Shown here: positions 1 to 64,000 of the stretch, piece by piece | How the letters are laid out: every line of letters begins with the position of its first letter | Position numbering within the stretch: the stretch's first letter is position 1 | Source of the DNA: Desulfurivibrionaceae bacterium | GTDB lineage: Bacteria > Desulfobacterota > Desulfobulbia > Desulfobulbales > VMSU01 | Length of the DNA: 64,000 bases | Direction of reading: 5' to 3' | NCBI GenBank assembly: GCA_030145275.1 | Contig: JAQYVV010000005.1 | Location: 62,001 to 126,000, forward strand | Notes under the pieces: model-generated | Database searches by the model: none | Told to the model about the DNA's origin: nothing | Seen by the model: only the letters and a program-made list of their open reading frames with translations | Translations under genes and position numbers: made by a program

Positions 1-680
1 AGTCCGAATGGCCACTTTTTGAGGGGCTTGGAACCTTTAAAGAGATAAACGAGCTCATTTTGACTTTTATTGAACGGCAGCTTTTTAAAGTTAATGATGG
101 TCTTATTCCATCAAAAGAAGAATTTCAGCAAAGGTTGTCGAGCTTAAGCAAAGGTGAACTTCTCTTGAAAGGCCAGGAACTCTTTGCCGCAATAAAAACT
201 GTTCTTAGTGAGCGCCGTATAACAATTGACCATATCTATGAATTTGAAAAAAAGGCCAAAAACTCAAATATTCATCTGCAAAATGTGCTCAAAAACGCAA
301 CAGAGCAGGTGCAAGAAATTTTTTCCGAAGCCTCTTTTTATGAAAATAGGGCAGATAGACTGAAATTACTGCCTCGTTATTACAAGGCAATCCGAATCAG
401 ATTAGAGAGGGCCTTTATCAATCTTGAGCAAGACAAGAAAAAATTACAACAACTTGCTCCCTTTATAGAATATGTCAGGCAATGCAGCAAAATATTAACC
501 AAGACAAGACTGCCTAAACAACAGGCTGAATTGCAGAAATTGGTACAGGAATATTGGATAATGGTGCAAGAGTATAAGGTTTCACTTTTTGCCCAGGAGC
601 TTAAGACCTCGCTCCCCGTTTCGCCAAAAAGACTAGAAAAGAAATGGAAGGAAATTGGTGAGGTGTGTGCAGAAGGGTGA
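1..680 (+). CDS. hrpA: C-terminal part of HrpA-type ATP-dependent RNA helicase (partial)
   Basis: The frame is open from base 3, so the TTG start in the ORF track at 60 is only a track artefact and the gene begins upstream of the window. The visible 226 residues resemble the end of the C-terminal DUF3418 region of HrpA helicases: a 'LLPRYYKAIRIRLERA' segment and a final 'VSLFAQELKTSLPVSPKRLEK' segment are typical of that family's end. The DEAH helicase motifs would lie upstream and are not visible. It is an RNA helicase by family, with its role here unknown. An unrelated coiled-coil-like protein is the alternative. Confidence 0.7.
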   Translation, partial: SEWPLFEGLGTFKEINELILTFIERQLFKVNDGLIPSKEEFQQRLSSLSKGELLLKGQELFAAIKTVLSERRITIDHIYEFEKKAKNSNIHLQNVLKNATEQVQEIFSEASFYENRADRLKLLPRYYKAIRIRLERAFINLEQDKKKLQQLAPFIEYVRQCSKILTKTRLPKQQAELQKLVQEYWIMVQEYKVSLFAQELKTSLPVSPKRLEKKWKEIGEVCAEG

Positions 681-753
681 CACTTTATATCAAAGTGGGT
701 ATCCAGTTAGCTCAACTTGATTCAAAATTCTTAACAAATGGTGGTTATACCTC

Positions 754-787
754 CTGGATTCCCGTTAAAAGCGTACGGGAATGACGA
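754..787 (+). repeat. R4 palindromic repeat, copy 1
   Basis: A 34 bp near-palindrome of the form CTGGATTCCxG...CxGGAATGACGA. It forms an inverted pair with the next R4 copy 28 bases further on. R4 occurs nine times in the window. Confidence 0.85.
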
Positions 788-814
788 CATAAAGGAGTTT
801 TTCACATCTAGCAC

Positions 815-861
815 CGTCATCGGAGTCTGCGCTTATCTCCCGCATGTAGTTAGCGGGAATT
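815..861 (-). repeat. R4 palindromic repeat, copy 2, carrying a mini-insert
   Basis: This R4 copy begins CGTCAT and resumes with CCCGCATGTAGTTAGCGGG. The expected T between the arms is replaced by an 18 bp mini-insert. It lies just upstream of the GIY-YIG gene. Confidence 0.8.
821..838 (-). repeat. Mini-insert A inside R4
   Basis: The sequence on the minus strand is AGATAAGCGCAGACTCCG. It interrupts R4 at the GGA/AT junction. Orientation is defined by AGGTAAGC...CTCCG reading 5' to 3'. Confidence 0.75.
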
Positions 862-865
862 ATGG

Positions 866-1165
866 GTGATAGGAATTAATAAGCAGCCCTCAGTATACAT
901 ACTCGCAAGCAAAAGAAATGGTACCCTTTACGTGGGCGTTACTTCTAATCTCGTCAAAAGGATATGGGAACATAAAAACAATTTGGTAGAAGGATTCACC
1001 AAACGCTATGGAGTTCATCAACTGGTTTGGTATGAAATGCACGAGACCATGGAATCTGCAATTCAGCGGGAGAATAGATTGAAAGGGTGGACGCGAGCAT
1101 GGAAATTAAAATTGATTGAAAGCAGCAATCCTGATTGGCATGATTGGTACCTAACGATTGTCTGA
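866..1165 (+). CDS. Small GIY-YIG nuclease-domain protein
   Basis: A 99-residue single-domain protein. The GIY-YIG core is visible as 'VYILASKRNGTLYVGVT' (about residues 10-26), followed by the conserved Arg in 'LVKRIWEHK' and the catalytic Glu in 'QRENRLKGW' (about residue 69). The length fits the short stand-alone family. The only in-frame conventional start is GTG at 866. The position where relatives usually begin (Met-Asn-Lys-Gln-Pro) is here ATT AAT AAG CAG CCC, so the normal start may have mutated. No Shine-Dalgarno sequence is visible. The gene is bracketed on both sides by inverted pairs of R4 palindromes, two of them carrying mini-inserts, which suggests it belongs to a mobile unit. 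The nuclease substrate is unknown. Confidence 0.8.
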   Translation: MIGINKQPSVYILASKRNGTLYVGVTSNLVKRIWEHKNNLVEGFTKRYGVHQLVWYEMHETMESAIQRENRLKGWTRAWKLKLIESSNPDWHDWYLTIV

Positions 1166-1215
1166 CTGGATCGGAGTCTGTGCTTACCTCCGGCTAACAA
1201 CATGCCGGAATGACC
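1166..1215 (+). repeat. R4 palindromic repeat, copy 3, carrying a mini-insert
   Basis: CTGGAT, then an 18 bp mini-insert, then CCGGCTAACAACATGCCGGAATGAC. It starts one base after the stop codon of the GIY-YIG gene and is inverted relative to the copy upstream of that gene. Confidence 0.8.
1172..1189 (-). repeat. Mini-insert B inside R4
   Basis: The minus strand reads AGGTAAGCACAGACTCCG. It interrupts R4 at GGA/AT, the same internal junction as mini-insert A. Confidence 0.8.
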
Positions 1216-1218
1216 GAC

Positions 1219-2025
1219 TTACGAGGAGTTACGATCGTCATCCCCGAATGTCGTTATCGGGGATCCAGGAGTTTTACCATCACTTTTGGAGAAGTTACAA
1301 GTTTTTTGGGTACCAAAATTTAGTTCGGCATCAGAGGCACGGACATACATGGGGGTGGCGGTTGCCGGATCAAGAAAATCACCTTGAGCGAATTTGTCTA
1401 AGGCAAGCAGGCCAACAGCGGCGGCACGGGCAAAATATAACCCCTGATAACAAAATTCGGCCAAATCCCCCAAATTTTCAGCAATGATTGTTTTATAAAC
1501 AGAAATTCCATCGCCTATAAAAAAGGTTGGTTCACTGATCAGTTCTGCAAGAGCTTCAGGAGAAACGGCTCGGTATTCGCACAGTCGGAGAAGTTTACCT
1601 TCTGCATCATATTTGTACAGGGATGTATAAACCTCACCTTTTCTGGCATCCAATATAGGACAAATCTGTTTTTCTGTTCGCGGCAATTGATGGGCCAGAG
1701 CATCGAGAGTTGCCACACCGATTATCTTTTTCCCAAAAGCCATGGCGAGCCCTTTCACTGTCCCTAAGGCTATACGTAGTCCCGTGAAACTTCCGGGGCC
1801 CAGGCTTACCGCAATCGCCTCAATAGCATCCCATTGCAGACCTGATTCCAAAAGAGCCGTATCAATTTGCTGGATAAGCCTTTTTGAGTGGGTCCGCTTT
1901 GAATACAACGATTGTTCGTATATGCAGAGATCTCGGCAAACCAGAGCAATGCTGCCACACATGCTGGAAAGTTCAAGAGCCAGAATAATTGGCGGTTTTA
2001 TATTTTGTTGTCCGTGTATTGCCAT
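1219..2025 (-). CDS. tsaB: tRNA threonylcarbamoyladenosine biosynthesis protein TsaB
   Basis: TsaB pairs with TsaD to make t6A37 in ANN-decoding tRNAs. The ASKHA fold signature is visible: 'ILALELSS' at the N-terminus, 'THSKRLIQQID', and 'SLGPGSFTGLRIALGTVKGLA' around residues 75-95. At 268 residues it is longer than the usual 220-240. The last 18 residues or so (TPGSPITTFGDDDR...) are the translation of an R4 palindrome at 1236-1268, so the natural stop was lost or the repeat entered the end of the gene. The ATG at 2023-2025 abuts a heptad repeat array and has no Shine-Dalgarno sequence, so translation may depend on coupling or be weak. It follows rseP after 135 bases. Confidence 0.9.
   Translation of the reverse strand: MAIHGQQNIKPPIILALELSSMCGSIALVCRDLCIYEQSLYSKRTHSKRLIQQIDTALLESGLQWDAIEAIAVSLGPGSFTGLRIALGTVKGLAMAFGKKIIGVATLDALAHQLPRTEKQICPILDARKGEVYTSLYKYDAEGKLLRLCEYRAVSPEALAELISEPTFFIGDGISVYKTIIAENLGDLAEFCYQGLYFARAAAVGLLALDKFAQGDFLDPATATPMYVRASDAELNFGTQKTCNFSKSDGKTPGSPITTFGDDDRNSS
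1236..1268 (-). repeat. R4 palindromic repeat, copy 4, inside the tsaB reading frame
   Basis: CGTCATCCCCGAATGTCGTTATCGGGGATCCAG. It is read through in frame as the C-terminal tail of TsaB. Confidence 0.85.
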
Positions 2026-2152
2026 AAGTTGAAAGTTGAAAGTTGAAAGATGAAAGATGAAAGATGCAAGCTGAAAGGTTAAAAACCAAACACGACTGAA
2101 GCGCTGTGCTCCCCTCTTTCAACTTTCAACTAATTACATCTTTCAGCTAGTA
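2026..2152. repeat. Heptad-array palindrome between tsaB and rseP
   Basis: The left arm is a degenerate 7-bp tandem array (GTTGAAA x3, GATGAAA x2, GATGCAA, GCTGAAA). The right arm at about 2116-2152 is its inverted counterpart (CTTTCAACTTTCAACT...TCTTTCAGC). It fills the gap between the two genes and directly abuts the tsaB start codon. Confidence 0.75.
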
Positions 2153-2160
2153 GTTTTTTT

Positions 2161-3237
2161 TTAACCTTGCGTGAAAAGCCGGACAAAATCGTTGTAAAAG
2201 ACAAAGACCATTAGGGAGCCAAGCAAAACAATACCAATTTGCTGCAGCATCTCTTGGGCTTGCATGCTTAGAGGCTTGCGGCGCAGGGCCTCTATTGAAA
2301 AGAAAACAAGGTGGCCGCCGTCAAGAATCGGAATAGGGAAAAGATTAATGATCCCTAAGTTGATGCTTAATACAGCCATAAAGGAAAAAAGGTTAAGCCA
2401 GCCCGCTTCAAATTGTTGGCCAGCCATATTGGCGATGAGAATTGGTCCGCCAATTTCACTGGCAGGAATGACGTTTTGAAATATTTTGATAATTCCCATA
2501 AAGGTCAGGTAGATAAAGGCCCATGTCTGTTCTAAGCTTGCAGTAAAAGCCCTGAAGAAAGAGATCTTTTCATAGGTGAGCTCGTCACTTTTGGTTATGC
2601 CGAGAAGATATCTTTCCCCTGTTACTTCTCCAAATATATTTTTAACCTCTTTCTTTTCCGGTTGGCCGGTAAAATCAAGGATTTTCCCATCTCGGTCAAC
2701 GGTTAGTGTGAGGTTATCGCCTCCAGAATTTTTGACAATTTCGGATACCTCTTGCCAGGTTCTGGTCTCACTGTTGTTGATCGCAAGAATAATATCACCT
2801 TCCATGATACCTATATGGTTGGCAGGGGATTCCTGGGTGACGACACCAATTTTTGTACCTTCAACTGCCTGGGGCAGTCCTGAAATAGAATAAATGATAA
2901 AAAAGACCAGGACTGCAAAAAGCAGGTTGAATAGAGGCCCGCAGGCAACAACCAGGAATCTCTGCCAAACAGGTTTCTGGGAGAAGGAACCTTGCTGGTC
3001 AGCTTCCGAGACCGTTTCTCCCGGTTGTTCTCCCAGCATTTTGACGTATCCTCCCAGTGGAAAGGCACTGATGAGGTACTCCGTATCGCCCCAGGTCTTA
3101 CTGATTAATTTAGGGCCAAAACCCAGGGAGAATTTTAGGACTTTTACTCTGAAAAGTTTGGCTATGATAAAGTGTCCAAATTCATGCACAAAAATAAGGA
3201 CGGCAAGGACAAGTATAAAAGAAGTTATGGTGTTCAT
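2161..3237 (-). CDS. rseP: RIP metalloprotease RseP (site-2 protease)
   Basis: A membrane-embedded zinc protease that cleaves anti-sigma factors and signal peptides within the inner membrane. The N-terminal transmembrane segment carries the HEFGH zinc site at residues 18-22. A PDZ domain spans about residues 125-200. The C-terminal 'NLFPIPILDGGH' holds the third zinc ligand, Asp. At 358 residues it has one PDZ domain, the shorter form, rather than the two of E. coli RseP (about 450). It is the last envelope gene of the rpsB-to-rseP cluster, separated from dxr by an R1 palindrome. Confidence 0.95.
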   Translation of the reverse strand: MNTITSFILVLAVLIFVHEFGHFIIAKLFRVKVLKFSLGFGPKLISKTWGDTEYLISAFPLGGYVKMLGEQPGETVSEADQQGSFSQKPVWQRFLVVACGPLFNLLFAVLVFFIIYSISGLPQAVEGTKIGVVTQESPANHIGIMEGDIILAINNSETRTWQEVSEIVKNSGGDNLTLTVDRDGKILDFTGQPEKKEVKNIFGEVTGERYLLGITKSDELTYEKISFFRAFTASLEQTWAFIYLTFMGIIKIFQNVIPASEIGGPILIANMAGQQFEAGWLNLFSFMAVLSINLGIINLFPIPILDGGHLVFFSIEALRRKPLSMQAQEMLQQIGIVLLGSLMVFVFYNDFVRLFTQG

Positions 3238-3294
3238 AGGATAAAATGTTTATGGGGAGTATAGTTCTGTTTTAAACGAAGAAGAGGGTTAATG

Positions 3295-3402
3295 GTAAAT
3301 GTTTGACAACGCTTCAGATGTGTTCGATCAGGTTGGCGAAGCGTAGTAGTTCTACGTGAGTCAGCCTGATCGGGCACAGCTGGAGTGTTGCCGAATATTT
3401 AC
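3295..3402 (+). repeat. R1 interrupted palindrome, copy a (108 bp)
   Basis: The outer arms GTAAATGTTTGACAACGCTTC and its inverted partner end in ATATTTAC, with an invariant centre containing CGTAG-TAGTT-CTACG. It directly abuts the dxr stop codon (3403). Most arm mismatches are G-T or T-G pairs when read on the plus strand. Confidence 0.9.
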
Positions 3403-4635
3403 TCAAGGGATTGGGGCGTGTCCAGGTGGTAAATCTATTACAGGTAGTGCGTCCCCGCGTTTTTGAGCAGTGCTCATGGCAAGGGCTTCAGCTACTGAGT
3501 TGGCTTGCATTCGAGCGCTTAAATCGGCATTTAAAATATCTTCTATGCTGACAGGTTGTCTGGCAGGAATTCTATTCATTGTTTCTGCTACAGTCAAGAC
3601 TATCTCCGGGTAACGGATTTTTTCTTGAAGAAATGCCTCAACTGCAATTTCATTGGCGGCATTTAATATGGCCGGCATGGTTCCTCCGATCTCACAGGCC
3701 TGATAGGATAGCTTAAGAGAGGGGAATTTTTGAAAATCAGGCCGGTGAAATTGTATGTTTTCATACTGGGTCAAATCAAGGGCGGGCAGGTTAAGTTTGA
3801 TTCTCTCAGGGTAGGTAAGGGCATAGGCTATGGGGATTCTCATGTCGGGAATACCCATCTGTGAGATAACCGAGCCATCGATATATTCAACCATGGAATG
3901 GACAATACTTTGGGGGTGAACGAGCACCTCAATCTTTTTAAGCTCAATGTCAAAAAGCCATTTGGCCTCAATTACTTCTAACCCTTTATTCATAAGGGTT
4001 GCAGAATCAATCGATATTTTTCTTCCCATGTCCCAATTAGGGTGAGAAAGGGCTTGCTCTGGGGTTACATCCCAAAGCTGACTTTCATTGTACTCGCGAA
4101 AGGGTCCTCCGGATGCCGTTAGGATTATTTTTTTAATATCCTCTTGGCGGCCAGCGCTTAGAGATTGAAAAATGGCATTGTGTTCACTGTCAACCGGGAG
4201 AAGATTGACTTTTTGGGCGGAGACTGCGGCCATGATTATTTCACCTGCCATAACAAGGGTTTCCTTGTTAGCAAGGGCGATGTCTTTACCTGCAAGAATT
4301 GCGGCGTAGGTAGGTGGAAGACCGGCGGCCCCAACAATGGCTGAAACAACAAGATCGGCAGAGGCAATGGTAGCGACTCTCTCGACCCCTTCAGCCTCGC
4401 AGACAATTCTATCCTGCCATTGGGCAGACATTTGCTGCCGAAGTGCTTCAGCCTTGCTTTTGTCAGCTACAGAGATCAGCAGAGGTTGAAATGCCTCTGC
4501 CTGTTCGTGCAGGAGTTCAATATTACTGCCCGCAGCAAGGCCTACTACTCTGAAACGGCCGGGGAAGTTTCGGACGACATCAAGAACATTTTTACCAATT
4601 GATCCGGTTGAGCCTAGGATGGAAATATTCTTCAT
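3403..4635 (-). CDS. dxr: 1-deoxy-D-xylulose 5-phosphate reductoisomerase
   Basis: Converts DXP to MEP with NADPH, the committed step of the MEP isoprenoid pathway. The N-terminal dinucleotide motif 'ILGSTGSIG', the 'ANKETLVMAG' segment, the substrate and metal motifs 'DSEHNAIFQ' and 'ASGGPFRE', and 'DSATLMNKGLEVIEA' are all present. Length (410) is normal. It lies 8 bases after cdsA in the operon. The stop codon touches an R1 palindrome, which separates it from rseP by 165 bases. Confidence 0.97.
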   Translation of the reverse strand: MKNISILGSTGSIGKNVLDVVRNFPGRFRVVGLAAGSNIELLHEQAEAFQPLLISVADKSKAEALRQQMSAQWQDRIVCEAEGVERVATIASADLVVSAIVGAAGLPPTYAAILAGKDIALANKETLVMAGEIIMAAVSAQKVNLLPVDSEHNAIFQSLSAGRQEDIKKIILTASGGPFREYNESQLWDVTPEQALSHPNWDMGRKISIDSATLMNKGLEVIEAKWLFDIELKKIEVLVHPQSIVHSMVEYIDGSVISQMGIPDMRIPIAYALTYPERIKLNLPALDLTQYENIQFHRPDFQKFPSLKLSYQACEIGGTMPAILNAANEIAVEAFLQEKIRYPEIVLTVAETMNRIPARQPVSIEDILNADLSARMQANSVAEALAMSTAQKRGDALPVIDLPPGHAPIP

Positions 4636-4643
4636 TGGACAAA

Positions 4644-5447
4644 TTACATTTGGGTAGATAATTTAAAATAGATGATATAAAAAAGGACGGGGGAGGTCAA
4701 AATGAGAGAGTCTATCCGGTCAAGAATACCGCCGTGACCAGGAAGAATTGAACCCGAGTCCTTCACACTATTGGAACGTTTGAAAATGGATTCTGTTAAG
4801 TCGCCAATAACACTAAGTCCGGCCAGTAGCAGTGCTAAAAATATTATTTTGATAATATCATAGTTAGGCCCTGCAAAATGCGCGTATATTACAGCTCCTA
4901 TTGTAGCGAAGAAAAGACCGCCGAAAAACCCCTCTACTGTTTTTCCAGGACTGATTGAAGGGCAAAGTTTCACCTTGCCAAATTTGGAACCAATGTAATA
5001 TGCGCCGGTGTCTGACGAGCAAATTATAATAGAGAGAAAAAATAACCAGAAGTGACCGTTGGGCAGAGTATTGATAAGGAATAGATGGGCGGCACAGAGT
5101 CCGATATAAGCAGAACCAAAGGACAACTTGGTCATGAGTATAAATGGATCTTTAACGCTGCTGAAACGAGAAATTATTAGTAAAATCTGTAGGATAAGGG
5201 AGAGGATAAAACCACTAACCACTAAAGCAAGATCGCCGCTGAACGAGAAGAAAAGAGGGGCCAGACCTGTGATAATGCCGCCAAAATGAAATGTTTTCTC
5301 CTGATCATTAAGGCAAATTGTGTAATATTCTTTCAGGGCAAGGCTGGCGGCAACGGTTACAACGGCCCACAGTAAAGCATGAGATTGGGAATAGATAACT
5401 AAAAGCCATAAAAATCCGGCAACTACTCCTGTAATGAGTCTAGTCAT
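4644..5447 (-). CDS. cdsA: Phosphatidate cytidylyltransferase
   Basis: Makes CDP-diacylglycerol from phosphatidate and CTP at the inner membrane. It is 267 residues long with about seven to eight hydrophobic segments. The C-terminal family signature 'FKRSNSVKDSG...LPGHGGILDRID' is intact. The start overlaps the uppS stop by 4 bases, implying translational coupling. Confidence 0.95.
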   Translation of the reverse strand: MTRLITGVVAGFLWLLVIYSQSHALLWAVVTVAASLALKEYYTICLNDQEKTFHFGGIITGLAPLFFSFSGDLALVVSGFILSLILQILLIISRFSSVKDPFILMTKLSFGSAYIGLCAAHLFLINTLPNGHFWLFFLSIIICSSDTGAYYIGSKFGKVKLCPSISPGKTVEGFFGGLFFATIGAVIYAHFAGPNYDIIKIIFLALLLAGLSVIGDLTESIFKRSNSVKDSGSILPGHGGILDRIDSLILTSPVLFYIIYFKLSTQM

Positions 5448-6196
5448 GTTTCCTGCTTTTTGATTTGTTCGCCAGTCTTGCCAAAACGACGTTGTCTTAC
5501 CTGGTATTGTTTAATAGCGTCTATTAATTCTTTCTCTCTGAATTTTGGCCAGTAAATTTCAGTGAAGTATAATTCAGAATAGGAAACTTGCCATAATAAA
5601 AAGTTACTCAGGCGGGATTCTCCTCCTGTTCGTATTAAGAGGTCAGGGTCTGGTAGCCCTGCGGTGTAAAGATGGTTTGAAATAGTCTCTTCATTTATGT
5701 CATCAACGGATAGATTTCCCTCCAGACATTGGCGAGTTATTTCCTGGACCCCTTTTGTTAGTTCACTTCTGAAACCATAACTGAGGGCAAGGTTCAAGAC
5801 CATGCCTGTGTTTTTGGAGGTGTCGTCAATCACCCGTAGCAATACGTCCCGAACATCGGGGGGCAATTTGTCAATTTGGCCAAGGCAGCGAAGACTGATA
5901 TTGTTGGCGCACAGATCCTGCACCTCTTTTTCAAGATAGGTTTTAAGAAGGTTCATTAAAGTTGAGACTTCGTCCTTAGGTCTTTTCCAGTTTTCTGTGG
6001 AAAAAGCGTATAGGGTCAAAACCTGGATGCCTAATTTTCTGGAAACTCGGACAATTTCGCGAACAGAATCAACCCCTGCCTTATGTCCCAGCGTGCGGAT
6101 AAGACCAAGTTTTTGGGCCCATCTACCATTGCCATCCATTATTATAGCTATGTGACGGGGTAGGCTTTGGGGGTCTAGTTCAGTTGGTTTTGTCAT
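5444..6196 (-). CDS. uppS: Isoprenyl (undecaprenyl diphosphate) synthase, cis-type
   Basis: Cis-prenyltransferase that builds the lipid carrier for peptidoglycan. It has the substrate motif 'IIMDGNGRWA' near residue 18, 'LTLYAFSTENWKRP', and the C-terminal 'DPDLLIRTGGESRLSNFLLWQ'. Length 250 is typical. It is coupled to cdsA by a 4-base overlap. Confidence 0.96.
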   Translation of the reverse strand: MTKPTELDPQSLPRHIAIIMDGNGRWAQKLGLIRTLGHKAGVDSVREIVRVSRKLGIQVLTLYAFSTENWKRPKDEVSTLMNLLKTYLEKEVQDLCANNISLRCLGQIDKLPPDVRDVLLRVIDDTSKNTGMVLNLALSYGFRSELTKGVQEITRQCLEGNLSVDDINEETISNHLYTAGLPDPDLLIRTGGESRLSNFLLWQVSYSELYFTEIYWPKFREKELIDAIKQYQVRQRRFGKTGEQIKKQET

Positions 6197-6231
6197 GGAA
6201 TTCTTAACGAGGTGCTGCGGTTGTTGAAGGG

Positions 6232-6261
6232 TAAAAAAAAACCGCCTAAGCGATTTTTTTT
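6232..6261 (-). terminator. Probable Rho-independent terminator after frr
   Basis: On the minus strand, an A-tract, then TCGC-TTAG-GCGG, then a T-tract. The GC stem is short but A-T pairs extend it. It lies 37 bases after the frr stop and could separate the rpsB-frr transcript from uppS onward. Confidence 0.55.
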
Positions 6262-6297
6262 ATAAATAATATTTATTCTGTAGGAGAGGAGAAAAGA

Positions 6298-6852
6298 TTA
6301 GACTTCCATGACCTCTTTTTCTTTCTCGGCCATTATTTGATCTATATCTTTAATGTGTTTATCTGTCTCTTGCTGGGCTTTGTCCTGCAGGCCAAAGAGT
6401 TCATCTTCAGAGATCTCTTTATCTTTCTTTTGTGCTTTTAATATATCGATGGCTTCCCGCCGATGGTTTCGCACGGTGATTCTGTAATCCTCACTAATTT
6501 TTTTGACCTGTTTTACCAGTTCCTTGCGCCTATCTTCGGTAAGTTGAGGGATTGATATTCGAATAATTTTACCATCATTAACAGGATTAAGACCAATATT
6601 GGCTTTATTTATAGACTTCTCTATGGCACCAATTACCTGTGGGTCCCATGGTTGCACAGCGATAAGCCTGTTTTCTGGAATAGTGAGGGTGGCTACTTGG
6701 TTAAGAGGCATTTGAGCGCCATATGATTCTACTTTAATCCCATCCAGGAGAGAGAGGGAAGCTCTGCCTGTTCTAACCCTGGTAAGTTCGCGGCGATATG
6801 CTTCTATGCTGGATGCCATTTTTTCGCCCATGTTTTCTATGACTTTACTCAT
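6298..6852 (-). CDS. frr: Ribosome recycling factor
   Basis: Splits post-termination ribosomes together with EF-G. The 184-residue all-family length and the segments 'RTGRASLSLLDGIKVESYG', 'IPQLTEDRRKELVKQVKK' and 'VRNHRREAID' are characteristic. It overlaps pyrH by 4 bases. Confidence 0.97.
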   Translation of the reverse strand: MSKVIENMGEKMASSIEAYRRELTRVRTGRASLSLLDGIKVESYGAQMPLNQVATLTIPENRLIAVQPWDPQVIGAIEKSINKANIGLNPVNDGKIIRISIPQLTEDRRKELVKQVKKISEDYRITVRNHRREAIDILKAQKKDKEISEDELFGLQDKAQQETDKHIKDIDQIMAEKEKEVMEV

Positions 6853-7571
6853 TTTTTATCCCCTTCTATAAGTGTTCCAACTTTTTTGCCACATATGGCT
6901 TTAAGAATGTTTCCCGGTATGTTCATGTTGAAAACAAGTATACTTTTTTGATTATCCATGGCAAGAGAAATGGCTGTTGAATCCATAACTTTCAGCCTGC
7001 GTGATAAAACCTCTGAATAAGAGAGCTTATTAAACTTAATGGCATCTTTATCTTTTAATGGATCACGATCATAAACGCCATCAACCCTGGTTGCCTTGCA
7101 GATTACATCTGCTTCTATTTCAAGGCCGCGCAAAACAGAGGCAGTGTCCGTGGTAAAAAATGGATTCCCAGATCCGGCTGCAAAAATGACAACCCGACCC
7201 TTATCTAAATGGTGAATAGCTTGTTGACGTGAGTAGGATTCACAGACGATAGGCATGGGGATTGAGGAAAGGACACGCGCTGACAGGTCGTTTTTTTCAA
7301 AGGCGTCTTGAAGGGCAAGGGCATTCATGACCGTTGCCAACATACCCATGTTGTCCGCAGTGACTCTGTTCATCCCGGCAGAGGCGACAGAAACACCACG
7401 GAAAATGTTGCCAGCCCCTATGACAAGACCAACTTGCACGCCTGTTTTGACAAGATCTTTAACTTCCCGGGCTACGTATTGCAGGACTTTTTTGTCCAGG
7501 CCGTAGGAGCCTTCACCCATCAAGGCTTCACCGCTTAATTTTAAGAGTACCCTTTTAAATTTTGCTTTCAC
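6849..7571 (-). CDS. pyrH: UMP kinase
   Basis: Phosphorylates UMP to UDP. Amino-acid-kinase fold motifs include 'LLKLSGEAL', 'VIGAGNIFRG' and 'FAAGSGNPFFTTDTAS'. The 240-residue length is normal. It sits between tsf and frr, the usual position. Confidence 0.97.
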   Translation of the reverse strand: MKAKFKRVLLKLSGEALMGEGSYGLDKKVLQYVAREVKDLVKTGVQVGLVIGAGNIFRGVSVASAGMNRVTADNMGMLATVMNALALQDAFEKNDLSARVLSSIPMPIVCESYSRQQAIHHLDKGRVVIFAAGSGNPFFTTDTASVLRGLEIEADVICKATRVDGVYDRDPLKDKDAIKFNKLSYSEVLSRRLKVMDSTAISLAMDNQKSILVFNMNIPGNILKAICGKKVGTLIEGDKK

Positions 7572-7708
7572 GGTAAATCCTCGTTAGGCTTGAAGACCAA
7601 GGTTGAGATATTGGTGTTCAGATTAATGGACTGTATATTGGTGGTTCTGGAGAAGTCAATTTACCTGTTTGCGTTTAGATAAATTGCCTTATTCTACCAC
7701 GATCATAA

Positions 7709-8308
7709 CTACTTTTCCTCACCAACCTGGAAGCGAACAAATCTTTTAATAGAGATATTTTCACCCATCTTAGCTATTAATTCATTTAATAAATCCTGGA
7801 TGGTTAAGTCAGGGTTTTTTACGAATTTTTGGTTCAGCAAGCAAACCTCAGAAAAATATTTATCAAGTTTTCCTGTTACAATTTTTTCTGCTATATTTGC
7901 AGGTTTGCCAGAATCAAGGGCCTGTTGGGTGTATATATCTTTTTCACGAGTCACGGTCTCTTCAGGCACAGCCTCTTTGGTGATAGCTATAGGGTTTACA
8001 GCGGCAATGTGCATTGCAACGTCTTTGGCAAAATTTTGAAAATCGTCAGTTTTTGCAACAAAGTCGGTTTCACAGCCAACTTCCACCATTACTCCGAGTT
8101 TGCCACCGGCATGAACGTATGGCTGAACAACTCCTTCACTTGTGGAACGTCCGGCTCTTTTAGCGGCAACCGCAAGACCCTTGGTTCGTAATGCGTCAAT
8201 GGATTTTTCCATGTCGCCGTCATTCTCAGATAAAGCTTTTTTGCAATCCATCATTCCGGCATTGGTTTTATCCCGGAGTTCTTTTACCATTTGACTTGTA
8301 ATTTTCAC
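7709..8308 (-). CDS. tsf: Elongation factor Ts (short form)
   Basis: Guanine nucleotide exchange factor for EF-Tu. The N-terminal UBA-like domain 'LRDKTNAGMMDCKKAL' and the 'CETDFVAKTDDF' interaction motif are present. At 199 residues it is the short EF-Ts form, lacking part of the C-terminal subdomain found in E. coli. The gap to rpsB (355 bases) contains one R4 and one R2 repeat. Confidence 0.96.
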   Translation of the reverse strand: MKITSQMVKELRDKTNAGMMDCKKALSENDGDMEKSIDALRTKGLAVAAKRAGRSTSEGVVQPYVHAGGKLGVMVEVGCETDFVAKTDDFQNFAKDVAMHIAAVNPIAITKEAVPEETVTREKDIYTQQALDSGKPANIAEKIVTGKLDKYFSEVCLLNQKFVKNPDLTIQDLLNELIAKMGENISIKRFVRFQVGEEK

Positions 8309-8413
8309 GATCGTATCTTCCTATGTGTTTTTTCTGTTCTAATCTAATTCTACTTGGTCAGATTCGTCTCTTTGCGTAAGCTCAAACCCAGGACCATAAA
8401 AGTTTTCCTAGGA

Positions 8414-8447
8414 CTGGATCCCTGCTGGAAACATGCAGGGATGACGA
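8414..8447 (+). repeat. R4 palindromic repeat, copy 5
   Basis: CTGGATCCCTGCTGGAAACATGCAGGGATGACGA, in the rpsB-tsf gap. This copy has no inverted partner nearby. Confidence 0.85.
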
Positions 8448-8511
8448 GACAGTATGATAATCTATGTAGATCCGTAAATCTGACAAGGTAGAATTAAGAA
8501 AGTAAATTATC

Positions 8512-8627
8512 TAATCCGGATAAACCGGAAATAAGTGCCTTAACAGTGGTCCGCAACATATTGGGAGCATTGTTCTTTTTTTTGAATTCTTGTTTTTTGT
8601 GACAGGATTTCAGTTATAAGGCACTAA
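8512..8627 (-). repeat. R2 palindromic element, copy a (rpsB-tsf gap)
   Basis: It runs from TAATCCGGATAAACCGGAAATAAGTGCCTTAACAGT to TTATAAGGCACTAAA, with a CCGG hairpin at one end and GTGCCTTA/TAAGGCAC terminal inverted repeats. Nearly identical in reverse complement to the copies at 18828 and 55742 (subfamily I). It lies inside an operon and should be transcribed with it. Confidence 0.85.
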
Positions 8628-8663
8628 AACTATTATATTCTATTAAGTTGTTTATAATTTTTA

Positions 8664-9482
8664 CTATGCGGCAGCTTCTGGTTTTGCTTCTGGTTTTGCT
8701 TCTGGTTTTGCTTCTGCGGCGACCGCTTCGTCAGCGGCTTCAATTGCGGCAAGATCTTCAACCGTTTCAGCGATGGCGTTTTCTTCCATGCCATCCGAAA
8801 TTTTAGATTTTCCTTCAATAACGGCGTCGGCAATTCTTGAAACTATCAATTTAATAGATCTAATCGCATCATCATTGCCTGGGATAGGATAATTAACCCC
8901 TTCAGGGTCGCAATTTGTGTCAAGCATTGAAATTACCGGGATGCCAAGACGATTTGCTTCATCAACTGCAATGCTTTCTCTTTTTGGGTCAACAATAAAA
9001 ATTGCAGAAGGAAGCCCCTTCATATTTTTTATACCGCCGAGGTTCCTGATCAATTTGGCTAGGTCTTTCCCCATTTTCATGGCTTCTTTTTTCTTATACT
9101 GATTAATGGTGCCATCCTCGGTCATGGCCTCAATGTTTTTCATGCGGTCAACGCTTTTCTTGATGGTTTGGTAGTTGGTGAGCATACCTCCAAGCCAGCG
9201 ATGATCGACGTAGAACATGCCGCATCTTTCTGCCTCTTCTTTGATGGTCTCCTGTGCTTGTCGCTTGGTGCCGACAAACATGATGTTGCCGCCTTTGGCA
9301 ACGCATTTTTCTACGAAGTCGTAGGCCTTGTTGAAAAGAGGCAGTGTCTTGTCGAGATTGATAATGTATATTTTGTTTCGTGCCCCAAAAATATATGGTT
9401 TCATTTTCGGGTTCCAGCGTTTGGTCTGATGACCAAAGTGCAGTCCAGCTACCAGCATTTCTTTCATGGTAATGTGTGACAT
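8664..9482 (-). CDS. rpsB: 30S ribosomal protein S2
   Basis: The first gene of the translation operon. '[18 protein letters not shown]' and '[11 protein letters not shown]' are S2 signatures. The body ends near residue 230; a low-complexity Glu/Ala-rich tail follows, finishing with three tandem PEAK-type units encoded by a 12-bp tandem repeat (8670-8715). Such acidic tails vary in the family and are not needed for assignment. Confidence 0.97.
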
Positions 9483-9728
9483 GTAAATCTCCTTTTTTGG
9501 TTAGTCCGCCATCCCTGTCTCCAACCCGCCTTCGGCAGGCACCATAGGACTATTTCGGGATGTGTGATTTGAAAACATGATTTTATATCATTTAAGCCTG
9601 ATTTTTTCAAGGAAGAACGTCATGGAATAGTAAAAAAAATATTTTGGTTTATTGATAAGATGGAATTGGTTATGTTTTTTTTAAGTTTTCAAATAAACTT
9701 CAATTTCACTTGTTTACAAATTTTAATT

Positions 9729-10319
9729 ATGCAAAAATCGGCAGTTTTTTTAGATCGAGATGGGACCATCAACGAACAGATGGGCTATATTAATCATATA
9801 AGTCGTTTTGTCCTTCTTCCTGGAGCGGCGCAGGCTATTAAAATCCTTAACGATAATAATGTTCAGGTTGTGGTGACCACAAATCAGTCCGGGCTTGCCA
9901 GGGGATATTTTCCTGAGTCACTGCTTGATGATGTGCATGCTAAAATGCATACTCTTTTGGCTGCAGAAGGTGCCAAAGTGGATGGAATTTATGTTTGCCC
10001 CCACCATCCTGAGGCAAAAGAAGAGAGATTTTTGGCAAACTGCAACTGTCGCAAGCCAAAACCCGGACTTTTTTTACAGGCTGCGGAAGAACTTAATATA
10101 GATCTTTCAAAATCGTTTGTTGTTGGTGACCGCTGGTCGGACTTAAAGGCAGCCGCCAACTGCGATGCTACCGGAATACTGGTTTTAACTGGATATGGCA
10201 GGGGGGATTATGATTATATTGGCCCCAAGCAAGAAATTCAGCCCAAATATGTTGCCGAAGATCTTATGGATGCTGTTCAATGGATTTTAAGTTCTTCGCC
10301 TGGGGTGTACGCTCCTTAA
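9729..10319 (+). CDS. gmhB: D-glycero-D-manno-heptose 1,7-bisphosphate 7-phosphatase
   Basis: HAD-family phosphatase of ADP-heptose synthesis for the LPS inner core. 'FLDRDGTIN' carries the nucleophile and acid Asp; 'TNQSGLARGYF' is motif II. The zinc-loop pattern 'CPHHPEA...CNCRKPKPG' separates GmhB from histidinol phosphatase-only relatives. ATG 9729 gives 196 residues, the usual size. The track start at 9660 would add 23 hydrophobic residues and is not preferred. No clear Shine-Dalgarno is visible for either start. Confidence 0.85.
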   Translation: MQKSAVFLDRDGTINEQMGYINHISRFVLLPGAAQAIKILNDNNVQVVVTTNQSGLARGYFPESLLDDVHAKMHTLLAAEGAKVDGIYVCPHHPEAKEERFLANCNCRKPKPGLFLQAAEELNIDLSKSFVVGDRWSDLKAAANCDATGILVLTGYGRGDYDYIGPKQEIQPKYVAEDLMDAVQWILSSSPGVYAP

Positions 10320-10348
10320 TAAATATTTTAAAATGTCCAATTAGCTCG

Positions 10349-12418
10349 ATGAAAAAAACATTTTTTAAATTTACAACCCTGCTTTTTCTTCTCACTGCTG
10401 TGAGCTACTTGGGATATGCCTTTCTGAACAGATCGCCTTATCCTGCCCTCCCAAGCTTATCTGAAGCATCTGATTTGAATAGTAGAGAAAAAGAGAGTGT
10501 CTCGGTTGTCAGCGTGCAAAAGGAGCCTGACCCTAAAACTGCCCAGGAGGGGCAAGATAAAGGTGGTGTAAGTGATTCAGAACCAAAAAAGATAAAAGAA
10601 CCTGAATATTACACCATTCAAGTTTCAAGTTTAAAAACGATCAGAGGTGCTGAACGTGATTTCAAAAAACTATCGGCCCAATTATCAGCAGATAAAAAAG
10701 AATTTTTGCGGATAGAAAAGGTCCAGGGCTATTATACCGTCAGGGTTGGCAAGTTCCATGGCAAAGAAGAGGGGAAAGGGTTATTAAGTGCAGTTACCCG
10801 CACCTATCCATCGGCTCGTTATTTTTCTGCCTATATTTTGCCCGTGCGGATAAAAAAGATCTTTTCGCCGGATGAACTCTCCCTTGTTGAAGATGATCGT
10901 GCAACAGGGTCTGGAGAACCTGGTGTGGCGGCTGAACCAGTGGCAGCAGTTGCACAGAAAAAATCTGTGCTGGGCCCGGTAATAGCTCAAGTGGATGAAG
11001 TCCCTGTAATTGAAGGGCCTGGAGAACCAGGTGTGGCTGCAGAACCTGTAGTGCCAGTTGCACAGAAAAAAACGGCGGTGCTCCCTGCAACTGCTCAAGT
11101 GGATGAAGCCTCTGTAATTGCACAGTTGCTAGATTATGCAAAAGAGGCAGGAGTCGATGCAAGTGTTGAAGTCCCTGAGACTGCCGTTGTCCCCGAACCA
11201 GCTGAGCAGGCAGGGCCGCTGGAAGAGTTCAAGATATCTGAAACGATTCAGGCTCCGCCTGCACCTCAACCCGAGCTTACAAAAGAACCCACGGGGGATG
11301 ATCCGGCCCAGGTCAACTCGCCCACTATAATTAAAGAAGAAGATCTTCTGGAAGCTCAGGAAGTGGTGGAAACCGGGAGGCAGGAAGGCGAGGGCGTCGG
11401 GGCTCTTGATTTGCCAGAAGTCATCTCGGATCAAACTGATCTATTTGATAAACCGTTGCTAAATCTGCAAGAAGAAAAAAAGATATTTTCCCATGATGTG
11501 ACGGCGATTATTGATCGAAATGAGACTGGTGGAAAAATAAATAAACCTTCAACTCTTTTTTACGATAAGCAGGCCCAGGAAACCTATGTATCTTCTGGAG
11601 GGCGTCTGGTGATTTACGGGCATGACTATTATCCCCTGCTTTCCATCGGTAGGGAGAGAGGTATCAATAATTTTACTGCCGGGGTATTTGATCGGGGGAT
11701 GCTTTATATTGCTCAAAGTGGCAGCCAGGAGACCCCTGCAAAAATAACGATCCTGAACGGCGCTCTTGTTAAAGAAAGAGATATACCCCTTGCTGCTGCA
11801 GAACTTAAAAAAATTAATCCGCACCGGCTGGGGGTGGCGATAAATGGGGATATTTATCTTATTGGCAACGGCTCTTCTGCGGTTCTTGTCATTGAAGAGC
11901 AGACAGGCACTCATCGCTGGTGGAAAATAAGCGTCAGGAAGGAGAGTGGAAGCTCTTATTCTAAGGCTCCTAAAGGCGGTCGTGAGATTACTGTAAACGA
12001 TATAGATGTAGATTCTCACGGCAATATCTATTTGACCAGCTTGGAATCAGGTAAAATCTTTGTTTATAATAGTAACGAAGAGTTTCTCTTCTCGTTTGGC
12101 GAAAAAGGCGGTGCCCATAGTAAATTAAGCCGTCCTCAAGGTCTTGTTATAGATGAGATGCGCAGATGTTTTTATGTGGTTGACTATATGCGGCATTGTG
12201 TTCAGGTCTACGATTATACCGGAAGATTTCGCTATGAACTGGGTGGCAAGGGTTGGGCCCGGGGCAGGTTGCAATATCCCACGGATGTTGCGCTGGGACC
12301 TGGCGGGCAGCTGTTGGTGGCAGATTATTTCAATGATCGGGTCCAGGCCTTTGATGTGCATTTTCCTGAACCTTTTCCACAAAAACCAGAAAACTTGTGG
12401 CAAATTCCTGTTAAATAA
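10349..12418 (+). CDS. SPOR-domain and NHL-repeat envelope protein
   Basis: The likely start is ATG 10349 (MKKTFFKFTTLLF...), giving an N-terminal signal anchor and 689 residues. A SPOR domain follows at about residues 88-170 ('YYTIQVSSLKTIRGAERDF...YYTVRVGKF'), which by family binds denuded peptidoglycan. A Pro/Glu/Ala-rich linker contains two tandem units of roughly 36 residues (GEPGVAAEPV...AQKK...AQVDE). The C-terminal third is a beta-propeller with NHL repeats ('SRPQGLVIDEMRRCFYVVDY', 'LQYPTDVALGPGGQLLVADY'). It stands 18 bases before the sigma54 activator and opens the cytochrome locus. Function is unknown; a cell-wall-bound scaffold is inference. Confidence 0.75.
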   Translation: MKKTFFKFTTLLFLLTAVSYLGYAFLNRSPYPALPSLSEASDLNSREKESVSVVSVQKEPDPKTAQEGQDKGGVSDSEPKKIKEPEYYTIQVSSLKTIRGAERDFKKLSAQLSADKKEFLRIEKVQGYYTVRVGKFHGKEEGKGLLSAVTRTYPSARYFSAYILPVRIKKIFSPDELSLVEDDRATGSGEPGVAAEPVAAVAQKKSVLGPVIAQVDEVPVIEGPGEPGVAAEPVVPVAQKKTAVLPATAQVDEASVIAQLLDYAKEAGVDASVEVPETAVVPEPAEQAGPLEEFKISETIQAPPAPQPELTKEPTGDDPAQVNSPTIIKEEDLLEAQEVVETGRQEGEGVGALDLPEVISDQTDLFDKPLLNLQEEKKIFSHDVTAIIDRNETGGKINKPSTLFYDKQAQETYVSSGGRLVIYGHDYYPLLSIGRERGINNFTAGVFDRGMLYIAQSGSQETPAKITILNGALVKERDIPLAAAELKKINPHRLGVAINGDIYLIGNGSSAVLVIEEQTGTHRWWKISVRKESGSSYSKAPKGGREITVNDIDVDSHGNIYLTSLESGKIFVYNSNEEFLFSFGEKGGAHSKLSRPQGLVIDEMRRCFYVVDYMRHCVQVYDYTGRFRYELGGKGWARGRLQYPTDVALGPGGQLLVADYFNDRVQAFDVHFPEPFPQKPENLWQIPVK

Positions 12419-12436
12419 AAGGTGTAAAGTGGTGCT

Positions 12437-13810
12437 ATGGCGACAGTCCTGGTAATTGAAAAAGAACAAAAATGGCGACTTTTATTAAAGGCCGCCTGCG
12501 AGGGTAGGTATACCCTCTCCTTTTGTAATGAAGATAGCGATGCTTTACAGGCCTCTGTGAATCAGACCTATTATGATCTGGTGCTCTATAATCTGCCAAG
12601 TGATATGAATGAGACTTTTTCCCAGACCATGCAGGAGTTAAGGAAACATCTCCCCTTTTCGCCGGTTGTTGTCACCAGTGATAGCTGTGAGGTCGGGACA
12701 GTTGTCTTGGCGATTAAACAGGGGGCTTATGATTTTGTGGTTAAACCCTATGATGCCGCCAAAATCTCTTTAGCGCTGGGCAATGCCCAGGAGAGTCTTT
12801 CCCTGAAAAACGAGATCAATTACCTGCGCCGTGAACAAGACGTTATCTATGAGATGAGCAAGGTAATAGCCTTAAGTCCTGCCATGCGCCAGGTGATCGA
12901 TAACGTAAATAAATTTGCCGCAACCGACTCCACTGTCCTGATGACCGGTGAGACCGGTACCGGTAAGAGCATGCTGGCGGGCTCTGTTCATTTTAACAGC
13001 TCCAGGCGTCTTAAACCCTTTGTGAAGATTAATTGCGCCAATATTCAGGAAAACCTGCTGGAGAGCGAGCTCTTTGGCCACGAAAAAGGCTCCTTTACCG
13101 GGGCTGACAAGATGCGGGTCGGCCGCTTTGAACAGGCCAATGGCGGCAGTATCTTGCTAGATGAGATTGGTGAAATGAGTTTTGGCCTGCAGGCCAAGCT
13201 TTTGCGGATTTTAGAGGAGAAGTCCTTTGAACGCCTGGGCGGCAACCGTACTATCCATGTGGATACTCGTGTGATTGCAGCCACCCATCGTGATCTTGAA
13301 GAGCTGGTGCGCCAGAAAAAATTCAGAGAGGACCTCTTTTACCGGATTAATGTTCTGCCTATTCATCTGCCGCCCCTACGTGAACGAAAACAATGTTTAG
13401 AGCCCTTGGCCAATTTTTTGTTGAAGAAATTGAGTCGCACTTTGCATAAGCTGGTGAAAAAATTTACGCCAGAGGTTATGGAGCTTATCAAAGCCTACCC
13501 CTGGCCCGGAAATATCCGGCAGCTCGCTAACACCATCGAGCGGGCTGTCCTGCTTGAAGATGGGGAGACTATCCAGATGGATAATTTTACCTTGCTTGAG
13601 GTGGAGACTAAGCAAAAGGCGGAACCTGCAGGCTTTGCTAAAAGCCTGCCTTTGGCGGAACTTGAGAAGGAGAAGATCTTGGCCGCCCTGGAGGAGTCTC
13701 TTTGGATTCAAAAAGACGCGGCCATACTTTTAGGGGTAAGCCCCCGGGTGCTCAATCATAAAATTAAAAAGTTTGCAATTACCCACCACCGCTGGCGGAA
13801 AAACACCTGA
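12437..13810 (+). CDS. Sigma54-dependent transcriptional activator with degenerate receiver
   Basis: NtrC-type bacterial enhancer-binding protein, 457 residues. The N-terminal receiver fold (1-120) lacks the phospho-acceptor: 'DLVLYNLP' has Asn-52 where Asp is expected, and the acidic pocket reads 'VIEKE' rather than 'VDDD'; the Lys in 'VKPYD' is kept. The AAA+ domain has Walker A 'GETGTGKS', the sigma54 loop 'GSFTGA' (Ser variant), and Walker B 'GSILLDEIGE'. A Fis-type helix-turn-helix is at the C-terminus ('KDAAILLGVSPRVLNHKIKKF'). No histidine kinase is adjacent. It lies directly upstream of a good -24/-12 promoter for the cytochrome at 14177, so it probably activates that gene without classical phosphorylation. 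Confidence 0.9.
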   Translation: MATVLVIEKEQKWRLLLKAACEGRYTLSFCNEDSDALQASVNQTYYDLVLYNLPSDMNETFSQTMQELRKHLPFSPVVVTSDSCEVGTVVLAIKQGAYDFVVKPYDAAKISLALGNAQESLSLKNEINYLRREQDVIYEMSKVIALSPAMRQVIDNVNKFAATDSTVLMTGETGTGKSMLAGSVHFNSSRRLKPFVKINCANIQENLLESELFGHEKGSFTGADKMRVGRFEQANGGSILLDEIGEMSFGLQAKLLRILEEKSFERLGGNRTIHVDTRVIAATHRDLEELVRQKKFREDLFYRINVLPIHLPPLRERKQCLEPLANFLLKKLSRTLHKLVKKFTPEVMELIKAYPWPGNIRQLANTIERAVLLEDGETIQMDNFTLLEVETKQKAEPAGFAKSLPLAELEKEKILAALEESLWIQKDAAILLGVSPRVLNHKIKKFAITHHRWRKNT

Positions 13811-14176
13811 GTGCGGCAGGATTCGTCTCATATTTCTTCTCTTGGATTGCAGGTTTTTTAATCAAGCTGTGTGAAAAAGGAAACAGGGTGAGGCACAGTT
13901 GCCACACTTCAGTACTGGCTTAGCGTAATTACCGACAAATTGTTACCCCTGTTACATATCTGTAATTAGATTCTCTGTTTCTTTTACCATGAGCGAGATT
14001 CTACTTCTAATTTCCAGGGAAAAGGGAGCTATAGCTGCTAAACTACAAAGTAGTATAAAAAATATTGACAACGGCATATTAATTGCTATAACCAATTGAT
14101 GAATGTTTTTTTTAAGAAAAATAAATGCAAAATATCTGTTATTAAAGCTGTTAATTAATTTGGGGGAGGAAAGAGT
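13811..14176. other. 366-base regulatory gap upstream of the first cytochrome
   Basis: No gene is seen. It contains the sigma54 promoter candidate at 14072 and a strong Shine-Dalgarno (GGGGGAGG at 14161-14168). The stretch at 13860-14060 would be the place for activator binding sites, but I could not define a clear repeat pair there. Confidence 0.5.
14072..14087 (+). promoter_or_regulatory. Sigma54 (-24/-12) promoter candidate
   Basis: CGGCATATTAATTGCT has the invariant GG and GC separated by exactly 10 bases and a TTGC -12 box; the -24 box is CGGCA instead of TGGCA. Transcription would start near 14098, leaving a leader of about 80 bases before ATG 14177. The sigma54 activator gene just upstream supports it. 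Confidence 0.65.
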
Positions 14177-15382
14177 ATGATTGAAAATTTTAGTAGGTTT
14201 TGCTTAAAAAGTTTGGGCGTCTCAAAAAGAAGTCTGGGATGGGTGGTAGCCATATCTGCAATAATTGGCATAACCCCAGCAATCTCCTTTGCTGTCTCAG
14301 GGTCATGTGCTGGTTGTCATACCATGCATGACAGTCAGAACGGTACTGACGATTTAAGTAATGATGCTACTGCCAATACGACTGGTGCTCAAGGAAATCT
14401 CCTGACCCAAAATTGTGTCGGTTGTCATACCTTGGCTACTGGTAATACTCAAGATACAGTTGATTTAAGCCTCTCAACTGAGGCGCCTTATGTCGATCAA
14501 TCAACAACAGTGCCAACCTTTCAGACTGGTGCCGCAAGCACCTTGGCTGGAGGTAGCTTCTATTGGGTAGGTGAAGGCGCATTTGGTGACTCTTATGGGC
14601 ATAATGTAGAAGGTGTCGATGCTATGGACGTTGCTTTGGACTATGATCCTCCTGGGTTTGATATTGCTGCTGGCTTTATGCCTGACGGCACCAATGGTCG
14701 CAACAATGAAATACTTGCTTGGTCCGATCAACTTACCTGCGCTGGGGTTAATGGTTGTCATGGATACGCCACAGATTCTGGGGTCACCGGGGCACATCAT
14801 AACAATAACGCAATAGGTACCATAACCACAGCAGCTAGCGCCGATAATGTTGGAGATCATTATCGCTTTCTTGAAGGCATTAAGGGTGTTGAAGAAGCCG
14901 AATGGGAATTTAATGTTGCCGCCACTCCCCTTGCTGTAAACGTCTATCATGGCAATGACCGTGATGCAGGCAATTCAATTGCTGATACTACCAAAGACAC
15001 AATTTCCTTCCTCTGTGCTGAATGTCACGGTGACTTCCATTCAGATGATGGTGGCGCTGGCGTCAGTACAACAGGCGCTAGTCCTTGGATAAGACATCCA
15101 ATAGACATAGCTTTGGCTGATAAGGCCAGTGAATATGCTAACTACGCAGATTATGATTATACAGTGCCAGTAGCCTTTGATACAGGCAATGCTGCTTATG
15201 ATACCCCAGGCGAAATCACGGCTGCAGGTGTGGTTCAAACCGGATTGGCCACTGTGACCTGTCTATCCTGTCATGTAGCACATGGTGGTCCATATCCAGA
15301 CCTGCTTCGCTGGGATTATACTGCCATAGTTGCTGGTTCTGATTATAATCTTGGTTGTAACGTCTGTCACAACACTAAATAG
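14177..15382 (+). CDS. Secreted multihaem c-type cytochrome, paralogue 1
   Basis: 401 residues with an N-terminal signal sequence ending near 'ISFAVSG'. There are five canonical haem sites (CAGCH, CVGCH, CAECH, CLSCH, CNVCH) and one non-canonical CAGVNGCH (CX5CH), probably six haems. Candidate distal His ligands are numerous and shared with the paralogue at 26847: HTMH, GHNVEG, HHNN, HYRFL, YHG, FHS, IRHPID and HVAH. The gene has the locus's best Shine-Dalgarno, a sigma54 promoter candidate and its own terminator, which suggests separately controlled, high expression. From memory, the size, 'CHTMH' start and neighbours (NHL propellers, prolyl isomerase) recall OmcE/OmcS-type polymerising cytochromes; filament formation is not shown by the sequence. 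Confidence 0.85.
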   Translation: MIENFSRFCLKSLGVSKRSLGWVVAISAIIGITPAISFAVSGSCAGCHTMHDSQNGTDDLSNDATANTTGAQGNLLTQNCVGCHTLATGNTQDTVDLSLSTEAPYVDQSTTVPTFQTGAASTLAGGSFYWVGEGAFGDSYGHNVEGVDAMDVALDYDPPGFDIAAGFMPDGTNGRNNEILAWSDQLTCAGVNGCHGYATDSGVTGAHHNNNAIGTITTAASADNVGDHYRFLEGIKGVEEAEWEFNVAATPLAVNVYHGNDRDAGNSIADTTKDTISFLCAECHGDFHSDDGGAGVSTTGASPWIRHPIDIALADKASEYANYADYDYTVPVAFDTGNAAYDTPGEITAAGVVQTGLATVTCLSCHVAHGGPYPDLLRWDYTAIVAGSDYNLGCNVCHNTK

Positions 15383-15437
15383 TGTGGAATAAGGTTGTTG
15401 ACATTTGATTAGTCAAATATTTGCTCTAAAAAAAGTT

Positions 15438-15475
15438 AAAAGATCCTGCCGCTTATGGCAGGATCTTTTTTTTTG
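15438..15475 (+). terminator. Rho-independent terminator after cytochrome 1
   Basis: AAAGATCCTGCC-GCTTAT-GGCAGGATCTTT followed by a T-run. The perfect 12-bp stem lies 56 bases past the stop codon, so cytochrome 1 should be mainly monocistronic. Confidence 0.92.
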
Positions 15476-15580
15476 TTTTATTCCTATCTGATTAATGGTA
15501 GATAATTTATAATTAAAACAAAATGTTAAAAGCAAAAATGTTAAAAGTTGATTTCTCTTAGGTGTACCAAATAAACTTGT

Positions 15581-17662
15581 ATGATGATTCTGTTATCCAG
15601 AAAGTCATTTATCTGCTATTCCGCAGCCTGTTTGCTGTACTTTCTTAATTCTGAACAGGGCTTTTGTTCCTCTCTGCCTCTGACCGCCAATTGGAATTAT
15701 CAAAGTGGCAGTGATGCTGATGCGCAGTTTAATGAGAGTTACTCGGCCTCGCTCTCAAAATCCGTTGCTCTTAGCAATCAGGTTGCCCTTGGTGCCAATA
15801 TGCGATACGGACGCACCCGGAGTAAGGATTCAGGCCGTGAAATTATTAACATCAACCCCAACCTGCGCTATAGTTACGATGATGATTATAGCCAATTGGC
15901 TCTCTCGGTAGAGGCCAATGAAATTATTAACCCAGGTAGCGATAATGCCAATATCAGCGATCGCACCTGGCGGGCCAAATGGAACAATGCTTGGGTGTCC
16001 AGCGGCCTTTGGCCTGAACTCTCCCTTAGTTTTAGCAAAAACTACTCCTTTGACCATGCCCATCCAAAGACCAGCGATAACGTCTCCGACCAGCTCTCCT
16101 CTAAAGTGGCTTGGAGTCGTGACCTGGGCAGCTTGCAGCTTACCTATAGTTCAAGCGAAAATAAAAATATCATAGCCCTCTCCAGCTCGGTTAATGAGAA
16201 CTACGGCGTCCAGGTTAATACCTCCAAGCCTTTCTGGCAAAATAAGGCCCTGGTAAGTTTTTCCCAGAAATACTCCCATTCAGCTAATACCAATGAGGTA
16301 ACGGTTACCGAAAATACAGGCGTGGCCCATCGTGAGCTGAGTATATCCCAGGCCTACGCCAAGGAGACTGATGAGTTGAACATCCATGACCTGACTCTAT
16401 CTTCGCTGCCTGCCCTGTTGAATAATGATCGAAGCGATGCCGCGCTAAGGGTAAATAATCCTGCGCAACCTGTTAATATAGCATTGAAAACCGATTTTGA
16501 AATAATTGATCTGCTCTATCTTTATACTGATGTCGAACTTGCCATGGCAGTTGCGGATGATTTTATTTTTGACCTCTATATCAGTCCTAATGGTATAACC
16601 TGGACTCGGCAAAACACTGCCATTGCCTACAGCTATAATGGCATTGAAAAACGCTATGAATTTCAATTAAACGGGGTGCAGGAGGAGTATATCAAGCTGG
16701 TGGCGGTTGCCGATCCGGCTATTGAGGTAATCTTTACAGAAATTGAGGCTTACCTCTCTTATATTGGCAGCGTCGGCACAGTTTTTACCGATTCGACCTC
16801 CAGCGCCCAGTGGAATACCATGCTCTCCTTAAGTTTACAGATCACCCCGGATTTAAGTCTGAGCAGCTCCGGCAGTTATGATAAAAGGGAATCGTCCCAG
16901 GGGCCTGATAATATCAGGAATAACCTTTCCTCCACTGCCAGCTGGGTGGTCAGTGATTCTGTTTCCTCTAGTCTCAGCTTTAATCAGTCCTCGGCGCAGC
17001 GCGGCAGCGGTCCGGAGGCTCTCAGTCGCAATTACTCCCTCAGTGTCGGACTTGCCCCGATACCCACCATTTCTAGCAGCTTTAATACCAGCTATTCTGA
17101 GAATTTCCTGGACGGTGAGAAACTTTCCACCAATACCAGCTACTCTTTCTCCGCTAGAGGGATAATATACCCGGATCTGAACGCCGGGCTTAACTGTTCC
17201 TATTCTGAGTCAGAAGATCTACTGCAGGGTTCGACATCGACAAGTCTTGGCAGCACTGCTAATATTACCGCAAGGCTCTTTCCTGATCTACAGCTCAACT
17301 GGTCCGGGGGCTTGACTCAGTCCAATAGCGCTTCAGCATCATACCGTTCAGGTCTGGGCTGGAGCTGGAGGCCGTCTTCTCTGCTCTCCATGAGTGGTAG
17401 TTTTTCCCAATCCTGGGCTGAGACCTCGACGGCCGATATGAGTTATTCCATGACCGTGGCGACCAGCAGCAAGACGAGAGTTGGCCTTAGCTTCAATAAA
17501 CCTCTGAAGCCTGCAGGCGATTCGAGTTACGGGGCTAATATGTCCTGGAACATCAGCAGCCATCTCTCTTTGCAACTGAATGGCTCTTACGTTGATTCTC
17601 TTAGCGCTGTGGATACCTGGTCATTCGGGGCCAGATTGAATGCCAGATATTCTATATTGTAA
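15581..17662 (+). CDS. Predicted outer-membrane beta-barrel protein with internal discoidin-like domain
   Basis: 693 residues; a signal sequence ends around 'EQGFCSS'. The body is rich in Ser/Asn with alternating hydrophobic beta-strands ('SLSFNQSSAQRG', 'YSLSVGL', 'NTSYSFSARG') and ends in 'ARLNARYSIL', typical of large outer-membrane barrels. Around residues 290-390 a region ('DLYISPNGITWTRQN...EEYIKLVAVAD') looks like a discoidin/F5-8C-type fold inserted between strands. Its place with a 42-haem lipoprotein suggests the porin of a porin-cytochrome conduit, analogous in role to MtrB but not recognisably homologous. No haem motif is present. Function is inferred from context. Confidence 0.65.
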   Translation: MMILLSRKSFICYSAACLLYFLNSEQGFCSSLPLTANWNYQSGSDADAQFNESYSASLSKSVALSNQVALGANMRYGRTRSKDSGREIININPNLRYSYDDDYSQLALSVEANEIINPGSDNANISDRTWRAKWNNAWVSSGLWPELSLSFSKNYSFDHAHPKTSDNVSDQLSSKVAWSRDLGSLQLTYSSSENKNIIALSSSVNENYGVQVNTSKPFWQNKALVSFSQKYSHSANTNEVTVTENTGVAHRELSISQAYAKETDELNIHDLTLSSLPALLNNDRSDAALRVNNPAQPVNIALKTDFEIIDLLYLYTDVELAMAVADDFIFDLYISPNGITWTRQNTAIAYSYNGIEKRYEFQLNGVQEEYIKLVAVADPAIEVIFTEIEAYLSYIGSVGTVFTDSTSSAQWNTMLSLSLQITPDLSLSSSGSYDKRESSQGPDNIRNNLSSTASWVVSDSVSSSLSFNQSSAQRGSGPEALSRNYSLSVGLAPIPTISSSFNTSYSENFLDGEKLSTNTSYSFSARGIIYPDLNAGLNCSYSESEDLLQGSTSTSLGSTANITARLFPDLQLNWSGGLTQSNSASASYRSGLGWSWRPSSLLSMSGSFSQSWAETSTADMSYSMTVATSSKTRVGLSFNKPLKPAGDSSYGANMSWNISSHLSLQLNGSYVDSLSAVDTWSFGARLNARYSIL

Positions 17663-17707
17663 CGCTTAGTTGTAATTTTAACTAACCATGAAAAAGGAGT
17701 CTTGTAA

Positions 17708-18310
17708 ATGATGGAGCAAAAGATGCGCACAGGATCGCTGCTTTTTATTGTATGCTGCCTATTGACCCTGCCTGGCTGTATGTCTACTTGGTCTGATAAG
17801 GATTATTTTCTCCGTGATGATGTTGACATGAGCTTCATCTCGCGTATTGCAGTGTTAGATTTTGACGATAATGATCAAGGAGATGATGTTGCTGAACAGG
17901 TACGGGATCTAGTAACTACGCAGATCCTGGCCCGGGGGCTTTTTGATGTGATCGATAAGGGGTTGGTGAAAGGTGTTGTTATTGAAGAGTCGCCGGCCCG
18001 CGGCCGTTCGTATGTTGATGCTGCGTCTATTAAACGGATTGGCCAGCGTCTTGATGTGCAGGCCCTGTTGCTTGGCACCTTAGATTACTCAGGCGACGGG
18101 CGCAAGGGTGCCAGCACCTTTCCTGAACTTTCCATGACTTTACGTTTAATTGATGCAAATTCCGGGATGATTTTTTGGCAGGCCAGTGGACGGGCAAGTG
18201 GTGACTCCCTTTGGCGCCGAATTCTTGGGGTTTCGGCAGAGGACAGATACAGGGTTGCTATGCGTCTGATTGGGAATTTACTCTCCACCATCCCTGGGCA
18301 AGGGCAATAG
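17708..18310 (+). CDS. CsgG/TolB-like lipoprotein 1
   Basis: 200 residues with a type II signal peptide (lipobox LPGC at about residue 24). The remainder resembles the CsgG/FlgO/LpoB-type alpha-beta domain: 'RIAVLDFDDN', 'LVTTQILARGLFDVID', 'LDVQALLLGTLDYSG' and 'LRLIDANSGMIFWQASG'. A Shine-Dalgarno AAGGAG lies 8 bases upstream. It is the first of three consecutive proteins with this kind of domain between the barrel and the haem proteins. A role as an outer-membrane export or assembly factor is inference. Confidence 0.75.
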   Translation: MMEQKMRTGSLLFIVCCLLTLPGCMSTWSDKDYFLRDDVDMSFISRIAVLDFDDNDQGDDVAEQVRDLVTTQILARGLFDVIDKGLVKGVVIEESPARGRSYVDAASIKRIGQRLDVQALLLGTLDYSGDGRKGASTFPELSMTLRLIDANSGMIFWQASGRASGDSLWRRILGVSAEDRYRVAMRLIGNLLSTIPGQGQ

Positions 18311-18317
18311 GAAAAAG

Positions 18318-18398
18318 TTGTCAGTTGGCAGTGGACAGTAAAAAAACTATGTTAGTTTAGGGCCGTTAAGTTTTTACTGACAACTGATAACTGACAAC
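18318..18398. repeat. Heptad-array palindrome
   Basis: GTTGTCA-GTTGGCA-GTGGACA-GT...and the inverted ACTGACAACTGATAACTGACAAC. It has the same architecture as 2026-2152 but a different heptad. It lies in the 653-base gap between two CsgG-like genes. Confidence 0.8.
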
Positions 18399-18552
18399 TC
18401 AGCGCACAGGTTCTGTTGTGGAAGAGGTATATCTTCCTTTACTTGCCTCCTGCTTGATTCTGAGTTATATTTACCATTGTGCTACAATGTATTATTGTGT
18501 CTTAATGTAAAGTGCCTATTAGGCAAACTCAGTTCAGACAACACTAACTAAC

Positions 18553-18586
18553 CTGGATCCCTGATAAAAACATTCAGGGATGACGA
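18553..18586 (+). repeat. R4 palindromic repeat, copy 6
   Basis: CTGGATCCCTGATAAAAACATTCAGGGATGACGA. It forms an inverted pair with the next copy, 15 bases away, with no gene between them. Confidence 0.88.
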
Positions 18587-18601
18587 TGAAAGTGATTATG
18601 C

Positions 18602-18634
18602 CGTCATTCCGGCATGTTGTTAGCCGGAATCCAG
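18602..18634 (-). repeat. R4 palindromic repeat, copy 7
   Basis: CGTCATTCCGGCATGTTGTTAGCCGGAATCCAG, an uninterrupted copy. It is the clearest empty-site reference for the mini-inserts at 821 and 1172. Confidence 0.9.
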
Positions 18635-18827
18635 TTAACTAAGCTTAGTTTGCTATAGAGCCACATAATGTAATTAGGATTACCGAGGTTTTGCCAGTGG
18701 AAGGTGTGTAAACTTGTTAATAAGTTATAACTCCTTGTTTTTTTTAAAATAAAATTCCCTTAAGATGTTTGCCGGGAGGGTATGGAAATTGCATCAAAAG
18801 TGATATGTAGTATTTGTAACTGATCAC

Positions 18828-18943
18828 TTAGTGCCTTATAACTTAAATTCTGTCACAAAAAACGAGAATTCCAAAAAAGAACAATGTTCCCAATATGTTG
18901 CAGACCACTGTTAAGGCACTTATTTCCGGTTTATCCGGATTAG
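18828..18943 (+). repeat. R2 palindromic element, copy b
   Basis: TTAGTGCCTTATAACTTAAATT...CACTGTTAAGGCACTTATTTCCGG with a terminal CCGG hairpin. It ends 20 bases before the start of the next gene and contains the uninterrupted AAAAAACGAGAATTCC site that is filled in copy d. Confidence 0.88.
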
Positions 18944-18963
18944 TTTTTGAGAGGGTTAATATT

Positions 18964-20586
18964 ATGAAGAGAATAGTCTCAATATTACAGATAATATTTA
19001 TTCTGCAGGTTGCCCCGGTTGGTGCTGCAACTATTGCTCTCTTTCCCTTTGAGGACTTCAGCACCAACTCTGGAATTGGTGCGAAACTTATCACTGAAAT
19101 TGTCTCCTCTCAGGTTGAGTTGGCTGGCCATGTTGTTGTCTGCCCTGCGGAGTTGAATGATTTTATGGGCCGGCACCGTATTCGTCAATATGGTGTGATT
19201 AGCAGCGAACAGGCCCAACTTGCCCAGAAGGAACTCGGGATTGATTATATTTTGCTTGGTTCTGTTATGCTTAAGGAGGAGCGTCAAACAACTGCAACTG
19301 CATCAATTTTTACCCTGGTGAGGGCTGCGGATGCCCATGTGGTCTGGAGTTATGTAGATAGTTATAGTCTGGCAGATCACCAGGCGATGTTTAATCTTTC
19401 CGGCCCTTCTAATCTGGAAGATCTCTGGACCCTGCTTGCCCTTGATGCCTTTGCTGAGTTGCCTGAAATCATGCTTGCTAACCTGCTTCCTGAACAAGAA
19501 AGCGGTAACATTATCGTCGAACATAGTGAGCCTAATCTTCAGATTGACTTTGCTGCGTTTCATCCTCGCCATGTAAAACCTGGTGAAAACGTCAATTGTT
19601 CTGTGCGCTTTCGGACTTTAAATATCAGTGAAGAGGGGGAGCCCACTGTTTTTATCAAGGTCGGCAGCCGGGTGCATACGGCCCAGACTGATGACGGTTT
19701 TGAGTATGAGGTTTCCTGGGTTGCAACTGAAGGTAATCCCGGCCCGCCTTTCAAGTTGGCGATGAATGACCCTGACCTCTTCTACCGTGGCATGTGGGAC
19801 AGTGAAAATCTTGAGGCTGGCTACCCTGTCAATATTGTTGTGGAATGGCCCTCCGGTAGACATGATGAGTTGTATATCGGCTCTTATATTGTTGACAGCA
19901 CTCCTCCTGACCTAAAACTTATAGCCAGCGCCAAGGAGTATAATAACAGGAAAATATTTCGGCAGCGGCTCCCCTTGACCGTACGCTGGGGAAGACCTGA
20001 AAAAGTCGATCGCTGGAAATTAGCGGTATATGATCAGGAGAATAAACAGGTTATCAGCACTAAAGGCACGGCTGAGCCGCCTGCCTCTTTTCTCTGGAAG
20101 GGGACAAACAGCAGTAATAAAAAGGCGGAAGAGGGTCTCTATTCTGTTGTTCTGCAGGTTTGGGATCTGGCAGGAAATAGAACTGTTTCCACCGAAGAAG
20201 TCTACTATCTGCCGGAACTTCCTGAGGTTGAATTGACTCCGGTTGTGTCTCCTGAAGATGAGAGTATACAATTGGCTTTATTCCTTGATCATGAGCCCCT
20301 GGTACCATTGAAGTATTGGCGGCTGGAGGTTTGGGCCTCAAATAATGATTTGCTAAGTTTTCACGAGGGTACCAATTTTCCGGAGAGTATCACCTTAGCC
20401 GCTCTTGATTCTATTAACGTTGACGATGATATTGATGCAAAATTAATGGTACTCGATGAGCTTGGTGGAGAAATGGTGACCAGCTTTAAGGGGTTGTACG
20501 CTATGGCTGCGGCTCTTCAGGAAATGGATCAGACGCAGGATGATACTCAAAAATCGTCTGGGTCCGGCTGGGATGAGGGCTTTTGA
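18964..20586 (+). CDS. Secreted TolB/CsgG-like protein with FlgD-type Ig domain
   Basis: ATG 18964 is chosen: GAGAGGG stands 10 bases upstream and a cleavable signal sequence follows ('IIFILQVAPVGAATIALFPF'). This gives 540 residues. The N-terminal domain (about 22-190) has the CsgG/FlgT-like pattern 'IALFPFEDFS', 'GIDYILLGSVM' and 'VRAADAHVVWSYVDSY'. The central region looks beta-rich. A FlgD-like Ig domain lies near residues 350-430 ('EEGLYSVVLQVWDLAGNRT'). Function is unknown. It is coupled to the following lipoprotein gene (4-base overlap). Confidence 0.7.
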   Translation: MKRIVSILQIIFILQVAPVGAATIALFPFEDFSTNSGIGAKLITEIVSSQVELAGHVVVCPAELNDFMGRHRIRQYGVISSEQAQLAQKELGIDYILLGSVMLKEERQTTATASIFTLVRAADAHVVWSYVDSYSLADHQAMFNLSGPSNLEDLWTLLALDAFAELPEIMLANLLPEQESGNIIVEHSEPNLQIDFAAFHPRHVKPGENVNCSVRFRTLNISEEGEPTVFIKVGSRVHTAQTDDGFEYEVSWVATEGNPGPPFKLAMNDPDLFYRGMWDSENLEAGYPVNIVVEWPSGRHDELYIGSYIVDSTPPDLKLIASAKEYNNRKIFRQRLPLTVRWGRPEKVDRWKLAVYDQENKQVISTKGTAEPPASFLWKGTNSSNKKAEEGLYSVVLQVWDLAGNRTVSTEEVYYLPELPEVELTPVVSPEDESIQLALFLDHEPLVPLKYWRLEVWASNNDLLSFHEGTNFPESITLAALDSINVDDDIDAKLMVLDELGGEMVTSFKGLYAMAAALQEMDQTQDDTQKSSGSGWDEGF

Positions 20587-21248
20587 TTGTGGTATTTAGC
20601 TCGCCCTTTATTGCTCTCGCCTGGCGCGGGGTTGCCTTGACCTTCAGGAGTGCTGAGGCCCAATCTTTTATTGTCTGCTGTACTCTCATTTTTTTACAGG
20701 GGTGTTCTTTAGGACAGCAAGAGCCGCTCTATCAGCAGCTGTCGGAAACCCCTGGTCAACCACTTTGCCGTCTTGTCGTTCTTCCTTTTGCAAATCATAC
20801 CGAGTCTAGCCAGGCAGGGGCTGTTGTTACGAAAATATTTGCCTCTTCGTTGCAAAGAGCCGGCTATTCAGTGGCCTTGGAGGGGAATGTCCGGCAGCTT
20901 TACCAGCAGCTTCGGATTCGCATTGATGATGAGGTGACTCAAGAACATTATCGGATCATTGCTGCTCAGTTGCAGGCGGATGCCTTGGTTATTGGTAAAG
21001 TTGTAGAGTTTCAGGAAAATGTTGAGAAGGGCCGACTTGACCCTACCGTAGCTTTTGAGGTTGGTTTAATGGAGACGGGTTCACAGCGCCGTCTTTTTAC
21101 AACCTATTTTAAAAAAACTGGAAAAAACTATCGAAAGGTTTTACATTTTGGACTTATTAATACACTCTTCAGATTGACAAGAATCATGTCTGATGATGTT
21201 ATTGAACAATGGATAAACAAAGGTTTACATACATGCGCACCTTCATAA
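20583..21248 (+). CDS. CsgG/LpoB-like lipoprotein 2
   Basis: The start is uncertain. TTG 20583 overlaps the previous stop; GTG 20589 or TTG 20634-20638 would give a more normal lipoprotein signal ending at lipobox LQGC (about residue 41 of the track protein). The mature part has the same alpha-beta pattern as its neighbours ('CRLVVLPFANHT', 'FASSLQRAGYSVALEGNV', 'LQADALVIGKVVEFQ'). It overlaps the next gene by 16 bases. Probably an outer-membrane lipoprotein working with the two other CsgG-like proteins. Confidence 0.65.
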   Translation: MIVVFSSPFIALAWRGVALTFRSAEAQSFIVCCTLIFLQGCSLGQQEPLYQQLSETPGQPLCRLVVLPFANHTESSQAGAVVTKIFASSLQRAGYSVALEGNVRQLYQQLRIRIDDEVTQEHYRIIAAQLQADALVIGKVVEFQENVEKGRLDPTVAFEVGLMETGSQRRLFTTYFKKTGKNYRKVLHFGLINTLFRLTRIMSDDVIEQWINKGLHTCAPS

Positions 21249-22855
21249 CAGCAGTAGTTTTCTCTTTTTTTTGTTTGTATTCTTCTTCCGGATCGGCTGC
21301 CAATTGGCCGTGGCAGTCAACCGCCCTGCTGACGCTTGATGAGGTCGAATATAGTGGGGAGGAGTTTGAGCAGTGGTGGAAATGGTGGAATGAGGAACCC
21401 CATGCGGCTCCTGATCTTGAGCTTTTCATTGATTGGCAGTTAAAAGTTAAAGAGGCTGAAAGGATGGAACTATTTACTACTGCCCAGGTGCGGAAGAAAG
21501 TCGATACTTTTTTGAAGGCGCGGACTCTGCTTTTATTACAAGACGAAGAGGTACGAAGCAAAGTAATTTATTCTGAAGCTGAACTGCGGCAAGAGTATGA
21601 AACATCATACCTGCCGGTATGGCATCTTGGCTTACTTGCCTTTTCGACTCAGGAGGCTGCTGCCTCAGCCCTGCAAAACCTGAATAATGGTCAAACAGAT
21701 CTTGAATCTTTGGTGGCAAGCGCTCATGAAGAGAAGACCTTGGTGCGCTATGAAACAAAAATGAAACGGCCTGCTAACTCTTCTTCTGCCTGGCGGGGTA
21801 TTCTTGACCCCTTACAGGAACATCAGGCTCTTGCCCTGGGGGGGGAAGCGGCCCCCTATAAAATTATTTACCTTATTAAAAAACAGGGCGAAGAGGGTGA
21901 GGATTTTCAGCAATTTACTGATATAATCAAGAGTAATAAACGCAAACAAAAGGAGCGGGAATTGACCTTTCAACTGGTTGAGAGGCTGAAAGAAAAATAT
22001 AATGTGAGAGTTGATGAGGAGATCTACAAGCGCCTTGAAAGTGAAGAAGCTGAATCTCCTGAAAATGAAGATGTTGTTCTTTACTCTGATAAAATTAATG
22101 TTACCGTTGGCCAGTTTATGGCAGGTTTTAAAAAGACCAGCAAGGGGCAGAGAGAGGCCGCCAGCCGCAGCCAGTCTGCTGGGAATATTTCCATGCGTTG
22201 GTACCTCAATAGCTTAATATCAAGTAGTGTGGTCAGCTGGGAAAGCCTTGACCGCCACTATGAAGAAAGGCCTCCCTTTAGTTGGATATTTCGTTTTTAT
22301 CGGGAGAATGTTATGACTAAGGCCTATATCGCCATGATGCAGAGTTCTATTGGACTTCCGACGCAAGAGGAGATAGAGGCATATTATCAAGAAAAGGTTG
22401 AACAGTACAGGTTGCCAGGAGAGGTGCGGGTTAAACTGTTAAGCGCTGCACCAGATCTCCTTCGCAAGGTAAGGCTGCAGACCCTGGCCGGGGAAGGGTT
22501 GGCTAAAGTGGTAAGCGGCCTTGAGGGTGTAACCCTGAAATCTGTGACTTTCCAAGAAGAGAGCCTGCCTGCTGCGATTAAGGAAAATATAAAGTTCTTA
22601 TCCGCACAGGAGCTAAGCCCATCCTTTAGTTATGAAGGTAAAGAAACCATGGCGCAGCTGCTCGGCAAGTCCGAAGAACAGGTGCCCACCCTTGCGCATA
22701 TTCAGGAACGTATTAGCAAAGATCTCCATGAACAGAAAAAAAAGGAGGCAATGGATAGCCTGCATGAAAAATTGCGTCAGCACTCGACAATTGCCATAAA
22801 CAAACCACTCTGGTTAAGTATTACTAAGAAATTACAGGAAGAAAATGAGCAATAA
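21233..22855 (+). CDS. Parvulin/SurA-like periplasmic prolyl isomerase-chaperone
   Basis: ATG 21233 follows AAAGG at a good distance and starts a signal sequence ('FITAVVFSFFCLYSSSGSA'); the track start 21209 is less likely. The protein has 540 residues, highly charged and helical. SurA-like N-terminal helices include 'TAQVRKKVDTFLKARTLLLLQDEEV', followed by a parvulin-type region ('VWHLGLLAFSTQEAAASAL...LVASAHEEK') and a second such segment with 'TQEEIEAYYQEKVEQYRLPGEVRV'. It likely helps fold the barrel or cytochromes in the periplasm. The stop overlaps the start of the 42-haem cytochrome gene by 11 bases, a strong coupling signal. Confidence 0.7.
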   Translation: MRTFITAVVFSFFCLYSSSGSAANWPWQSTALLTLDEVEYSGEEFEQWWKWWNEEPHAAPDLELFIDWQLKVKEAERMELFTTAQVRKKVDTFLKARTLLLLQDEEVRSKVIYSEAELRQEYETSYLPVWHLGLLAFSTQEAAASALQNLNNGQTDLESLVASAHEEKTLVRYETKMKRPANSSSAWRGILDPLQEHQALALGGEAAPYKIIYLIKKQGEEGEDFQQFTDIIKSNKRKQKERELTFQLVERLKEKYNVRVDEEIYKRLESEEAESPENEDVVLYSDKINVTVGQFMAGFKKTSKGQREAASRSQSAGNISMRWYLNSLISSSVVSWESLDRHYEERPPFSWIFRFYRENVMTKAYIAMMQSSIGLPTQEEIEAYYQEKVEQYRLPGEVRVKLLSAAPDLLRKVRLQTLAGEGLAKVVSGLEGVTLKSVTFQEESLPAAIKENIKFLSAQELSPSFSYEGKETMAQLLGKSEEQVPTLAHIQERISKDLHEQKKKEAMDSLHEKLRQHSTIAINKPLWLSITKKLQEENEQ

Positions 22856-25800
22856 ATACTCTAAAAAACGAATTTTATTTATTATTAATTCTCTGCTTAT
22901 AATTGTCCTTTATTTTACTTTACAGGCATGTGTCTCGGGCAATACCCCACAGAAAAACACCCAGAGAAGACAGGCCTGTACAGACTGTCATGCTGATTGG
23001 GCAGAGTCTTTTCAACAAGGTAACACCCATAAGCCGGTTGAGGCTGGCAAGTGCCGGACTTGTCATCTGCCCCATGGCCTTATTGCCGTAGTCCAGTTGA
23101 CCTCTCCTGCACCCCGACTCTGTTTTGCCTGTCACAAAGATATTCCTGAAAGTATTGAGAAAAAAGTTGTTCATCAACCGGCCAAAAATGGCAAATGTCT
23201 AGAGTGCCATAATTCTCATAATTCAACCAATGAGCACCTTCTGAAAAATAGTGAGAGAGAACTCTGCTTTCAATGTCACGAACAAGACCGTTACAGCAAG
23301 AAAAATGTTCATAAGCCGGTGGCCGAAAAATGTATAACCTGCCATGCCCCGCATGGTTCCGACTATCCGGCTTTAACTGATAAAAAACTTGCAGAGCTTT
23401 GCGCTCAATGTCATGACTTTAAAGCTGCTTCATTTGTTGCTAAGCATTATGGTAAAAAAGTAACCGATGGATGCCTGACCTGCCATGACCCGCATAGTTC
23501 TGAGAGTGAAGGGCTGTTGAAGCCATTTATTCACCCATCGATTGAGGGCGGCGGTTGTGATAGCTGTCATGATAAAATGGAGATGCGGGGCGGCAAGAGT
23601 GCAGAGCAGATGTCTTCGCTCTGCGTCAGTTGTCACCCTTCCCATGTAGGCGGTTTTCTGCACGAGCCCTATGTGAACGGCCAATGCCTTGAATGTCACG
23701 CTGTCCACGCCAGCGATTACCTGGCCATTGCGGCCCGGCCTCTCCAGCAGCTCTGTACTGAATGTCATGACCAGCACACAGGCATACAAAAAGGATCTTT
23801 GCACGAACCTGCCCAAAAGGGTGATTGTCTCTCCTGTCATCAGAGCCATTGGTCAGAGAATGCACAATTGCTCACCGTGTCCGGTAACGACCTCTGTTTT
23901 AAATGCCATGACCAGGCTGATTTTACAGGCAAAGGTAGGAAACGTCTCCACGAGCCGGTCGGCCAGGGAGAATGTCTTGATTGTCATGAAGCACATGCTG
24001 CTCCACAAAAGAGTCTGCTTAACGAAAAACAGGGCAAGCTCTGTTTCTCCTGCCATGATCAGACCGCCGGTGAGATCTACCACTCCTCTGTGCATCGTCC
24101 CTTTGCCGAAGGAAATTGCAGCAGCTGTCACCAGCCGCACCAATCTTCTGCGCCCCATTTTCTGAAGGATTCTGTAAGTCTTAACAAGCTGTGTTTGCAA
24201 TGTCACGCCCAAATAGAGGAGAAACTTAAAGAGACACCGCATCAGCCGGTCGCAAAAGGCAAGTGTACTAACTGCCATGACTCCCATGCTGCTAACCGCA
24301 AAGCCCTATTGCTTGAGAATCCTGGCAAGCTTTGTCTGAGCTGCCATGATGACATGAAATTTGCGGCAGAGTCAAAAGGCAGGATTATTCATGAACCAAT
24401 CAGGGAGGGTAATTGTACCGTCTGTCATGATCCGCATGGTACGGTCAAACCACAAAACCTAAAAAAAATGGAACCAGGTCTATGCCTTGATTGCCATGCG
24501 GAAATATCTCAATTCTGGAGCACTGGCTCAGCTCACGAACCAGCTTCGCAGCAATGTACAACCTGCCATCTGTCACACTCTGGAGATAATGAAGCCTTGT
24601 TACGCAAAGAAGCAGCGTCTATTTGTGGAGATTGCCATGAGAGTGGAGCGGAGCTACAGGCCACTCATAAAGGGATGAAACTTTCTCCGCTAGGATGCGT
24701 GAACTGCCATGACCCTCATGGCAGCGCTAATAATAAGCTTCTGCGTCCTGTCTTGCATGAACCTTTTAATTCCGCTGATTGTCTTTCATGTCATGATAGC
24801 CAGGGAGCTGTTACCACCGGGCCGAAATGTTTTGACTGCCACGAAAAAGATGACGGCAAGGTTGTGCACGCACCATACCGGCAAAACAAATGTGCTGACT
24901 GTCATCAGACCCATGCCGCTGATTATCCAGGCCTTTTAGTCAACTCGGGCGCCAGTCTATGCGCAACTTGTCATGCTGATATCGCCAAAAAAAGTAGCGC
25001 TCAAAAGCTTCATAAGCCTTTTCAGGAGGGACGCTGTCAGACCTGCCATGCCAGCCATACTTCAGATCATAAGAACCTCCTCCATGATTCTTTGTCCACC
25101 GCCTGTATGGAGTGTCATACTGATTTGCCCCAGGGGGTGAAGAATCTTCATTCCCCTTTTGCCAAAGGTGAATGTTTAACTTGTCATTTAGCACATGGCG
25201 GGTCCAATGATAACCTTCTGGTGGAGAAAAGTGATAATCTTTGCTATCAGTGTCATCAAAAGGACAGGGTTATCGGGCAGCACAAATCTCCGGTCCCGCT
25301 TACCGGTAATTGTGTGAGTTGCCATGATCCTCATGGCAGCAATCAGAAGGCTATCATCCGTGAGTTCATCCATGAGCCATTTAGTGATGATTGCAGTTAT
25401 TGCCACCAGTCTGGTCAGGAAATCACCAATGAGTTATGTCTCCAATGCCATGAACGGGTCAGGGATGATTATTTGTTGCCCCATAGTCATTTGACCATGG
25501 TTGATAAGAAAGAAGGCTGCCTGACTTGCCATACCCCTCATGCCGGAAAGACAGCGGCAATGCTCAGAGATGAGGTAGACCAGGTCTGTCTAGAATGTCA
25601 TCAGCAGTCTCTTGACCGCTATGACGGGAAAAAACATGTGCATCAGGATATGGACAACTGTACGGACTGTCACGCTGGCCATGGTTCCAGTGCCCCGGCC
25701 ATGCTGAAAGGGGATGGCAGCACCACCTGTACATCATGCCATAAGAGCCATGATTCTTTTACCCACCCTATAGGAGAAGGGGTTTTGGATCATCGCAATC

Positions 25801-25910
25801 GGCAGATGCTCACTTGCTTGACCTGTCATGATCCAAAGGGGACAGATTATGAATATAACCTGCTGCTGGATCATAGTAAGGAACTTTGTGTTCAGTGTCA
25901 TCGTTATTAA
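22845..25910 (+). CDS. 42-haem lipoprotein c-type cytochrome
   Basis: 1021 residues with 42 CxxCH motifs counted by eye, one per about 24 residues, running from residue 44 to the last codons (CVQCHRY). A type II signal peptide ends at lipobox LQAC (residue 29), so the mature protein should be lipid-anchored, likely in the outer membrane. The body is about 21 units of roughly 48 residues of the form H-x-P-(x3)-G-x-C-x-x-C-H-x-x-H ... L-C-x-x-C-H, the doubled CXXCH pattern in which the extra His can serve as a distal ligand. There is no non-haem domain. It probably acts as an electron wire or storage rod across or outside the envelope. It is translationally coupled to the chaperone gene upstream. 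Confidence 0.93.
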   Translation: MSNKYSKKRILFIINSLLIIVLYFTLQACVSGNTPQKNTQRRQACTDCHADWAESFQQGNTHKPVEAGKCRTCHLPHGLIAVVQLTSPAPRLCFACHKDIPESIEKKVVHQPAKNGKCLECHNSHNSTNEHLLKNSERELCFQCHEQDRYSKKNVHKPVAEKCITCHAPHGSDYPALTDKKLAELCAQCHDFKAASFVAKHYGKKVTDGCLTCHDPHSSESEGLLKPFIHPSIEGGGCDSCHDKMEMRGGKSAEQMSSLCVSCHPSHVGGFLHEPYVNGQCLECHAVHASDYLAIAARPLQQLCTECHDQHTGIQKGSLHEPAQKGDCLSCHQSHWSENAQLLTVSGNDLCFKCHDQADFTGKGRKRLHEPVGQGECLDCHEAHAAPQKSLLNEKQGKLCFSCHDQTAGEIYHSSVHRPFAEGNCSSCHQPHQSSAPHFLKDSVSLNKLCLQCHAQIEEKLKETPHQPVAKGKCTNCHDSHAANRKALLLENPGKLCLSCHDDMKFAAESKGRIIHEPIREGNCTVCHDPHGTVKPQNLKKMEPGLCLDCHAEISQFWSTGSAHEPASQQCTTCHLSHSGDNEALLRKEAASICGDCHESGAELQATHKGMKLSPLGCVNCHDPHGSANNKLLRPVLHEPFNSADCLSCHDSQGAVTTGPKCFDCHEKDDGKVVHAPYRQNKCADCHQTHAADYPGLLVNSGASLCATCHADIAKKSSAQKLHKPFQEGRCQTCHASHTSDHKNLLHDSLSTACMECHTDLPQGVKNLHSPFAKGECLTCHLAHGGSNDNLLVEKSDNLCYQCHQKDRVIGQHKSPVPLTGNCVSCHDPHGSNQKAIIREFIHEPFSDDCSYCHQSGQEITNELCLQCHERVRDDYLLPHSHLTMVDKKEGCLTCHTPHAGKTAAMLRDEVDQVCLECHQQSLDRYDGKKHVHQDMDNCTDCHAGHGSSAPAMLKGDGSTTCTSCHKSHDSFTHPIGEGVLDHRNRQMLTCLTCHDPKGTDYEYNLLLDHSKELCVQCHRY

Positions 25911-25959
25911 CTTTTCGCAGTCTTCGCTTAGCTGCAACGCCATCAATCTTGGAGTTACT

Positions 25960-26838
25960 ATGTCTCGTCTATTTTATAGGATAAGTAAATATATTTTCCT
26001 TGTTGCTTTTTTGATTGTGGCAACAGACACTTCTGTCTGGGCCTGGAACCATCATTTATCTTTATATTCTGCCACCGGTGACCCCATGCGGGTGCCAGCC
26101 GGTCTTTTTATTGATACAGAAAAAGAGCGCTATTATATCATTGATACCGGAAATAATCGGTTGGTCTCTTTTGATAAGGATGGCAATTATTTACAGGATT
26201 TTAATGCAAACGGGAAATTGACAGCACCCTTTGACCTGGTAAAGGATTCTCTTGGAAGGCTGTGTGTGATCGAGAAGGGGAAGAACACTCTAACCACAAT
26301 TGATCTTAAAAACAAAGAGGTTACACCACATACTCTTACGTATAATGGAAGCACAATCATTCCGCATCGTCTGGCTCTAGTAGATGGTACTATTCTAGTA
26401 CTAGACAAGAATAAGGGGGGGGTAGTTGTCCTGGATAAGGATTTACAGGTCAGATCGTACATTCCCTGCCCGGATAACTCTGAGGGGTTTGTTGATTTTG
26501 TAACCATTGCTGGTGAAATATGGGGCTTAGACCGTGGAAGTAATTCAGTATATCGTTATTCAATCAATGGTAAATTATTGGAAAAGGTGCAGTTAGATAC
26601 TTCCCCTCAGCATCCTGTTGCTCTCGCAATTTCCCCGGATGAACATTTGTTTATCCTCGATCGACATGCCAGGGCCGTTTATCAGTTCTCCAGAACTGGC
26701 CGTCTTGATAAAAAATTTCTGGAACAAGGTTTTACAGTTGGCAAACTCTTCTACCCAATTCTGCTTCGTTTTGACCCTTGGGGGCGTTTATGTGTTGTGG
26801 ATGAAGGAAATGGACGGGTAGAGATATATAATAGGTGA
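25960..26838 (+). CDS. Secreted NHL-repeat beta-propeller protein
   Basis: ATG 25960 is preferred over the track start at 25828, because GGAG lies 5 bases upstream and a signal sequence follows ('IFLVAFLIVATDTSVWAW'). The 292-residue protein is almost entirely NHL-type blades: 'VPAGLFIDTEKERYYIIDTGNNRL', 'APFDLVKDSLGRLCVIEKGKN', 'HPVALAISPDEHLFILDRHAR' and 'YPILLRFDPWGRLCVVDEGNGR'. No catalytic site is seen. It sits between the giant cytochrome and cytochrome paralogue 2, a recurrent neighbour type for multihaem cytochromes. Confidence 0.85.
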   Translation: MSRLFYRISKYIFLVAFLIVATDTSVWAWNHHLSLYSATGDPMRVPAGLFIDTEKERYYIIDTGNNRLVSFDKDGNYLQDFNANGKLTAPFDLVKDSLGRLCVIEKGKNTLTTIDLKNKEVTPHTLTYNGSTIIPHRLALVDGTILVLDKNKGGVVVLDKDLQVRSYIPCPDNSEGFVDFVTIAGEIWGLDRGSNSVYRYSINGKLLEKVQLDTSPQHPVALAISPDEHLFILDRHARAVYQFSRTGRLDKKFLEQGFTVGKLFYPILLRFDPWGRLCVVDEGNGRVEIYNR

Positions 26839-26846
26839 GGCGAAAC

Positions 26847-27992
26847 ATGTATTACATGCGAACAATGTGCTACATAGTTATTGCGACAATTATTGTTATT
26901 TTTGTACCAAACGCTGTTTTTGCTGTTACTGGTACCTGCTCATCCTGTCACACAATGCATAACAGCCAGGATGGTGTTGAAGTTAGTTATGGGCTTGACG
27001 CTGAAGATACCGGTCCTAATGTGGGTTTACTGATAAGTGATTGTGTGGGCTGCCACTCTTCTAGTGCAGGCAATCAAGTACTTGGAAACACCCCTATTGT
27101 TAACACAACGACAACCATTCCTGTTTTTAACGACACCGCTTTGGCCGGAGGAGATTTTTATTGGGTCGTTAATAGTGGTGACAATTATGGCCATAATGTT
27201 GATGGGATAGTTGGCGTAGATAGTGCTGTTAATGTAGGGATGACACCTCCTGGCTGGTCTTCTGCTGCTGCTTTTGGTTATGCTGGTACCGATGCAACCC
27301 GTAGAGCAGAAGCAGGGAGCTGGGGTGAACAATTAACTTGTGATGGGGTTTATGGCTGTCATGGTGATGTTGTTGATGGTGTTTGGGGTTCGCACCACAA
27401 CAATGCCGGAGGCCTTCGTGAATTTGCTGCCGTGGATGACGAACACCAGGGGGAGCACTATAGATTTCTGCATGGCATCAATGGTTATGAGGACCCGAAA
27501 TGGCAGCATAATGTTGCTGATGATGGCAACTTTAATGTCTATCATGGTGAGATTCGTTCCGGCTCGGATCTCGTTGGCAGCAGAGATACAATCTCATTTC
27601 TGTGTGCCCAGTGTCATGGCAATTTTCACTCCGGCACTGGTACCGACGAGGGGATTGCTGACTCTGGTTTTGCCAGCCCCTGGATACGCCATCCGGTTGA
27701 TGTTAAACTATATAAATTAGATACAGAGTATGCCTCATATTCAGCCTCAACCTACATCTATGGGGTGCCGGTTGCTTTTGATGTAACGAATAATGTAAGT
27801 TATGACAGTACAGATGACATAAACGACCCCACTGACATCCAAATTGGCTTGGCAACCGTTACCTGTCTCTCTTGTCATGTCGCCCATGCCAGCCCCAATC
27901 ATGACCTGTTGCGCTGGAACTACAGGGGGTGGCCGGGTAACAGCGTCGAAAATGACTATGGCTGTCACACCTGCCATTCATCAAAAAATTAA
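26847..27992 (+). CDS. Secreted multihaem c-type cytochrome, paralogue 2
   Basis: ATG 26847 is chosen (AGGTGAGG 6 bases upstream) over GTG 26835; the protein has 381 residues. The signal sequence ends near 'NAVFAVTG'. The architecture matches the cytochrome at 14177: CSSCH, CVGCH, CDGVYGCH (CX5CH), CAQCH, CLSCH and CHTCH, together with the shared HTMHNSQ, GHNVDG, HHNN, HYRFLHGI, NVYHG, IRHPVD and HVAH blocks. The two clearly arose by duplication. Unlike paralogue 1 it is tightly joined to upstream genes (8 bases past the NHL stop), so it is likely co-expressed with the 42-haem protein. Confidence 0.88.
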   Translation: MYYMRTMCYIVIATIIVIFVPNAVFAVTGTCSSCHTMHNSQDGVEVSYGLDAEDTGPNVGLLISDCVGCHSSSAGNQVLGNTPIVNTTTTIPVFNDTALAGGDFYWVVNSGDNYGHNVDGIVGVDSAVNVGMTPPGWSSAAAFGYAGTDATRRAEAGSWGEQLTCDGVYGCHGDVVDGVWGSHHNNAGGLREFAAVDDEHQGEHYRFLHGINGYEDPKWQHNVADDGNFNVYHGEIRSGSDLVGSRDTISFLCAQCHGNFHSGTGTDEGIADSGFASPWIRHPVDVKLYKLDTEYASYSASTYIYGVPVAFDVTNNVSYDSTDDINDPTDIQIGLATVTCLSCHVAHASPNHDLLRWNYRGWPGNSVENDYGCHTCHSSKN

Positions 27993-28020
27993 CGATTTCC
28001 CTAATCCTAGCCCAGAACGC

Positions 28021-28064
28021 CCTTGTGGGGTGTAAAAAATACAAAAAAAATTCTAAGGTACTAA
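28021..28064 (+). repeat. Partial R2 element (right half), copy g
   Basis: GGGGTGTAAAAAATAC...TTCTAAGGTACTAA resembles the right half of R2 copy e (GGGTATAAAAAACACG...TTATAAGGTACTAA). It lies just upstream of the next gene. Confidence 0.55.
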
Positions 28065-28072
28065 AATAATCT

Positions 28073-29500
28073 ATGAACCAGCACAAATATGCATATGTAC
28101 TTTTTCTAGTTTTTTTCCTCTCTTTTGTTGTCTCCGGATGTGTTAATAGCAGCCCTGGTGGTGGATTTATAAAGCGGGATATCGTTGAAAAACCACCTCT
28201 TGCCAACCAATCTTTACTATCCTTTTTCTGTGACTTTACTGAGCAGCCCCGTCAGCAACTAAACATTCAGATAAGTGATATGGAAATTCACACCGGAGAA
28301 CAATGGATCTCTGTACTTCCTTCCGTTACATCTATTTCGTCAGAGCATATTTCTACTGGACAAATTCTATTGACCCGGGCAAGCCTGCCGGCCGGGACGT
28401 ACACTAAGCTTCGCTTTACCTATGAAGAGACGGCCGCACAAAAAGAAGAAAATGGTCAGATGAAAGGGAATAAAATTACAAAAGAAATTTTATTTACCGC
28501 ACCATTGCAGCTTTTGGCACAAGAAAGTCAGTGTCTTTTTTTAGATTGGAAGTTGAGCCCGTCGCAATCCAAGCAACAACAGTTTGAACCATTAATAACC
28601 GTATTTCCGCAGGAGATTTCCTTAAGTGTTGATCTGGCATTTGTGACTTGCCCGGATATTGATACCATATATATTATTCGAACTGATACCAATAAAGTAA
28701 TCGGGGCTTGGGGGATACCTGGTAAACCGTCTGATTTTGTCTTAAATTATTCTACAGATGTACTGTATGTGCTTTCCCAAAAAAATAAATCAATTGTCAT
28801 TGTTGAAATTTCATCGGGGAGGGTAGTAGATTCTTTTTTTATTCCCATGGGTACAGACCCCTCTTTTATGGAGGTTAGTCCCGATTTTCAATACGCCTAT
28901 GTTCTGGACCAGAGAAACTTCCGGCTGATAAAAATTCAACTGTCAGATGGCAGCCTCGCAGGTACTTTTAACTTCGATTATCCTGTGGAATACTTATCTT
29001 TGCTTGAGGGTGATCACCGCCTTGCTGTCTCATCTTCAAGTGTTAATGAAGTTTATTTATTGGACAAAGAGACCCTGCAGAAAGTTCAAACAATTCAGGT
29101 TGGCAGAAAAATCTCCAGTATGGTTTTGGTAAACAACCAGCTTCTCATTGCAGAGAAGGGCGCAACCACATTACTTGCTTATAATATTCACACATCAGTA
29201 GAAAAAAGACCTGTTGTTGGTTTGGGGCCTGAGAGATTTCTTCAGGTTAACAATAGATTATATGTTTCAGCCTCAAAGGCTGGACGAATTGATGTACTAG
29301 ATCCCGATGAACTGTACCCGATAAAAACGATTCGTATTGGCGGGGCTCCTGTGGAAATGGCAGCTTCTACTAATCGGAGATGGCTATATGTTGCTGATGT
29401 GCAGAGAGGTGGCCTGGCTGTTCTTGACCTCTCTTCTTATCGGTTAGAGAAAAGGATAGATCTAGCCGCCGTTCCTCATTCAATTGCTGTTACTCAGTAA
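28073..29500 (+). CDS. Lipoprotein with DUF4382-like domain and YncE-type beta-propeller
   Basis: 475 residues with lipobox VSGC near residue 22. The N-terminal domain ('NIQISDMEIHTGEQWISVLP...TRASLPAGTYTKLRFTYEE') resembles DUF4382. From about residue 190 there is a seven-bladed-type propeller ('VIGAWGIPGKPSDFVLNYSTDVLYVLS', 'MGTDPSFMEVSPDFQYAYVLD', 'VEMAASTNRRWLYVADVQRGGLAVLDL'), as in YncE-like surface proteins. Probably the last gene of the cytochrome locus; a 467-base gap follows. Binding or structural role only; no enzyme motif is seen. Confidence 0.75.
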   Translation: MNQHKYAYVLFLVFFLSFVVSGCVNSSPGGGFIKRDIVEKPPLANQSLLSFFCDFTEQPRQQLNIQISDMEIHTGEQWISVLPSVTSISSEHISTGQILLTRASLPAGTYTKLRFTYEETAAQKEENGQMKGNKITKEILFTAPLQLLAQESQCLFLDWKLSPSQSKQQQFEPLITVFPQEISLSVDLAFVTCPDIDTIYIIRTDTNKVIGAWGIPGKPSDFVLNYSTDVLYVLSQKNKSIVIVEISSGRVVDSFFIPMGTDPSFMEVSPDFQYAYVLDQRNFRLIKIQLSDGSLAGTFNFDYPVEYLSLLEGDHRLAVSSSSVNEVYLLDKETLQKVQTIQVGRKISSMVLVNNQLLIAEKGATTLLAYNIHTSVEKRPVVGLGPERFLQVNNRLYVSASKAGRIDVLDPDELYPIKTIRIGGAPVEMAASTNRRWLYVADVQRGGLAVLDLSSYRLEKRIDLAAVPHSIAVTQ

Positions 29501-29967
29501 TCCCTTATAAATTCCACTGAGAACGTACAACAGGGCATTTTTTAAAACGTCTTTTCTCAAAATCACTTTCTTTTTAATTCCATTGGACGCAAATTTGATA
29601 TCCCCAATTTTAGTTAAATATTAGGAGGACAGAAGGTTCCCAGTGTCAATCGTCATGGTCAATGCTTCCTTGTTCGTTGTTTTTTCATTCTTTTGGTCAT
29701 TGCCCAACCAACGATATGGTGAGAAAAAAGATTTATAATCACAGAAAAATACAACTAGTTTTTTGTTGTCCATACTACGTCATATCCCTGCGAATCGACA
29801 TATGTGAATTTGACATTGCACTTACAATTTGATAATTATCAATTATTTATTTTTTGATTTTAATGAAAAATTTGAGTAGGTATTAAATAGCGTAAAATCC
29901 AGTATATTTCCTGTAGAAATCTCGTTTCAATTATAAATTAATTATCAAAATAATATTATACAATACC
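29501..29967. other. 467-base gap after the cytochrome locus
   Basis: No coding frame or repeat family recognised. It contains the sigma70-type promoter candidate at 29810. The remainder is AT-rich. Confidence 0.5.
29810..29838 (+). promoter_or_regulatory. Sigma70-type promoter candidate
   Basis: TTGACA, a 17-base spacer, then TAATTA. It would start transcription near 29845, about 120 bases upstream of the response-regulator gene. Confidence 0.55.
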
Positions 29968-32094
29968 ATGACTAATAAACGAGAAGAGAGCAAAGATCAG
30001 AAGCTTGTCTTAGTAGTTGATGACGATAAGATATTAAGACAGATTCTCTGTCTCTCCATGTCAAAATCAGGGTTTAAGGTCGCCGAAGCAGGCACCGGTG
30101 AAGAGGCAATAGAAAAATTCAAGGAACTAGGAGCAGATGCCATGTTGCTTGATGTACTTCTGCCTGGAATAGATGGTTTTCAAGTTTGTAAAAGAATACG
30201 AAAAATGCCGGGCGGCGCCTCACTGCCAATAATTATGATCACTGGTCAGGACGATTATGAGTCAATAAATAGTGCTTTTGAAGCCGGGGCAACTGATTTT
30301 GCAGCAAAACCATTAAACCCGCTTTTGCTTTGTTATAGGATTCGCTACATTATTAGAGCAAACCAGGCATTTGATGATCTGGGCATTAGTCAGTTGAAAC
30401 TTGCGGCGGCCCAGGAAATGGCTAATCTGAGCAACTGGGAGTTGGATCTCACCTCAAATATTATTGAATGGAATGCAAATGTTTGTAATATTTTTGGTGT
30501 CACAGAGCAGGGATACAGAGGGGACCTACAATTCTTTTTAGATATTGTCCATAAAGAAGATCTTGAAAATGTCAGAAAAAAAATTGATCAATCTGTTCGT
30601 CATAATAGAGATATTAATTTTGAGCATCGTATTATTCTTAAGGGAAAAAACGTAAAAATAATCAAGCAGGAAGGAAAAATTTTATATGACAGTGCAGGTA
30701 TCCCTGTGCGGATATTATTTACCAGCCAGGATGTTACCGAAAAGAAAAATACAGAGGATGAAGTTCGTTTCCTCGCATTTTATGATCGTCTAACCGAAAT
30801 GCCGAACCGTATCTTGTTTAAAGAACACCTTGCCAAGGCCCTTTTTGACGCCAAAAGGGATAGGAGTTATATCGCCGTTCTCTTTATTGATATTGATAAT
30901 TTTAGATTGATCAATGACACCTTTGGCAGAAAGACAGGTGACGCTATTCTTAAGATTGTAGCTGATCGTTTAAAAATTTGCCTTCGGGACAATGATACTG
31001 CTGCTAAAATGGATGAATATGACCTTACGGCCAGGTTCGGTGCTGATGAATTTGGCATTATACTCGAAAATTTAAATGATTTATCCGACTCAGCTATAGT
31101 TTGTCGGAGGATCATTGAAATGGTGAATGAAAAAATCACAGTTGATGATAATGATATCTTTCTGCACTCAAGAATTGGAGTGAGTGTTTTTCCTGACGAC
31201 GGAAATACGGTAGAAGACTTATTGAGAAATGCTGATTCCGCACTATCACGGGTCAAAGAACTGGAAAAAGACTCATATCAATTTTATACGGCTGATTTAA
31301 ACAGCAGAGCCTTTGCGCGCTTTGCTCTTGAAACCAGGCTAAGACAAGCCATTGTGAACAATGAATTTTATCTGCTATATCAACCACAGGTAGATTTGGA
31401 AACACTGAAAGTGACAGGTGTTGAAGCACTTATTCGATGGCTCCATCCTGATATGGGTATTGTGTCTCCAATGGATTTTATTCCGGTGGCCGAGGATACA
31501 GGATTGATAATTCCCATTGGTGAATGGGTCATGCGGGAGGCATTGATCCAGTGTAAAAAATGGGCCGATAGTGGCTTTAATATAAAAATGTCAGTCAACC
31601 TTTCCGCTGTCCAATTTCGCGACCCTAAACTTCTAGAATTTGTCAAAACAACCATTGTTGAGGAAGCGGTAGATACCAATTTTATTGAATTTGAAATCAC
31701 CGAAAGTATGCTGATGGATGATGTGGAGGGCAGTATCGAACGGATGGAAAAGTTTAAGGAATTAGGCGTTCGCCTATCCATTGACGATTTTGGCACGGGC
31801 TACTCTTCCCTCAATTATCTTAAACGGTTTCCTGTGGATGCGCTCAAAGTAGATCGGTCGTTTGTAAGTGATATTACAGTCAGTGAAGATGATGCCATGA
31901 TCGTGACCGCGATAGTGACCCTGGCAAAGAATCTGAACCTTGAGGTTATAGCTGAAGGAATTGAAATGAAAGAACACCTTTCTTTCCTCAATAATCTTGG
32001 CTGCGATCATGCTCAAGGGTATTTGATTAGCAGACCGGTTTCAGCAGAAGAGGTTGAAAGTTTTTTTGGTGATTGGACTGTCGATGAAATTTAA
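29968..32094 (+). CDS. Response regulator with PAS, GGDEF-like and EAL domains
   Basis: 708 residues, no membrane segment. The receiver domain (about 10-130) is intact ('VVDDD', phospho-acceptor in 'MLLDVLLPG', 'KPLNP'). A PAS/PAC region follows (150-265), then a GGDEF-like domain whose active-site motif reads RFGADEF. The EAL domain (about 455-700) keeps 'EALIRW', 'EITES', 'IDDFGTGYSSL', 'AEGIE' and 'AQGYLISRP', so c-di-GMP phosphodiesterase activity is likely. Diguanylate cyclase activity is uncertain because of the Gly-to-Ala change. No kinase is adjacent. Possibly linked to surface or matrix control near the cytochrome locus, which is inference. Confidence 0.9.
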   Translation: MTNKREESKDQKLVLVVDDDKILRQILCLSMSKSGFKVAEAGTGEEAIEKFKELGADAMLLDVLLPGIDGFQVCKRIRKMPGGASLPIIMITGQDDYESINSAFEAGATDFAAKPLNPLLLCYRIRYIIRANQAFDDLGISQLKLAAAQEMANLSNWELDLTSNIIEWNANVCNIFGVTEQGYRGDLQFFLDIVHKEDLENVRKKIDQSVRHNRDINFEHRIILKGKNVKIIKQEGKILYDSAGIPVRILFTSQDVTEKKNTEDEVRFLAFYDRLTEMPNRILFKEHLAKALFDAKRDRSYIAVLFIDIDNFRLINDTFGRKTGDAILKIVADRLKICLRDNDTAAKMDEYDLTARFGADEFGIILENLNDLSDSAIVCRRIIEMVNEKITVDDNDIFLHSRIGVSVFPDDGNTVEDLLRNADSALSRVKELEKDSYQFYTADLNSRAFARFALETRLRQAIVNNEFYLLYQPQVDLETLKVTGVEALIRWLHPDMGIVSPMDFIPVAEDTGLIIPIGEWVMREALIQCKKWADSGFNIKMSVNLSAVQFRDPKLLEFVKTTIVEEAVDTNFIEFEITESMLMDDVEGSIERMEKFKELGVRLSIDDFGTGYSSLNYLKRFPVDALKVDRSFVSDITVSEDDAMIVTAIVTLAKNLNLEVIAEGIEMKEHLSFLNNLGCDHAQGYLISRPVSAEEVESFFGDWTVDEI

Positions 32095-32097
32095 TGC

Positions 32098-32120
32098 CTT
32101 AGGGCCTTACAGGCCCTAAG
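32098..32120. other. Perfect 10-bp hairpin between convergent genes
   Basis: CTTAGGGCCT-TAC-AGGCCCTAAG. There is no T-run on either side, so it is a weak terminator at best. It is followed by a fragment (GACAGCCTCCTAG) matching the right end of R3. Confidence 0.6.
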
Positions 32121-32145
32121 TATGATTCCCCGACAGCCTCCTAGA

Positions 32146-33093
32146 TCAAATCAATCCCAGGCTTCTCAGGAGCGTGTCCATATCTTTTCTGTCTAGCCGG
32201 ATAAGCCCCTTCTTTTTAGCGCTGGAAAGAGCAATGTCGTATTCTGTTTTACCCAGTACCCTGTTAATTGCAGGGAACTCAGATGCTTTAAAACAAGGGT
32301 GATATTGCTCCATTATATTCACGTAGGTGTTTTTTGATAATTTTTGAGCAATAAAACCGGCTATCTCCCCCGTTTCGTCTACCACCCCTGGCATTACCAA
32401 GTGCCTTACCAGTAAACCTTTTTCTGCAACTCCGTTCGCATTTATCTGTAGATCTCCCACTTGCCGATGCATTTCAATAAGCGCCTCACGTGCTCTTTTG
32501 GGATAGTCTTTCGCATTACAATACAGTTGTGAGTTTTTGCCTGACCAAAACTTGAAGTCAGGCATATAGATATCAAAAATTCCATCCAGTAATTGGAGAG
32601 TTTGCAAGGAATCGTAACCACTTGTATTATAGATTAAAGGTATTGATAGGCCTTTTTCGATTGCAAATGGAAGGGCTGCTACTATCTGAGGAACGACATG
32701 GCTGGGGGTGACAAAGTTGATATTATGGCAACCCTGTTTTTGGAGACTGACCATTATTGAGGCAAGTTGACCGGCAGATACCTCAACGCCTCCGCTGTTA
32801 TGGCTTATGTCGTAGTTCTGGCAAAATACGCAGCCAAGATTGCAGCCATTAAAAAAAATAGCACCAGATCCTCCGGAACCCACAAGTGGAGTTTCTTCAC
32901 CATAATGTGCGTTATAATTTGCAACCCGTGCTAATGCACCGGTACGGCAGATGCCTTTTTTGTTGCTCAGCCTATCAACCTTGCATAAGCGAGGGCAGAG
33001 ACTGCACTCTTTTAGTAGCAGTTGCAGCTTTTTTGATATTTTTTGTAACTTGCCGGTCCGTGCGAGTTTGAGGTAGGAGGGAGGGGAGGGCAT
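32146..33093 (-). CDS. Radical SAM protein of the PflA-like type
   Basis: 315 residues. The 4Fe-4S SAM cluster motif 'GCNLGCVFCQNYDIS' (CxxxCxxC) lies near residue 85, preceded by a Cys-rich N-terminal stretch ('CSLCPRLCKVDR...GICRTG') typical of a stand-alone PflA-related family rather than true pyruvate formate-lyase activase. The SAM-binding barrel follows. No glycyl-radical partner is seen in the window. The substrate is unknown. Confidence 0.85.
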   Translation of the reverse strand: MPSPPSYLKLARTGKLQKISKKLQLLLKECSLCPRLCKVDRLSNKKGICRTGALARVANYNAHYGEETPLVGSGGSGAIFFNGCNLGCVFCQNYDISHNSGGVEVSAGQLASIMVSLQKQGCHNINFVTPSHVVPQIVAALPFAIEKGLSIPLIYNTSGYDSLQTLQLLDGIFDIYMPDFKFWSGKNSQLYCNAKDYPKRAREALIEMHRQVGDLQINANGVAEKGLLVRHLVMPGVVDETGEIAGFIAQKLSKNTYVNIMEQYHPCFKASEFPAINRVLGKTEYDIALSSAKKKGLIRLDRKDMDTLLRSLGLI

Positions 33094-33102
33094 AGGTAAA
33101 AA

Positions 33103-33402
33103 TTATTTTTCTTTCGCTTGCTTCTTGTTGAAATCAAAAACCATTTCATTTTTTTTCAGAAGTCCATACTCACGACGTGCTATCTCTTCAAAATATTTTT
33201 GGTCGGTTTTTAATTTTACTATCTCATTTTTCAGCTCAGTGTTTTGCCTTTTGAGGTCTTCAACTTCTAAAGAGAGGGATGAATTTTGTTCTCGAAGGTT
33301 TAAATACTTACCAACTTTTCCAAAAGAGAAGAAAAATAAAAGGAAAATAAGAAGGAAAAAAATGGTAACAGCAAAAAAACGATTTTTATTTTTATAATGC
33401 AT
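33103..33402 (-). CDS. ftsB: FtsB/DivIC-type septum protein
   Basis: 99 residues: a short cytoplasmic N-terminus, one transmembrane helix ('FFAVTIFFLLIFLLFFFSF'), a coiled coil ('LREQNSSLSLEVEDLKRQNTELKNEIVKLK') and the C-terminal 'EEIARREYGLLKKNEMVF', typical of FtsB. It helps assemble the divisome with FtsL and FtsQ. It lies 9 bases upstream of the radical SAM gene. Confidence 0.85.
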   Translation of the reverse strand: MHYKNKNRFFAVTIFFLLIFLLFFFSFGKVGKYLNLREQNSSLSLEVEDLKRQNTELKNEIVKLKTDQKYFEEIARREYGLLKKNEMVFDFNKKQAKEK

Positions 33403-33460
33403 AGTCGTTACAAAGAATAACCAAGGAAAAAAGATGTTTTAGACGATATAAATTCAACTT

Positions 33461-33601
33461 AATCCGGAAAAACCGGAAATAAGTGCCTTAACAGTAGAGT
33501 GTAACATGTTTATTTCAAAATACTTTTAAGCATTTCGTGTCTGTTATACCCCTCAAGGGGGTACTGAACTGAGTGGCAGAAATTCGGAGTTAAGGCACTA
33601 A
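33461..33601 (+). repeat. R2 palindromic element, copy c (subfamily II, empty site)
   Basis: AATCCGGAAAAACCGGAAATAAGTGCCTTAACAGTAGAGTG...GTTAAGGCACTA. It contains the uninterrupted TACCCCTCAAGGGGGTA, the empty-site counterpart of the filled copy f. Confidence 0.9.
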
Positions 33602-33637
33602 ATAATATCACAGAGGTTTCTGGAAAACGAGGGAAAT

Positions 33638-34063
33638 ATGGGTACATCGTCAGAAGAAAGGGAAATTGTTATTGTCAGTGCTTGTCTTGTTGGCATAGCG
33701 AGTAGATATGATGGGAAGGTAAAAACAAATAAAAAATGTTTGAGGCATCTTGAAAATAAAATTTGGATACCTGTCTGTCCCGAACAGCTTGGCGGACTAC
33801 CAACTCCCCGTTCACCTGCAGCCCTGAATAATGGAGATGGTTTTGCAGTTTTACGGGGTGAACAACAGATTATATCTCAGAACGGCAAAGATGTTACCGA
33901 AAAATTTATAAGAGGTGCAAAAATAGTTGCAGAGATTGCTCAAGCTTTACAAGTTAAAAAAGTGTTTTTGAAATCAAAAAGCCCATCATGCGCAGTTTCT
34001 GGTAAATGTGGGGTAACGGCGGCGTATTTAACAGAGTGTGGCTTTGATCTGCATGAATACTGA
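33638..34063 (+). CDS. DUF523 family protein
   Basis: 141 residues. Begins 'IVIVSACLVGIASRYDGK', continues 'VCPEQLGGLPTPRSPA' and 'KSKSPSCAVSGKCG', the conserved blocks of DUF523. The biochemical role of the family is not established to my knowledge. GAGGG precedes the ATG. It stands alone between the divergent ftsB and convergent tatC genes. Confidence 0.85.
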   Translation: MGTSSEEREIVIVSACLVGIASRYDGKVKTNKKCLRHLENKIWIPVCPEQLGGLPTPRSPAALNNGDGFAVLRGEQQIISQNGKDVTEKFIRGAKIVAEIAQALQVKKVFLKSKSPSCAVSGKCGVTAAYLTECGFDLHEY

Positions 34064-34072
34064 TAGTGTCGC

Positions 34073-34089
34073 GGATAGTGAAGACTCCG
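34073..34089 (+). repeat. Mini-insert I (divergent copy)
   Basis: GGATAGTGAAGACTCCG, 10 bases after the DUF523 stop. It shares GAAGACTCCG with copy H. No empty-site comparison is available here, so this is a weaker member. Confidence 0.4.
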
Positions 34090-34128
34090 ATGATGTTGTT
34101 ATCCACTTTTGCAAGAGGTTCAAGTAGC

Positions 34129-34821
34129 TCAAATTTTTAAAATCTTTAAAATTATAATACCGAATTCGTACAGCAGGTAGAGAGGTCCGCCCATCAGCAG
34201 CATATTGACAATGTCTGGGGTGGGGGTAAGCAGGGCCGCAACAATGCTGATAACCAATAATGCATAGCGGCGACCTTTTTCAAAACTTTGCCGGCTTGCA
34301 ACGCCCGTTTTTGCCAGAAAAACCATACATATGGGTAGTTCAAATATGAGGCCGAATGCCAGTACAAAAACTGTGACAAATGTCACAAACTTGCTAACCG
34401 ATATCACAGGCTTTAGTTGCTCGGAACCGAAGCTGAGAAGAAAATCTACCCCGTACGGCAGAGTGATATAATAACAGAAAGACGCGCCACAATAGAAGAG
34501 AAAACAGGTGAAAATGGTAAAGTTGAGCTGGCTCTTAAAAGACAATTGAAAAGGTTTAGCCAAAGAACGCCATAAAATAATCGCAAGAATAGGAACAAGT
34601 ACAAGGAGATTTACACTTAAAGCCAATTGCACATGGGCTAGAAATGGTTCTGCCACGGTATAAAATACAAGGGGTTGATCTAGATGGTTTTGAATTATTT
34701 CAAAGAGGTGGGGCGATATTGTATAAAACCCGATGGTACCACCAATGATGAGGACACCTAGTAATAAGAAATGTCGGCGGATCTCATGGACAAAAGCTAG
34801 CAGGCGCTCATATGGTTTCAC
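34129..34821 (-). CDS. tatC: Twin-arginine translocase subunit TatC
   Basis: 230 residues with six predicted transmembrane segments. The N-terminal 'FVHEIRRH' holds the conserved Glu that helps bind the twin-Arg signal, and 'AFGLIFELPI' holds the later conserved Glu. It is somewhat short and divergent at the N-terminus. Adjacent to a YkgJ-type gene and secDF on the same strand, giving an export-related neighbourhood. No tatA/B in the window. Confidence 0.88.
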   Translation of the reverse strand: MKPYERLLAFVHEIRRHFLLLGVLIIGGTIGFYTISPHLFEIIQNHLDQPLVFYTVAEPFLAHVQLALSVNLLVLVPILAIILWRSLAKPFQLSFKSQLNFTIFTCFLFYCGASFCYYITLPYGVDFLLSFGSEQLKPVISVSKFVTFVTVFVLAFGLIFELPICMVFLAKTGVASRQSFEKGRRYALLVISIVAALLTPTPDIVNMLLMGGPLYLLYEFGIIILKILKI

Positions 34822-34856
34822 AGTGTTAAGTCAGGGGTAATTAGATTTAATGGTTT

Positions 34857-35570
34857 TTATTTGAAGAGTTCTTTTGATAATATTTCTATAGCATTTTCCA
34901 GTATAACAATATTATCAAAAGAATCGCCACTTTTAGGGTTCTTCTTGTGCATATAATCAAGAAACAAGGGGTCTTTTCTGAATGTGTCAAGGTCGTATAG
35001 TGCCGTTATAAAAAGGTCAGCCTGTTCCTTTGAGAGTTGCATTCCTCGTCTCAGCATCGGGTGTTGGGTGAGAGACATGAGCTGATCGTTATACTTATTA
35101 TAGAGGATTATTTCCTGGTCTTTCTCCCATTCTTCAATGGTCTGTTCCTGTTGGTCATTAAAGCCGAGGCAGTGCGGTTCCCTTATAAGCACATATTTTA
35201 GGTTTACTTGTTTGTCTTTTAGCATGGAAGCGCCGCGTCCCACAGGATATGTCCTGCAGGCTCCAGGCCTTTCATGATATACAAGGCACCCTTGCTCTGC
35301 AACAAAGGGGCAGCTGGCTCTTCCGTCGTCAACCATCCCAAGGTAGACAAATGGGTAAGGATGATTTTCAGTGAATTCTACAATAGCGTGCCTGTCCAAA
35401 AATTCAGCAGAGGAGAGATTCAGGCCCTCCCGTAAGCGCAATACATCATAGGGAGTTAAAGCAAGTTCAAGTTCTCTGCAGCATTCATTAAAGCATTGAA
35501 CCTTTGTGTGGCATCTGAATCTAAAAGTAGATTTTTTGTCAATTGGTTGCACATTTTCTGGAAAGGACAT
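34857..35570 (-). CDS. YkgJ-family cysteine-cluster protein
   Basis: 237 residues. The Cys pattern 'CHTKVQCFNECCREL' and 'CPFVAEQGCLVYHERPGACRTYP' fits the zinc- or iron-binding CxxxxCC family. The role is unknown. The start overlaps the secDF stop by one base (TAATG), so it is translated with secDF. Confidence 0.85.
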   Translation of the reverse strand: MSFPENVQPIDKKSTFRFRCHTKVQCFNECCRELELALTPYDVLRLREGLNLSSAEFLDRHAIVEFTENHPYPFVYLGMVDDGRASCPFVAEQGCLVYHERPGACRTYPVGRGASMLKDKQVNLKYVLIREPHCLGFNDQQEQTIEEWEKDQEIILYNKYNDQLMSLTQHPMLRRGMQLSKEQADLFITALYDLDTFRKDPLFLDYMHKKNPKSGDSFDNIVILENAIEILSKELFK

Positions 35571-38161
35571 TAGGCTGCTCTTGCTCCTGCTTTTTTACTG
35601 GCCCAGAGATAAAGGACAGGGCTTGCTATGAAAATTGATGAGTAGGTACCAACAAGGACACCAAGCAATAAGGCTAAAGAAAAGTCGTGGATAACAACGC
35701 CGCCAAGTATGAAAATTGCTAAGATTACCAGTGCGGTGGTGAGAGAGGTAACAATAGTTCTGCTGATTATTTGATTAATGCTTTTGTTGATTATGGAGAT
35801 GAAACCTTCACCTTTGGAACTATCTCTGCGCAAATTTTCACGAATCCTGTCGAAAACAACCACAGAGTCATTAAGCGAGTAGCCTGCCAAAGTCAAAAGG
35901 GCCGTAACGATAAGCAGGGTAATTTCTATATTCATAAGATAACAGATACCTAGCACGACAATAACATCATGGAAGGTTGCGATTGCCGCAGCAATTCCGA
36001 AACTGAGATCAAAGCGTAAGGCCAGATAGACTATAACCCCGAACAGAGAAATGAAGATAGCCTCCAGGGCCTTGTCGCGGAGAACCTCACTTATGGAAGA
36101 GCCAATTTCTGATTGGCTTTCCAGGATGAAGTGATAATCAGACATCTCTGTATTCAGGGCCTCGGTTACCTGATGGCTCAAGTTTGAAACAACCGCCTCT
36201 GATTTTTTAAGTTTCACAATGAGCTGGTTGTCGTCCACCACCTGCTGTAGTTCCACATCGCCAAGATTATACCTTTTCAAGGCAGACCTGGCATCATCAA
36301 GGTTAAACTGTTTCTCTGCCTTGTATTGCAGCATTGAGCCGCCAGCAAAGTCTACACCTAGATTGGCTTGGCCACGCAAAATTTGCACAAAGGAAAAAAG
36401 ACCTATAAGGACTAGCACACCGGAAATAGCAAAGGTCACTTTCCGCACACTCATAAAATCGATATTGGGTTTTGAGAGAAACTGCATAAATTTAATTGGT
36501 TTTAATGCCTTTCTGCTGTGCATGAAGTCATAAACCAATTTGGTGCCGAAAAGGGTGGTGAAAAGGTTGAACGTAACACCAAAGGAGAGGGTCACCGCAA
36601 AACCTTTGATGGGGCCGGTTCCGAAGAGAAACAAGGCCAATGCCGTAATCAGAGTGGTCACCTGGGAGTCAACAATGGTCCAGAATGCCTTTTGGTAGCC
36701 TCCTTCAACTCCAGATTTGACCGATTTGCCAAGGGCAAATTCCTCCCTCATACGTTCAAAAATTAGAACATTCGAGTCAACCGCCATACCGATGGATAGA
36801 ATGATACCTGCAATACCTGGCAGTGTCAGGGTAGCATTCATAAAGGCGAGTCCTGCAAAAAGAAGCATGACATTAAGCATTAGGGCAAAATTGGCAATAA
36901 TACCGGAAAGACGGTAGTAGACAATCATAAAAACGAGGACCATGACAGTGCCCAATAGACCTGCTGCCAGTCCTTTGTTGATTGAATCCTGGCCAAGGCT
37001 TGCACCAACGGTGAGGTTTTGGATAATTTCAACAGGGGCGGGCAGGGCGCCGATGCGAAGAACAATGGCAAGATCTGTGGCGTCCTCGTAGTTGAAGTTG
37101 CCGGATATCTGGGCACTGCCTCCTAGTATCTTTTCACGAATGACCGGCGCTGATTTGACATTATCGTCGAGAATGATAGCAAAGCGTTTATTGACATTTT
37201 TTTCGGTAACTTGTCCAAATATCTTGCCTCCCCGTCCTGTGAGATCAAGGGTGACATAGGGCTCATTAAAGGTGCCGCCAACCCTGACCTGAGCGTCTTT
37301 GACCATGTCGCCGCTCATCATAACTTGATCTAAAATGAGAAGAGGTGTGTCAGTTTTAAGACCGGTCTGATTGTCTGTGACCGATTCAAAATAAAGTTCA
37401 GTGTTTTGCGGTAACTGGTTGCGTACGGCATTGTTGAGCTTTTCGCGTGATTCTCCCCGGTTCCATTGTCCGGCTAGTATAGCCTGAGAAATTATGCCGT
37501 TGAGATCGAGACCTTTATTGTCTTCGTCCACCATTTTAAATTCAAGCTGGGCAGTTTGGCCAATAAGACCAAGGGCGCGGTCTGGATCCTTGACTCCAGG
37601 AAGCTGTATAACAATTTCGTCTTTTCCCTGACGGACAATAACTGGTTCTGCGACACCAAATTGATCAATTCGATTTCGGATAATCTCAAGAGATTGATTG
37701 ACCGCATTCTTTTTGATAAATTCAACCCGGTCTTCGGTAAGCCCCATGATTATTCTTGGGAATGTTCCTTCTTCAGCTTGTATTTCTATGTCGAGATTTG
37801 GGAAATCCCCTTCAGTCATATCTCGAACGGTTTGCAGAACGCTGGTGTTTGGCAGGGTGAAAATTACCTTGTTTTGGTCTGGTGATTTTATTTTAACGAC
37901 GGAAATACGCTTTTCAATAAGGGCATCTTTAAGGTCTTGGGCGGCAAAATCCAGTGAGTTTTCAACGGCTTTTTCAAGATTAACTCGCAAAACGAGATGC
38001 ATACCACCTTGAAGGTCAAGTCCGAGCCGAAGTCCCTCAGGAGCGAAATATTTTTTCCACCAATCAGGGACGTTTGGGGTAAAAGAAGGGATTATGCTGG
38101 TTGCGGAAAAGAAAGCAATAAAGGCAAGCAGTAGAATTTTCCATTTCAGAGACTTATTCAT
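35570..38161 (-). CDS. secDF: Fused protein translocase subunit SecDF
   Basis: 863 residues combining SecD (about 1-545) and SecF (about 560-863), often separate genes. SecD motifs 'GLRLGLDLQGGMHL', 'LGLIGQTAQLEFK' and 'GIAGIILSIGMAVDSNVLIFERMREE' and SecF motifs 'NLGVDFAGGSMLQ' and 'GYSLNDSVVVFDRIRENLR' are all present. It uses the proton motive force to aid Sec export. Twelve transmembrane segments are expected. Confidence 0.96.
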   Translation of the reverse strand: MNKSLKWKILLLAFIAFFSATSIIPSFTPNVPDWWKKYFAPEGLRLGLDLQGGMHLVLRVNLEKAVENSLDFAAQDLKDALIEKRISVVKIKSPDQNKVIFTLPNTSVLQTVRDMTEGDFPNLDIEIQAEEGTFPRIIMGLTEDRVEFIKKNAVNQSLEIIRNRIDQFGVAEPVIVRQGKDEIVIQLPGVKDPDRALGLIGQTAQLEFKMVDEDNKGLDLNGIISQAILAGQWNRGESREKLNNAVRNQLPQNTELYFESVTDNQTGLKTDTPLLILDQVMMSGDMVKDAQVRVGGTFNEPYVTLDLTGRGGKIFGQVTEKNVNKRFAIILDDNVKSAPVIREKILGGSAQISGNFNYEDATDLAIVLRIGALPAPVEIIQNLTVGASLGQDSINKGLAAGLLGTVMVLVFMIVYYRLSGIIANFALMLNVMLLFAGLAFMNATLTLPGIAGIILSIGMAVDSNVLIFERMREEFALGKSVKSGVEGGYQKAFWTIVDSQVTTLITALALFLFGTGPIKGFAVTLSFGVTFNLFTTLFGTKLVYDFMHSRKALKPIKFMQFLSKPNIDFMSVRKVTFAISGVLVLIGLFSFVQILRGQANLGVDFAGGSMLQYKAEKQFNLDDARSALKRYNLGDVELQQVVDDNQLIVKLKKSEAVVSNLSHQVTEALNTEMSDYHFILESQSEIGSSISEVLRDKALEAIFISLFGVIVYLALRFDLSFGIAAAIATFHDVIVVLGICYLMNIEITLLIVTALLTLAGYSLNDSVVVFDRIRENLRRDSSKGEGFISIINKSINQIISRTIVTSLTTALVILAIFILGGVVIHDFSLALLLGVLVGTYSSIFIASPVLYLWASKKAGARAA

Positions 38162-38402
38162 TCAGAACTCCTGGTATAATAAAATATTGTAAGCTGATTT
38201 TGGTTAAATGATACGCATCATATACCTATGATGCCGTGGTGAAAACAGAATCTGATAAAATTGTAAGGCAAAACCAAGCGATTATACTCCAGATGCTAAA
38301 GAAGTCAATATTCACAGGAAAATTTCCTTGGACAATTTTACGCTATCCTGGTAAAAGTAGCGGTTCTACGATTTAAACCATTTATTTTAAATAGAGTACC
38401 CC

Positions 38403-38774
38403 ATGAAAACTGTAAAAAAAGATTACGCCGATAAATCCAGCCTGGAAATTGCAAAAAAAATCAGTCAAGCGGCTTTAGATACAAAAGCCGAAGAATTATT
38501 TATCCTTGATGTACGAGAATTGTCTGGTTTTACCGATTATTTTATTATTATGAGTGGTCGATCCACCAGACATGTTCAAGGGCTGGCGGCCGCGATTGAT
38601 AAAGAAATGAGCAGCAAGCGCATGAAAACTTCCAACACCGAGGGCCTTGACGAGGGGCTTTGGGTCTTGCTTGATTTCAATGATGTTATTGTGCACATAT
38701 TTTATAGTGAGGTTAGAAGTTTTTATGATCTTGAAGGCCTTTGGCACGATGCTCCCAGGGTAGAGGTTGATTGA
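38403..38774 (+). CDS. rsfS: Ribosomal silencing factor RsfS
   Basis: 123 residues. 'LDVRELSGFTDYFIIMSGRSTRHVQGLA' and 'WVLLDFNDVIVHIFYSEVRSFYDLEGLW' identify the family, which binds L14 of the large subunit and blocks subunit joining in starvation. It is translationally coupled to gpmI (TGATG overlap). Confidence 0.95.
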   Translation: MKTVKKDYADKSSLEIAKKISQAALDTKAEELFILDVRELSGFTDYFIIMSGRSTRHVQGLAAAIDKEMSSKRMKTSNTEGLDEGLWVLLDFNDVIVHIFYSEVRSFYDLEGLWHDAPRVEVD

Positions 38775-40318
38775 TGCTTAAATCTTCTCCCGTATTGCTC
38801 GTTATTCTTGACGGATGGGGAGTGGGTGAGAAAACGGATAATAACGCGGTCTATCTTGCCAACACACCCAATATGGATAGGTGGCAGTCCGAGTTCCCAT
38901 ACACCCAACTTTCTGCACATAATGGCGCAGTCGGGCTTCCAGAAGGACAAATGGGAAACTCTGAAGTGGGTCATTTAAATATTGGGGCCGGACGAGTTGT
39001 TTATCAGGATTTTACCCGGATAAACAAAGCGGTAGAAACTGGAGATTTAGCGGAAAATGGTGTGCTTCTTGCGCTTATAGACAGTGTCAAAGCAGAAGGC
39101 AAGGCGCTTCATTTTTTTGGTTTGCTTTCCGATGGCGGAGTCCATAGTCATATTAATCATCTCATCGGCATGGTGAAAATTGCTGCATCGAAAGGATTAA
39201 AGAAGATATTTATTCACTGCTTTATGGATGGCCGAGATACGCCGCCTAAAAGTGGAGCTGGGTACATTGTTTCTCTCCAGGAGGAATTGCTAAAAATTGG
39301 TGCTGGTAAAATAGCCACCATAACCGGGCGCTATTTCGCCATGGACCGTGATAAAAGGTGGGACCGGGTAGAAAAAGCCTGGCAGGCCTTAGTTGATGGG
39401 ATAGGAGTTCAGGAAGAAAAGCCATCTCTTGCTATGCAGAATGCATATGCTAAGGGTCAGACTGATGAATTTATCGAACCTATAACCCTGTGTGAAAATG
39501 GTAAGCCAATTACGACCGTGCAGGATGGTGATGCGGTACTTTTTTTCAATTTCCGAGCGGATCGGGCCAGGGAATTGACCCATGCCTTTACCGATAGTGA
39601 CTTTGAAGAATTTTCATGTAAAAAAAGGCCTGTTTTGACGGATTTTGCCACCTGTACCAGGTATGAAAAAAGTTTCACCCTGCCCGTACTCTTTCCACCC
39701 ACGCAGCTTAACAGAATACTTGGGGAAGAGGTAAGCCGAAACGGACTAAAACAACTGCGTATTGCAGAAACGGAAAAATACGCCCATGTCACCTATTTTT
39801 TTAACGGCGGCAGGGAGGCGGTTTTTGACAATGAGTCCCGGCTTCTGGTTGAATCCCCAAGAGAAGTTGCCACATACGATTTGAAACCGGAAATGAGCGC
39901 CTATAAAGTTACAGACTTACTTTTAGACAAGCTCAAAAATGAGTCATTTGATCTTATCGTGCTAAACTACGCCAATAGTGACATGGTTGGTCATTCTGGT
40001 ATTTTACCGGCCGCGATCAAGGCCTGTGAAAGCGTCGACGAATGTCTAGGTAAGCTAGTGGCATTTTTTAGCGAACAGGGTGGCAATGTTCTTATTACAG
40101 CCGACCATGGCAATGCCGATATCATGTTTGACCAGGCAACCAAGGAACCTTATACCGCTCACACCTTAAATCCGGTCCCTTTTATTCTTGTCAGTGAAGA
40201 GTATAAAACGGCAAGCTTGCACAGGGGCGGGGCACTTAAGGATATAGCTCCCACCATACTCAACCTCATGGGGCTTCAAGTTCCAACCGAGATGGAAGGA
40301 ATAAATCTCATCCAGTAA
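38774..40318 (+). CDS. gpmI: 2,3-bisphosphoglycerate-independent phosphoglycerate mutase
   Basis: Interconverts 3- and 2-phosphoglycerate with two Mn ions. ATG 38774 is used (the track begins at a TTG one codon earlier). 'ILDGWG', 'QMGNSEVGHLNIGAGR' (with the phosphoserine), 'FMDGRDTPP', 'NYANSDMVGHSG' and 'ITADHGNAD' are diagnostic. The length of 514 is normal. Confidence 0.97.
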   Translation: MLKSSPVLLVILDGWGVGEKTDNNAVYLANTPNMDRWQSEFPYTQLSAHNGAVGLPEGQMGNSEVGHLNIGAGRVVYQDFTRINKAVETGDLAENGVLLALIDSVKAEGKALHFFGLLSDGGVHSHINHLIGMVKIAASKGLKKIFIHCFMDGRDTPPKSGAGYIVSLQEELLKIGAGKIATITGRYFAMDRDKRWDRVEKAWQALVDGIGVQEEKPSLAMQNAYAKGQTDEFIEPITLCENGKPITTVQDGDAVLFFNFRADRARELTHAFTDSDFEEFSCKKRPVLTDFATCTRYEKSFTLPVLFPPTQLNRILGEEVSRNGLKQLRIAETEKYAHVTYFFNGGREAVFDNESRLLVESPREVATYDLKPEMSAYKVTDLLLDKLKNESFDLIVLNYANSDMVGHSGILPAAIKACESVDECLGKLVAFFSEQGGNVLITADHGNADIMFDQATKEPYTAHTLNPVPFILVSEEYKTASLHRGGALKDIAPTILNLMGLQVPTEMEGINLIQ

Positions 40319-40340
40319 TTTTCATTTGTCAGGGCAATAT

Positions 40341-41735
40341 ATGAAATACATTAGTACACGGGGGGGGATCTCACCCGTATCCTTTAAAGAAGCAGTGATG
40401 ATGGGTCTTGCCACTGATGGGGGCCTGCTTTTACCGGAATCCCTCCCAAGTGTAGACGAACCTCGTTTAGCTCAATGGCAGAGTCTGAACTATCAGGATT
40501 TGGCCCACGAGGTTTTCTCACTTTTTATAGATGATATTGATAGCCGCGATTTAAAAGAACTTGTTGAAAGATCTTACTCTACCTTCAGTCATCCTGAAAT
40601 AACTCCACTTACCAAGCGGGATAACCTATACATCCTGGAACTTTTTCACGGCCCAACCCTGGCATTTAAAGATGTGGCCTTACAATTTCTTGGCAATGTT
40701 TTCGAGTACCTTCTCAAAGAGTCGGGTAATACCATGAACATTTTGGGGGCCACCTCCGGTGATACCGGAAGTGCTGCCATCTATGGAGTTCGAGGTAAAG
40801 AAAACATCAATATTTTCATTCTGCATCCCCATAAAAGAGTGAGCCCCATTCAAGAGCTGCAGATGACCTCTGTGTTGGATGAAAATGTCTTTAATATAGC
40901 CATTAAAGGCACCTTTGATGATGGCCAGGAAATAGTCAAAGGGATATTCAACGACATTGATTTTAAAAGCAGATATAATCTGGGCGCGATCAATTCAATC
41001 AACTGGGCAAGGGTCCTTGCTCAAGTGGTTTATTATATATATGCCTATTTGCGGGTGAGTCAGGCTGAAAATACGAAGGTTGTGGATTTTTCAATACCAA
41101 CGGGTAATTTTGGCGATATCTTTGCGGGATTTGTGGCGCGCAAGATTCTTGGTGATGGCAAAATTGGCAAGCTTGTTCTTGCTACGAATGAAAATGACAT
41201 CCTGTCTCGCTTTGTTTTAAACGGAGAATATTCAAAAAGTGAGGTTGTGCCAACAGTAAGCCCATCAATGGACATCCAGATGGCCAGTAATTTTGAAAGA
41301 TATTTATATTATCTTAATGATGCTGATCCTGATAAAACCAAAATAGACATGGAAACCTTCGCATCCCTGGGTGTCTTATCCTTTTCATCTGCTAAATTCA
41401 GCAGAGTTAAAAATGATTTTTCCTCGCAACGAGTTGCTGAAGCTGAAACGGTTGAGACGATCAGGCAATTTCATGAGAAAACGGGCTATGTCCTCGACCC
41501 GCACACCGCAGTAGGTGTTCATGCTGCTCTTAATAAGCGAAGAGAACATGTGCCGATGGTCTCCCTTGCCACTGCACATCCTGGAAAGTTTGGTGAGGCG
41601 GTAAGTCGTGCTATTGGAGAGCAGAAACTTCCTGAAACATTGCAGGACCTTGTTGGTAAAAAAACAAGATGCTCTCTGTTGAACGCCGATGTTAATGAAA
41701 TTAAAGAGTTTATTCAGCATAATGCCATGGTGTGA
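40341..41735 (+). CDS. thrC: Threonine synthase
   Basis: PLP enzyme making threonine from O-phosphohomoserine. ATG 40341 (AGGG upstream) is preferred to TTG 40326. 'STRGG', 'GPTLAFKDVALQFLG' (PLP lysine), 'NILGATSGDTGSAAIYG' and 'DPHTAVG' are present. 464 residues, the longer bacterial form. Confidence 0.96.
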   Translation: MKYISTRGGISPVSFKEAVMMGLATDGGLLLPESLPSVDEPRLAQWQSLNYQDLAHEVFSLFIDDIDSRDLKELVERSYSTFSHPEITPLTKRDNLYILELFHGPTLAFKDVALQFLGNVFEYLLKESGNTMNILGATSGDTGSAAIYGVRGKENINIFILHPHKRVSPIQELQMTSVLDENVFNIAIKGTFDDGQEIVKGIFNDIDFKSRYNLGAINSINWARVLAQVVYYIYAYLRVSQAENTKVVDFSIPTGNFGDIFAGFVARKILGDGKIGKLVLATNENDILSRFVLNGEYSKSEVVPTVSPSMDIQMASNFERYLYYLNDADPDKTKIDMETFASLGVLSFSSAKFSRVKNDFSSQRVAEAETVETIRQFHEKTGYVLDPHTAVGVHAALNKRREHVPMVSLATAHPGKFGEAVSRAIGEQKLPETLQDLVGKKTRCSLLNADVNEIKEFIQHNAMV

Positions 41736-41957
41736 CGAGCCTTAGTGTACAATCTAACTTTTTAAAAAATATAAAAACTCAAGAAATTCGCTTGCACATA
41801 AGTGCTGACTGTAGTTAGTAGTAGCAAGATATGAAAATAGATTGAGTATAGTAAAGCTATAAAGAGTATCACCATCCACGGACTATAATAAGAATGGACG
41901 CCATAACGTTTATTTAGTGTGGCAATATAACCAATACCTATATAACAAGGGGAAAAC

Positions 41958-42230
41958 ATGAACAAGTCAGATCTCGTTGCAGCAATAGCAGAAAACGCCT
42001 CAATTACCAAAGCAGAAGCAAGTCGTGCCTTACAGGCTCTTCTTGATAATATTACAAGTAACCTCTCCAAGGGAGAACCTGTTGTCTTAACTGGATTTGG
42101 TACATTTTCTGTTGCTAAAAGAGCCGCAAGAACAGGACGTAATCCAAGCAACGGTAAAGCAATAAAAATTGCTGCCAAAACGGTAGCTAAGTTTAAAACC
42201 GGTAAAGGTCTTGCTGGCGCAGTGAATTAA
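41958..42230 (+). CDS. HU-family DNA-binding protein
   Basis: 90 residues, the standard HU size. 'MNKSDLVAAIAENASITKAEA', 'GFGTFSVAKRAARTGRNPSNG' and the DNA-intercalating 'GRNP' Pro are present. AAGGGG precedes the ATG. It is a single-gene unit with a terminator at 42263. HU-alpha/beta or a specialised paralogue cannot be separated from sequence alone. Confidence 0.95.
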   Translation: MNKSDLVAAIAENASITKAEASRALQALLDNITSNLSKGEPVVLTGFGTFSVAKRAARTGRNPSNGKAIKIAAKTVAKFKTGKGLAGAVN

Positions 42231-42262
42231 AGCTGTACCCAGTTAACTAAAAACTGGCTTTG

Positions 42263-42302
42263 AAAATCTCTCCTGTTCAACTAAAGGGGAGATTTTTTTT
42301 TC
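42263..42302 (+). terminator. Rho-independent terminator after HU gene
   Basis: AAATCTCTCC...GGGGAGATTT followed by a long T-run; a 10-bp stem with one G-T pair, 33 bases past the stop codon. Confidence 0.88.
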
Positions 42303-42432
42303 ATTTAATACCTATTTTATTTACCTGTTTAGTCCTTAATATGTATTTAAATTTGGGACTTGCTTAAAAGTTATCAATATTAAAAAAAATTAACGCCTAT
42401 AATTAAGGCATTTATCCAGTTCTATGGGTTAG

Positions 42433-43920
<1,488 letters not shown>

Positions 43921-43945
43921 ATGAGTAGAATACATAAGAAGTGAT

Positions 43946-43987
43946 AAAAAAGGCCCGCTTGCACATCAGCAAGCGGGCCTTTTTTTG
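43946..43987 (+). terminator. Rho-independent terminator after ilvC
   Basis: AAAAAGGCCCGCTTGC-ACATCA-GCAAGCGGGCCTTTTTTT. The perfect GC-rich stem and T-run make this the strongest terminator in the window. Confidence 0.95.
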
Positions 43988-44054
43988 TTATTGCTTTTGT
44001 AAGCAGGGTTGTAATTATTCAGCGTAGGCTGGAAATTACCCCTAACTCCAGGCT

Positions 44055-44179
44055 GTAAACTTGAGATGTGCTTCATATTCGTTCATTTCGGAGTCTATGC
44101 TTACCTGGGCTTCGAAGAATACTTGTGCTATTCGAGAAGACCCAAATGGGCGAAGATGGAGTGCAACTGAATAGTTACG
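44055..44179 (+). repeat. R1-type interrupted palindrome, copy f, split by a mini-insert
   Basis: Arms GTAAACTTGAGATGTGCTTCATATTCGTTCATTT and the inverted ...AAATGGGCGAAGATGGAGTGC...AGTTACG. Removing the 18-bp insert at 44089 leaves 107 bp (R1 copies are 108) and restores a CATTTGGG/CCCAAATG stem. It lies between ilvC and leuB. Confidence 0.8.
44089..44106 (-). repeat. Mini-insert C inside R1 copy f
   Basis: The minus strand reads AGGTAAGCATAGACTCCG. It separates CATTT from GGG in the middle of a stem whose other strand (CCCAAATG) is continuous. Confidence 0.82.
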
Positions 44180-44184
44180 CAGGG

Positions 44185-45270
<1,086 letters not shown>

Positions 45271-45485
45271 TCAAGTTAATTTTTTAGATATTAAAATTTA
45301 GTTTAAATAAGCCCGGCATCTTAATGGAATCCCCAATAAAATACAAGGATTCCAATCCAGTAAGAAAAATGTCATTTCATTGTTGCTAGAATGTCATATA
45401 CATTTTTGGAGCTTGCCTCTCTTTTTGGTTAGTGTATATTTTAATCAAAAGCTGAAAAGCCAGACCTTAACCTCGGAGTTTAGCA

Positions 45486-46007
45486 ATGACAGAATATGAG
45501 CCTTTTACCCCTGAAGAAACTGTTGGTACTGTAGCGGTTTACCCAGGCACATTTGATCCAATAACCAAAGGGCATATCGATATCATTGATAGAGCCCTAG
45601 AACTTTTTGACCACATTATTATAGCAGTCGCCAAAAACCCAGGTAAAACGCCTCTTTTTTCTCTGGAAGAACGATTACAGATGATACGTACCTGCTACCC
45701 AGCCAATGACAAAAAGGTGTCTATAGATTCGGTGGATGGTCTCTTGGTTGACTATGCTTATCGAAGAGGGGCAAAGGCAATTATTAGGGGGTTGCGGGCA
45801 GTCTCTGACTTTGACTATGAATTTCAGCTAGCCCTGATGAACCGAAGGCTGGAGCGTGAAGTTGAAACGGTTTTTCTTATGACCGCCTTTCGTTGGATCT
45901 ATATAAGTTCCAGCATCATAAAGGATGCTGCCAGACATGGGGGGGATGTGGGTGGTCTGGTCCCCGACCATGTCTGTGAAAAGCTGCGAGAAAAATTCAT
46001 GAAATAG
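45486..46007 (+). CDS. coaD: Phosphopantetheine adenylyltransferase
   Basis: Forms dephospho-CoA from 4'-phosphopantetheine and ATP. 'VYPGTFDPITKGHIDII' (T/HxGH motif), 'RGLRAVSDFDYEFQLALMN' and 'ISSSIIKDAARHGGDV' are present. 173 residues; the first dozen residues extend slightly beyond the usual start. CTCGGAG precedes the ATG. Confidence 0.95.
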   Translation: MTEYEPFTPEETVGTVAVYPGTFDPITKGHIDIIDRALELFDHIIIAVAKNPGKTPLFSLEERLQMIRTCYPANDKKVSIDSVDGLLVDYAYRRGAKAIIRGLRAVSDFDYEFQLALMNRRLEREVETVFLMTAFRWIYISSSIIKDAARHGGDVGGLVPDHVCEKLREKFMK

Positions 46008-46045
46008 TTGTAACTATTCAGGCGCACTCGGAATCTTTTTTTGCC

Positions 46046-49000
46046 TCAACTATTTTTTTGCATACACCAGGTATATGCATTCTGGAACATTTTAAGCCAC
46101 GGTGATGCTTCGATGTTGTCTGAGATATCTGCTGGGATATGGTGAGCCTGCCACTTAAGAAAGGTCCTTTCCGGATGTGGCATGAGAGCGAGATGTCTTC
46201 CGTCTTGCGAACAAAGACCTGTCAATCCATCGGGGGATCCGTTTGGATTAAATGGGTATTGTTCGGTTTGATTGCCGTTATCATCAACAAAAGCCAGCGG
46301 GGTCATTCCTTCTGCACGAATTTTCTTTTCAATATCAGCATCAGGGAAGGATAATTTACCTTCACCATGACAGACATGGATTCCGAAAGTTAGATTTTCC
46401 ATGCCGCTCAGCATAATTGCCTTACTTGGCAATACCTTCACCGTTGACCAGCGGGATTCGAAACGACCTGAGGTGTTACGGACAAAGCGAGGTTGCTTTT
46501 CTGCAACAATACCTTGCCATGGAACCCAGCCTAACAGGCCAAATAACTGGCAGCCATTGCAGACTCCTAGGGAAAAAGTATCTTCCCGGTTATAAAATTC
46601 ATCAAACTGGGCCTTGATTTTTTCATTAAATTGAATAGTTGCTGCCCACCCTTTGGCGCTTTCAGGCACATCTGCATAGGAGAATCCGCCGACAGCGGCA
46701 AGGCCCTGAAATTGGGAAAGATCAATTTCTCCATTTAATAGATCGGTCATGGTGATATCCCATGGCTCAAAGCCTGCGGCATAAAAGGCAGAGGTCATTT
46801 CCCGGTCGGAGTTACTCCCTTCATCCCGTAAAATTGCTACCTTTGGTTTTTGGGGTTTTTGGAGAATATCGCTTGCTGTTGGGGTGGGAGAGAAGGGCAC
46901 TAAATAGGTAGGCCCTGATCTGTCAAAGATATTTTCTTTTTCCTGCTCGGCACAGGCTGGATTTGCTTGAAGTTTCTCAATTTGATAACTGGTTTCCTCC
47001 CAGCACTGCCTGAGCACAAGCATATCTTCGTTAAGAACCGTCTCCCCGTTGTGTTTGATTGTTATGGTTTTTTTCGGGGAAGTCTCGCCAATAATATTAT
47101 ATGAAATATTATTGGCTTCTAACATAGATTCAACAGCAGAAATATTTTCTAAGGCACACTCCACAACAAGCCCAAGTTCCTCAGAGAACAATGTGTTTAA
47201 GGCGGGGTCAGGGCCTTTAAGGTCAAGAGTTAAACCGCAGTTTCCAGAGAAAGCCATTTCGAGAACGGTGGTGATAAGACCGCCATCACTTCTATCATGA
47301 CCGGCAAGGATTAAATTTTTACCTATCATTTCTTGAACGGCATCAAAGGCATCTTTCAGAATTTTAGAATCTTCGAGATCAGCAGATTGATTGCCTATTT
47401 GTTTGTATACTTGGGCCAGGGCTGAACCGCCTAATCTATTTTTTCCGCCGGATAAATCAAGAAGCAGTAGCTTTGATGCACCCGGAGATTTCAGATCAGG
47501 GGTTACCACCTGCGTAATGTCATCCATTGCGGCATAAACGGAGATCACCAGCTCCCGTGGTGACTTAACCGTTTCACCTCCAACCCTTGTTGCCATGGAA
47601 AGAGAGTCTTTGCCACCATCAACTGCAACTCCAAGCTCAATCATAGTGGTTCGCATGGCATCTGCGGCATCATAAATTGCGGCACCTTCACCTTCAAGTT
47701 TGGGGGCCCACATCCAGTTTGCTGAGCATTTAACTTTTGCAAGGCCATTAATCTTGGCCCAGACAAGGTTTGTCAGGGCTTCACCAACTGACATTCGTGC
47801 TCCGGCCTTGGGGTTGACCAACATCTTAATTGGTTGTTCTCCGATGGCGGTTGCGGCACCGGTGATGCCAAAATGACTTTGGGCCACAACAGCAACGTTA
47901 GAGATAGGCAACTGCAGAGGACCACAACATTGCTGTCTGGCGATCAAACCGGTAACACACCTGTCCACCTTGTTGGTTAAAAATCTTTTTGAGCCGACAG
48001 AAACTAGCTTGAGAACATTAAAAAGAGCATCTTTAACTGAAAGGGTATCTGAAAATTGCAACTCTGGAAGATTCGGATTAATTCTCGTATCCTCAAAGGT
48101 TTTTAGGGGAATATTGCCCAAAACCTCGCTTAGATCCAGATCAACAGGGGTGCTGTCGTCTTTTTCATCATAGACCACAAAGCGCATATCTCCGGTTACC
48201 TCCCCAAGTACCTCGCAATTTACCTTTTCTCGTTTGCAGATAGTTTCGAATTTTTCAATATTGTCTTGGCTAATGAGAAAGCCATTTCTCTCTTGATATT
48301 CGGCAACATATATCTCTAAAACTGACATGGTAGGGTCGCCCACCTTCATTTTACGAATGCCGATGGAACCACCTGTTTTTTCAACAAGTTCCTTGAGAAC
48401 ATTGGCAGGGCCGCCTGCACCCTGATCATGGATAACATCAATGAGGGTTTTGTCGCCCATTTCATTGCAGGCCCTGATGACTCTGTTCATTTTCTGTTCC
48501 ATCTCAGCGTCACCGCGCTGCACGGCATTAAAATCAAGGTCTGCGACATTATCACCCTGCAGCATGCTTGAGGCTGCGCCACCGCCAAAGCCGACGCGAT
48601 AGGCAGGCCCACCGACTTGCACAATGCACATCCCTTTTTGGGCTTCATCTTTTTCAATGTGGCGGTGATCGATTTGTCCGACTCCACCGGTAAACATAAT
48701 GGGCTTTAAAAAGCCCCAGCGTTCACCGCTGGCAAGTCGGAGATCAAAAGAGCGAGTAAAGCCCTGGATGAGTCCTTCTCCGAATTTATTACCGTAATCC
48801 GAGGCACCGCTACTTGCGTCAATCTCTATTTGCAGGGCTGAAGCCAAATTGGCAGGGCATTCGTAAGCCTCCTCCCAGGGCATCTCGTATCCTGGGATAT
48901 GCAGGTTTGCGACACAGTATCCTGTTGTTCCTGCGATCACAAAACCGCCTTTGCCAGTGCCCTGAACGTCACGAATACGTCCACCTGTTCCGGTTTCAGC

Positions 49001-49861
49001 TCCAGGGAAAGGCGCTACCCCCGTGGGAAAATTATGAGTTTCTGCAGTGAAAATTATATGATAGGTGGATCGGGTCGTAGAAAATGGAGAAGTCTTCCCA
49101 GGTGTTTGTGGGATTATGGTTTCAATATCGTGCCCTAAAATACCGGAAGAATTATCTTTAAAGGCAATGATAGAGTTATCTGGGTTGGCCTCCAAGGTTT
49201 TAACGACAATATCAAAGAGGGTTTCAGGCATTTCCTGGCCATCGATAATTTGTTTTCCCTTAAAAAATCCGTGTCGGGAATGTTCTGAATTGGCGTTGTT
49301 GAGGTCCATTATTTCAACAATGGTGGGGTTCCGACCATTTTTAGTGACGAAGTAGTCATGATAAAAATTGCGATCCCATTCATCCATGGAAATACCAGGT
49401 ATATCACTTAATGCATCCGGCCCCTTTTCTTTTAGTGGGACTTCATAAACCTCTTCGGGCTCTATACCTGTATCGAAGGTTGTTAATGGTTGGGTGTAGA
49501 CACACTCCGTCATGCGGTCATGATTGGCGGCAGCAAAGTCATCAAGATCTATTCCTGCCTCAACATTGTATCGCCTGGACCTTTCTACTCTGGTGACTTG
49601 ACTAAGCCCGATTGAGCGGCAAATGGAAACCATGTTTGATGACCATGCTGTGGCAAAATTAAGACGAGGGCCTAGTTCGACAACCCTGCTACCTGTAAAA
49701 ACAGGAGAAGTTTGGACAGTTGATTGGATAAAACCGTCGGCAAGAAGGAGCTGCATTTGAGTTATATCTTCTTGGGATAAAGGCAGTGACGATTCAATAT
49801 TGAAACAATACGCCATGGTATCGTTCATCTGTCTGTAAAGTTGTGTAACTGTAGGTCTCAT
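46046..49861 (-). CDS. purL: Phosphoribosylformylglycinamidine synthase (large single-chain form)
   Basis: 1271 residues joining the synthetase body with a C-terminal glutaminase, as in gamma-proteobacterial PurL. 'ETHNFPTGVAPFPGAETGTGGRIRD' is the N-terminal signature; the glutaminase nucleophile is in 'LGVCNGCQ' with the downstream His in 'LMPHPERT'. AAGGAAG precedes the ATG. Its leader on the minus strand carries the extended R1 element at 49883-50034, only 22 bases upstream of the start codon. Confidence 0.97.
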   Translation of the reverse strand: MRPTVTQLYRQMNDTMAYCFNIESSLPLSQEDITQMQLLLADGFIQSTVQTSPVFTGSRVVELGPRLNFATAWSSNMVSICRSIGLSQVTRVERSRRYNVEAGIDLDDFAAANHDRMTECVYTQPLTTFDTGIEPEEVYEVPLKEKGPDALSDIPGISMDEWDRNFYHDYFVTKNGRNPTIVEIMDLNNANSEHSRHGFFKGKQIIDGQEMPETLFDIVVKTLEANPDNSIIAFKDNSSGILGHDIETIIPQTPGKTSPFSTTRSTYHIIFTAETHNFPTGVAPFPGAETGTGGRIRDVQGTGKGGFVIAGTTGYCVANLHIPGYEMPWEEAYECPANLASALQIEIDASSGASDYGNKFGEGLIQGFTRSFDLRLASGERWGFLKPIMFTGGVGQIDHRHIEKDEAQKGMCIVQVGGPAYRVGFGGGAASSMLQGDNVADLDFNAVQRGDAEMEQKMNRVIRACNEMGDKTLIDVIHDQGAGGPANVLKELVEKTGGSIGIRKMKVGDPTMSVLEIYVAEYQERNGFLISQDNIEKFETICKREKVNCEVLGEVTGDMRFVVYDEKDDSTPVDLDLSEVLGNIPLKTFEDTRINPNLPELQFSDTLSVKDALFNVLKLVSVGSKRFLTNKVDRCVTGLIARQQCCGPLQLPISNVAVVAQSHFGITGAATAIGEQPIKMLVNPKAGARMSVGEALTNLVWAKINGLAKVKCSANWMWAPKLEGEGAAIYDAADAMRTTMIELGVAVDGGKDSLSMATRVGGETVKSPRELVISVYAAMDDITQVVTPDLKSPGASKLLLLDLSGGKNRLGGSALAQVYKQIGNQSADLEDSKILKDAFDAVQEMIGKNLILAGHDRSDGGLITTVLEMAFSGNCGLTLDLKGPDPALNTLFSEELGLVVECALENISAVESMLEANNISYNIIGETSPKKTITIKHNGETVLNEDMLVLRQCWEETSYQIEKLQANPACAEQEKENIFDRSGPTYLVPFSPTPTASDILQKPQKPKVAILRDEGSNSDREMTSAFYAAGFEPWDITMTDLLNGEIDLSQFQGLAAVGGFSYADVPESAKGWAATIQFNEKIKAQFDEFYNREDTFSLGVCNGCQLFGLLGWVPWQGIVAEKQPRFVRNTSGRFESRWSTVKVLPSKAIMLSGMENLTFGIHVCHGEGKLSFPDADIEKKIRAEGMTPLAFVDDNGNQTEQYPFNPNGSPDGLTGLCSQDGRHLALMPHPERTFLKWQAHHIPADISDNIEASPWLKMFQNAYTWCMQKNS

Positions 49862-49882
49862 TAGACTTCCTTGGGTTTAGAT

Positions 49883-50034
49883 GTAAATATTTGGCAACAC
49901 TCCAGCTGCGTTCGATCAGGCTGACTCACGTAGAACTACTACGCTTCGCCAACCTGATCGAACACATCTGAAGCGTTGTCAAACATTTACATTTTGTTGG
50001 TAATTGTTTTTTCCAGTGTTAGTCGAATATTTAT
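49883..50034 (-). repeat. R1 element, copy b, with extension (purL leader)
   Basis: The 108-bp core (49883-49990) plus a 44-bp extension ending AGTCGAATATTTAT. Read on the minus strand, the extension supplies a second copy of the left arm (ATAAATATTCGACTAACACT). This is the sense orientation for purL mRNA. Confidence 0.85.
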
Positions 50035-50103
50035 CTTTAGATTAGGAGGAATTATAAGTAATTGTTTAGCTGCACAATCGGAGGGACTCCAATCTCTATT
50101 TTG

Positions 50104-50209
50104 AAGTAACATAAAAAACAATGTCGAACCAGGAATTATGAAGCGCAGAAGTAGTTAAAAAACTCCAACATTTAATATTCTTGGTTCGACATTTGACTAA
50201 GTGTTACTT
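50104..50209. repeat. R6 interrupted palindrome (106 bp)
   Basis: AAGTAACATAAAAAACAATGTCGAACCAGGAAT and the inverted ATTCTTGGTTCGACATTTGACTAAGTGTTACTT. Similar in size to R1 but unrelated in sequence. Single copy in the window. It fills the purL to zinc-ribbon gap together with R1b. Confidence 0.65.
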
Positions 50210-50325
50210 AGAAGCAACACCAGCGGGGATTTGTATGCCGAACTCCAGGTTTTGAAGTCGGCCAAATTGCTTAGGGCCTGTAAGGAAATATTTAATAATG
50301 TAGATAACTGTTGTTTTTGAGAAAT

Positions 50326-50976
50326 TTATTTGCCGCAATGTTTGCAGGTTTTAGCTTGGGCCTTGATAATCTCAAAACAAAACTGACATTCTCTCCTGAA
50401 TAATTTTTTTAGTATCCTTGAGATGACAAGGTCGGCGTTTTGCCCTATTTCTTTATGCCTGAAAGTATGGTTGCGAATAGGATCAATACAGGCCAGATCA
50501 CAAAGTTCTTCAAGTTTATTACATGCTTCTCTTCGGTCTGGTAGAAGAGCTTCTTCGTCGGTGATTAGGTAGAGAACCGGTTCCAGATTTTTTTCCGCAA
50601 CACAGGTTTGTAATTGTTTGACGCACTCTTTCTCTTTTATGTATCTTTCACTTCTACCTTTCTCTGCATCTATATCTATAATATTGCCGGTAAAAGCGAT
50701 TTTGCTCCCCACCATCATGGGGGCACCATTTTTGTCTCCTGGGAGTTTCATGTATCTGTATGAGGCAGATTTGCCGTATTGTTCCTCAATATGTGCCCAT
50801 CCCTTCACGTATAAAGAACAGTCATCGTTTAAACAAATAAAGAAAACGTCGGTTCCCCATCCTAAGCCGTCACCTACATGCATTGGTGGTGTGGCGCAAC
50901 AGGATAGGGGCTGGTCGCAATGGGGACATATATGTTTCTCTTCTGCATATCTGAGACATGCGTCACTTATGGTCAT
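50326..50976 (-). CDS. Zinc-ribbon protein of unknown function
   Basis: The start is ATG 50976, which follows a perfect GGAGG at 6 bases; the track's longer frame to 51219 only reads back through an R1 repeat. 216 residues. An N-terminal Cys cluster ('ICPHCDQPLSCC...CLNDDCSLY') and a C-terminal zinc ribbon ('CQFCFEIIKAQAKTCKHCGK'), the latter a common ending in HEAT-like or membrane-associated proteins. No catalytic motif is recognised. Confidence 0.7.
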   Translation of the reverse strand: MTISDACLRYAEEKHICPHCDQPLSCCATPPMHVGDGLGWGTDVFFICLNDDCSLYVKGWAHIEEQYGKSASYRYMKLPGDKNGAPMMVGSKIAFTGNIIDIDAEKGRSERYIKEKECVKQLQTCVAEKNLEPVLYLITDEEALLPDRREACNKLEELCDLACIDPIRNHTFRHKEIGQNADLVISRILKKLFRRECQFCFEIIKAQAKTCKHCGK

Positions 50977-51077
50977 TATTTTCCTCCGGGGGTTTATAAA
51001 TTTTGGCGAAAAAGTAATGCATAAGTAGGTGATGGTCAATGGGTAGATGGATATTTCATCATTTTGGAAAAAACTTC

Positions 51078-51227
51078 GTAAATATTTGACTAATACCGGT
51101 AAACAACAACCAATAAAATGTAAATGTTTGACAACACTCCAGATATGTTCGATCAGGTTGGCGAAGCGTAGTAGTTCTACGTGAGTCAGCCTGATCGAGC
51201 ATATCTGGAGTGTTGCCAAATATTTAC
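51078..51227 (+). repeat. R1 element, copy c, with extension (AMP nucleosidase leader)
   Basis: The extension GTAAATATTTGACTAA... (51078-51119) is followed by the 108-bp core (51120-51227). The core arms here read GATATG/CATATC where other copies read GATGTG/CACAGC and GATTTG/CGAATC, a covarying position. The orientation is sense for the gene at 51366. Confidence 0.87.
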
Positions 51228-51365
51228 AAAACTTCTATCTTGACCGCAAACTTATCCTTCACTATATATGACAGTGGAAATGAAAAGAAGCAGGGGATAT
51301 TTATATCATTTGTTCCTTGTCACTCCGCCTTTTGCCACTTTGTTACTTAAAAAAGGATACAACTT

Positions 51366-52196
51366 ATGAGCTCAACACTAAGGCCAGACAGTTATGCCAG
51401 ACAGACCTTAGAGAGATATACAGGGTCCTCAGTTGATGATTTTGGATCCTATATCCTCCTTTCAAATTTCCAGCGTTATATCGATGACTATTCTAAACTT
51501 ACCAACAATCCAATTGCCTCAGGACATTGGAGCGTTGTCCATGATAAAGAGAGGGATATTTCTATTATCAATCATGGAGTTGGTTCACCTTCGGCAGGAA
51601 TTGTCATGCATTGTCTTTCTTATCTGGACAAACTTGATTGTGTTCTTATGCTCGGTATGTGCGGCGGTATTGATGATGATATTGAAATTGGTGATATTCT
51701 GATTCCAACCGCTAGTGTAAGAGATGAGGGTACCAGTGAGCATTATTTACCTAAGGATGTGCCTGCACTGCCTGATTTTAAAATTAATCAGGTGTGTGAG
51801 CAGATGATTTTTAAAAAAATGAATAAGAAACCCAGGTCTGGGATTATGATGACCACAGATTACAGGATGTGGGAGTTTGATGAGGGCTTTATCGACTATA
51901 TCCATAAACATCGTATTCTTGCCATCGACATGGAAATAGCGACCCTGTTTTCCGTCGGATATGCTCTTAATGTGCCTACCGGCGCCGTTATGCTTGTTTC
52001 CGATCTGCCCCTTAGAAAAGGCGGCATTAAAAGTAAGGAAAGTGCCAATGATATTTTTTGTCAATTTACTGAGGCCCATCTCCAGATAGGAATAGATGTT
52101 ATGAACCATGTTAGAGAAAATCCTGGCTCTATTCTTGATAAAAATGAAAAAAATGAATTCAAAAACTGTCAGCGCCTTCCAACAGAAGGTATATGA
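51366..52196 (+). CDS. AMP nucleosidase-type nucleoside phosphorylase-fold protein
   Basis: 276 residues of the PNP/UDP phosphorylase fold: 'IINHGVGSPSAGIVMHCL', 'VLMLGMCGGIDDDIEIGDILIPTASVRDEGTS' and 'IDMEIATLFSVGYALNVPTGAVMLVSD'. The pattern matches the short AMP nucleosidases (AMP to adenine and ribose 5-phosphate) that lack the N-terminal domain of E. coli Amn. Another nucleotide substrate remains possible. Confidence 0.8.
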   Translation: MSSTLRPDSYARQTLERYTGSSVDDFGSYILLSNFQRYIDDYSKLTNNPIASGHWSVVHDKERDISIINHGVGSPSAGIVMHCLSYLDKLDCVLMLGMCGGIDDDIEIGDILIPTASVRDEGTSEHYLPKDVPALPDFKINQVCEQMIFKKMNKKPRSGIMMTTDYRMWEFDEGFIDYIHKHRILAIDMEIATLFSVGYALNVPTGAVMLVSDLPLRKGGIKSKESANDIFCQFTEAHLQIGIDVMNHVRENPGSILDKNEKNEFKNCQRLPTEGI

Positions 52197-52479
52197 CGCC
52201 CTAATAAAGGTTCCTTCTGGAAGGGTTACAACCTATAAATTACTGGCCGAGTGCCTTGGTTGTCCCAGTGCTCAAGCTGTCGGTCAGGCGCTGCGCAAAA
52301 ATCCTTTTGCTCCACATATCCCATGTCATCGAGTTATCAGGAGTGATTTGTCCATAGGAGGGTTTTTCGGGGAAGAAACAGGGCCGGAAATAAAGCATAA
52401 AATACAACTTCTACAAAATGAGGGAGTCCAATTTTTGTCGGGTAAATTAATCCATAAGGATTTGCTCTTTGCTCCGTGA
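52144..52479 (+). CDS. O6-alkylguanine-DNA methyltransferase-type protein
   Basis: Single catalytic domain, about 110 residues. The acceptor motif 'PCHRVI' has the Cys intact, so it is a transferase rather than an ATL protein (which has Trp there). 'GRVTTYKLLAECLG' and 'VGQALRKNPFAPHIPCH' contain the DNA-binding and Asn hinge residues. The start is uncertain: ATG 52144 or 52153. The track's start at 52108 adds an unrelated tail. It overlaps the end of the AMP nucleosidase gene in another frame. No N-terminal ribonuclease-like domain as in Ogt. Confidence 0.85.
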   Translation: MKKMNSKTVSAFQQKVYDALIKVPSGRVTTYKLLAECLGCPSAQAVGQALRKNPFAPHIPCHRVIRSDLSIGGFFGEETGPEIKHKIQLLQNEGVQFLSGKLIHKDLLFAP

Positions 52480-52493
52480 AAAAATAAGAAGAT

Positions 52494-53534
52494 ATGGAAA
52501 ATTGGCAGGAGATCTTAAGCAAAAGCATAATTAGTCCCGGCGATCTTCCTGAAGAATTTCGGGGGGATATACCTACTCTTGAAAAAGTCGTAGCTCGCTA
52601 TCCCATGCGGATTAATCCGTATTATCTTGATTTGATACAAAAAGTTGGCACACCCCTTAGTCGGCAGGCCGTGCCTGATGCACAGGAGCTTTCTGATAAT
52701 GTCTGCCTGGAAGATCCCCTTGATGAAGAAAATTTAAGTCCGGTCCCGAACCTCATTCATAAATACCCAGACAGGGTTCTATTCTTGGTCCACTCCCAAT
52801 GTGCCATGTATTGCCGCTTTTGTACGAGAAAAAGAAAAGTGGGCTTAGATACAATGAAGATTTCAGAAAGGACAATAAAATTAGGTTTGCAATATCTGCA
52901 AAACAACAAATCCGTTCGAGATGTTTTGATCTCCGGCGGCGATCCCTTGCTGCTTTCAAATGAAAAGCTTGAATGGATACTAAGTTCTTTGAGGAAAATA
53001 AAACATATTGAAATCATACGAATAGGTAGTAGAGTTCCCTGCGTTTTGCCTATGCGCATTACCAAAAAACTTGTTTCGATTCTGCAAAAATATCACCCCC
53101 TTTATATTAACACCCACTTTAATCATCCTGGTGAAATTACCAAAGAATCGTCAACTGCCTGCGGTCTTTTAGCTGATGCAGGTATTCCCCTTGGGTGCCA
53201 GACTGTTCTTCTGAAAGGGGTTAATGATAACCAGGAAACAATCAAAGAATTGATGCGGTCTCTTTTACGCATACGGGTTAAACCATATTATCTTTTTCAG
53301 GGGGATATGACCAAAGGGACTGATCACTTTAGAACTAAAATTGAGACGGGACTGGGGATCATGAGAAATCTTATAGGACATACCTCGGGTATGGCAGTGC
53401 CAATATTCGCTGTTGATGCGCCCAAAGGGGGTGGGAAGATCCCTCTTGTTCCTCAGTATGTCCAAAAACTTGATAAAAATCTCGTATTCAATAATTATTG
53501 TGGTAAAACTTACACATATGTAGACGGCTACTAA
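52494..53534 (+). CDS. KamA-family radical SAM aminomutase
   Basis: 346 residues. The cluster motif 'CAMYCRFCTRKRK' is diagnostic; 'ISGGDPLL', 'IRIGSRVPCVLPMRIT', 'NTHFNHPGEIT' and 'YYLFQGDMTKGTDHFRT' follow. The length is closer to EpmB (EF-P lysine aminomutase) than to catabolic lysine 2,3-aminomutase (about 415). EpmA and EF-P are not in the window, so the substrate is open. Confidence 0.87.
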   Translation: MENWQEILSKSIISPGDLPEEFRGDIPTLEKVVARYPMRINPYYLDLIQKVGTPLSRQAVPDAQELSDNVCLEDPLDEENLSPVPNLIHKYPDRVLFLVHSQCAMYCRFCTRKRKVGLDTMKISERTIKLGLQYLQNNKSVRDVLISGGDPLLLSNEKLEWILSSLRKIKHIEIIRIGSRVPCVLPMRITKKLVSILQKYHPLYINTHFNHPGEITKESSTACGLLADAGIPLGCQTVLLKGVNDNQETIKELMRSLLRIRVKPYYLFQGDMTKGTDHFRTKIETGLGIMRNLIGHTSGMAVPIFAVDAPKGGGKIPLVPQYVQKLDKNLVFNNYCGKTYTYVDGY

Positions 53535-53580
53535 TACGTAATTGTTTAGGAGCGCCACAAAAATCAATTGATTGCCGGTT

Positions 53581-53700
53581 CTAGGAGGCTGTCTGATAAT
53601 AGAAGCCGTAGCTAAAAGTCGGAAAAATGGGCCAATTTCTGCGGCTTTGATGTCTGCGCTTATCTGTAGTAGGGTAGCTATTCTCGGACAGCCTCCTAGG
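53581..53700. repeat. R3 palindromic element
   Basis: The outer arms CTAGGAGGCTGTCTGATAATAG and CTATTCTCGGACAGCCTCCTAG enclose an inner AAGCCG...CGGCTT stem and a partial mini-insert. A right-end fragment of the same family lies at about 32127. Confidence 0.75.
53652..53665 (-). repeat. Mini-insert D, partial, inside R3
   Basis: The minus strand reads AGATAAGCGCAGAC, the first 14 bases of mini-insert A; the terminal TCCG is missing. No empty R3 copy is available for comparison. Confidence 0.5.
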
Positions 53701-53718
53701 ACTTATTAAGGGAAAAGC

Positions 53719-54123
53719 ATGGAAAAAGCTGAACAGCTATCTAATGAGATAAATACTAAAGAGGGACATGTTTTAATAGCTTGGCCGGCATTGCTAAATG
53801 CTTGTCTCAATAAAAAGGAACTTGTCATTAAACTTCTTGATTTGTTTACCAAGCAAACACCGGGATGGTTAGAGGAACTCAATGAATCTGTTCGTGAAGG
53901 AGATACTCAAAGATTAAGGATGGTGTGCCACACTGTTATAGGAGCATCATCTGCTATCCAAGCTAATGCCTGCGCTGATAATCTGAAAAAATTAAATGCA
54001 ACCGCCAAAGAGGACCCAATTGATCCTGCACGTTTACAAGAGGAACTTGACGAAAGTGTTGTAATGCTAAAAAAAACAAATGATGCAATTGCTGAAATAG
54101 TTATTGCATGTTCAGATTCTTGA
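53719..54123 (+). CDS. HPt-domain phosphotransfer protein
   Basis: 134 residues, a single helical Hpt domain. 'MVCHTVIGASSAIQANACADNLKKL' carries the phospho-accepting His and the small residues that follow it. No kinase or receiver is adjacent; it lies 24 bases before comM. It could relay phosphate for a hybrid kinase elsewhere. Confidence 0.8.
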   Translation: MEKAEQLSNEINTKEGHVLIAWPALLNACLNKKELVIKLLDLFTKQTPGWLEELNESVREGDTQRLRMVCHTVIGASSAIQANACADNLKKLNATAKEDPIDPARLQEELDESVVMLKKTNDAIAEIVIACSDS

Positions 54124-54147
54124 TTTTGTGACTGGTTAAGCAACAGT

Positions 54148-55674
54148 ATGATTTCTAAAGTACTTTCTGGTGCAGTTGAAGGCGTTGAAGGCCTTATTGT
54201 CGAGGTTGAGGTCGATATAGCTAAAGGGTTGCCTGCTTTTTCCATGGTTGGTCTGCCTGAAGTTGCTGTGCGGGAAAGTAAAGACAGGGTGAAAGCTGCC
54301 ATTAAAAATAGCGGCTATACCTTCCCTAATAGAAGAATAACCGTAAATCTTGCGCCTGCAGATCTTCGTAAGGCAGGAACTGGTTTTGATCTGCCCATTG
54401 CCATTGGACTTTTGGCGGCCTCAGATATTTGTAAGAGCGACACGCTCCTTAAATACCTGATCATTGGAGAACTTTCTCTGGACGGCTCAGTTAAGCCTGT
54501 TACAGGAATATTGCCTATTGTGCTTTTTGCACTGGAAAAAGGTCTTGCCGGAGTTATTCTTCCCGCAGCAAACGTACAAGAAGGCAGTGTCGTAGATAAT
54601 CTGGATATAATAGGTGTAAACAACCTCTATCAGGTGGTTGAGTTTTTAGCAGGAAAAACCTCAATTCAGCCGGCAGAGTGCAGGGTAGGTGAATCACTGT
54701 CAGCCTCAGATATAATTGGTGATGACTTTTCTGAGGTAAAGGGGCAGGAACATGTTAAGAGGGCCCTGGAAATAGCCGCTGCTGGTGGGCATAATGTCTT
54801 GCTGGAAGGTGCGCCGGGAGCTGGGAAAACAATGCTTGCCCGAAGGGTCCCTACAATTTTACCAGATCTTACCTTTGCAGAGGCCCTTGAAGTTACAAAA
54901 ATTTATAGTGTATCCGGGAAACTCAGTGATAATGGTCATGGATTAGTGACAAGCAGACCGTTTAGGGCGCCCCACCATACCATTTCCGATGCTGGATTAA
55001 TAGGGGGCGGACAGTATCCTAAACCTGGGGAAGTCTCATTGTCCCATAATGGAGTTTTGTTTCTAGATGAATTGACAGAGTTTCGTAGACATGTGCTGGA
55101 GGGACTTAGACAGCCTTTAGAAGATGGTGAGGTTACCATTTCAAGGGCGGTATCTTCCATGCGTTTCCCGGCTCGGTTCATGTTGATCGCGGCGATGAAC
55201 CCTTGTCCATGTGGATATTACGGTGATTCTTTTCACGAATGCACTTGCTCCGCAGTGCAAATTCAACGTTATAAAAACAAAATCTCAGGACCGCTGCTTG
55301 ATAGGTTTGATATATATGTTCCCGTGGCATCTGTACCTTTTAGAGATCTTTCCCAAAAAAGTGATGCCGAGGCCTCAGTTCATATACAGGATCGAGTTTC
55401 TCGTTCTCGAAAAATCCAAACTGAGCGTTTCAGCCGCAGTAAGAAAATTTTTTGTAATAATCAGATGAGTTCAAGGCATATTCAGAAATATTGTGAACTT
55501 GACTCTGCTTCAAACGGTTTACTTGAAAATGCAGTTCACTCCCTCGGTTTATCAGCAAGAGCCTTTAATAGGATAAAAAAAATAGCCAGAACCATAGCCG
55601 ATATGGCAAATAGTAAAGAGATACAAGCAGAGCATGTCGCCGAAGCAGTACAATATAGAAGGCGAAAAGCATAG
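54148..55674 (+). CDS. comM: ComM/YifB Mg-chelatase-like AAA+ ATPase
   Basis: 508 residues. An N-terminal Lon-like domain ('GLPAFSMVGLPEVAVRESKDRVKAAI'), Walker A 'LEGAPGAGKTML', Walker B 'VLFLDELTEF', 'MNPCPCGYYGD' and the C-terminal Mg-chelatase domain are present. Family members act as branch-migration helicases in natural transformation. The gene looks intact. Confidence 0.93.
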   Translation: MISKVLSGAVEGVEGLIVEVEVDIAKGLPAFSMVGLPEVAVRESKDRVKAAIKNSGYTFPNRRITVNLAPADLRKAGTGFDLPIAIGLLAASDICKSDTLLKYLIIGELSLDGSVKPVTGILPIVLFALEKGLAGVILPAANVQEGSVVDNLDIIGVNNLYQVVEFLAGKTSIQPAECRVGESLSASDIIGDDFSEVKGQEHVKRALEIAAAGGHNVLLEGAPGAGKTMLARRVPTILPDLTFAEALEVTKIYSVSGKLSDNGHGLVTSRPFRAPHHTISDAGLIGGGQYPKPGEVSLSHNGVLFLDELTEFRRHVLEGLRQPLEDGEVTISRAVSSMRFPARFMLIAAMNPCPCGYYGDSFHECTCSAVQIQRYKNKISGPLLDRFDIYVPVASVPFRDLSQKSDAEASVHIQDRVSRSRKIQTERFSRSKKIFCNNQMSSRHIQKYCELDSASNGLLENAVHSLGLSARAFNRIKKIARTIADMANSKEIQAEHVAEAVQYRRRKA

Positions 55675-55741
55675 CCTTCGGATTGACTGGGAAATTTGAA
55701 ACTTAGAAAGTCAATGCCGTTGACTTGAAATTAGAAATTGT

Positions 55742-55873
55742 TTAGTGCCTTATAACTGAAATCCTGTTACAAAAAACAGGTAGCGAAGACTCCGAGAATT
55801 CCAAAAAAGAACAATGCTCCCAATATGTTGCAGACCACTGTTAAGGCACTTATTTCCGGTTTATCCGGATTAG
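55742..55873 (+). repeat. R2 palindromic element, copy d, carrying a mini-insert
   Basis: Nearly identical to copy b (18828) except that 16 extra bases interrupt AAAAAAC/GAGAATTCC. It sits between comM and bioF. Confidence 0.9.
55778..55794 (+). repeat. Mini-insert H inside R2 copy d
   Basis: AGGTAGCGAAGACTCCG, a 17-base variant in the plus orientation. Copy b provides the empty site. Confidence 0.85.
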
Positions 55874-55937
55874 CGTAATAACCATTGGGTTTTTAAAACT
55901 TTCACCAATCGTCTCTCATAGCCGGCCATAATCTTCA

Positions 55938-57098
55938 ATGTCTCACTCAAAATTCTCTTTTATTCAGCGGGAACTTCTGCAAAGAAAATCCACCCATCAG
56001 TTCCGTAAACTGCAAAATGTACAGCCGTTAGCAAATGGGAAAATTTCCATTGATGGACGGGTCATGTATAATTTCTGCTCAAATGATTATCTTGGTCTGT
56101 CCAGGCATCCACTATTGCAAGAGCGAGCCCTGCAATTTGTTGAAAAATATGGGAATGGCGCCACCGCCTCACGACTGGTTTGCGGCAATTTATCATGCTA
56201 TGCCGAGGTGGAGGAAAAACTTGCCGCCCTCAAAGGCAGTGAGACTGCCTTGATTTTTAACTCAGGTTTTCAGGCAAACGTCTCGCTTCTTCCTGCCTTA
56301 ACGGATCGACATTCCTTGATTATTGCAGATAAACTCTGTCATAATAGTCTAGTTCAGGGGAGTCTTTTGAGTCGAGGTACCTTTTTACGCTATCGTCATA
56401 ACGATTTGGAGAATTTAACAGAGCTCCTGCGAAAGAATAGTACCAAGAAATATTCCAGGATATTTATCGTCACAGAATCAGTTTTCAGTATGGATGGTGA
56501 TCTCAGTGATATAGTGGCTTTGAAGGGATTGGCCGAAAAATATAATGCGATTTTGCTTATTGATGAGGCCCATGCCACTGGAGTTTTTGGTGAAAATGGG
56601 ATGGGGTTGACCTGCGGGATGGATGTTGACTTGGTTATGGGTACCTTTGGGAAGGCATGTGGTTCGTTTGGCGCCTATATAACTTGTTCTAAGGATATTG
56701 CTGATTATCTGATTAATTACTGTAGCGGCTTGATATACAGTACTGCCTTGCCTCCTTCAGTGCTTGGGGCAGTTGATGCCTCCCTTGATCTGATTCCTGG
56801 TATGATGCCCGAGAGGCAGTATCTTGCGGAAATATCCGCATATCTCCGTGATGCATTGAATAATCTCGGTTTTAATACTGGACAATCCAATAGCCAGATA
56901 ATTCCCGTGATCATCGGCTCTGAAAAAGAAACAATACAATTGTCTGAATGGCTTGCTGAGCATTCAATTCTTGCATCTGCTATTCGTCCTCCTACGGTGG
57001 ACAAAGGGAAAGCTCGAATCCGACTTACCCTTTCAGCCTTGCATACAAAAAAACATATTGATCATCTAATCCATGTCCTGCAAAAATGGCGGCAATAA
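55938..57098 (+). CDS. bioF: 8-amino-7-oxononanoate synthase
   Basis: PLP enzyme joining pimeloyl-ACP and L-alanine, the first ring-building step of biotin synthesis. 'NDYLGLSRHP', 'LLIDEAHATGVFG' and the PLP lysine in 'MGTFGKACGSFGAYI' are present. 386 residues. No obvious Shine-Dalgarno precedes ATG 55938. Its end overlaps the next gene by 26 bases. Confidence 0.94.
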   Translation: MSHSKFSFIQRELLQRKSTHQFRKLQNVQPLANGKISIDGRVMYNFCSNDYLGLSRHPLLQERALQFVEKYGNGATASRLVCGNLSCYAEVEEKLAALKGSETALIFNSGFQANVSLLPALTDRHSLIIADKLCHNSLVQGSLLSRGTFLRYRHNDLENLTELLRKNSTKKYSRIFIVTESVFSMDGDLSDIVALKGLAEKYNAILLIDEAHATGVFGENGMGLTCGMDVDLVMGTFGKACGSFGAYITCSKDIADYLINYCSGLIYSTALPPSVLGAVDASLDLIPGMMPERQYLAEISAYLRDALNNLGFNTGQSNSQIIPVIIGSEKETIQLSEWLAEHSILASAIRPPTVDKGKARIRLTLSALHTKKHIDHLIHVLQKWRQ

Positions 57099-57780
57099 CA
57101 TTAATATTTTATTTCAGCATGGCTGGGGTTTTGATAGAAATTGCTGGAATAAAATGGTCCCTCCTGATAAAAGGTTGAAGCTATTTTTTCCGGATAGGGG
57201 ATATTTTTCTTCTTACCGAAATGAATTAGATCTACCGGTAGAGGGGATTAATCTCCTTGTTTGCCATTCACTCGGTCTTCATCTTCTTCCCGAGACTCTT
57301 TTTACTAAATGTCAGGTCCTGGTGCTGATCGGATGTTTTCAGGCCTTCCATGCTGAAACTGAACTTGATGTGAGCATATCAAGAAAGTACGTCCGCAGCA
57401 TGTTGCAGGAGTTAGACGATAGGCCACGCAGGGTGCTCCAAAAATTTCATAAAAACTGCGGTTCTCGTCTTTTTCTTCATAAAGAGGAATGTATAAACAG
57501 GAAACTATTGATTGATGATCTACTTTTTTTAGATAGCAATCGTTTCAATTTAGATACAATAGGCGATATTCCCAGGGTTTTATTGTTACACGGAGTCAAA
57601 GACAAAATAGTACCAGTGCAAAGGAGCAGGGATATTGCAGCCAAACTGAAAAACGCCACTCTCGTCGAAGTTGAAAATGCCGGCCACGGTTTACCACTTA
57701 CCCATCCTAAAATGTGTTGGGATCTCATTAGTGAAACGCTTACGGACTCGGGGTATGCAATCTTGGGTGTACTTAATTGA
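57073..57780 (+). CDS. BioG/BioH-type pimeloyl-ACP methyl ester esterase
   Basis: 235-residue alpha/beta hydrolase. The nucleophile is in 'VCHSLGLH'; 'VKDKIVPV' and 'NAGHGLPLTHP' provide the Asp and His. 'ILFQHGWGFDRNCW' is typical of the BioG/BioH group. Its place between bioF and bioC indicates demethylation of pimeloyl-ACP methyl ester. The last 15 or so residues (TLTDSGYAILGVLN) come from a 57-bp sequence that also occurs after the chemoreceptor gene. Confidence 0.8.
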   Translation: MSCKNGGNNINILFQHGWGFDRNCWNKMVPPDKRLKLFFPDRGYFSSYRNELDLPVEGINLLVCHSLGLHLLPETLFTKCQVLVLIGCFQAFHAETELDVSISRKYVRSMLQELDDRPRRVLQKFHKNCGSRLFLHKEECINRKLLIDDLLFLDSNRFNLDTIGDIPRVLLLHGVKDKIVPVQRSRDIAAKLKNATLVEVENAGHGLPLTHPKMCWDLISETLTDSGYAILGVLN

Positions 57781-57788
57781 TCGCCAAC
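57732..57788 (+). repeat. R5 dispersed 57-bp repeat, copy 1
   Basis: TGAAACGCTTACGGACTCGG...ACTTAATTGATCGCCAAC. About 93% identical to 61823-61879 (4 mismatches by eye). It provides the C-terminal codons and stop of the BioG/BioH-type gene. Confidence 0.8.
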
Positions 57789-57830
57789 GTGAAAAGAATA
57801 TTTCACTGACACAATACCTTTTTTACCCCG

Positions 57831-58043
57831 AATCCGGATAAACCGGAAATAAGTACCTTAACAGTAGATGCAACACCTTTAAATGAATATACTTTTTTCA
57901 TTTCTTGCCACTCAGTTCAGTACCCCCTCGGAGTCTAACGCTTACCTGAAGGGTATAAAAAACACGAAAATGACTTATAAGGTACTAACACCCCACAAGG
58001 GGGTACTGAACTGAGTGGCAGAAATTCAGCGCTAAGGCACTAA
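57831..58043 (+). repeat. R2 composite element, copy e, carrying a mini-insert
   Basis: A complete subfamily II element (57831-57988) with a mini-insert at 57929, joined to the right half of a second R2 (57989-58043) that contains an empty CACCCCACAAGGGGGT site. It ends 7 bases before bioC. Confidence 0.87.
57929..57947 (-). repeat. Mini-insert E inside R2 copy e
   Basis: The minus strand reads AGGTAAGCGTTAGACTCCG (19 bases), identical to mini-insert F. Confidence 0.85.
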
Positions 58044-58050
58044 ATATAGA

Positions 58051-58839
58051 ATGGAACATATTATTAAAAAGCATATAGCCCGGACTTTTACTCGCTATTC
58101 CGATACCTATGATCAATATGCAAAACTGCAAAAATTAAGTGCAGGGTTTATATTTGAAAATATAGAAGAAATTATCTCCTCCATGCCTGTAGGTCCTGTG
58201 CTTGAAATTGGCTGTGGCTCAGGATTAGTAAGTGAGGAAATTGTTAAACGACTGCCCCAAAGAGATCTGGTTTTAATGGATATCTCAGCCGGCATGCTCA
58301 CAACATGCAGGAAAAGACTTAACGATGCCAGCTTAAATCATGCTGGGATACAGTATGTTGAAAATGATGCTGAAAAATTAAATGAACAAAATAAATACGC
58401 ACTTATTGTCTCGGGGTTGACCCTGCAGTGGTTTCATAATATTAGCGCAGGTGTGGAGAAAATTGTAAACGCTTTGCTGCCTGGTGGGATTTTTGTCTGT
58501 TCTTTTCTAGGAGAAGGCTCTTTTCTGGAATGGCAGGAGCAGTGTGAAAATAGCAAGGTTCCATGTACCTTGAATCCCTTGCCTGATTTTAATTTTATCA
58601 CTAAGAGGTTCAAGGAAGAAGTTAAAGATATTAGCTTTGCCCAAAACAGCCTGACTCTTTCATATCCATCTGTGCATGATTTTTTTGTTTCCCTCAAAAA
58701 AACAGGGACCGGAGTCAATGTCTCCGGTCAAAAAAATTCTCTTGCTGAAATGCGAAGATTGATAAGGGAGTGGGAGCAGACATCCCCGAATGGTGTGGAT
58801 GTTACCTGTAAAATAAACTGTCTGACAATTACCAGATAA
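58051..58839 (+). CDS. bioC: Malonyl-ACP O-methyltransferase
   Basis: SAM methyltransferase that masks malonyl-ACP to start pimelate synthesis. The SAM motif 'VLEIGCGSGLVSEEI' lies near residue 50, and the N-terminal 'ARTFTRYSDTYDQYAKLQ' matches the BioC start. 262 residues. The only bases between the R2 element and the ATG are ATATAGA, so no normal Shine-Dalgarno is available. The R2 element probably interrupted a biotin operon. Confidence 0.92.
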   Translation: MEHIIKKHIARTFTRYSDTYDQYAKLQKLSAGFIFENIEEIISSMPVGPVLEIGCGSGLVSEEIVKRLPQRDLVLMDISAGMLTTCRKRLNDASLNHAGIQYVENDAEKLNEQNKYALIVSGLTLQWFHNISAGVEKIVNALLPGGIFVCSFLGEGSFLEWQEQCENSKVPCTLNPLPDFNFITKRFKEEVKDISFAQNSLTLSYPSVHDFFVSLKKTGTGVNVSGQKNSLAEMRRLIREWEQTSPNGVDVTCKINCLTITR

Positions 58840-58940
58840 AGCATATTTATTACCACGAAACACACGAAAAGAAAAGAGTTGAAAAATTCGTGTATCATGA
58901 GTGTTTCTTACCCTCAAGGGCATAAATGGTTGAATGAAAA

Positions 58941-59591
58941 ATGGTAGAACACATGGCTAAGGCCAAACATTTATTTATTACAGGAACAGATACGGGTGTA
59001 GGGAAAACCGTGGTGTCTGCCATCTTGACCGCAGGAATGGGCGCAAGTTATTGGAAACCGATTCAATGCGGCCTTGAGGAGCAAACGGATACCGAATTTG
59101 TTCGGGAGGTAACAGGACTATCTGACCAATATTTTCACCCGGAGGCATATAGATTAGCTCAACCTCTTTCTCCCCATGCTGCCGCCGAAATAGATAATGT
59201 TAAAATTGATTTGGGCAGAATTTGTCCCCCTGAAAAATGTCTCAGAGGAGCTCTGATAGTTGAGGGCGCTGGAGGGATTATGGTGCCGCTCAACCAGGAA
59301 GATTTCATGATTGATTTAATGAAAAAGTTGAATATGCCGGTTTTGTTGGTGGCTCGGAGTACGTTGGGTACAATTAATCACACACTTTTATCTCTTCAGG
59401 CATTACGAGGTCGTGGACTTGAGGTTCTTGGTGTTGTGATGAACGGTCCTAGAAACAGGGGGAATAAAAAAGCCCTGGAAAAATACGGTAAAACAAAAGT
59501 GTTGGCAGAAATCGAGCCTATTGCAGACATGACATCAGTTGATTTGACTGGAAAATTTAAGGAATGTTTCTGCAAAGATATGCCCAAGTAG
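58941..59591 (+). CDS. bioD: Dethiobiotin synthetase
   Basis: ATP-dependent ring closure of DAPA with CO2. The P-loop 'GTDTGVGKTVVSA' is near residue 15; 'VEGAGGIMVPL' and 'VARSTLGTINHTLLSLQAL' are typical. ATG 58941 or 58953 are both possible. 216 residues, normal. bioA and bioB are not in the window. Confidence 0.94.
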   Translation: MVEHMAKAKHLFITGTDTGVGKTVVSAILTAGMGASYWKPIQCGLEEQTDTEFVREVTGLSDQYFHPEAYRLAQPLSPHAAAEIDNVKIDLGRICPPEKCLRGALIVEGAGGIMVPLNQEDFMIDLMKKLNMPVLLVARSTLGTINHTLLSLQALRGRGLEVLGVVMNGPRNRGNKKALEKYGKTKVLAEIEPIADMTSVDLTGKFKECFCKDMPK

Positions 59592-59645
59592 AGGTCTTTT
59601 TAGTGCCTTAGCGCTGAATTTCTGCCACTCAGTTCAGTACCCCCT

Positions 59646-59664
59646 CGGAGTCTAACGCTTACCT
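59646..59664 (-). repeat. Mini-insert F inside R2 copy f
   Basis: The minus strand reads AGGTAAGCGTTAGACTCCG. The empty site in copy c reads CCCCTCAAGGGGG; here the same flanks enclose the insert. Confidence 0.88.
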
Positions 59665-59747
59665 GAGGGGTGTAAAAAACACGGAATGCTTAAAAGTATT
59701 TTGAAATAAACATGTTACACTCTACTGTTAAGGCACTTATACCCCCT

Positions 59748-59766
59748 CGGAGTCTGACGCTTACCT
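59748..59766 (-). repeat. Mini-insert G
   Basis: The minus strand reads AGGTAAGCGTCAGACTCCG. The empty counterpart is AACACCCCACAAGGGGG at 57987-58003 in copy e. Confidence 0.87.
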
Positions 59767-59965
59767 GTGGGGTGTTAGAAAGTTTATGACAGACAAAGCA
59801 TATAACCTAAAATAGGCAAAATACTGTTAAATATTATAGTTTGATTTATTAATAAATAACCGGTATTACTACCAGTTCAAGAAGTCCTGGGACTGGTGTT
59901 TTTTTTCATTGGTGCTCGGTTAAGAAATTGCATTGAAAACTTATGTTGATTCGAGCTCTATAAAT

Positions 59966-59998
59966 CGTCATCCCGGTATGTTTTTAACCGGGATCCAG
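59966..59998 (-). repeat. R4 palindromic repeat, copy 8
   Basis: CGTCATCCCGGTATGTTTTTAACCGGGATCCAG. Inverted partner of the next copy, 22 bases away. Confidence 0.87.
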
Positions 59999-60020
59999 GA
60001 AATACTACCAAGCGTAGAAT

Positions 60021-60054
60021 CTGGATTCCAGCTAAAAACATGCTGGAATGACGA
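60021..60054 (+). repeat. R4 palindromic repeat, copy 9
   Basis: CTGGATTCCAGCTAAAAACATGCTGGAATGACGA, an uninterrupted copy. Confidence 0.88.
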
Positions 60055-60219
60055 GCATTGGACTGTAAACATAGGTGAACAAACTACCGCAAAATCCTAA
60101 CCGGACACTGCTAGTTTTTTTGTGTTTCCATTCTCAGGTTTTATTTTATCCTGGATAAAATGAATATTAACCTTGTGTATTTGACTTAGGGTAGTTTTTT
60201 CGCAACTGGAGGAATATCT

Positions 60220-61818
60220 ATGTCCCAAATGACCATTGGCAAAAGAATAACCTTAGCTTTTGGTGTTATAATAGCATTGCTTTTTATCCTTGTTGTGGCA
60301 ATGAAATTTGGCATTAATGGTATTGTCTCAAATGCAGAGCAGGTAATTGAAGGAAGCGAACTGGATCGCAATCTTGCCCAGGCTGAAATTGACCATTTGA
60401 ATTGGGTCTCGGCAGTGAGCCGTCTATTTACTGATACGAATACCAGAGAGTTAAAGGTTCAAAAGGATGACCGTAAATGTGGTTTTGGTCAGTGGCTTTA
60501 TGGTGAGGGACGAAAAGAGGCCGAAATATTTATACCTGAAACTTCCAAATTGTTAAAAAAGATCGAGGCAGCCCACAAGAGATTGCATGCCTCAGCCATT
60601 AAAATTCAAGATGCAGATAACGCAAAAACTATTTACGCACAGGAAACTGTTTCCGCTCTTACGGAAGTTCAGGGAATAATTGCTCAATTAAGGAAACTTG
60701 CTAAAGAAAAAAATATCATGAACGAAGAAATCATGATTGATTCAGCAAAAAAGACCGAGTTGTTTAGCCTTATCATTGGCCTCTTAGCAATTTTTGTTTG
60801 TATATTGCTGAGCTTTCTGACCTCTCGCAATATTATCAAGGTTCTTAAGGATGTAGCAGGGCGGCTTGGGGTTGGAGCCCACCAGATAGCAGCTGCTTCA
60901 AGTCAAATTACCTCATCCAGTCAATCTCTTGCTAATGGCGCTTCCAGCCAAGCTGCATCTCTTGAGGAAACCTCAGCTTCCCTTGAGGAAATGGCGGCAA
61001 TGTCCAGTCAAAATTCAGATAATGCAGGCCAGGCCGACAGTCTTATGAAAGAGGCGGCTCAAGTTATTACTGGCGCAGATGATTCCATGGGGAAACTGAC
61101 TGTGTCGATGCAAGAAATTTCATCAGCCAGCGCTGAAACTCAAAATATAGTGAAGACCATTGATGAAATCGCTTTTCAAACTAACCTGTTGGCACTGAAC
61201 GCCGCAGTAGAAGCTGCCAGGGCCGGAGAAGCCGGAGCCGGATTTGCGGTAGTGGCGGACGAGGTCCGGAATTTGGCTATGCGAGCAGCTGAGGCTGCAA
61301 AAAACACATCAACACTCATAGATGGTACCGTGGCAAAAATAAATACAGGAGAAAACCTGCTTAACGAAACAAGTGATAAATTCCAAACAACCACTGAAGC
61401 TGTTAAAAAGGTAAGCAGTTTGATTGGTGAAATAGCCACCGCCTCAAATGAACAAAATCAGGGCGTCAGTCAGGTTAATAGCGCAGTGGTCGAAATAGAC
61501 TCAGTAACCCAGGATACCGCAGCCAATGCCGAGGAATCTGCAAGTGCTTCAGAGGAGTTAAACTCCCAGGCTGTCATAATGGAGGAAATTGTAACGGAGT
61601 TGCAGATACTTGTGGGGCAAACTGGATCAAAGATAAAGAGACTAGATAAAACACCAAGAAGACCCATCGTAAAGGAAAAACAGACCCCCTCGACTATCTC
61701 GCCACCTAGGCAAAAGGTGGTGAAAGCACTACCTGTTTCGCCTACTCCTGTAAAGAAGAAAAAAGTGGTACCAGAAGAAATTATTCCAATGGGTGAGGAT
61801 GAGTTTGAAGACTTTTAA
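60220..61818 (+). CDS. Methyl-accepting chemotaxis protein with CZB-like sensor domain
   Basis: 532 residues. TM1 (about 10-32) and TM2 (about 183-206) bracket an external domain that carries the chemoreceptor zinc-binding pattern: 'HLNWVSAV', '[10 protein letters not shown]' and 'AHKRLHASA'. CZB domains bind zinc and are often cytoplasmic; here the domain lies between the membrane segments. The signalling hairpin tip '[35 protein letters not shown]' is intact. A Pro/Lys-rich tail ends 'MGEDEFEDF'. GGAGG lies 8 bases before the ATG. No other chemotaxis gene is adjacent. Confidence 0.92.
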
Positions 61819-61822
61819 TGTC

Positions 61823-61879
61823 TGAAACACTTACGGACTAGGGTTATGCAATCTTGGGTGTACTTAATTGATCGCTAAC
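61823..61879 (+). repeat. R5 dispersed 57-bp repeat, copy 2
   Basis: A near-copy of the end of the BioG/BioH-type gene, located 4 bases after the chemoreceptor stop. Here it is noncoding. Confidence 0.8.
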
Positions 61880-61886
61880 CACACCA

Positions 61887-63581
61887 TTAAGCGTACTTTT
61901 CAACGAAGCACTGTTCCGCCTCAACGGTGCCTATCAGAATAAGTTCATCATCTTGTTTTAAAATTACGTATGGATCAGGACTAAGTAACATCTTTTCTAA
62001 GGTTGTGATGGCAATGACACTACAGCCGGTTTCATTACGTATCTTGGTTTCAATCAGAGTTTTTCCAATAATGGATGAGGGAACCGGGACTCTGAAGACA
62101 CTTAAGCCCTCAAGGGCCATAAGTACCTCTTCTGGTTTGAGATGGTTTAGAATGGTGTTGGCTCCAAGAGAGGCATATGACATAACAAGATCAGCGCCAG
62201 CTCGGTGCAGCTTGGAAACTGTACTCTCATTTGTGGCCCTGGCTATAATTTGAATATCGGGCCGCAACTGCCTACAGTAAATGGTCAGATAGATATTGAT
62301 GGCATCATTGTGGGTCGTGATAATTACAGATCGGGCGTTTTTAATTCCGGCCTTGTGCAGGGTGCCGAGATCTGCGGCATTGCCTTGGATTGAGTATTTG
62401 TTGCCTTTTACCACATTTGGGCTCTTTTCTATTATCCGGTAATCGATATTCCTTTCGGTTAAAGAAGAAGCTGCAGCCCGTCCGACTCTTCCTCCTCCTA
62501 AAATAAGAACCGGAACATCAGCATTTTGCTTGGAGCAAAAGAAGCCGAACTTATTTTCATATTTTTGTAGCTGTTCTGTTGATCCAGCAAGCATCAGTAC
62601 CGTTGTTGAGTTAATTTTTAAATCAGGTGTGGGGGCAACAAATTTACCTCTTTCCCAAACTCCAACAACGGTTACACCTGTTTTTTCTCGAAGCCGTGTT
62701 TTTGCAAGAATTTTCCCTTCTAGTACCGTTCGCATAGCTGGGGCTTCTGCGATAAGAAGTTCTTTGTATTTCCAGATAATGTTTGCCCCCATTCCGCCGC
62801 CAATAGTCCTGCGTCCAAGGGCCTGGCCTAGCATATCCATAAACTGGAAGACATGGGTGTTGCCTGAATATTTTAGAATATCTACAGAGTGTTTGTGGTC
62901 AGCATTGGTAACAATAGGGACAGTTTCAGATATCTCTCTGACCGTAAATGAGATGTTGGTATTGGTCATATCATCATTTGTAATCACCACGAGAGCGGCA
63001 TTCTCAATACGTAGACGTTTGTATGTCTCAGGGGCGCCATAGTCACCAAGCATTACATTATAGCCTAAGTCACTAATTTCGAGGGCGGTCTGCAACTCAG
63101 GTGCTAAAATTACATAATCGTGTTTTTGCTGTTCTAGTTTTCGGATTAAATTCTTGGTAATCGGGTCCAGGTTGGTTAACACCACATGACCGCTGGTACC
63201 CTCAGGTAATTCTCTGGGGGCACGTGCCTTCTCTTGGGCGACGAGCCAAGGTTCGTAAAAAAATTGAATAAATGTAAAAGGAAGCATGATGAGGAGAAAA
63301 ACAATACCTGAGACAAGGACAATGGTGGAAAAAAAGAGGCCAAAGTCGGTTGAAAAGGTGATGTCTCCAAAACCAAGGGTGGACATGACAGTCAACGTCC
63401 AGTAAACCCCGGTGAACCAACTGTATGAGCGGCCCTCCCAAAGCATGATAATATGGAAAATAATACTGTAGATGCTAATAAGAACAGCAAGGAAGAGAAA
63501 AAACTTGAGAAGAAGTAAGACGTTTCTCTGGGTAGTTCTGTTGTGAAAAAAATAGATAAGTTGTGTGGGTATATATTTCAT
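61887..63581 (-). CDS. Potassium channel with two TrkA-type RCK regions
   Basis: ATG 63581 (MKYIPTQLIYFF) is chosen; the track start at 63629 uses codons from an R1 repeat. 564 residues. A two-helix pore with filter 'TLGFGD' (GFGD variant) near residue 75 is followed by two Rossmann TrkA-N domains ('GHVVLTNLDPITKNLIRKL' and 'VPVLILGGGRVGRAAASSL') and a final TrkA-C domain ('FRVPVPSSIIGKTLIETKIRNETGCSVIAI'). The tandem arrangement in one chain resembles gating rings of calcium- or nucleotide-regulated channels. Ion selectivity is inferred from the filter. Confidence 0.88.
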   Translation of the reverse strand: MKYIPTQLIYFFHNRTTQRNVLLLLKFFLFLAVLISIYSIIFHIIMLWEGRSYSWFTGVYWTLTVMSTLGFGDITFSTDFGLFFSTIVLVSGIVFLLIMLPFTFIQFFYEPWLVAQEKARAPRELPEGTSGHVVLTNLDPITKNLIRKLEQQKHDYVILAPELQTALEISDLGYNVMLGDYGAPETYKRLRIENAALVVITNDDMTNTNISFTVREISETVPIVTNADHKHSVDILKYSGNTHVFQFMDMLGQALGRRTIGGGMGANIIWKYKELLIAEAPAMRTVLEGKILAKTRLREKTGVTVVGVWERGKFVAPTPDLKINSTTVLMLAGSTEQLQKYENKFGFFCSKQNADVPVLILGGGRVGRAAASSLTERNIDYRIIEKSPNVVKGNKYSIQGNAADLGTLHKAGIKNARSVIITTHNDAINIYLTIYCRQLRPDIQIIARATNESTVSKLHRAGADLVMSYASLGANTILNHLKPEEVLMALEGLSVFRVPVPSSIIGKTLIETKIRNETGCSVIAITTLEKMLLSPDPYVILKQDDELILIGTVEAEQCFVEKYA

Positions 63582-63611
63582 GATGAGGTGAAAATATTTC
63601 AGTTGTTTTTC

Positions 63612-63764
63612 GTAAATATTCGGCAACACTCCAGATTCGCCCGATCAGGCTGACTCACGTAGAGCTACTACGCTTCGCCAACCTGATCGAACAAATCTGA
63701 AGCGTTGTCAAACATTTACATTTTGTTGGTTGTTGTTGTTTTCAAGTGTTAGTCGAATATTTAC
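63612..63764 (-). repeat. R1 element, copy d, with extension (channel-gene leader)
   Basis: Core 63612-63719, extension 63720-63764 ending AGTCGAATATTTAC. The minus orientation is sense for the channel gene, whose start is 30 bases away. Confidence 0.87.
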
Positions 63765-63808
63765 GGTTTTTCTCTGGGGAAAAAAATTTGTTTAGTAACG
63801 GTGAATCT

Positions 63809-63917
63809 CGTAACTGTTCAGATGTGCTTCAGATGTGCTCGATTAGGCTTTTCAGCCATACATTAGTATGCTGCAAGGCCTAGTCGGGCGCAGGTGGAGT
63901 ACAGCTGGACAGTTACG
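63809..63917 (+). repeat. R1-like palindrome, copy e (divergent subfamily)
   Basis: CGTAACTGTTCAGATGTGCTTCAGATGTGCTCGATTAGGC and an inverted partner ending GGACAGTTACG. It shares the length and arm plan with R1f and lies 2 bases from the stop codon of the last gene. Confidence 0.8.
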
Positions 63918-63919
63918 TG

Positions 63920-64000
63920 TTACATCTCATTGCTGTCAACATAAGCATAGGCACTGTGTTTGTGGATGGATTCAAAACTTTCAACCCCAACAGAAAACCA
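63920..64000 (-). CDS. C-terminal fragment of an unidentified protein (partial)
   Basis: 27 codons open to the window end on the minus strand, ending 'HKHSAYAYVDSNEM' and TAA at 63920. The codon pattern looks protein-like and the stop abuts an R1-like palindrome, as dxr's does. Too short to identify. Confidence 0.4.
   Translation of the reverse strand, partial: WFSVGVESFESIHKHSAYAYVDSNEM

Follow-up and report, generated by a model that had tools for sequence, protein, structure and literature searches.

The 42 haem sites found in one predicted lipoprotein of the window (the whole stretch of DNA analysed, 64,000 nucleotides) are the product of a gene fusion. The protein joins two cytochromes that are usually separate, a 26-haem protein, which is usually a lipoprotein, and an adjacent secreted 16-haem protein. 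In the family to which the window belongs both are encoded by a single ORF, while in the rest of the order two adjacent genes match residues 1-655 and 659-1020 of the fused protein. Residues 1-655 align with the 26-haem proteins over their full length, mostly at 34-42% identity, and residues 659-1020 with the 16-haem proteins at 37-43% identity. Fusion of two genes is thus the immediate reason for the presence of 42 haems in one protein. The kind of operon that carries the gene was already known; what is new is the fusion, together with the constancy of the haem number. Judging from the sequences, we think it likely, with some reserve, that the protein is an outer-membrane-anchored, MtrA-like relay with its 26-haem and 16-haem parts end to end, serving extracellular electron transfer. 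Its features are the following:

22845..25910, + strand: 42-haem c-type cytochrome lipoprotein, fusion of a 26-haem part (residues ~1-655) and a 16-haem part (residues ~659-1021)
22845..22931, + strand: lipoprotein signal peptide with an LQA/C lipobox, Cys29 being the predicted lipidated residue
22977..24794, + strand: 26-haem part, haems 1-26, modules 1-9 and 10-26
24795..24827, + strand: fusion linker, from haem 26 (CLSCH) to haem 27 (CFDCH)
24828..25907, + strand: 16-haem part, haems 27-42, modules 27-35 and 36-42

The ORF is a real coding sequence of 1021 residues that starts with ATG and shares 11 bases at its start with the upstream peptidyl-prolyl isomerase gene. Counting confirmed the original prediction of 42 CxxCH motifs, against 0.65 expected from the composition of the protein and a maximum of four in 1000 composition shuffles. 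The haem motifs follow each other at a mean spacing of 23.7 residues (SD 2.6). The N-terminus (MSNKYSKKRILFIINSLLIIVLYFTLQAC/VSG) is compatible with a lipoprotein signal peptide. The lipobox that had been proposed is plausible: it reads LQA/C, with Q, a less usual residue, at position -2 and C29 invariant in an alignment of nine homologues (alignment A4). As had also been claimed, the protein contains no other domain, as far as Pfam and NCBIfam can tell: both returned multihaem cytochrome families only, the NCBIfam cut-offs (MtrA/DmsE-type, TIGR03508) being exceeded by summing many stretches of the protein.

Further information was obtained by comparing the protein with known structures. In a profile search of the PDB, the nearest entry was MtrA (6r2q_A, E=4.9e-29; this chain is MtrA although its PDB chain name is mislabelled), and the weaker matches included NrfB. 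A relationship with MtrA, a cytochrome with an elongated haem chain, is thus supported at the sequence level. The window protein shares with MtrA/DmsE-type decahaem cytochromes (TIGR03508; 6r2q) the paired-CxxCH repeat, with the haems in register. It differs from them in having 42 haems, against ten haems in a single compact gene. Among 35 orthologues, conservation reaches 90% or more at 42 columns of proximal His and at 40 columns of non-proximal His, so that essentially all haems are probably bis-His. AlphaFold2, run on an alignment of three rows that lacked depth, gave a pLDDT of 28. The MtrCAB complex has 20 bis-His haems spanning 185 Å (PMC7198977). Extrapolating from this figure, the 42-haem chain would measure about 390-400 Å (~40 nm) if straight, a length that is an extrapolation only, and the ends of its modules may act as kinks.

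The genes around the cytochrome, all on the same strand, form a conserved operon:

14177..15382, + strand: OmcS-homologous cytochrome with five CxxCH and one conserved CX5CH
15581..17662, + strand: predicted outer-membrane beta-barrel (from amphipathic alternation), operon-conserved, candidate porin partner
17708..18310, + strand: LpoB/TolB_N-like lipoprotein (weak Pfam match)
18895..20586, + strand: secreted protein with a FlgD_ig domain, operon-conserved
20583..21248, + strand: GNA1162/TolB_N-like lipoprotein (weak match)
21209..22855, + strand: PpiC-type peptidyl-prolyl isomerase (Rotamase_2, PF13145), overlapping the start of the cytochrome gene
25960..26838, + strand: NHL/six-bladed beta-propeller protein (ORF listed from 25828; a start near 25960 is likelier)
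26835..27992, + strand: second OmcS-homologous cytochrome with five CxxCH and one CX5CH
28073..29500, + strand: YncE-like beta-propeller lipoprotein, conserved downstream

This gene order (OmcS-like, barrel, LpoB-like, FlgD_ig, GNA1162-like, isomerase, 26-haem/16-haem, NHL, OmcS-like, YncE-like) is kept in many loci, both split and fused, and the isomerase of the window has its homologue at the corresponding position of the split loci. The core of the operon was described by Skennerton et al. in 2017 in SEEP-SRB1, Desulfuromonadales and Desulfurivibrio, and consists of an isomerase, a 26-haem cytochrome, a 16-haem cytochrome and a six-bladed propeller (PMC5539420). The 26-haem cytochrome of Geobacter is GSU2495 (PMC12977616). 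The window has the same cytochromes, with the isomerase directly upstream and the propeller directly downstream. However, it is a fused variant with one 42-haem ORF in place of two separate cytochrome genes. Besides the four core genes named in that work, further conserved genes are found here: the two OmcS-like cytochromes, the barrel, and the LpoB-like, FlgD_ig, GNA1162-like and YncE-like genes. As a side observation, the two lipoproteins with weak LpoB/TolB_N/GNA1162-like matches (17708-18310 and 20583-21248) could have a role in cytochrome assembly or secretion.

The homology of the two flanking cytochromes (14177 and 26835) to OmcS was missed by single-sequence search and was seen with a profile only (E=1.5e-23, profile positions 32-344 on OmcS 8-348). 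OmcS, the nanowire cytochrome (6ef8), is thus related to the flanking proteins and not to the 42-haem protein itself. The flanking proteins differ from OmcS by an invariant CX5CH (of CAGxxGCH type) that aligns at OmcS haem 3 in all 15 family members aligned. By its sequence, this motif would be an unusual site of haem attachment.

The 693-residue protein encoded at 15581 shows a beta-strand amphipathic alternation 5.3 SD above shuffles. It had no Pfam, PHROG or PDB match, and AlphaFold2 on the single sequence gave a pLDDT of 30. The gene was found in 19 of 148 genomes of the phylum, and all 19 also carry the 26-haem/16-haem cytochromes. Skennerton et al. were unable to find a porin, for which the predicted barrel is a good candidate. 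We dropped the proposal that it is an MtrB homologue: the barrel profile has no sequence match in the PDB, and kinship to MtrB is therefore not detectable.

We envisage the following mechanism. Export, haem attachment and lipid anchoring of the 42-haem protein are predicted from its motifs. The 42 haems would constitute one MtrA/NrfB-like bis-His relay, as suggested by homology and by the conserved His. The 26-haem and 16-haem parts would abut end to end, which is supported by two fusions with the same junction. Given the composition of the operon, the relay may link periplasmic carriers, or the operon barrel, with external OmcS-like cytochromes. The isomerase would aid the folding of the proline-rich repeats, and both the direction of electron flow and the partner may differ by organism.

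An alternative function is that of an electron capacitor or buffer in the periplasm, which would store or distribute charge while sitting on the inner side of the outer membrane or spanning the periplasm, outside any outer-membrane conduit. The very dense packing of the protein (24.3 residues per haem) fits such a role, and Skennerton et al. inferred a periplasmic site for the four core proteins (PMC5539420). Likewise, a clear lipobox is found in about two thirds of the split 26-haem homologues, and about one third are without it. However, a fixed haem count and a fixed ligand pattern would be unexpected if capacity alone mattered, and the operon includes two OmcS homologues and a predicted barrel. 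For these reasons we consider a capacitor rather unlikely. The 42-haem protein could also polymerise into an OmcS-like extracellular nanowire. Its genetic linkage to OmcS homologues points in this direction, as does a weak match to 7tfs, a filament cytochrome. Nevertheless, a predicted lipid anchor and a sequence far closer to MtrA than to filament cytochromes make polymerisation improbable.

The proposal of a membrane-anchored relay in extracellular electron transfer can be set beside expression data from Desulfurivibrio alkaliphilus. Strain AHT2 (G013) belongs to the same taxonomic order as the window (Desulfobulbales in GTDB), and its genome holds two copies of the 26-haem/16-haem operon, in agreement with Skennerton et al. 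The 26-haem and 16-haem genes lie at 459,551-461,497 and 458,346-459,575 in the first copy, and at 897,702-899,738 and 896,515-897,702 in the second. The first copy starts with DA_402, which is homologous to the OmcS-like gene at 14177; the qPCR primers published for DA_402 map exactly where expected. DA_402, the most prominent multihaem gene, reportedly rises more than 100-fold in expression when sulphide is oxidised with ferrihydrite (PMC12545173). DA_756 and DA_765 are OmcS-like genes also reported as induced, and from gene order we infer that they are the OmcS-like genes of the second operon copy. On the other hand, the homologues in Geobacter, Anaeromyxobacter and Desulfuromonas were reported not to be expressed during metal respiration (Skennerton et al., PMC5539420), an argument for electron uptake or some other function, in those species at least. 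The genome of the window has dsrA.

The number of haems is nearly invariant. Across the phylum, 64 complete split pairs retain the 26+16 arrangement; in one sample of 35 of these pairs, six have one motif widened to CX3-4CH. Exactly 42 CxxCH are present in 63 of 71 full-length sets and 41 in the remaining eight, of which at least seven contain one wider motif. In all 63 orthologues with exactly 42 motifs, CHxxH is fixed at haems 2, 4, 6, 8, at haems 11, 13 and so on to 25, at haems 28, 30, 32, 34, and at haems 37 and 39. In the same 63, haems 9, 26 and 35 are non-CHxxH terminators with an upstream His. As these haems end modules, the chain is organised as 9 + 17 + 9 + 7. The original prediction described about 21 uniform paired units. 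The modular chain (1-9, 10-26, 27-35, 36-42) replaces this description. The regular HxPxxxGxCxxCHxxH unit fared in part: the exact motif occurs ten times only, while the paired-CxxCH repeats are real and CHxxH occurs 21 times.

The same prediction had attributed the repeats to growth by internal duplication and had suggested a self-comparison of the units. The comparison confirmed that the repeats are real and gave the best self-similarity at an offset of 26 haems, with blocks 1-9 and 27-35 alike. The 26-haem and 16-haem proteins thus begin with related nonahaem blocks. That the repeats descend from duplication holds, but the duplication is ancient. In 850 of 1218 comparisons, the best match of a unit was its positional counterpart in another genome (mean identity 0.316 versus 0.104). 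The count of units in homologues, another check that had been proposed, revealed neither growth nor variation, 26+16=42 being constant across the phylum. We conclude, as far as sequences can show it, that the duplication is old and the haem count now frozen. That duplication is still under way, leaving the haem number free to vary among homologues, is very improbable despite the real repeats and the similarity of the nonahaem blocks, because units are orthologous by position and 26+16 is held in the complete split pairs; for the 26-haem/16-haem family the idea is contradicted.

The history of the fusion could be followed in other genomes. We searched ten genomes of the window's family, an uncultured family of sulphur-cycling bacteria. 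Six have an intact 42-haem ORF, a seventh (G005) has the fused gene across two contigs with overlapping ends, and the remaining three have fragments or nothing. Within the family, at least seven genomes, from four genera, thus carry the fused form, which has a single origin on the tree (support 97/93). Another 42-haem ORF with the same junction lies in a distant clade (L094, positions 1476-4728 on the reading strand, genome G206); G206 additionally carries a split 26+16 pair (L096). The exact place of L094 is uncertain, as it forms a long branch and the tree was a quick one; however, well-supported branches force two changes, so that the same fusion arose at least twice, independently. An artefact of assembly or reading frame joining two genes can be rejected: although the window's assembly is fragmented and 84% complete, intact fused ORFs recur in five further genomes of two other genera, at 41-43% identity, and both the overlapping contigs of G005 (a fourth genus) and the independent L094 repeat the fusion.

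The split relatives indicate how the genes were joined. Their 26-haem protein ends a few residues past its last CxxCH, and the first CxxCH of their 16-haem protein comes soon after its signal peptide. The 26-haem stop codon and the 16-haem signal peptide fall at the position of the fusion linker. The alignment of split and fused proteins contains a read-through row for L048, which keeps the repeats from drawing the 16-haem rows to the N-terminus. In the fusions, a linker of roughly 11-20 residues replaces the short 26-haem tail and the 16-haem signal peptide. In four loci (L084, L095, L097, L098) the split genes already share a reading frame.

The C-terminus of the 26-haem protein is joined to the N-terminus of the 16-haem protein without loss of haems, which suggests, by a Rosetta-stone inference, that both ends are adjacent in the split pair. 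In this respect, the fusions found in nature reveal how the two proteins are paired at their ends, and the end-to-end docking of the separate proteins becomes a simple, testable question. That the haem number is invariant across the phylum points to a role of length or of endpoint geometry. It is possible, although we rather doubt it, that in all these bacteria the split proteins dock head to tail into an outer-membrane-anchored 42-haem wire of fixed length, ending at the barrel, which had not been recognised before, and at OmcS-like filaments, and that 42 was selected as a length. The hosts of the 26-haem/16-haem operon include partners of methane-oxidising archaea, relatives of Geobacter and an iron-oxide-breathing sulphide oxidiser, and its function and architecture have been a question since 2017. 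For expression and structural studies, the fused protein requires one gene instead of two. Moreover, the co-occurring barrel and OmcS-like genes may encode the outer-membrane passage that was missing and the partner outside the cell.

Other giant or conduit-forming cytochromes are known in the Desulfobacterota. The OetABI-type conduit of syntrophic sulphate reducers likewise places a porin and a cytochrome lipoprotein near OmcS-like genes (Murali et al. 2023, PMC10553843). The barrel of the window may or may not be OetI, and the 26-haem protein may or may not be OetB. Our literature search for a 42-haem multihaem cytochrome found none. Nevertheless, 42 haems are no record, as an 86-haem cytochrome has been reported in Desulfuromonas acetexigens (PMC12133095), another giant multihaem protein of this phylum.

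Additional genes lie next to the operon. Just upstream are a SPOR/NHL protein (10280-12418) and a sigma-54-type response regulator (12437-13810), possibly the regulator of the operon. The latter shares 59% identity with the regulators beside the fused operons in L029 and L031. Sites for a sigma-54 (-24/-12) promoter upstream of the operon were not above chance, and none was clear. Just downstream, positions 29968-32094 encode a response regulator with PAS, GGDEF and EAL domains.

Follow-up and report, generated by a model that had tools for sequence, protein, structure and literature searches.

A preliminary description of this DNA had noted that two pairs of sites related to the R2 elements differ by a net 18 bases at A^A in the loop of a C/G-rich hairpin, and had read them as filled and empty sites of an insertion into single-stranded or cruciform DNA. 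The locus therefore raises the question of whether an 18-nt block was inserted at these sites and, if so, how so small a sequence might move. The features of the window (the whole 64,000-nt stretch that was analyzed) that bear on the original pairs are as follows.

59599 to 59740, minus strand: R2f, a MITE-like host element carrying the unit, with ends TTAGTGCCTTA and TAAGGCACTTA
59646 to 59663, minus strand: 18-nt unit GGTAAGCGTTAGACTCCG in its TT form, occupying the filled site of R2f, from alignment (empty copies R2c and L042)
33479 to 33602 (region 33460-33604), plus strand: R2c, host element without the unit
33555 to 33556, plus strand: empty site CCCCTCA^AGGGGG in R2c, from alignment
59748 to 59765, minus strand: 18-nt unit GGTAAGCGTCAGACTCCG, TC form, in a CACCCCACA^AGGGGG hairpin (empty copies R2e and L032)
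57997 to 57998, plus strand: empty site CACCCCACA^AGGGGG in R2e, from alignment
57929 to 57946, minus strand: 18-nt unit GGTAAGCGTTAGACTCCG, filled site in an arm of the R2e region
8511-8628, 18828-18943, 55741-55873 and 57830-58046: other R2 host elements, intergenic and MITE-like

Pairwise alignment of R2c (33476-33604, plus strand) with R2f (59598-59744, minus strand) gave 118 identical positions in 128 ungapped columns and one clean gap of 18 nt, located exactly at CCCCTCA^AGGGGG, the two sequences otherwise agreeing over the 7 nt adjacent to the junction. The block that separates the two elements is GGTAAGCGTTAGACTCCG, placed between A and A. The second pair, R2e (57961-58048, plus strand) and the copy in the 59742 region (59728-59790, minus strand), likewise bore out the reported difference at A^A, in that identity over CTAACACCCCACA^AGGGGGTA was broken by a single 18-nt gap; this block is the TC form of the first and is placed at the same dinucleotide. 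The flanks of the second pair diverge farther out because the copy at 59748 does not lie within the same kind of element, and the term "half element" that had been applied to it is imprecise, as 59740-59781 corresponds to a second CACCCCAC..GGGGG hairpin that abuts the end of R2f. Within the same genome, the best unit-free partners of the copies at 59646 and 59748 were L042 (96.7% over 90 nt) and L032 (100% over 59 nt), respectively, each with a clean junction. The window holds three 18-nt copies, all on the minus strand, where none is expected by chance; the interval first delimited, 59640-59770, covers two of them, and the third (57929-57946) lies outside it. Among 35 distinct CCCC..GGGGGTACTGAACTGAG copies examined from the genome, 19 were filled and 16 empty, L025, which has a variant unit, being counted as filled.

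Allowing up to 3 mismatches, the R2 end word was matched 195 times in the genome, compared with 23 matches for the reversed control. R2 is a host from which the unit is separate, as the unit is also found in unrelated repeats. Because most of the unit copies within R2 in this genome were amplified by the host element, multiplying with it after insertion, insertion events are far fewer than copies. Other repeats were observed in the window as well. A second intergenic hairpin repeat of ~130 nt, with copies ~92-96% alike at 3295-3402, 49883-50015, 51102-51231 and 63608-63744, apparently hosts the unit at TTTGACA^ACGCTTCAG in other parts of the genome, and a 57-nt repeat (93% alike; 57732-57788 and 61823-61879) overlaps an ORF end (TGAAACGCTTACGGACT...). 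A run of ORFs with R2 elements between the genes occupies 55938-59591; from its sequence patterns, this run resembles a biotin operon (bioF/bioH/bioC/bioD).

The R2 block proved to be one version of a unit, GRTAAGCGNAGACTYCG, that is most commonly 17 nt long and is 18 nt long in the R2 copies. Its consensus is G(1)R(2)TAAGCG-N-AGACTY(15)CG(17), preceded by A and followed by R. The core TAAGCGN{1,3}AGACTYCG had 268 exact matches in the source genome (G000; a 3.09-Mb draft in 67 contigs, 84.4% complete), and a reversed-pattern control had 0. With a tolerant pattern, 83 units were found in 464 kb, comprising the window and 400 kb of two contigs, and the reversed pattern was found at 4 places altogether; only 3 of the 83 lay within ORFs, while ORFs of at least 100 codons make up 82.6% of this DNA. 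The other 80 units, all outside ORFs, group into 70 runs, 8 of which are tandem, with up to three copies in this genome and six in a relative (L310). Other units in the window are listed below.

821 to 837, minus strand: 17-nt unit GATAAGCGCAGACTCCG, located at CGGGA^ATGACG at the foot of a D7-type hairpin
1172 to 1188, minus strand: 17-nt unit GGTAAGCACAGACTCCG, at GCCGGA^ATCCAG of a D7-type hairpin
25916 to 25932, minus strand: 17-nt unit GCTAAGCGAAGACTGCG, with positions 2 and 15 forming a compensated C-G pair
44089 to 44105, minus strand: 17-nt unit GGTAAGCATAGACTCCG, with empty copies CCC[T/C]^AAATGA elsewhere in the genome
53648 to 53664, minus strand: decayed unit GATAAGCGCAGACATCA, in the same host repeat as L285:7389
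55779 to 55794, plus strand: decayed unit of 16 nt, GGTAGCGAAGACTCCG, within an R2 element, site AAAACA^AGAATTCC

No match at the Rfam gathering score was obtained in the window. A search for a larger parent sharing the ends of the unit revealed no gene-bearing parent at spacings of 4-34 nt in the genome or up to 60 nt in the fetched loci; it yielded middles of 7, 8, 9 and 11 nt, together with tandem or chance spans. An integron attC site was dropped as a candidate, the resemblance being limited to the TT form.

Empty copies were sought by joining 45 nt of flank from each side of a unit and searching DNA of the same genome, after removal of subjects containing the unit core. Under the stricter filter, a clean empty copy was found for 33 of the 70 runs, at least one of which (number 61, a decayed unit) is an artefact, and the comparison is between filled and empty copies of host repeats, not between orthologous single-copy loci of closely related genomes. 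By our own grouping, the empties of the source genome represent about 17 different target words, which include CCCTCA^AGGGGG, CCCACA^AGGGGG, AAAACA^AGAATT, TGTTCA^GATGTG, GAACGA^ATATGA, ACACGA^AAATGA, TTGACA^ACGCTT and CCCTGA^ATGTTT, among others. A clean empty copy was likewise found for 32 of 166 contexts from other genomes, the loci compared not having been selected for empties.

One insertion was observed in a coding gene. In L117 (contig JAESPV010000073.1, Desulfocapsa sp. NORP205), a unit splits the frame of a group II intron reverse transcriptase. Of the two halves, the left one (130 aa) matches residues 3-88 of the GsI-IIC reverse transcriptase up to its own final residue, and the right one matches residues 90-178 starting at its first residue; the interrupted codon is 89, CA^A, with A on both sides of the target, and the net change is +17 nt. 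Since the match ends at 88 and resumes at 90, exactly 17 nt were added in L117, with none lost or duplicated. A scan of 331 contexts gave no other convincing coding case; the remaining frames that it listed either did not correspond to recognized genes or had the junction near an end. With some 17 target words, 145 independent contexts and a cleanly interrupted gene, the filled and empty site reading is strongly supported. Altogether, we are nearly certain that the unit has inserted cleanly into many unrelated sequences, directly 3' of A and without target duplication or loss. The targets are mostly CA^A or CA^G, are mostly intergenic and are often other hairpin repeats.

Target preference was assessed on independent contexts, for which 303 distinct contexts were clustered at 60% flank identity into 145, namely 46 from this genome, 83 from other genomes and 16 from viral contigs. 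In this genome, 44 of the 46 independent sites had A at -1 and the other 2 had G; C stood at -2 in 31 of 46, and the base at +1 was A in 33 and G in 8. The 83 contexts of other genomes were mostly found with a pattern that demands CA and are uninformative on the CA preference. In three host families, most empties had T, C or G at -1 while the filled copies had A; either the unit entered rare copies bearing A (one family included three such copies), or the A arrives with the unit. When the flanks were joined, a predicted hairpin loop (≤12 nt) was present at 43 of 145 sites, compared with 236 of 1089 intergenic A^R sites taken as controls (odds ratio 1.5, p=0.035), and stable hairpins at 19 of 145 sites versus 59 of 1089 controls (odds ratio 2.6, p=0.0015). 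Several insertions are at a stem base and most are outside any loop, so that the constant feature of the sites is the A immediately 5' of the unit. Thus, of the original proposal that loops are targeted through single-stranded or cruciform DNA, a modest preference is weakly supported, and a rule is not. Perhaps this enrichment is partly owed to the host repeats being hairpins themselves.

The unit is conserved as a hairpin. In the source genome, positions 2 and 15 were G-C in 49, A-T in 34, C-G in 1 and mismatched or wobble in 3 of 87 units; they were Watson-Crick in 150 of 157 units of other DNA examined, and these two columns had by far the highest mutual information. The C-G form GYTAAGCGNAGACTRCG occurred 72 times in 146 genomes, 55 of these in G002, where it is the main form, although many of the 55 are two units within one amplified host repeat and do not represent 55 events; GYTAAGCGNAGACTYCG occurred 25 times in the 146 genomes. 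The middle of the unit has quantized lengths of 1, 2, 7, 8, 9 and 11 nt, and in the 12 distinct 9-nt middles, pair 2/8 was Watson-Crick in all 12 (A-T in 7, C-G in 5) and pair 3/7 in 10. This covariation shows a conserved hairpin, with an additional covarying apical stem in the longer forms. For the unit as isolated DNA, the predicted folding is weak or absent (0 to -4.8 kcal/mol); the hairpin therefore rests on covariation rather than energy, and pairing may need a protein, an RNA form or a host stem. Where the R2 hairpin is filled, base pairs of the unit are predicted to lengthen the host stem around a bulged A.

Two arrangements of paired units were also observed. The G002 loci L307, L308 and L309 contain a host repeat in which two C-G-type units, 33 nt apart, have the same compensated pair, which suggests that the units changed in concert or derive from a master copy. 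At L028:1450-1560, both arms of a D7-type hairpin carry a unit as mirror images that are part of the stem, which suggests that one arm was copied onto the other.

Among 146 genomes from the order, 80 carried the form GRTAAGCGNAGACTYCG, with 226 copies in the source genome (the most) and 0 to 111 in the others; 66 of the 146 had no copies, and the controls gave 0. A sample of the phylum contained 6 genomes with the unit among 297, 4 of them in the order, i.e., 2 of ~285 elsewhere. Named genomes gave at least 108 matching stretches; among the matches listed, most were from Desulfobulbaceae, Desulfocapsa, Desulfogranum, Desulforhopalus and Desulfobulbus, and some were titled only to higher ranks or as Desulfobacteraceae. 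The range of the unit thus appears to be the Desulfobulbales, an order of bacteria active in sulfur cycling. Viral contigs gave 27 matching stretches, some of them probably due to chance.

Several other explanations were weighed against these results. If the 18-nt block were ancestral and had been deleted from the empty copies, the AGG..AGG direct repeats at its ends could have promoted the deletion, and some copies (AAAAAACG^AGAATTCC) resemble possible deletion footprints. However, the unit occupies about 17 unrelated target words and splits a conserved reverse-transcriptase codon in L117; given the unrelated targets, the unit-free copies and L117, we therefore reject deletion as scarcely credible. 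Alternatively, the unit might be a binding site with a function, for instance a signal for uptake or segregation, that was retained by selection rather than inserted; this would agree with its many copies, conserved sequence and intergenic placement, but is very improbable in view of the clean filled and empty pairs, the 66 of 146 genomes of the order with 0 copies and the copy that breaks a gene. A function may have been gained after insertion. It is also unlikely that no dedicated enzyme is involved and that template switching during host replication occurs at hairpins, with the flanking CA and A as microhomology. The target preference CA^A does equal the flanks of source copies, stable hairpins are enriched 2.6-fold at the sites and tandem runs exist (8 of 70), but template switching predicts variable end points, whereas the ends of the unit are constant to the base in most copies, and the covarying pairs retained in the unit imply recognition.

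Movement by a known enzyme class was also considered. An RNA and reverse-transcriptase route has been proposed for cyanobacterial small dispersed repeats, and the conserved hairpin of the unit could be RNA; moreover, the source genome has 2 RVT_1 matches. However, G005 (103 copies, 95% complete), G002, G007 and G009 have no RVT_1 match, and with 14 units in the same orientation as co-directional genes and 26 opposite, there was no significant transcript-strand bias, which makes movement through an RNA copy quite unlikely. Y1 (HUH) transposases act on single-stranded bulged hairpins and produce no target duplication, and one of the IS200/IS605 or RAYT type might move the unit as a REP-like sequence. 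This chemistry fits a hairpin inserted without duplication, and Y1_Tnp genes are present in 33 of 38 genomes. Yet the source genome, the richest in units, had 0 Y1_Tnp matches at 84.4% completeness; unit and Y1 match numbers were uncorrelated across the 38 genomes (Spearman 0.06, p=0.71); and at 14 Y1 loci of unit-bearing genomes (L293-L306) there was no genuine unit nearby, only two decayed, chance-like matches. At L291 and L292 a unit does lie near a Y1 gene, but both loci were chosen for that. IS200/IS605 elements insert without duplication 3' of a fixed tetra- or pentanucleotide; at the unit junctions no duplication was seen, and only A at -1 is constant, C being at -2 in 31 of 46. A Y1 transposase is a distinctly improbable agent.

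In our view, a very small mobile repeat probably gave rise to the 18-nt block, which would be a copy inserted as a folded single strand via a trans-acting factor. The fixed ends, the hairpin and the lack of target duplication suggest recognition of the folded single strand in trans, and the chances that insertion is indeed single-stranded and enzyme-driven appear to be about even. According to this model, the folded single-stranded unit would be recognized by a putative trans-acting factor of the Desulfobulbales, which would cut 3' of A and join the unit without target duplication; exposed hairpin loops would be somewhat favored but not required, and tandem copies might arise from repeated insertion or slippage. 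More tentatively, the unit could rank as the smallest mobile DNA unit known that looks autonomous, a 17-nt hairpin spread through one order by a putative dedicated hairpin-recognizing recombinase, distinct from both Y1 transposases and reverse transcriptases, that would insert it precisely 3' of A in exposed single-stranded DNA.

No published description of the unit was found, its sequence spellings matching no paper searched, with coverage elsewhere consisting of titles and the beginnings of abstracts; no literature on MITEs or repeats of the Desulfobulbaceae was found either. Among known repeats, the Beggiatoaceae TAACTGA repeats are 7-nt direct, intergenic repeats of one family and are not known to form hairpins; the unit resembles them as a tiny intergenic repeat of one family but differs from their 7-nt direct form. 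Like MITEs, the unit is non-autonomous, intergenic and present in many copies. Unlike them, it is asymmetric, has no terminal inverted repeats and showed no target duplication at either aligned junction, and the MITE-like R2 elements are its hosts. REP/REPIN sequences with RAYT are short, extragenic hairpins of high copy number, according to passages of PMC3116915, and the unit shares all of these features. It differs from them in that its richest genome is without a Y1 transposase, no adjacency was found in 14 loci, and its sequence is asymmetric. Single and tandem copies of the unit predominate over inverted doublets; some inverted pairs do occur at a fixed distance, because one host repeat holds two sites.

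The closest comparison is with the small dispersed repeats (SDR) of Nostoc and relatives, which are reportedly dispersed units of 21-27 nt that form hairpins with compensatory changes and for which no mover is known. They are also said to occur within minitransposon-like repeats and in tandem, and to be confined to one coherent clade. In descriptive terms, the unit shows the same features: it is very short and clade-confined, dispersed as 17-18 nt in 145 independent contexts, mobile as seen in the filled and empty sites and L117, compensated in its hairpin, and found in minitransposon-like repeats and in tandem. SDR are discussed in citing passages of PMC2884548 and PMC3116915. How DNA units too small to encode anything or to hold two transposon ends can spread has been a question since SDR. 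The present family is smaller and offers base-exact junctions, hundreds of copies, host repeats in both states, unit-free sister genomes and cultured relatives (Desulfogranum, Desulforhopalus) that carry the unit, and a direct search for the moving enzyme is therefore possible. In contrast to SDR, the unit is 17 nt rather than 21-27 nt long, belongs to another phylum, is inserted 3' of A and has a quantized apical stem.
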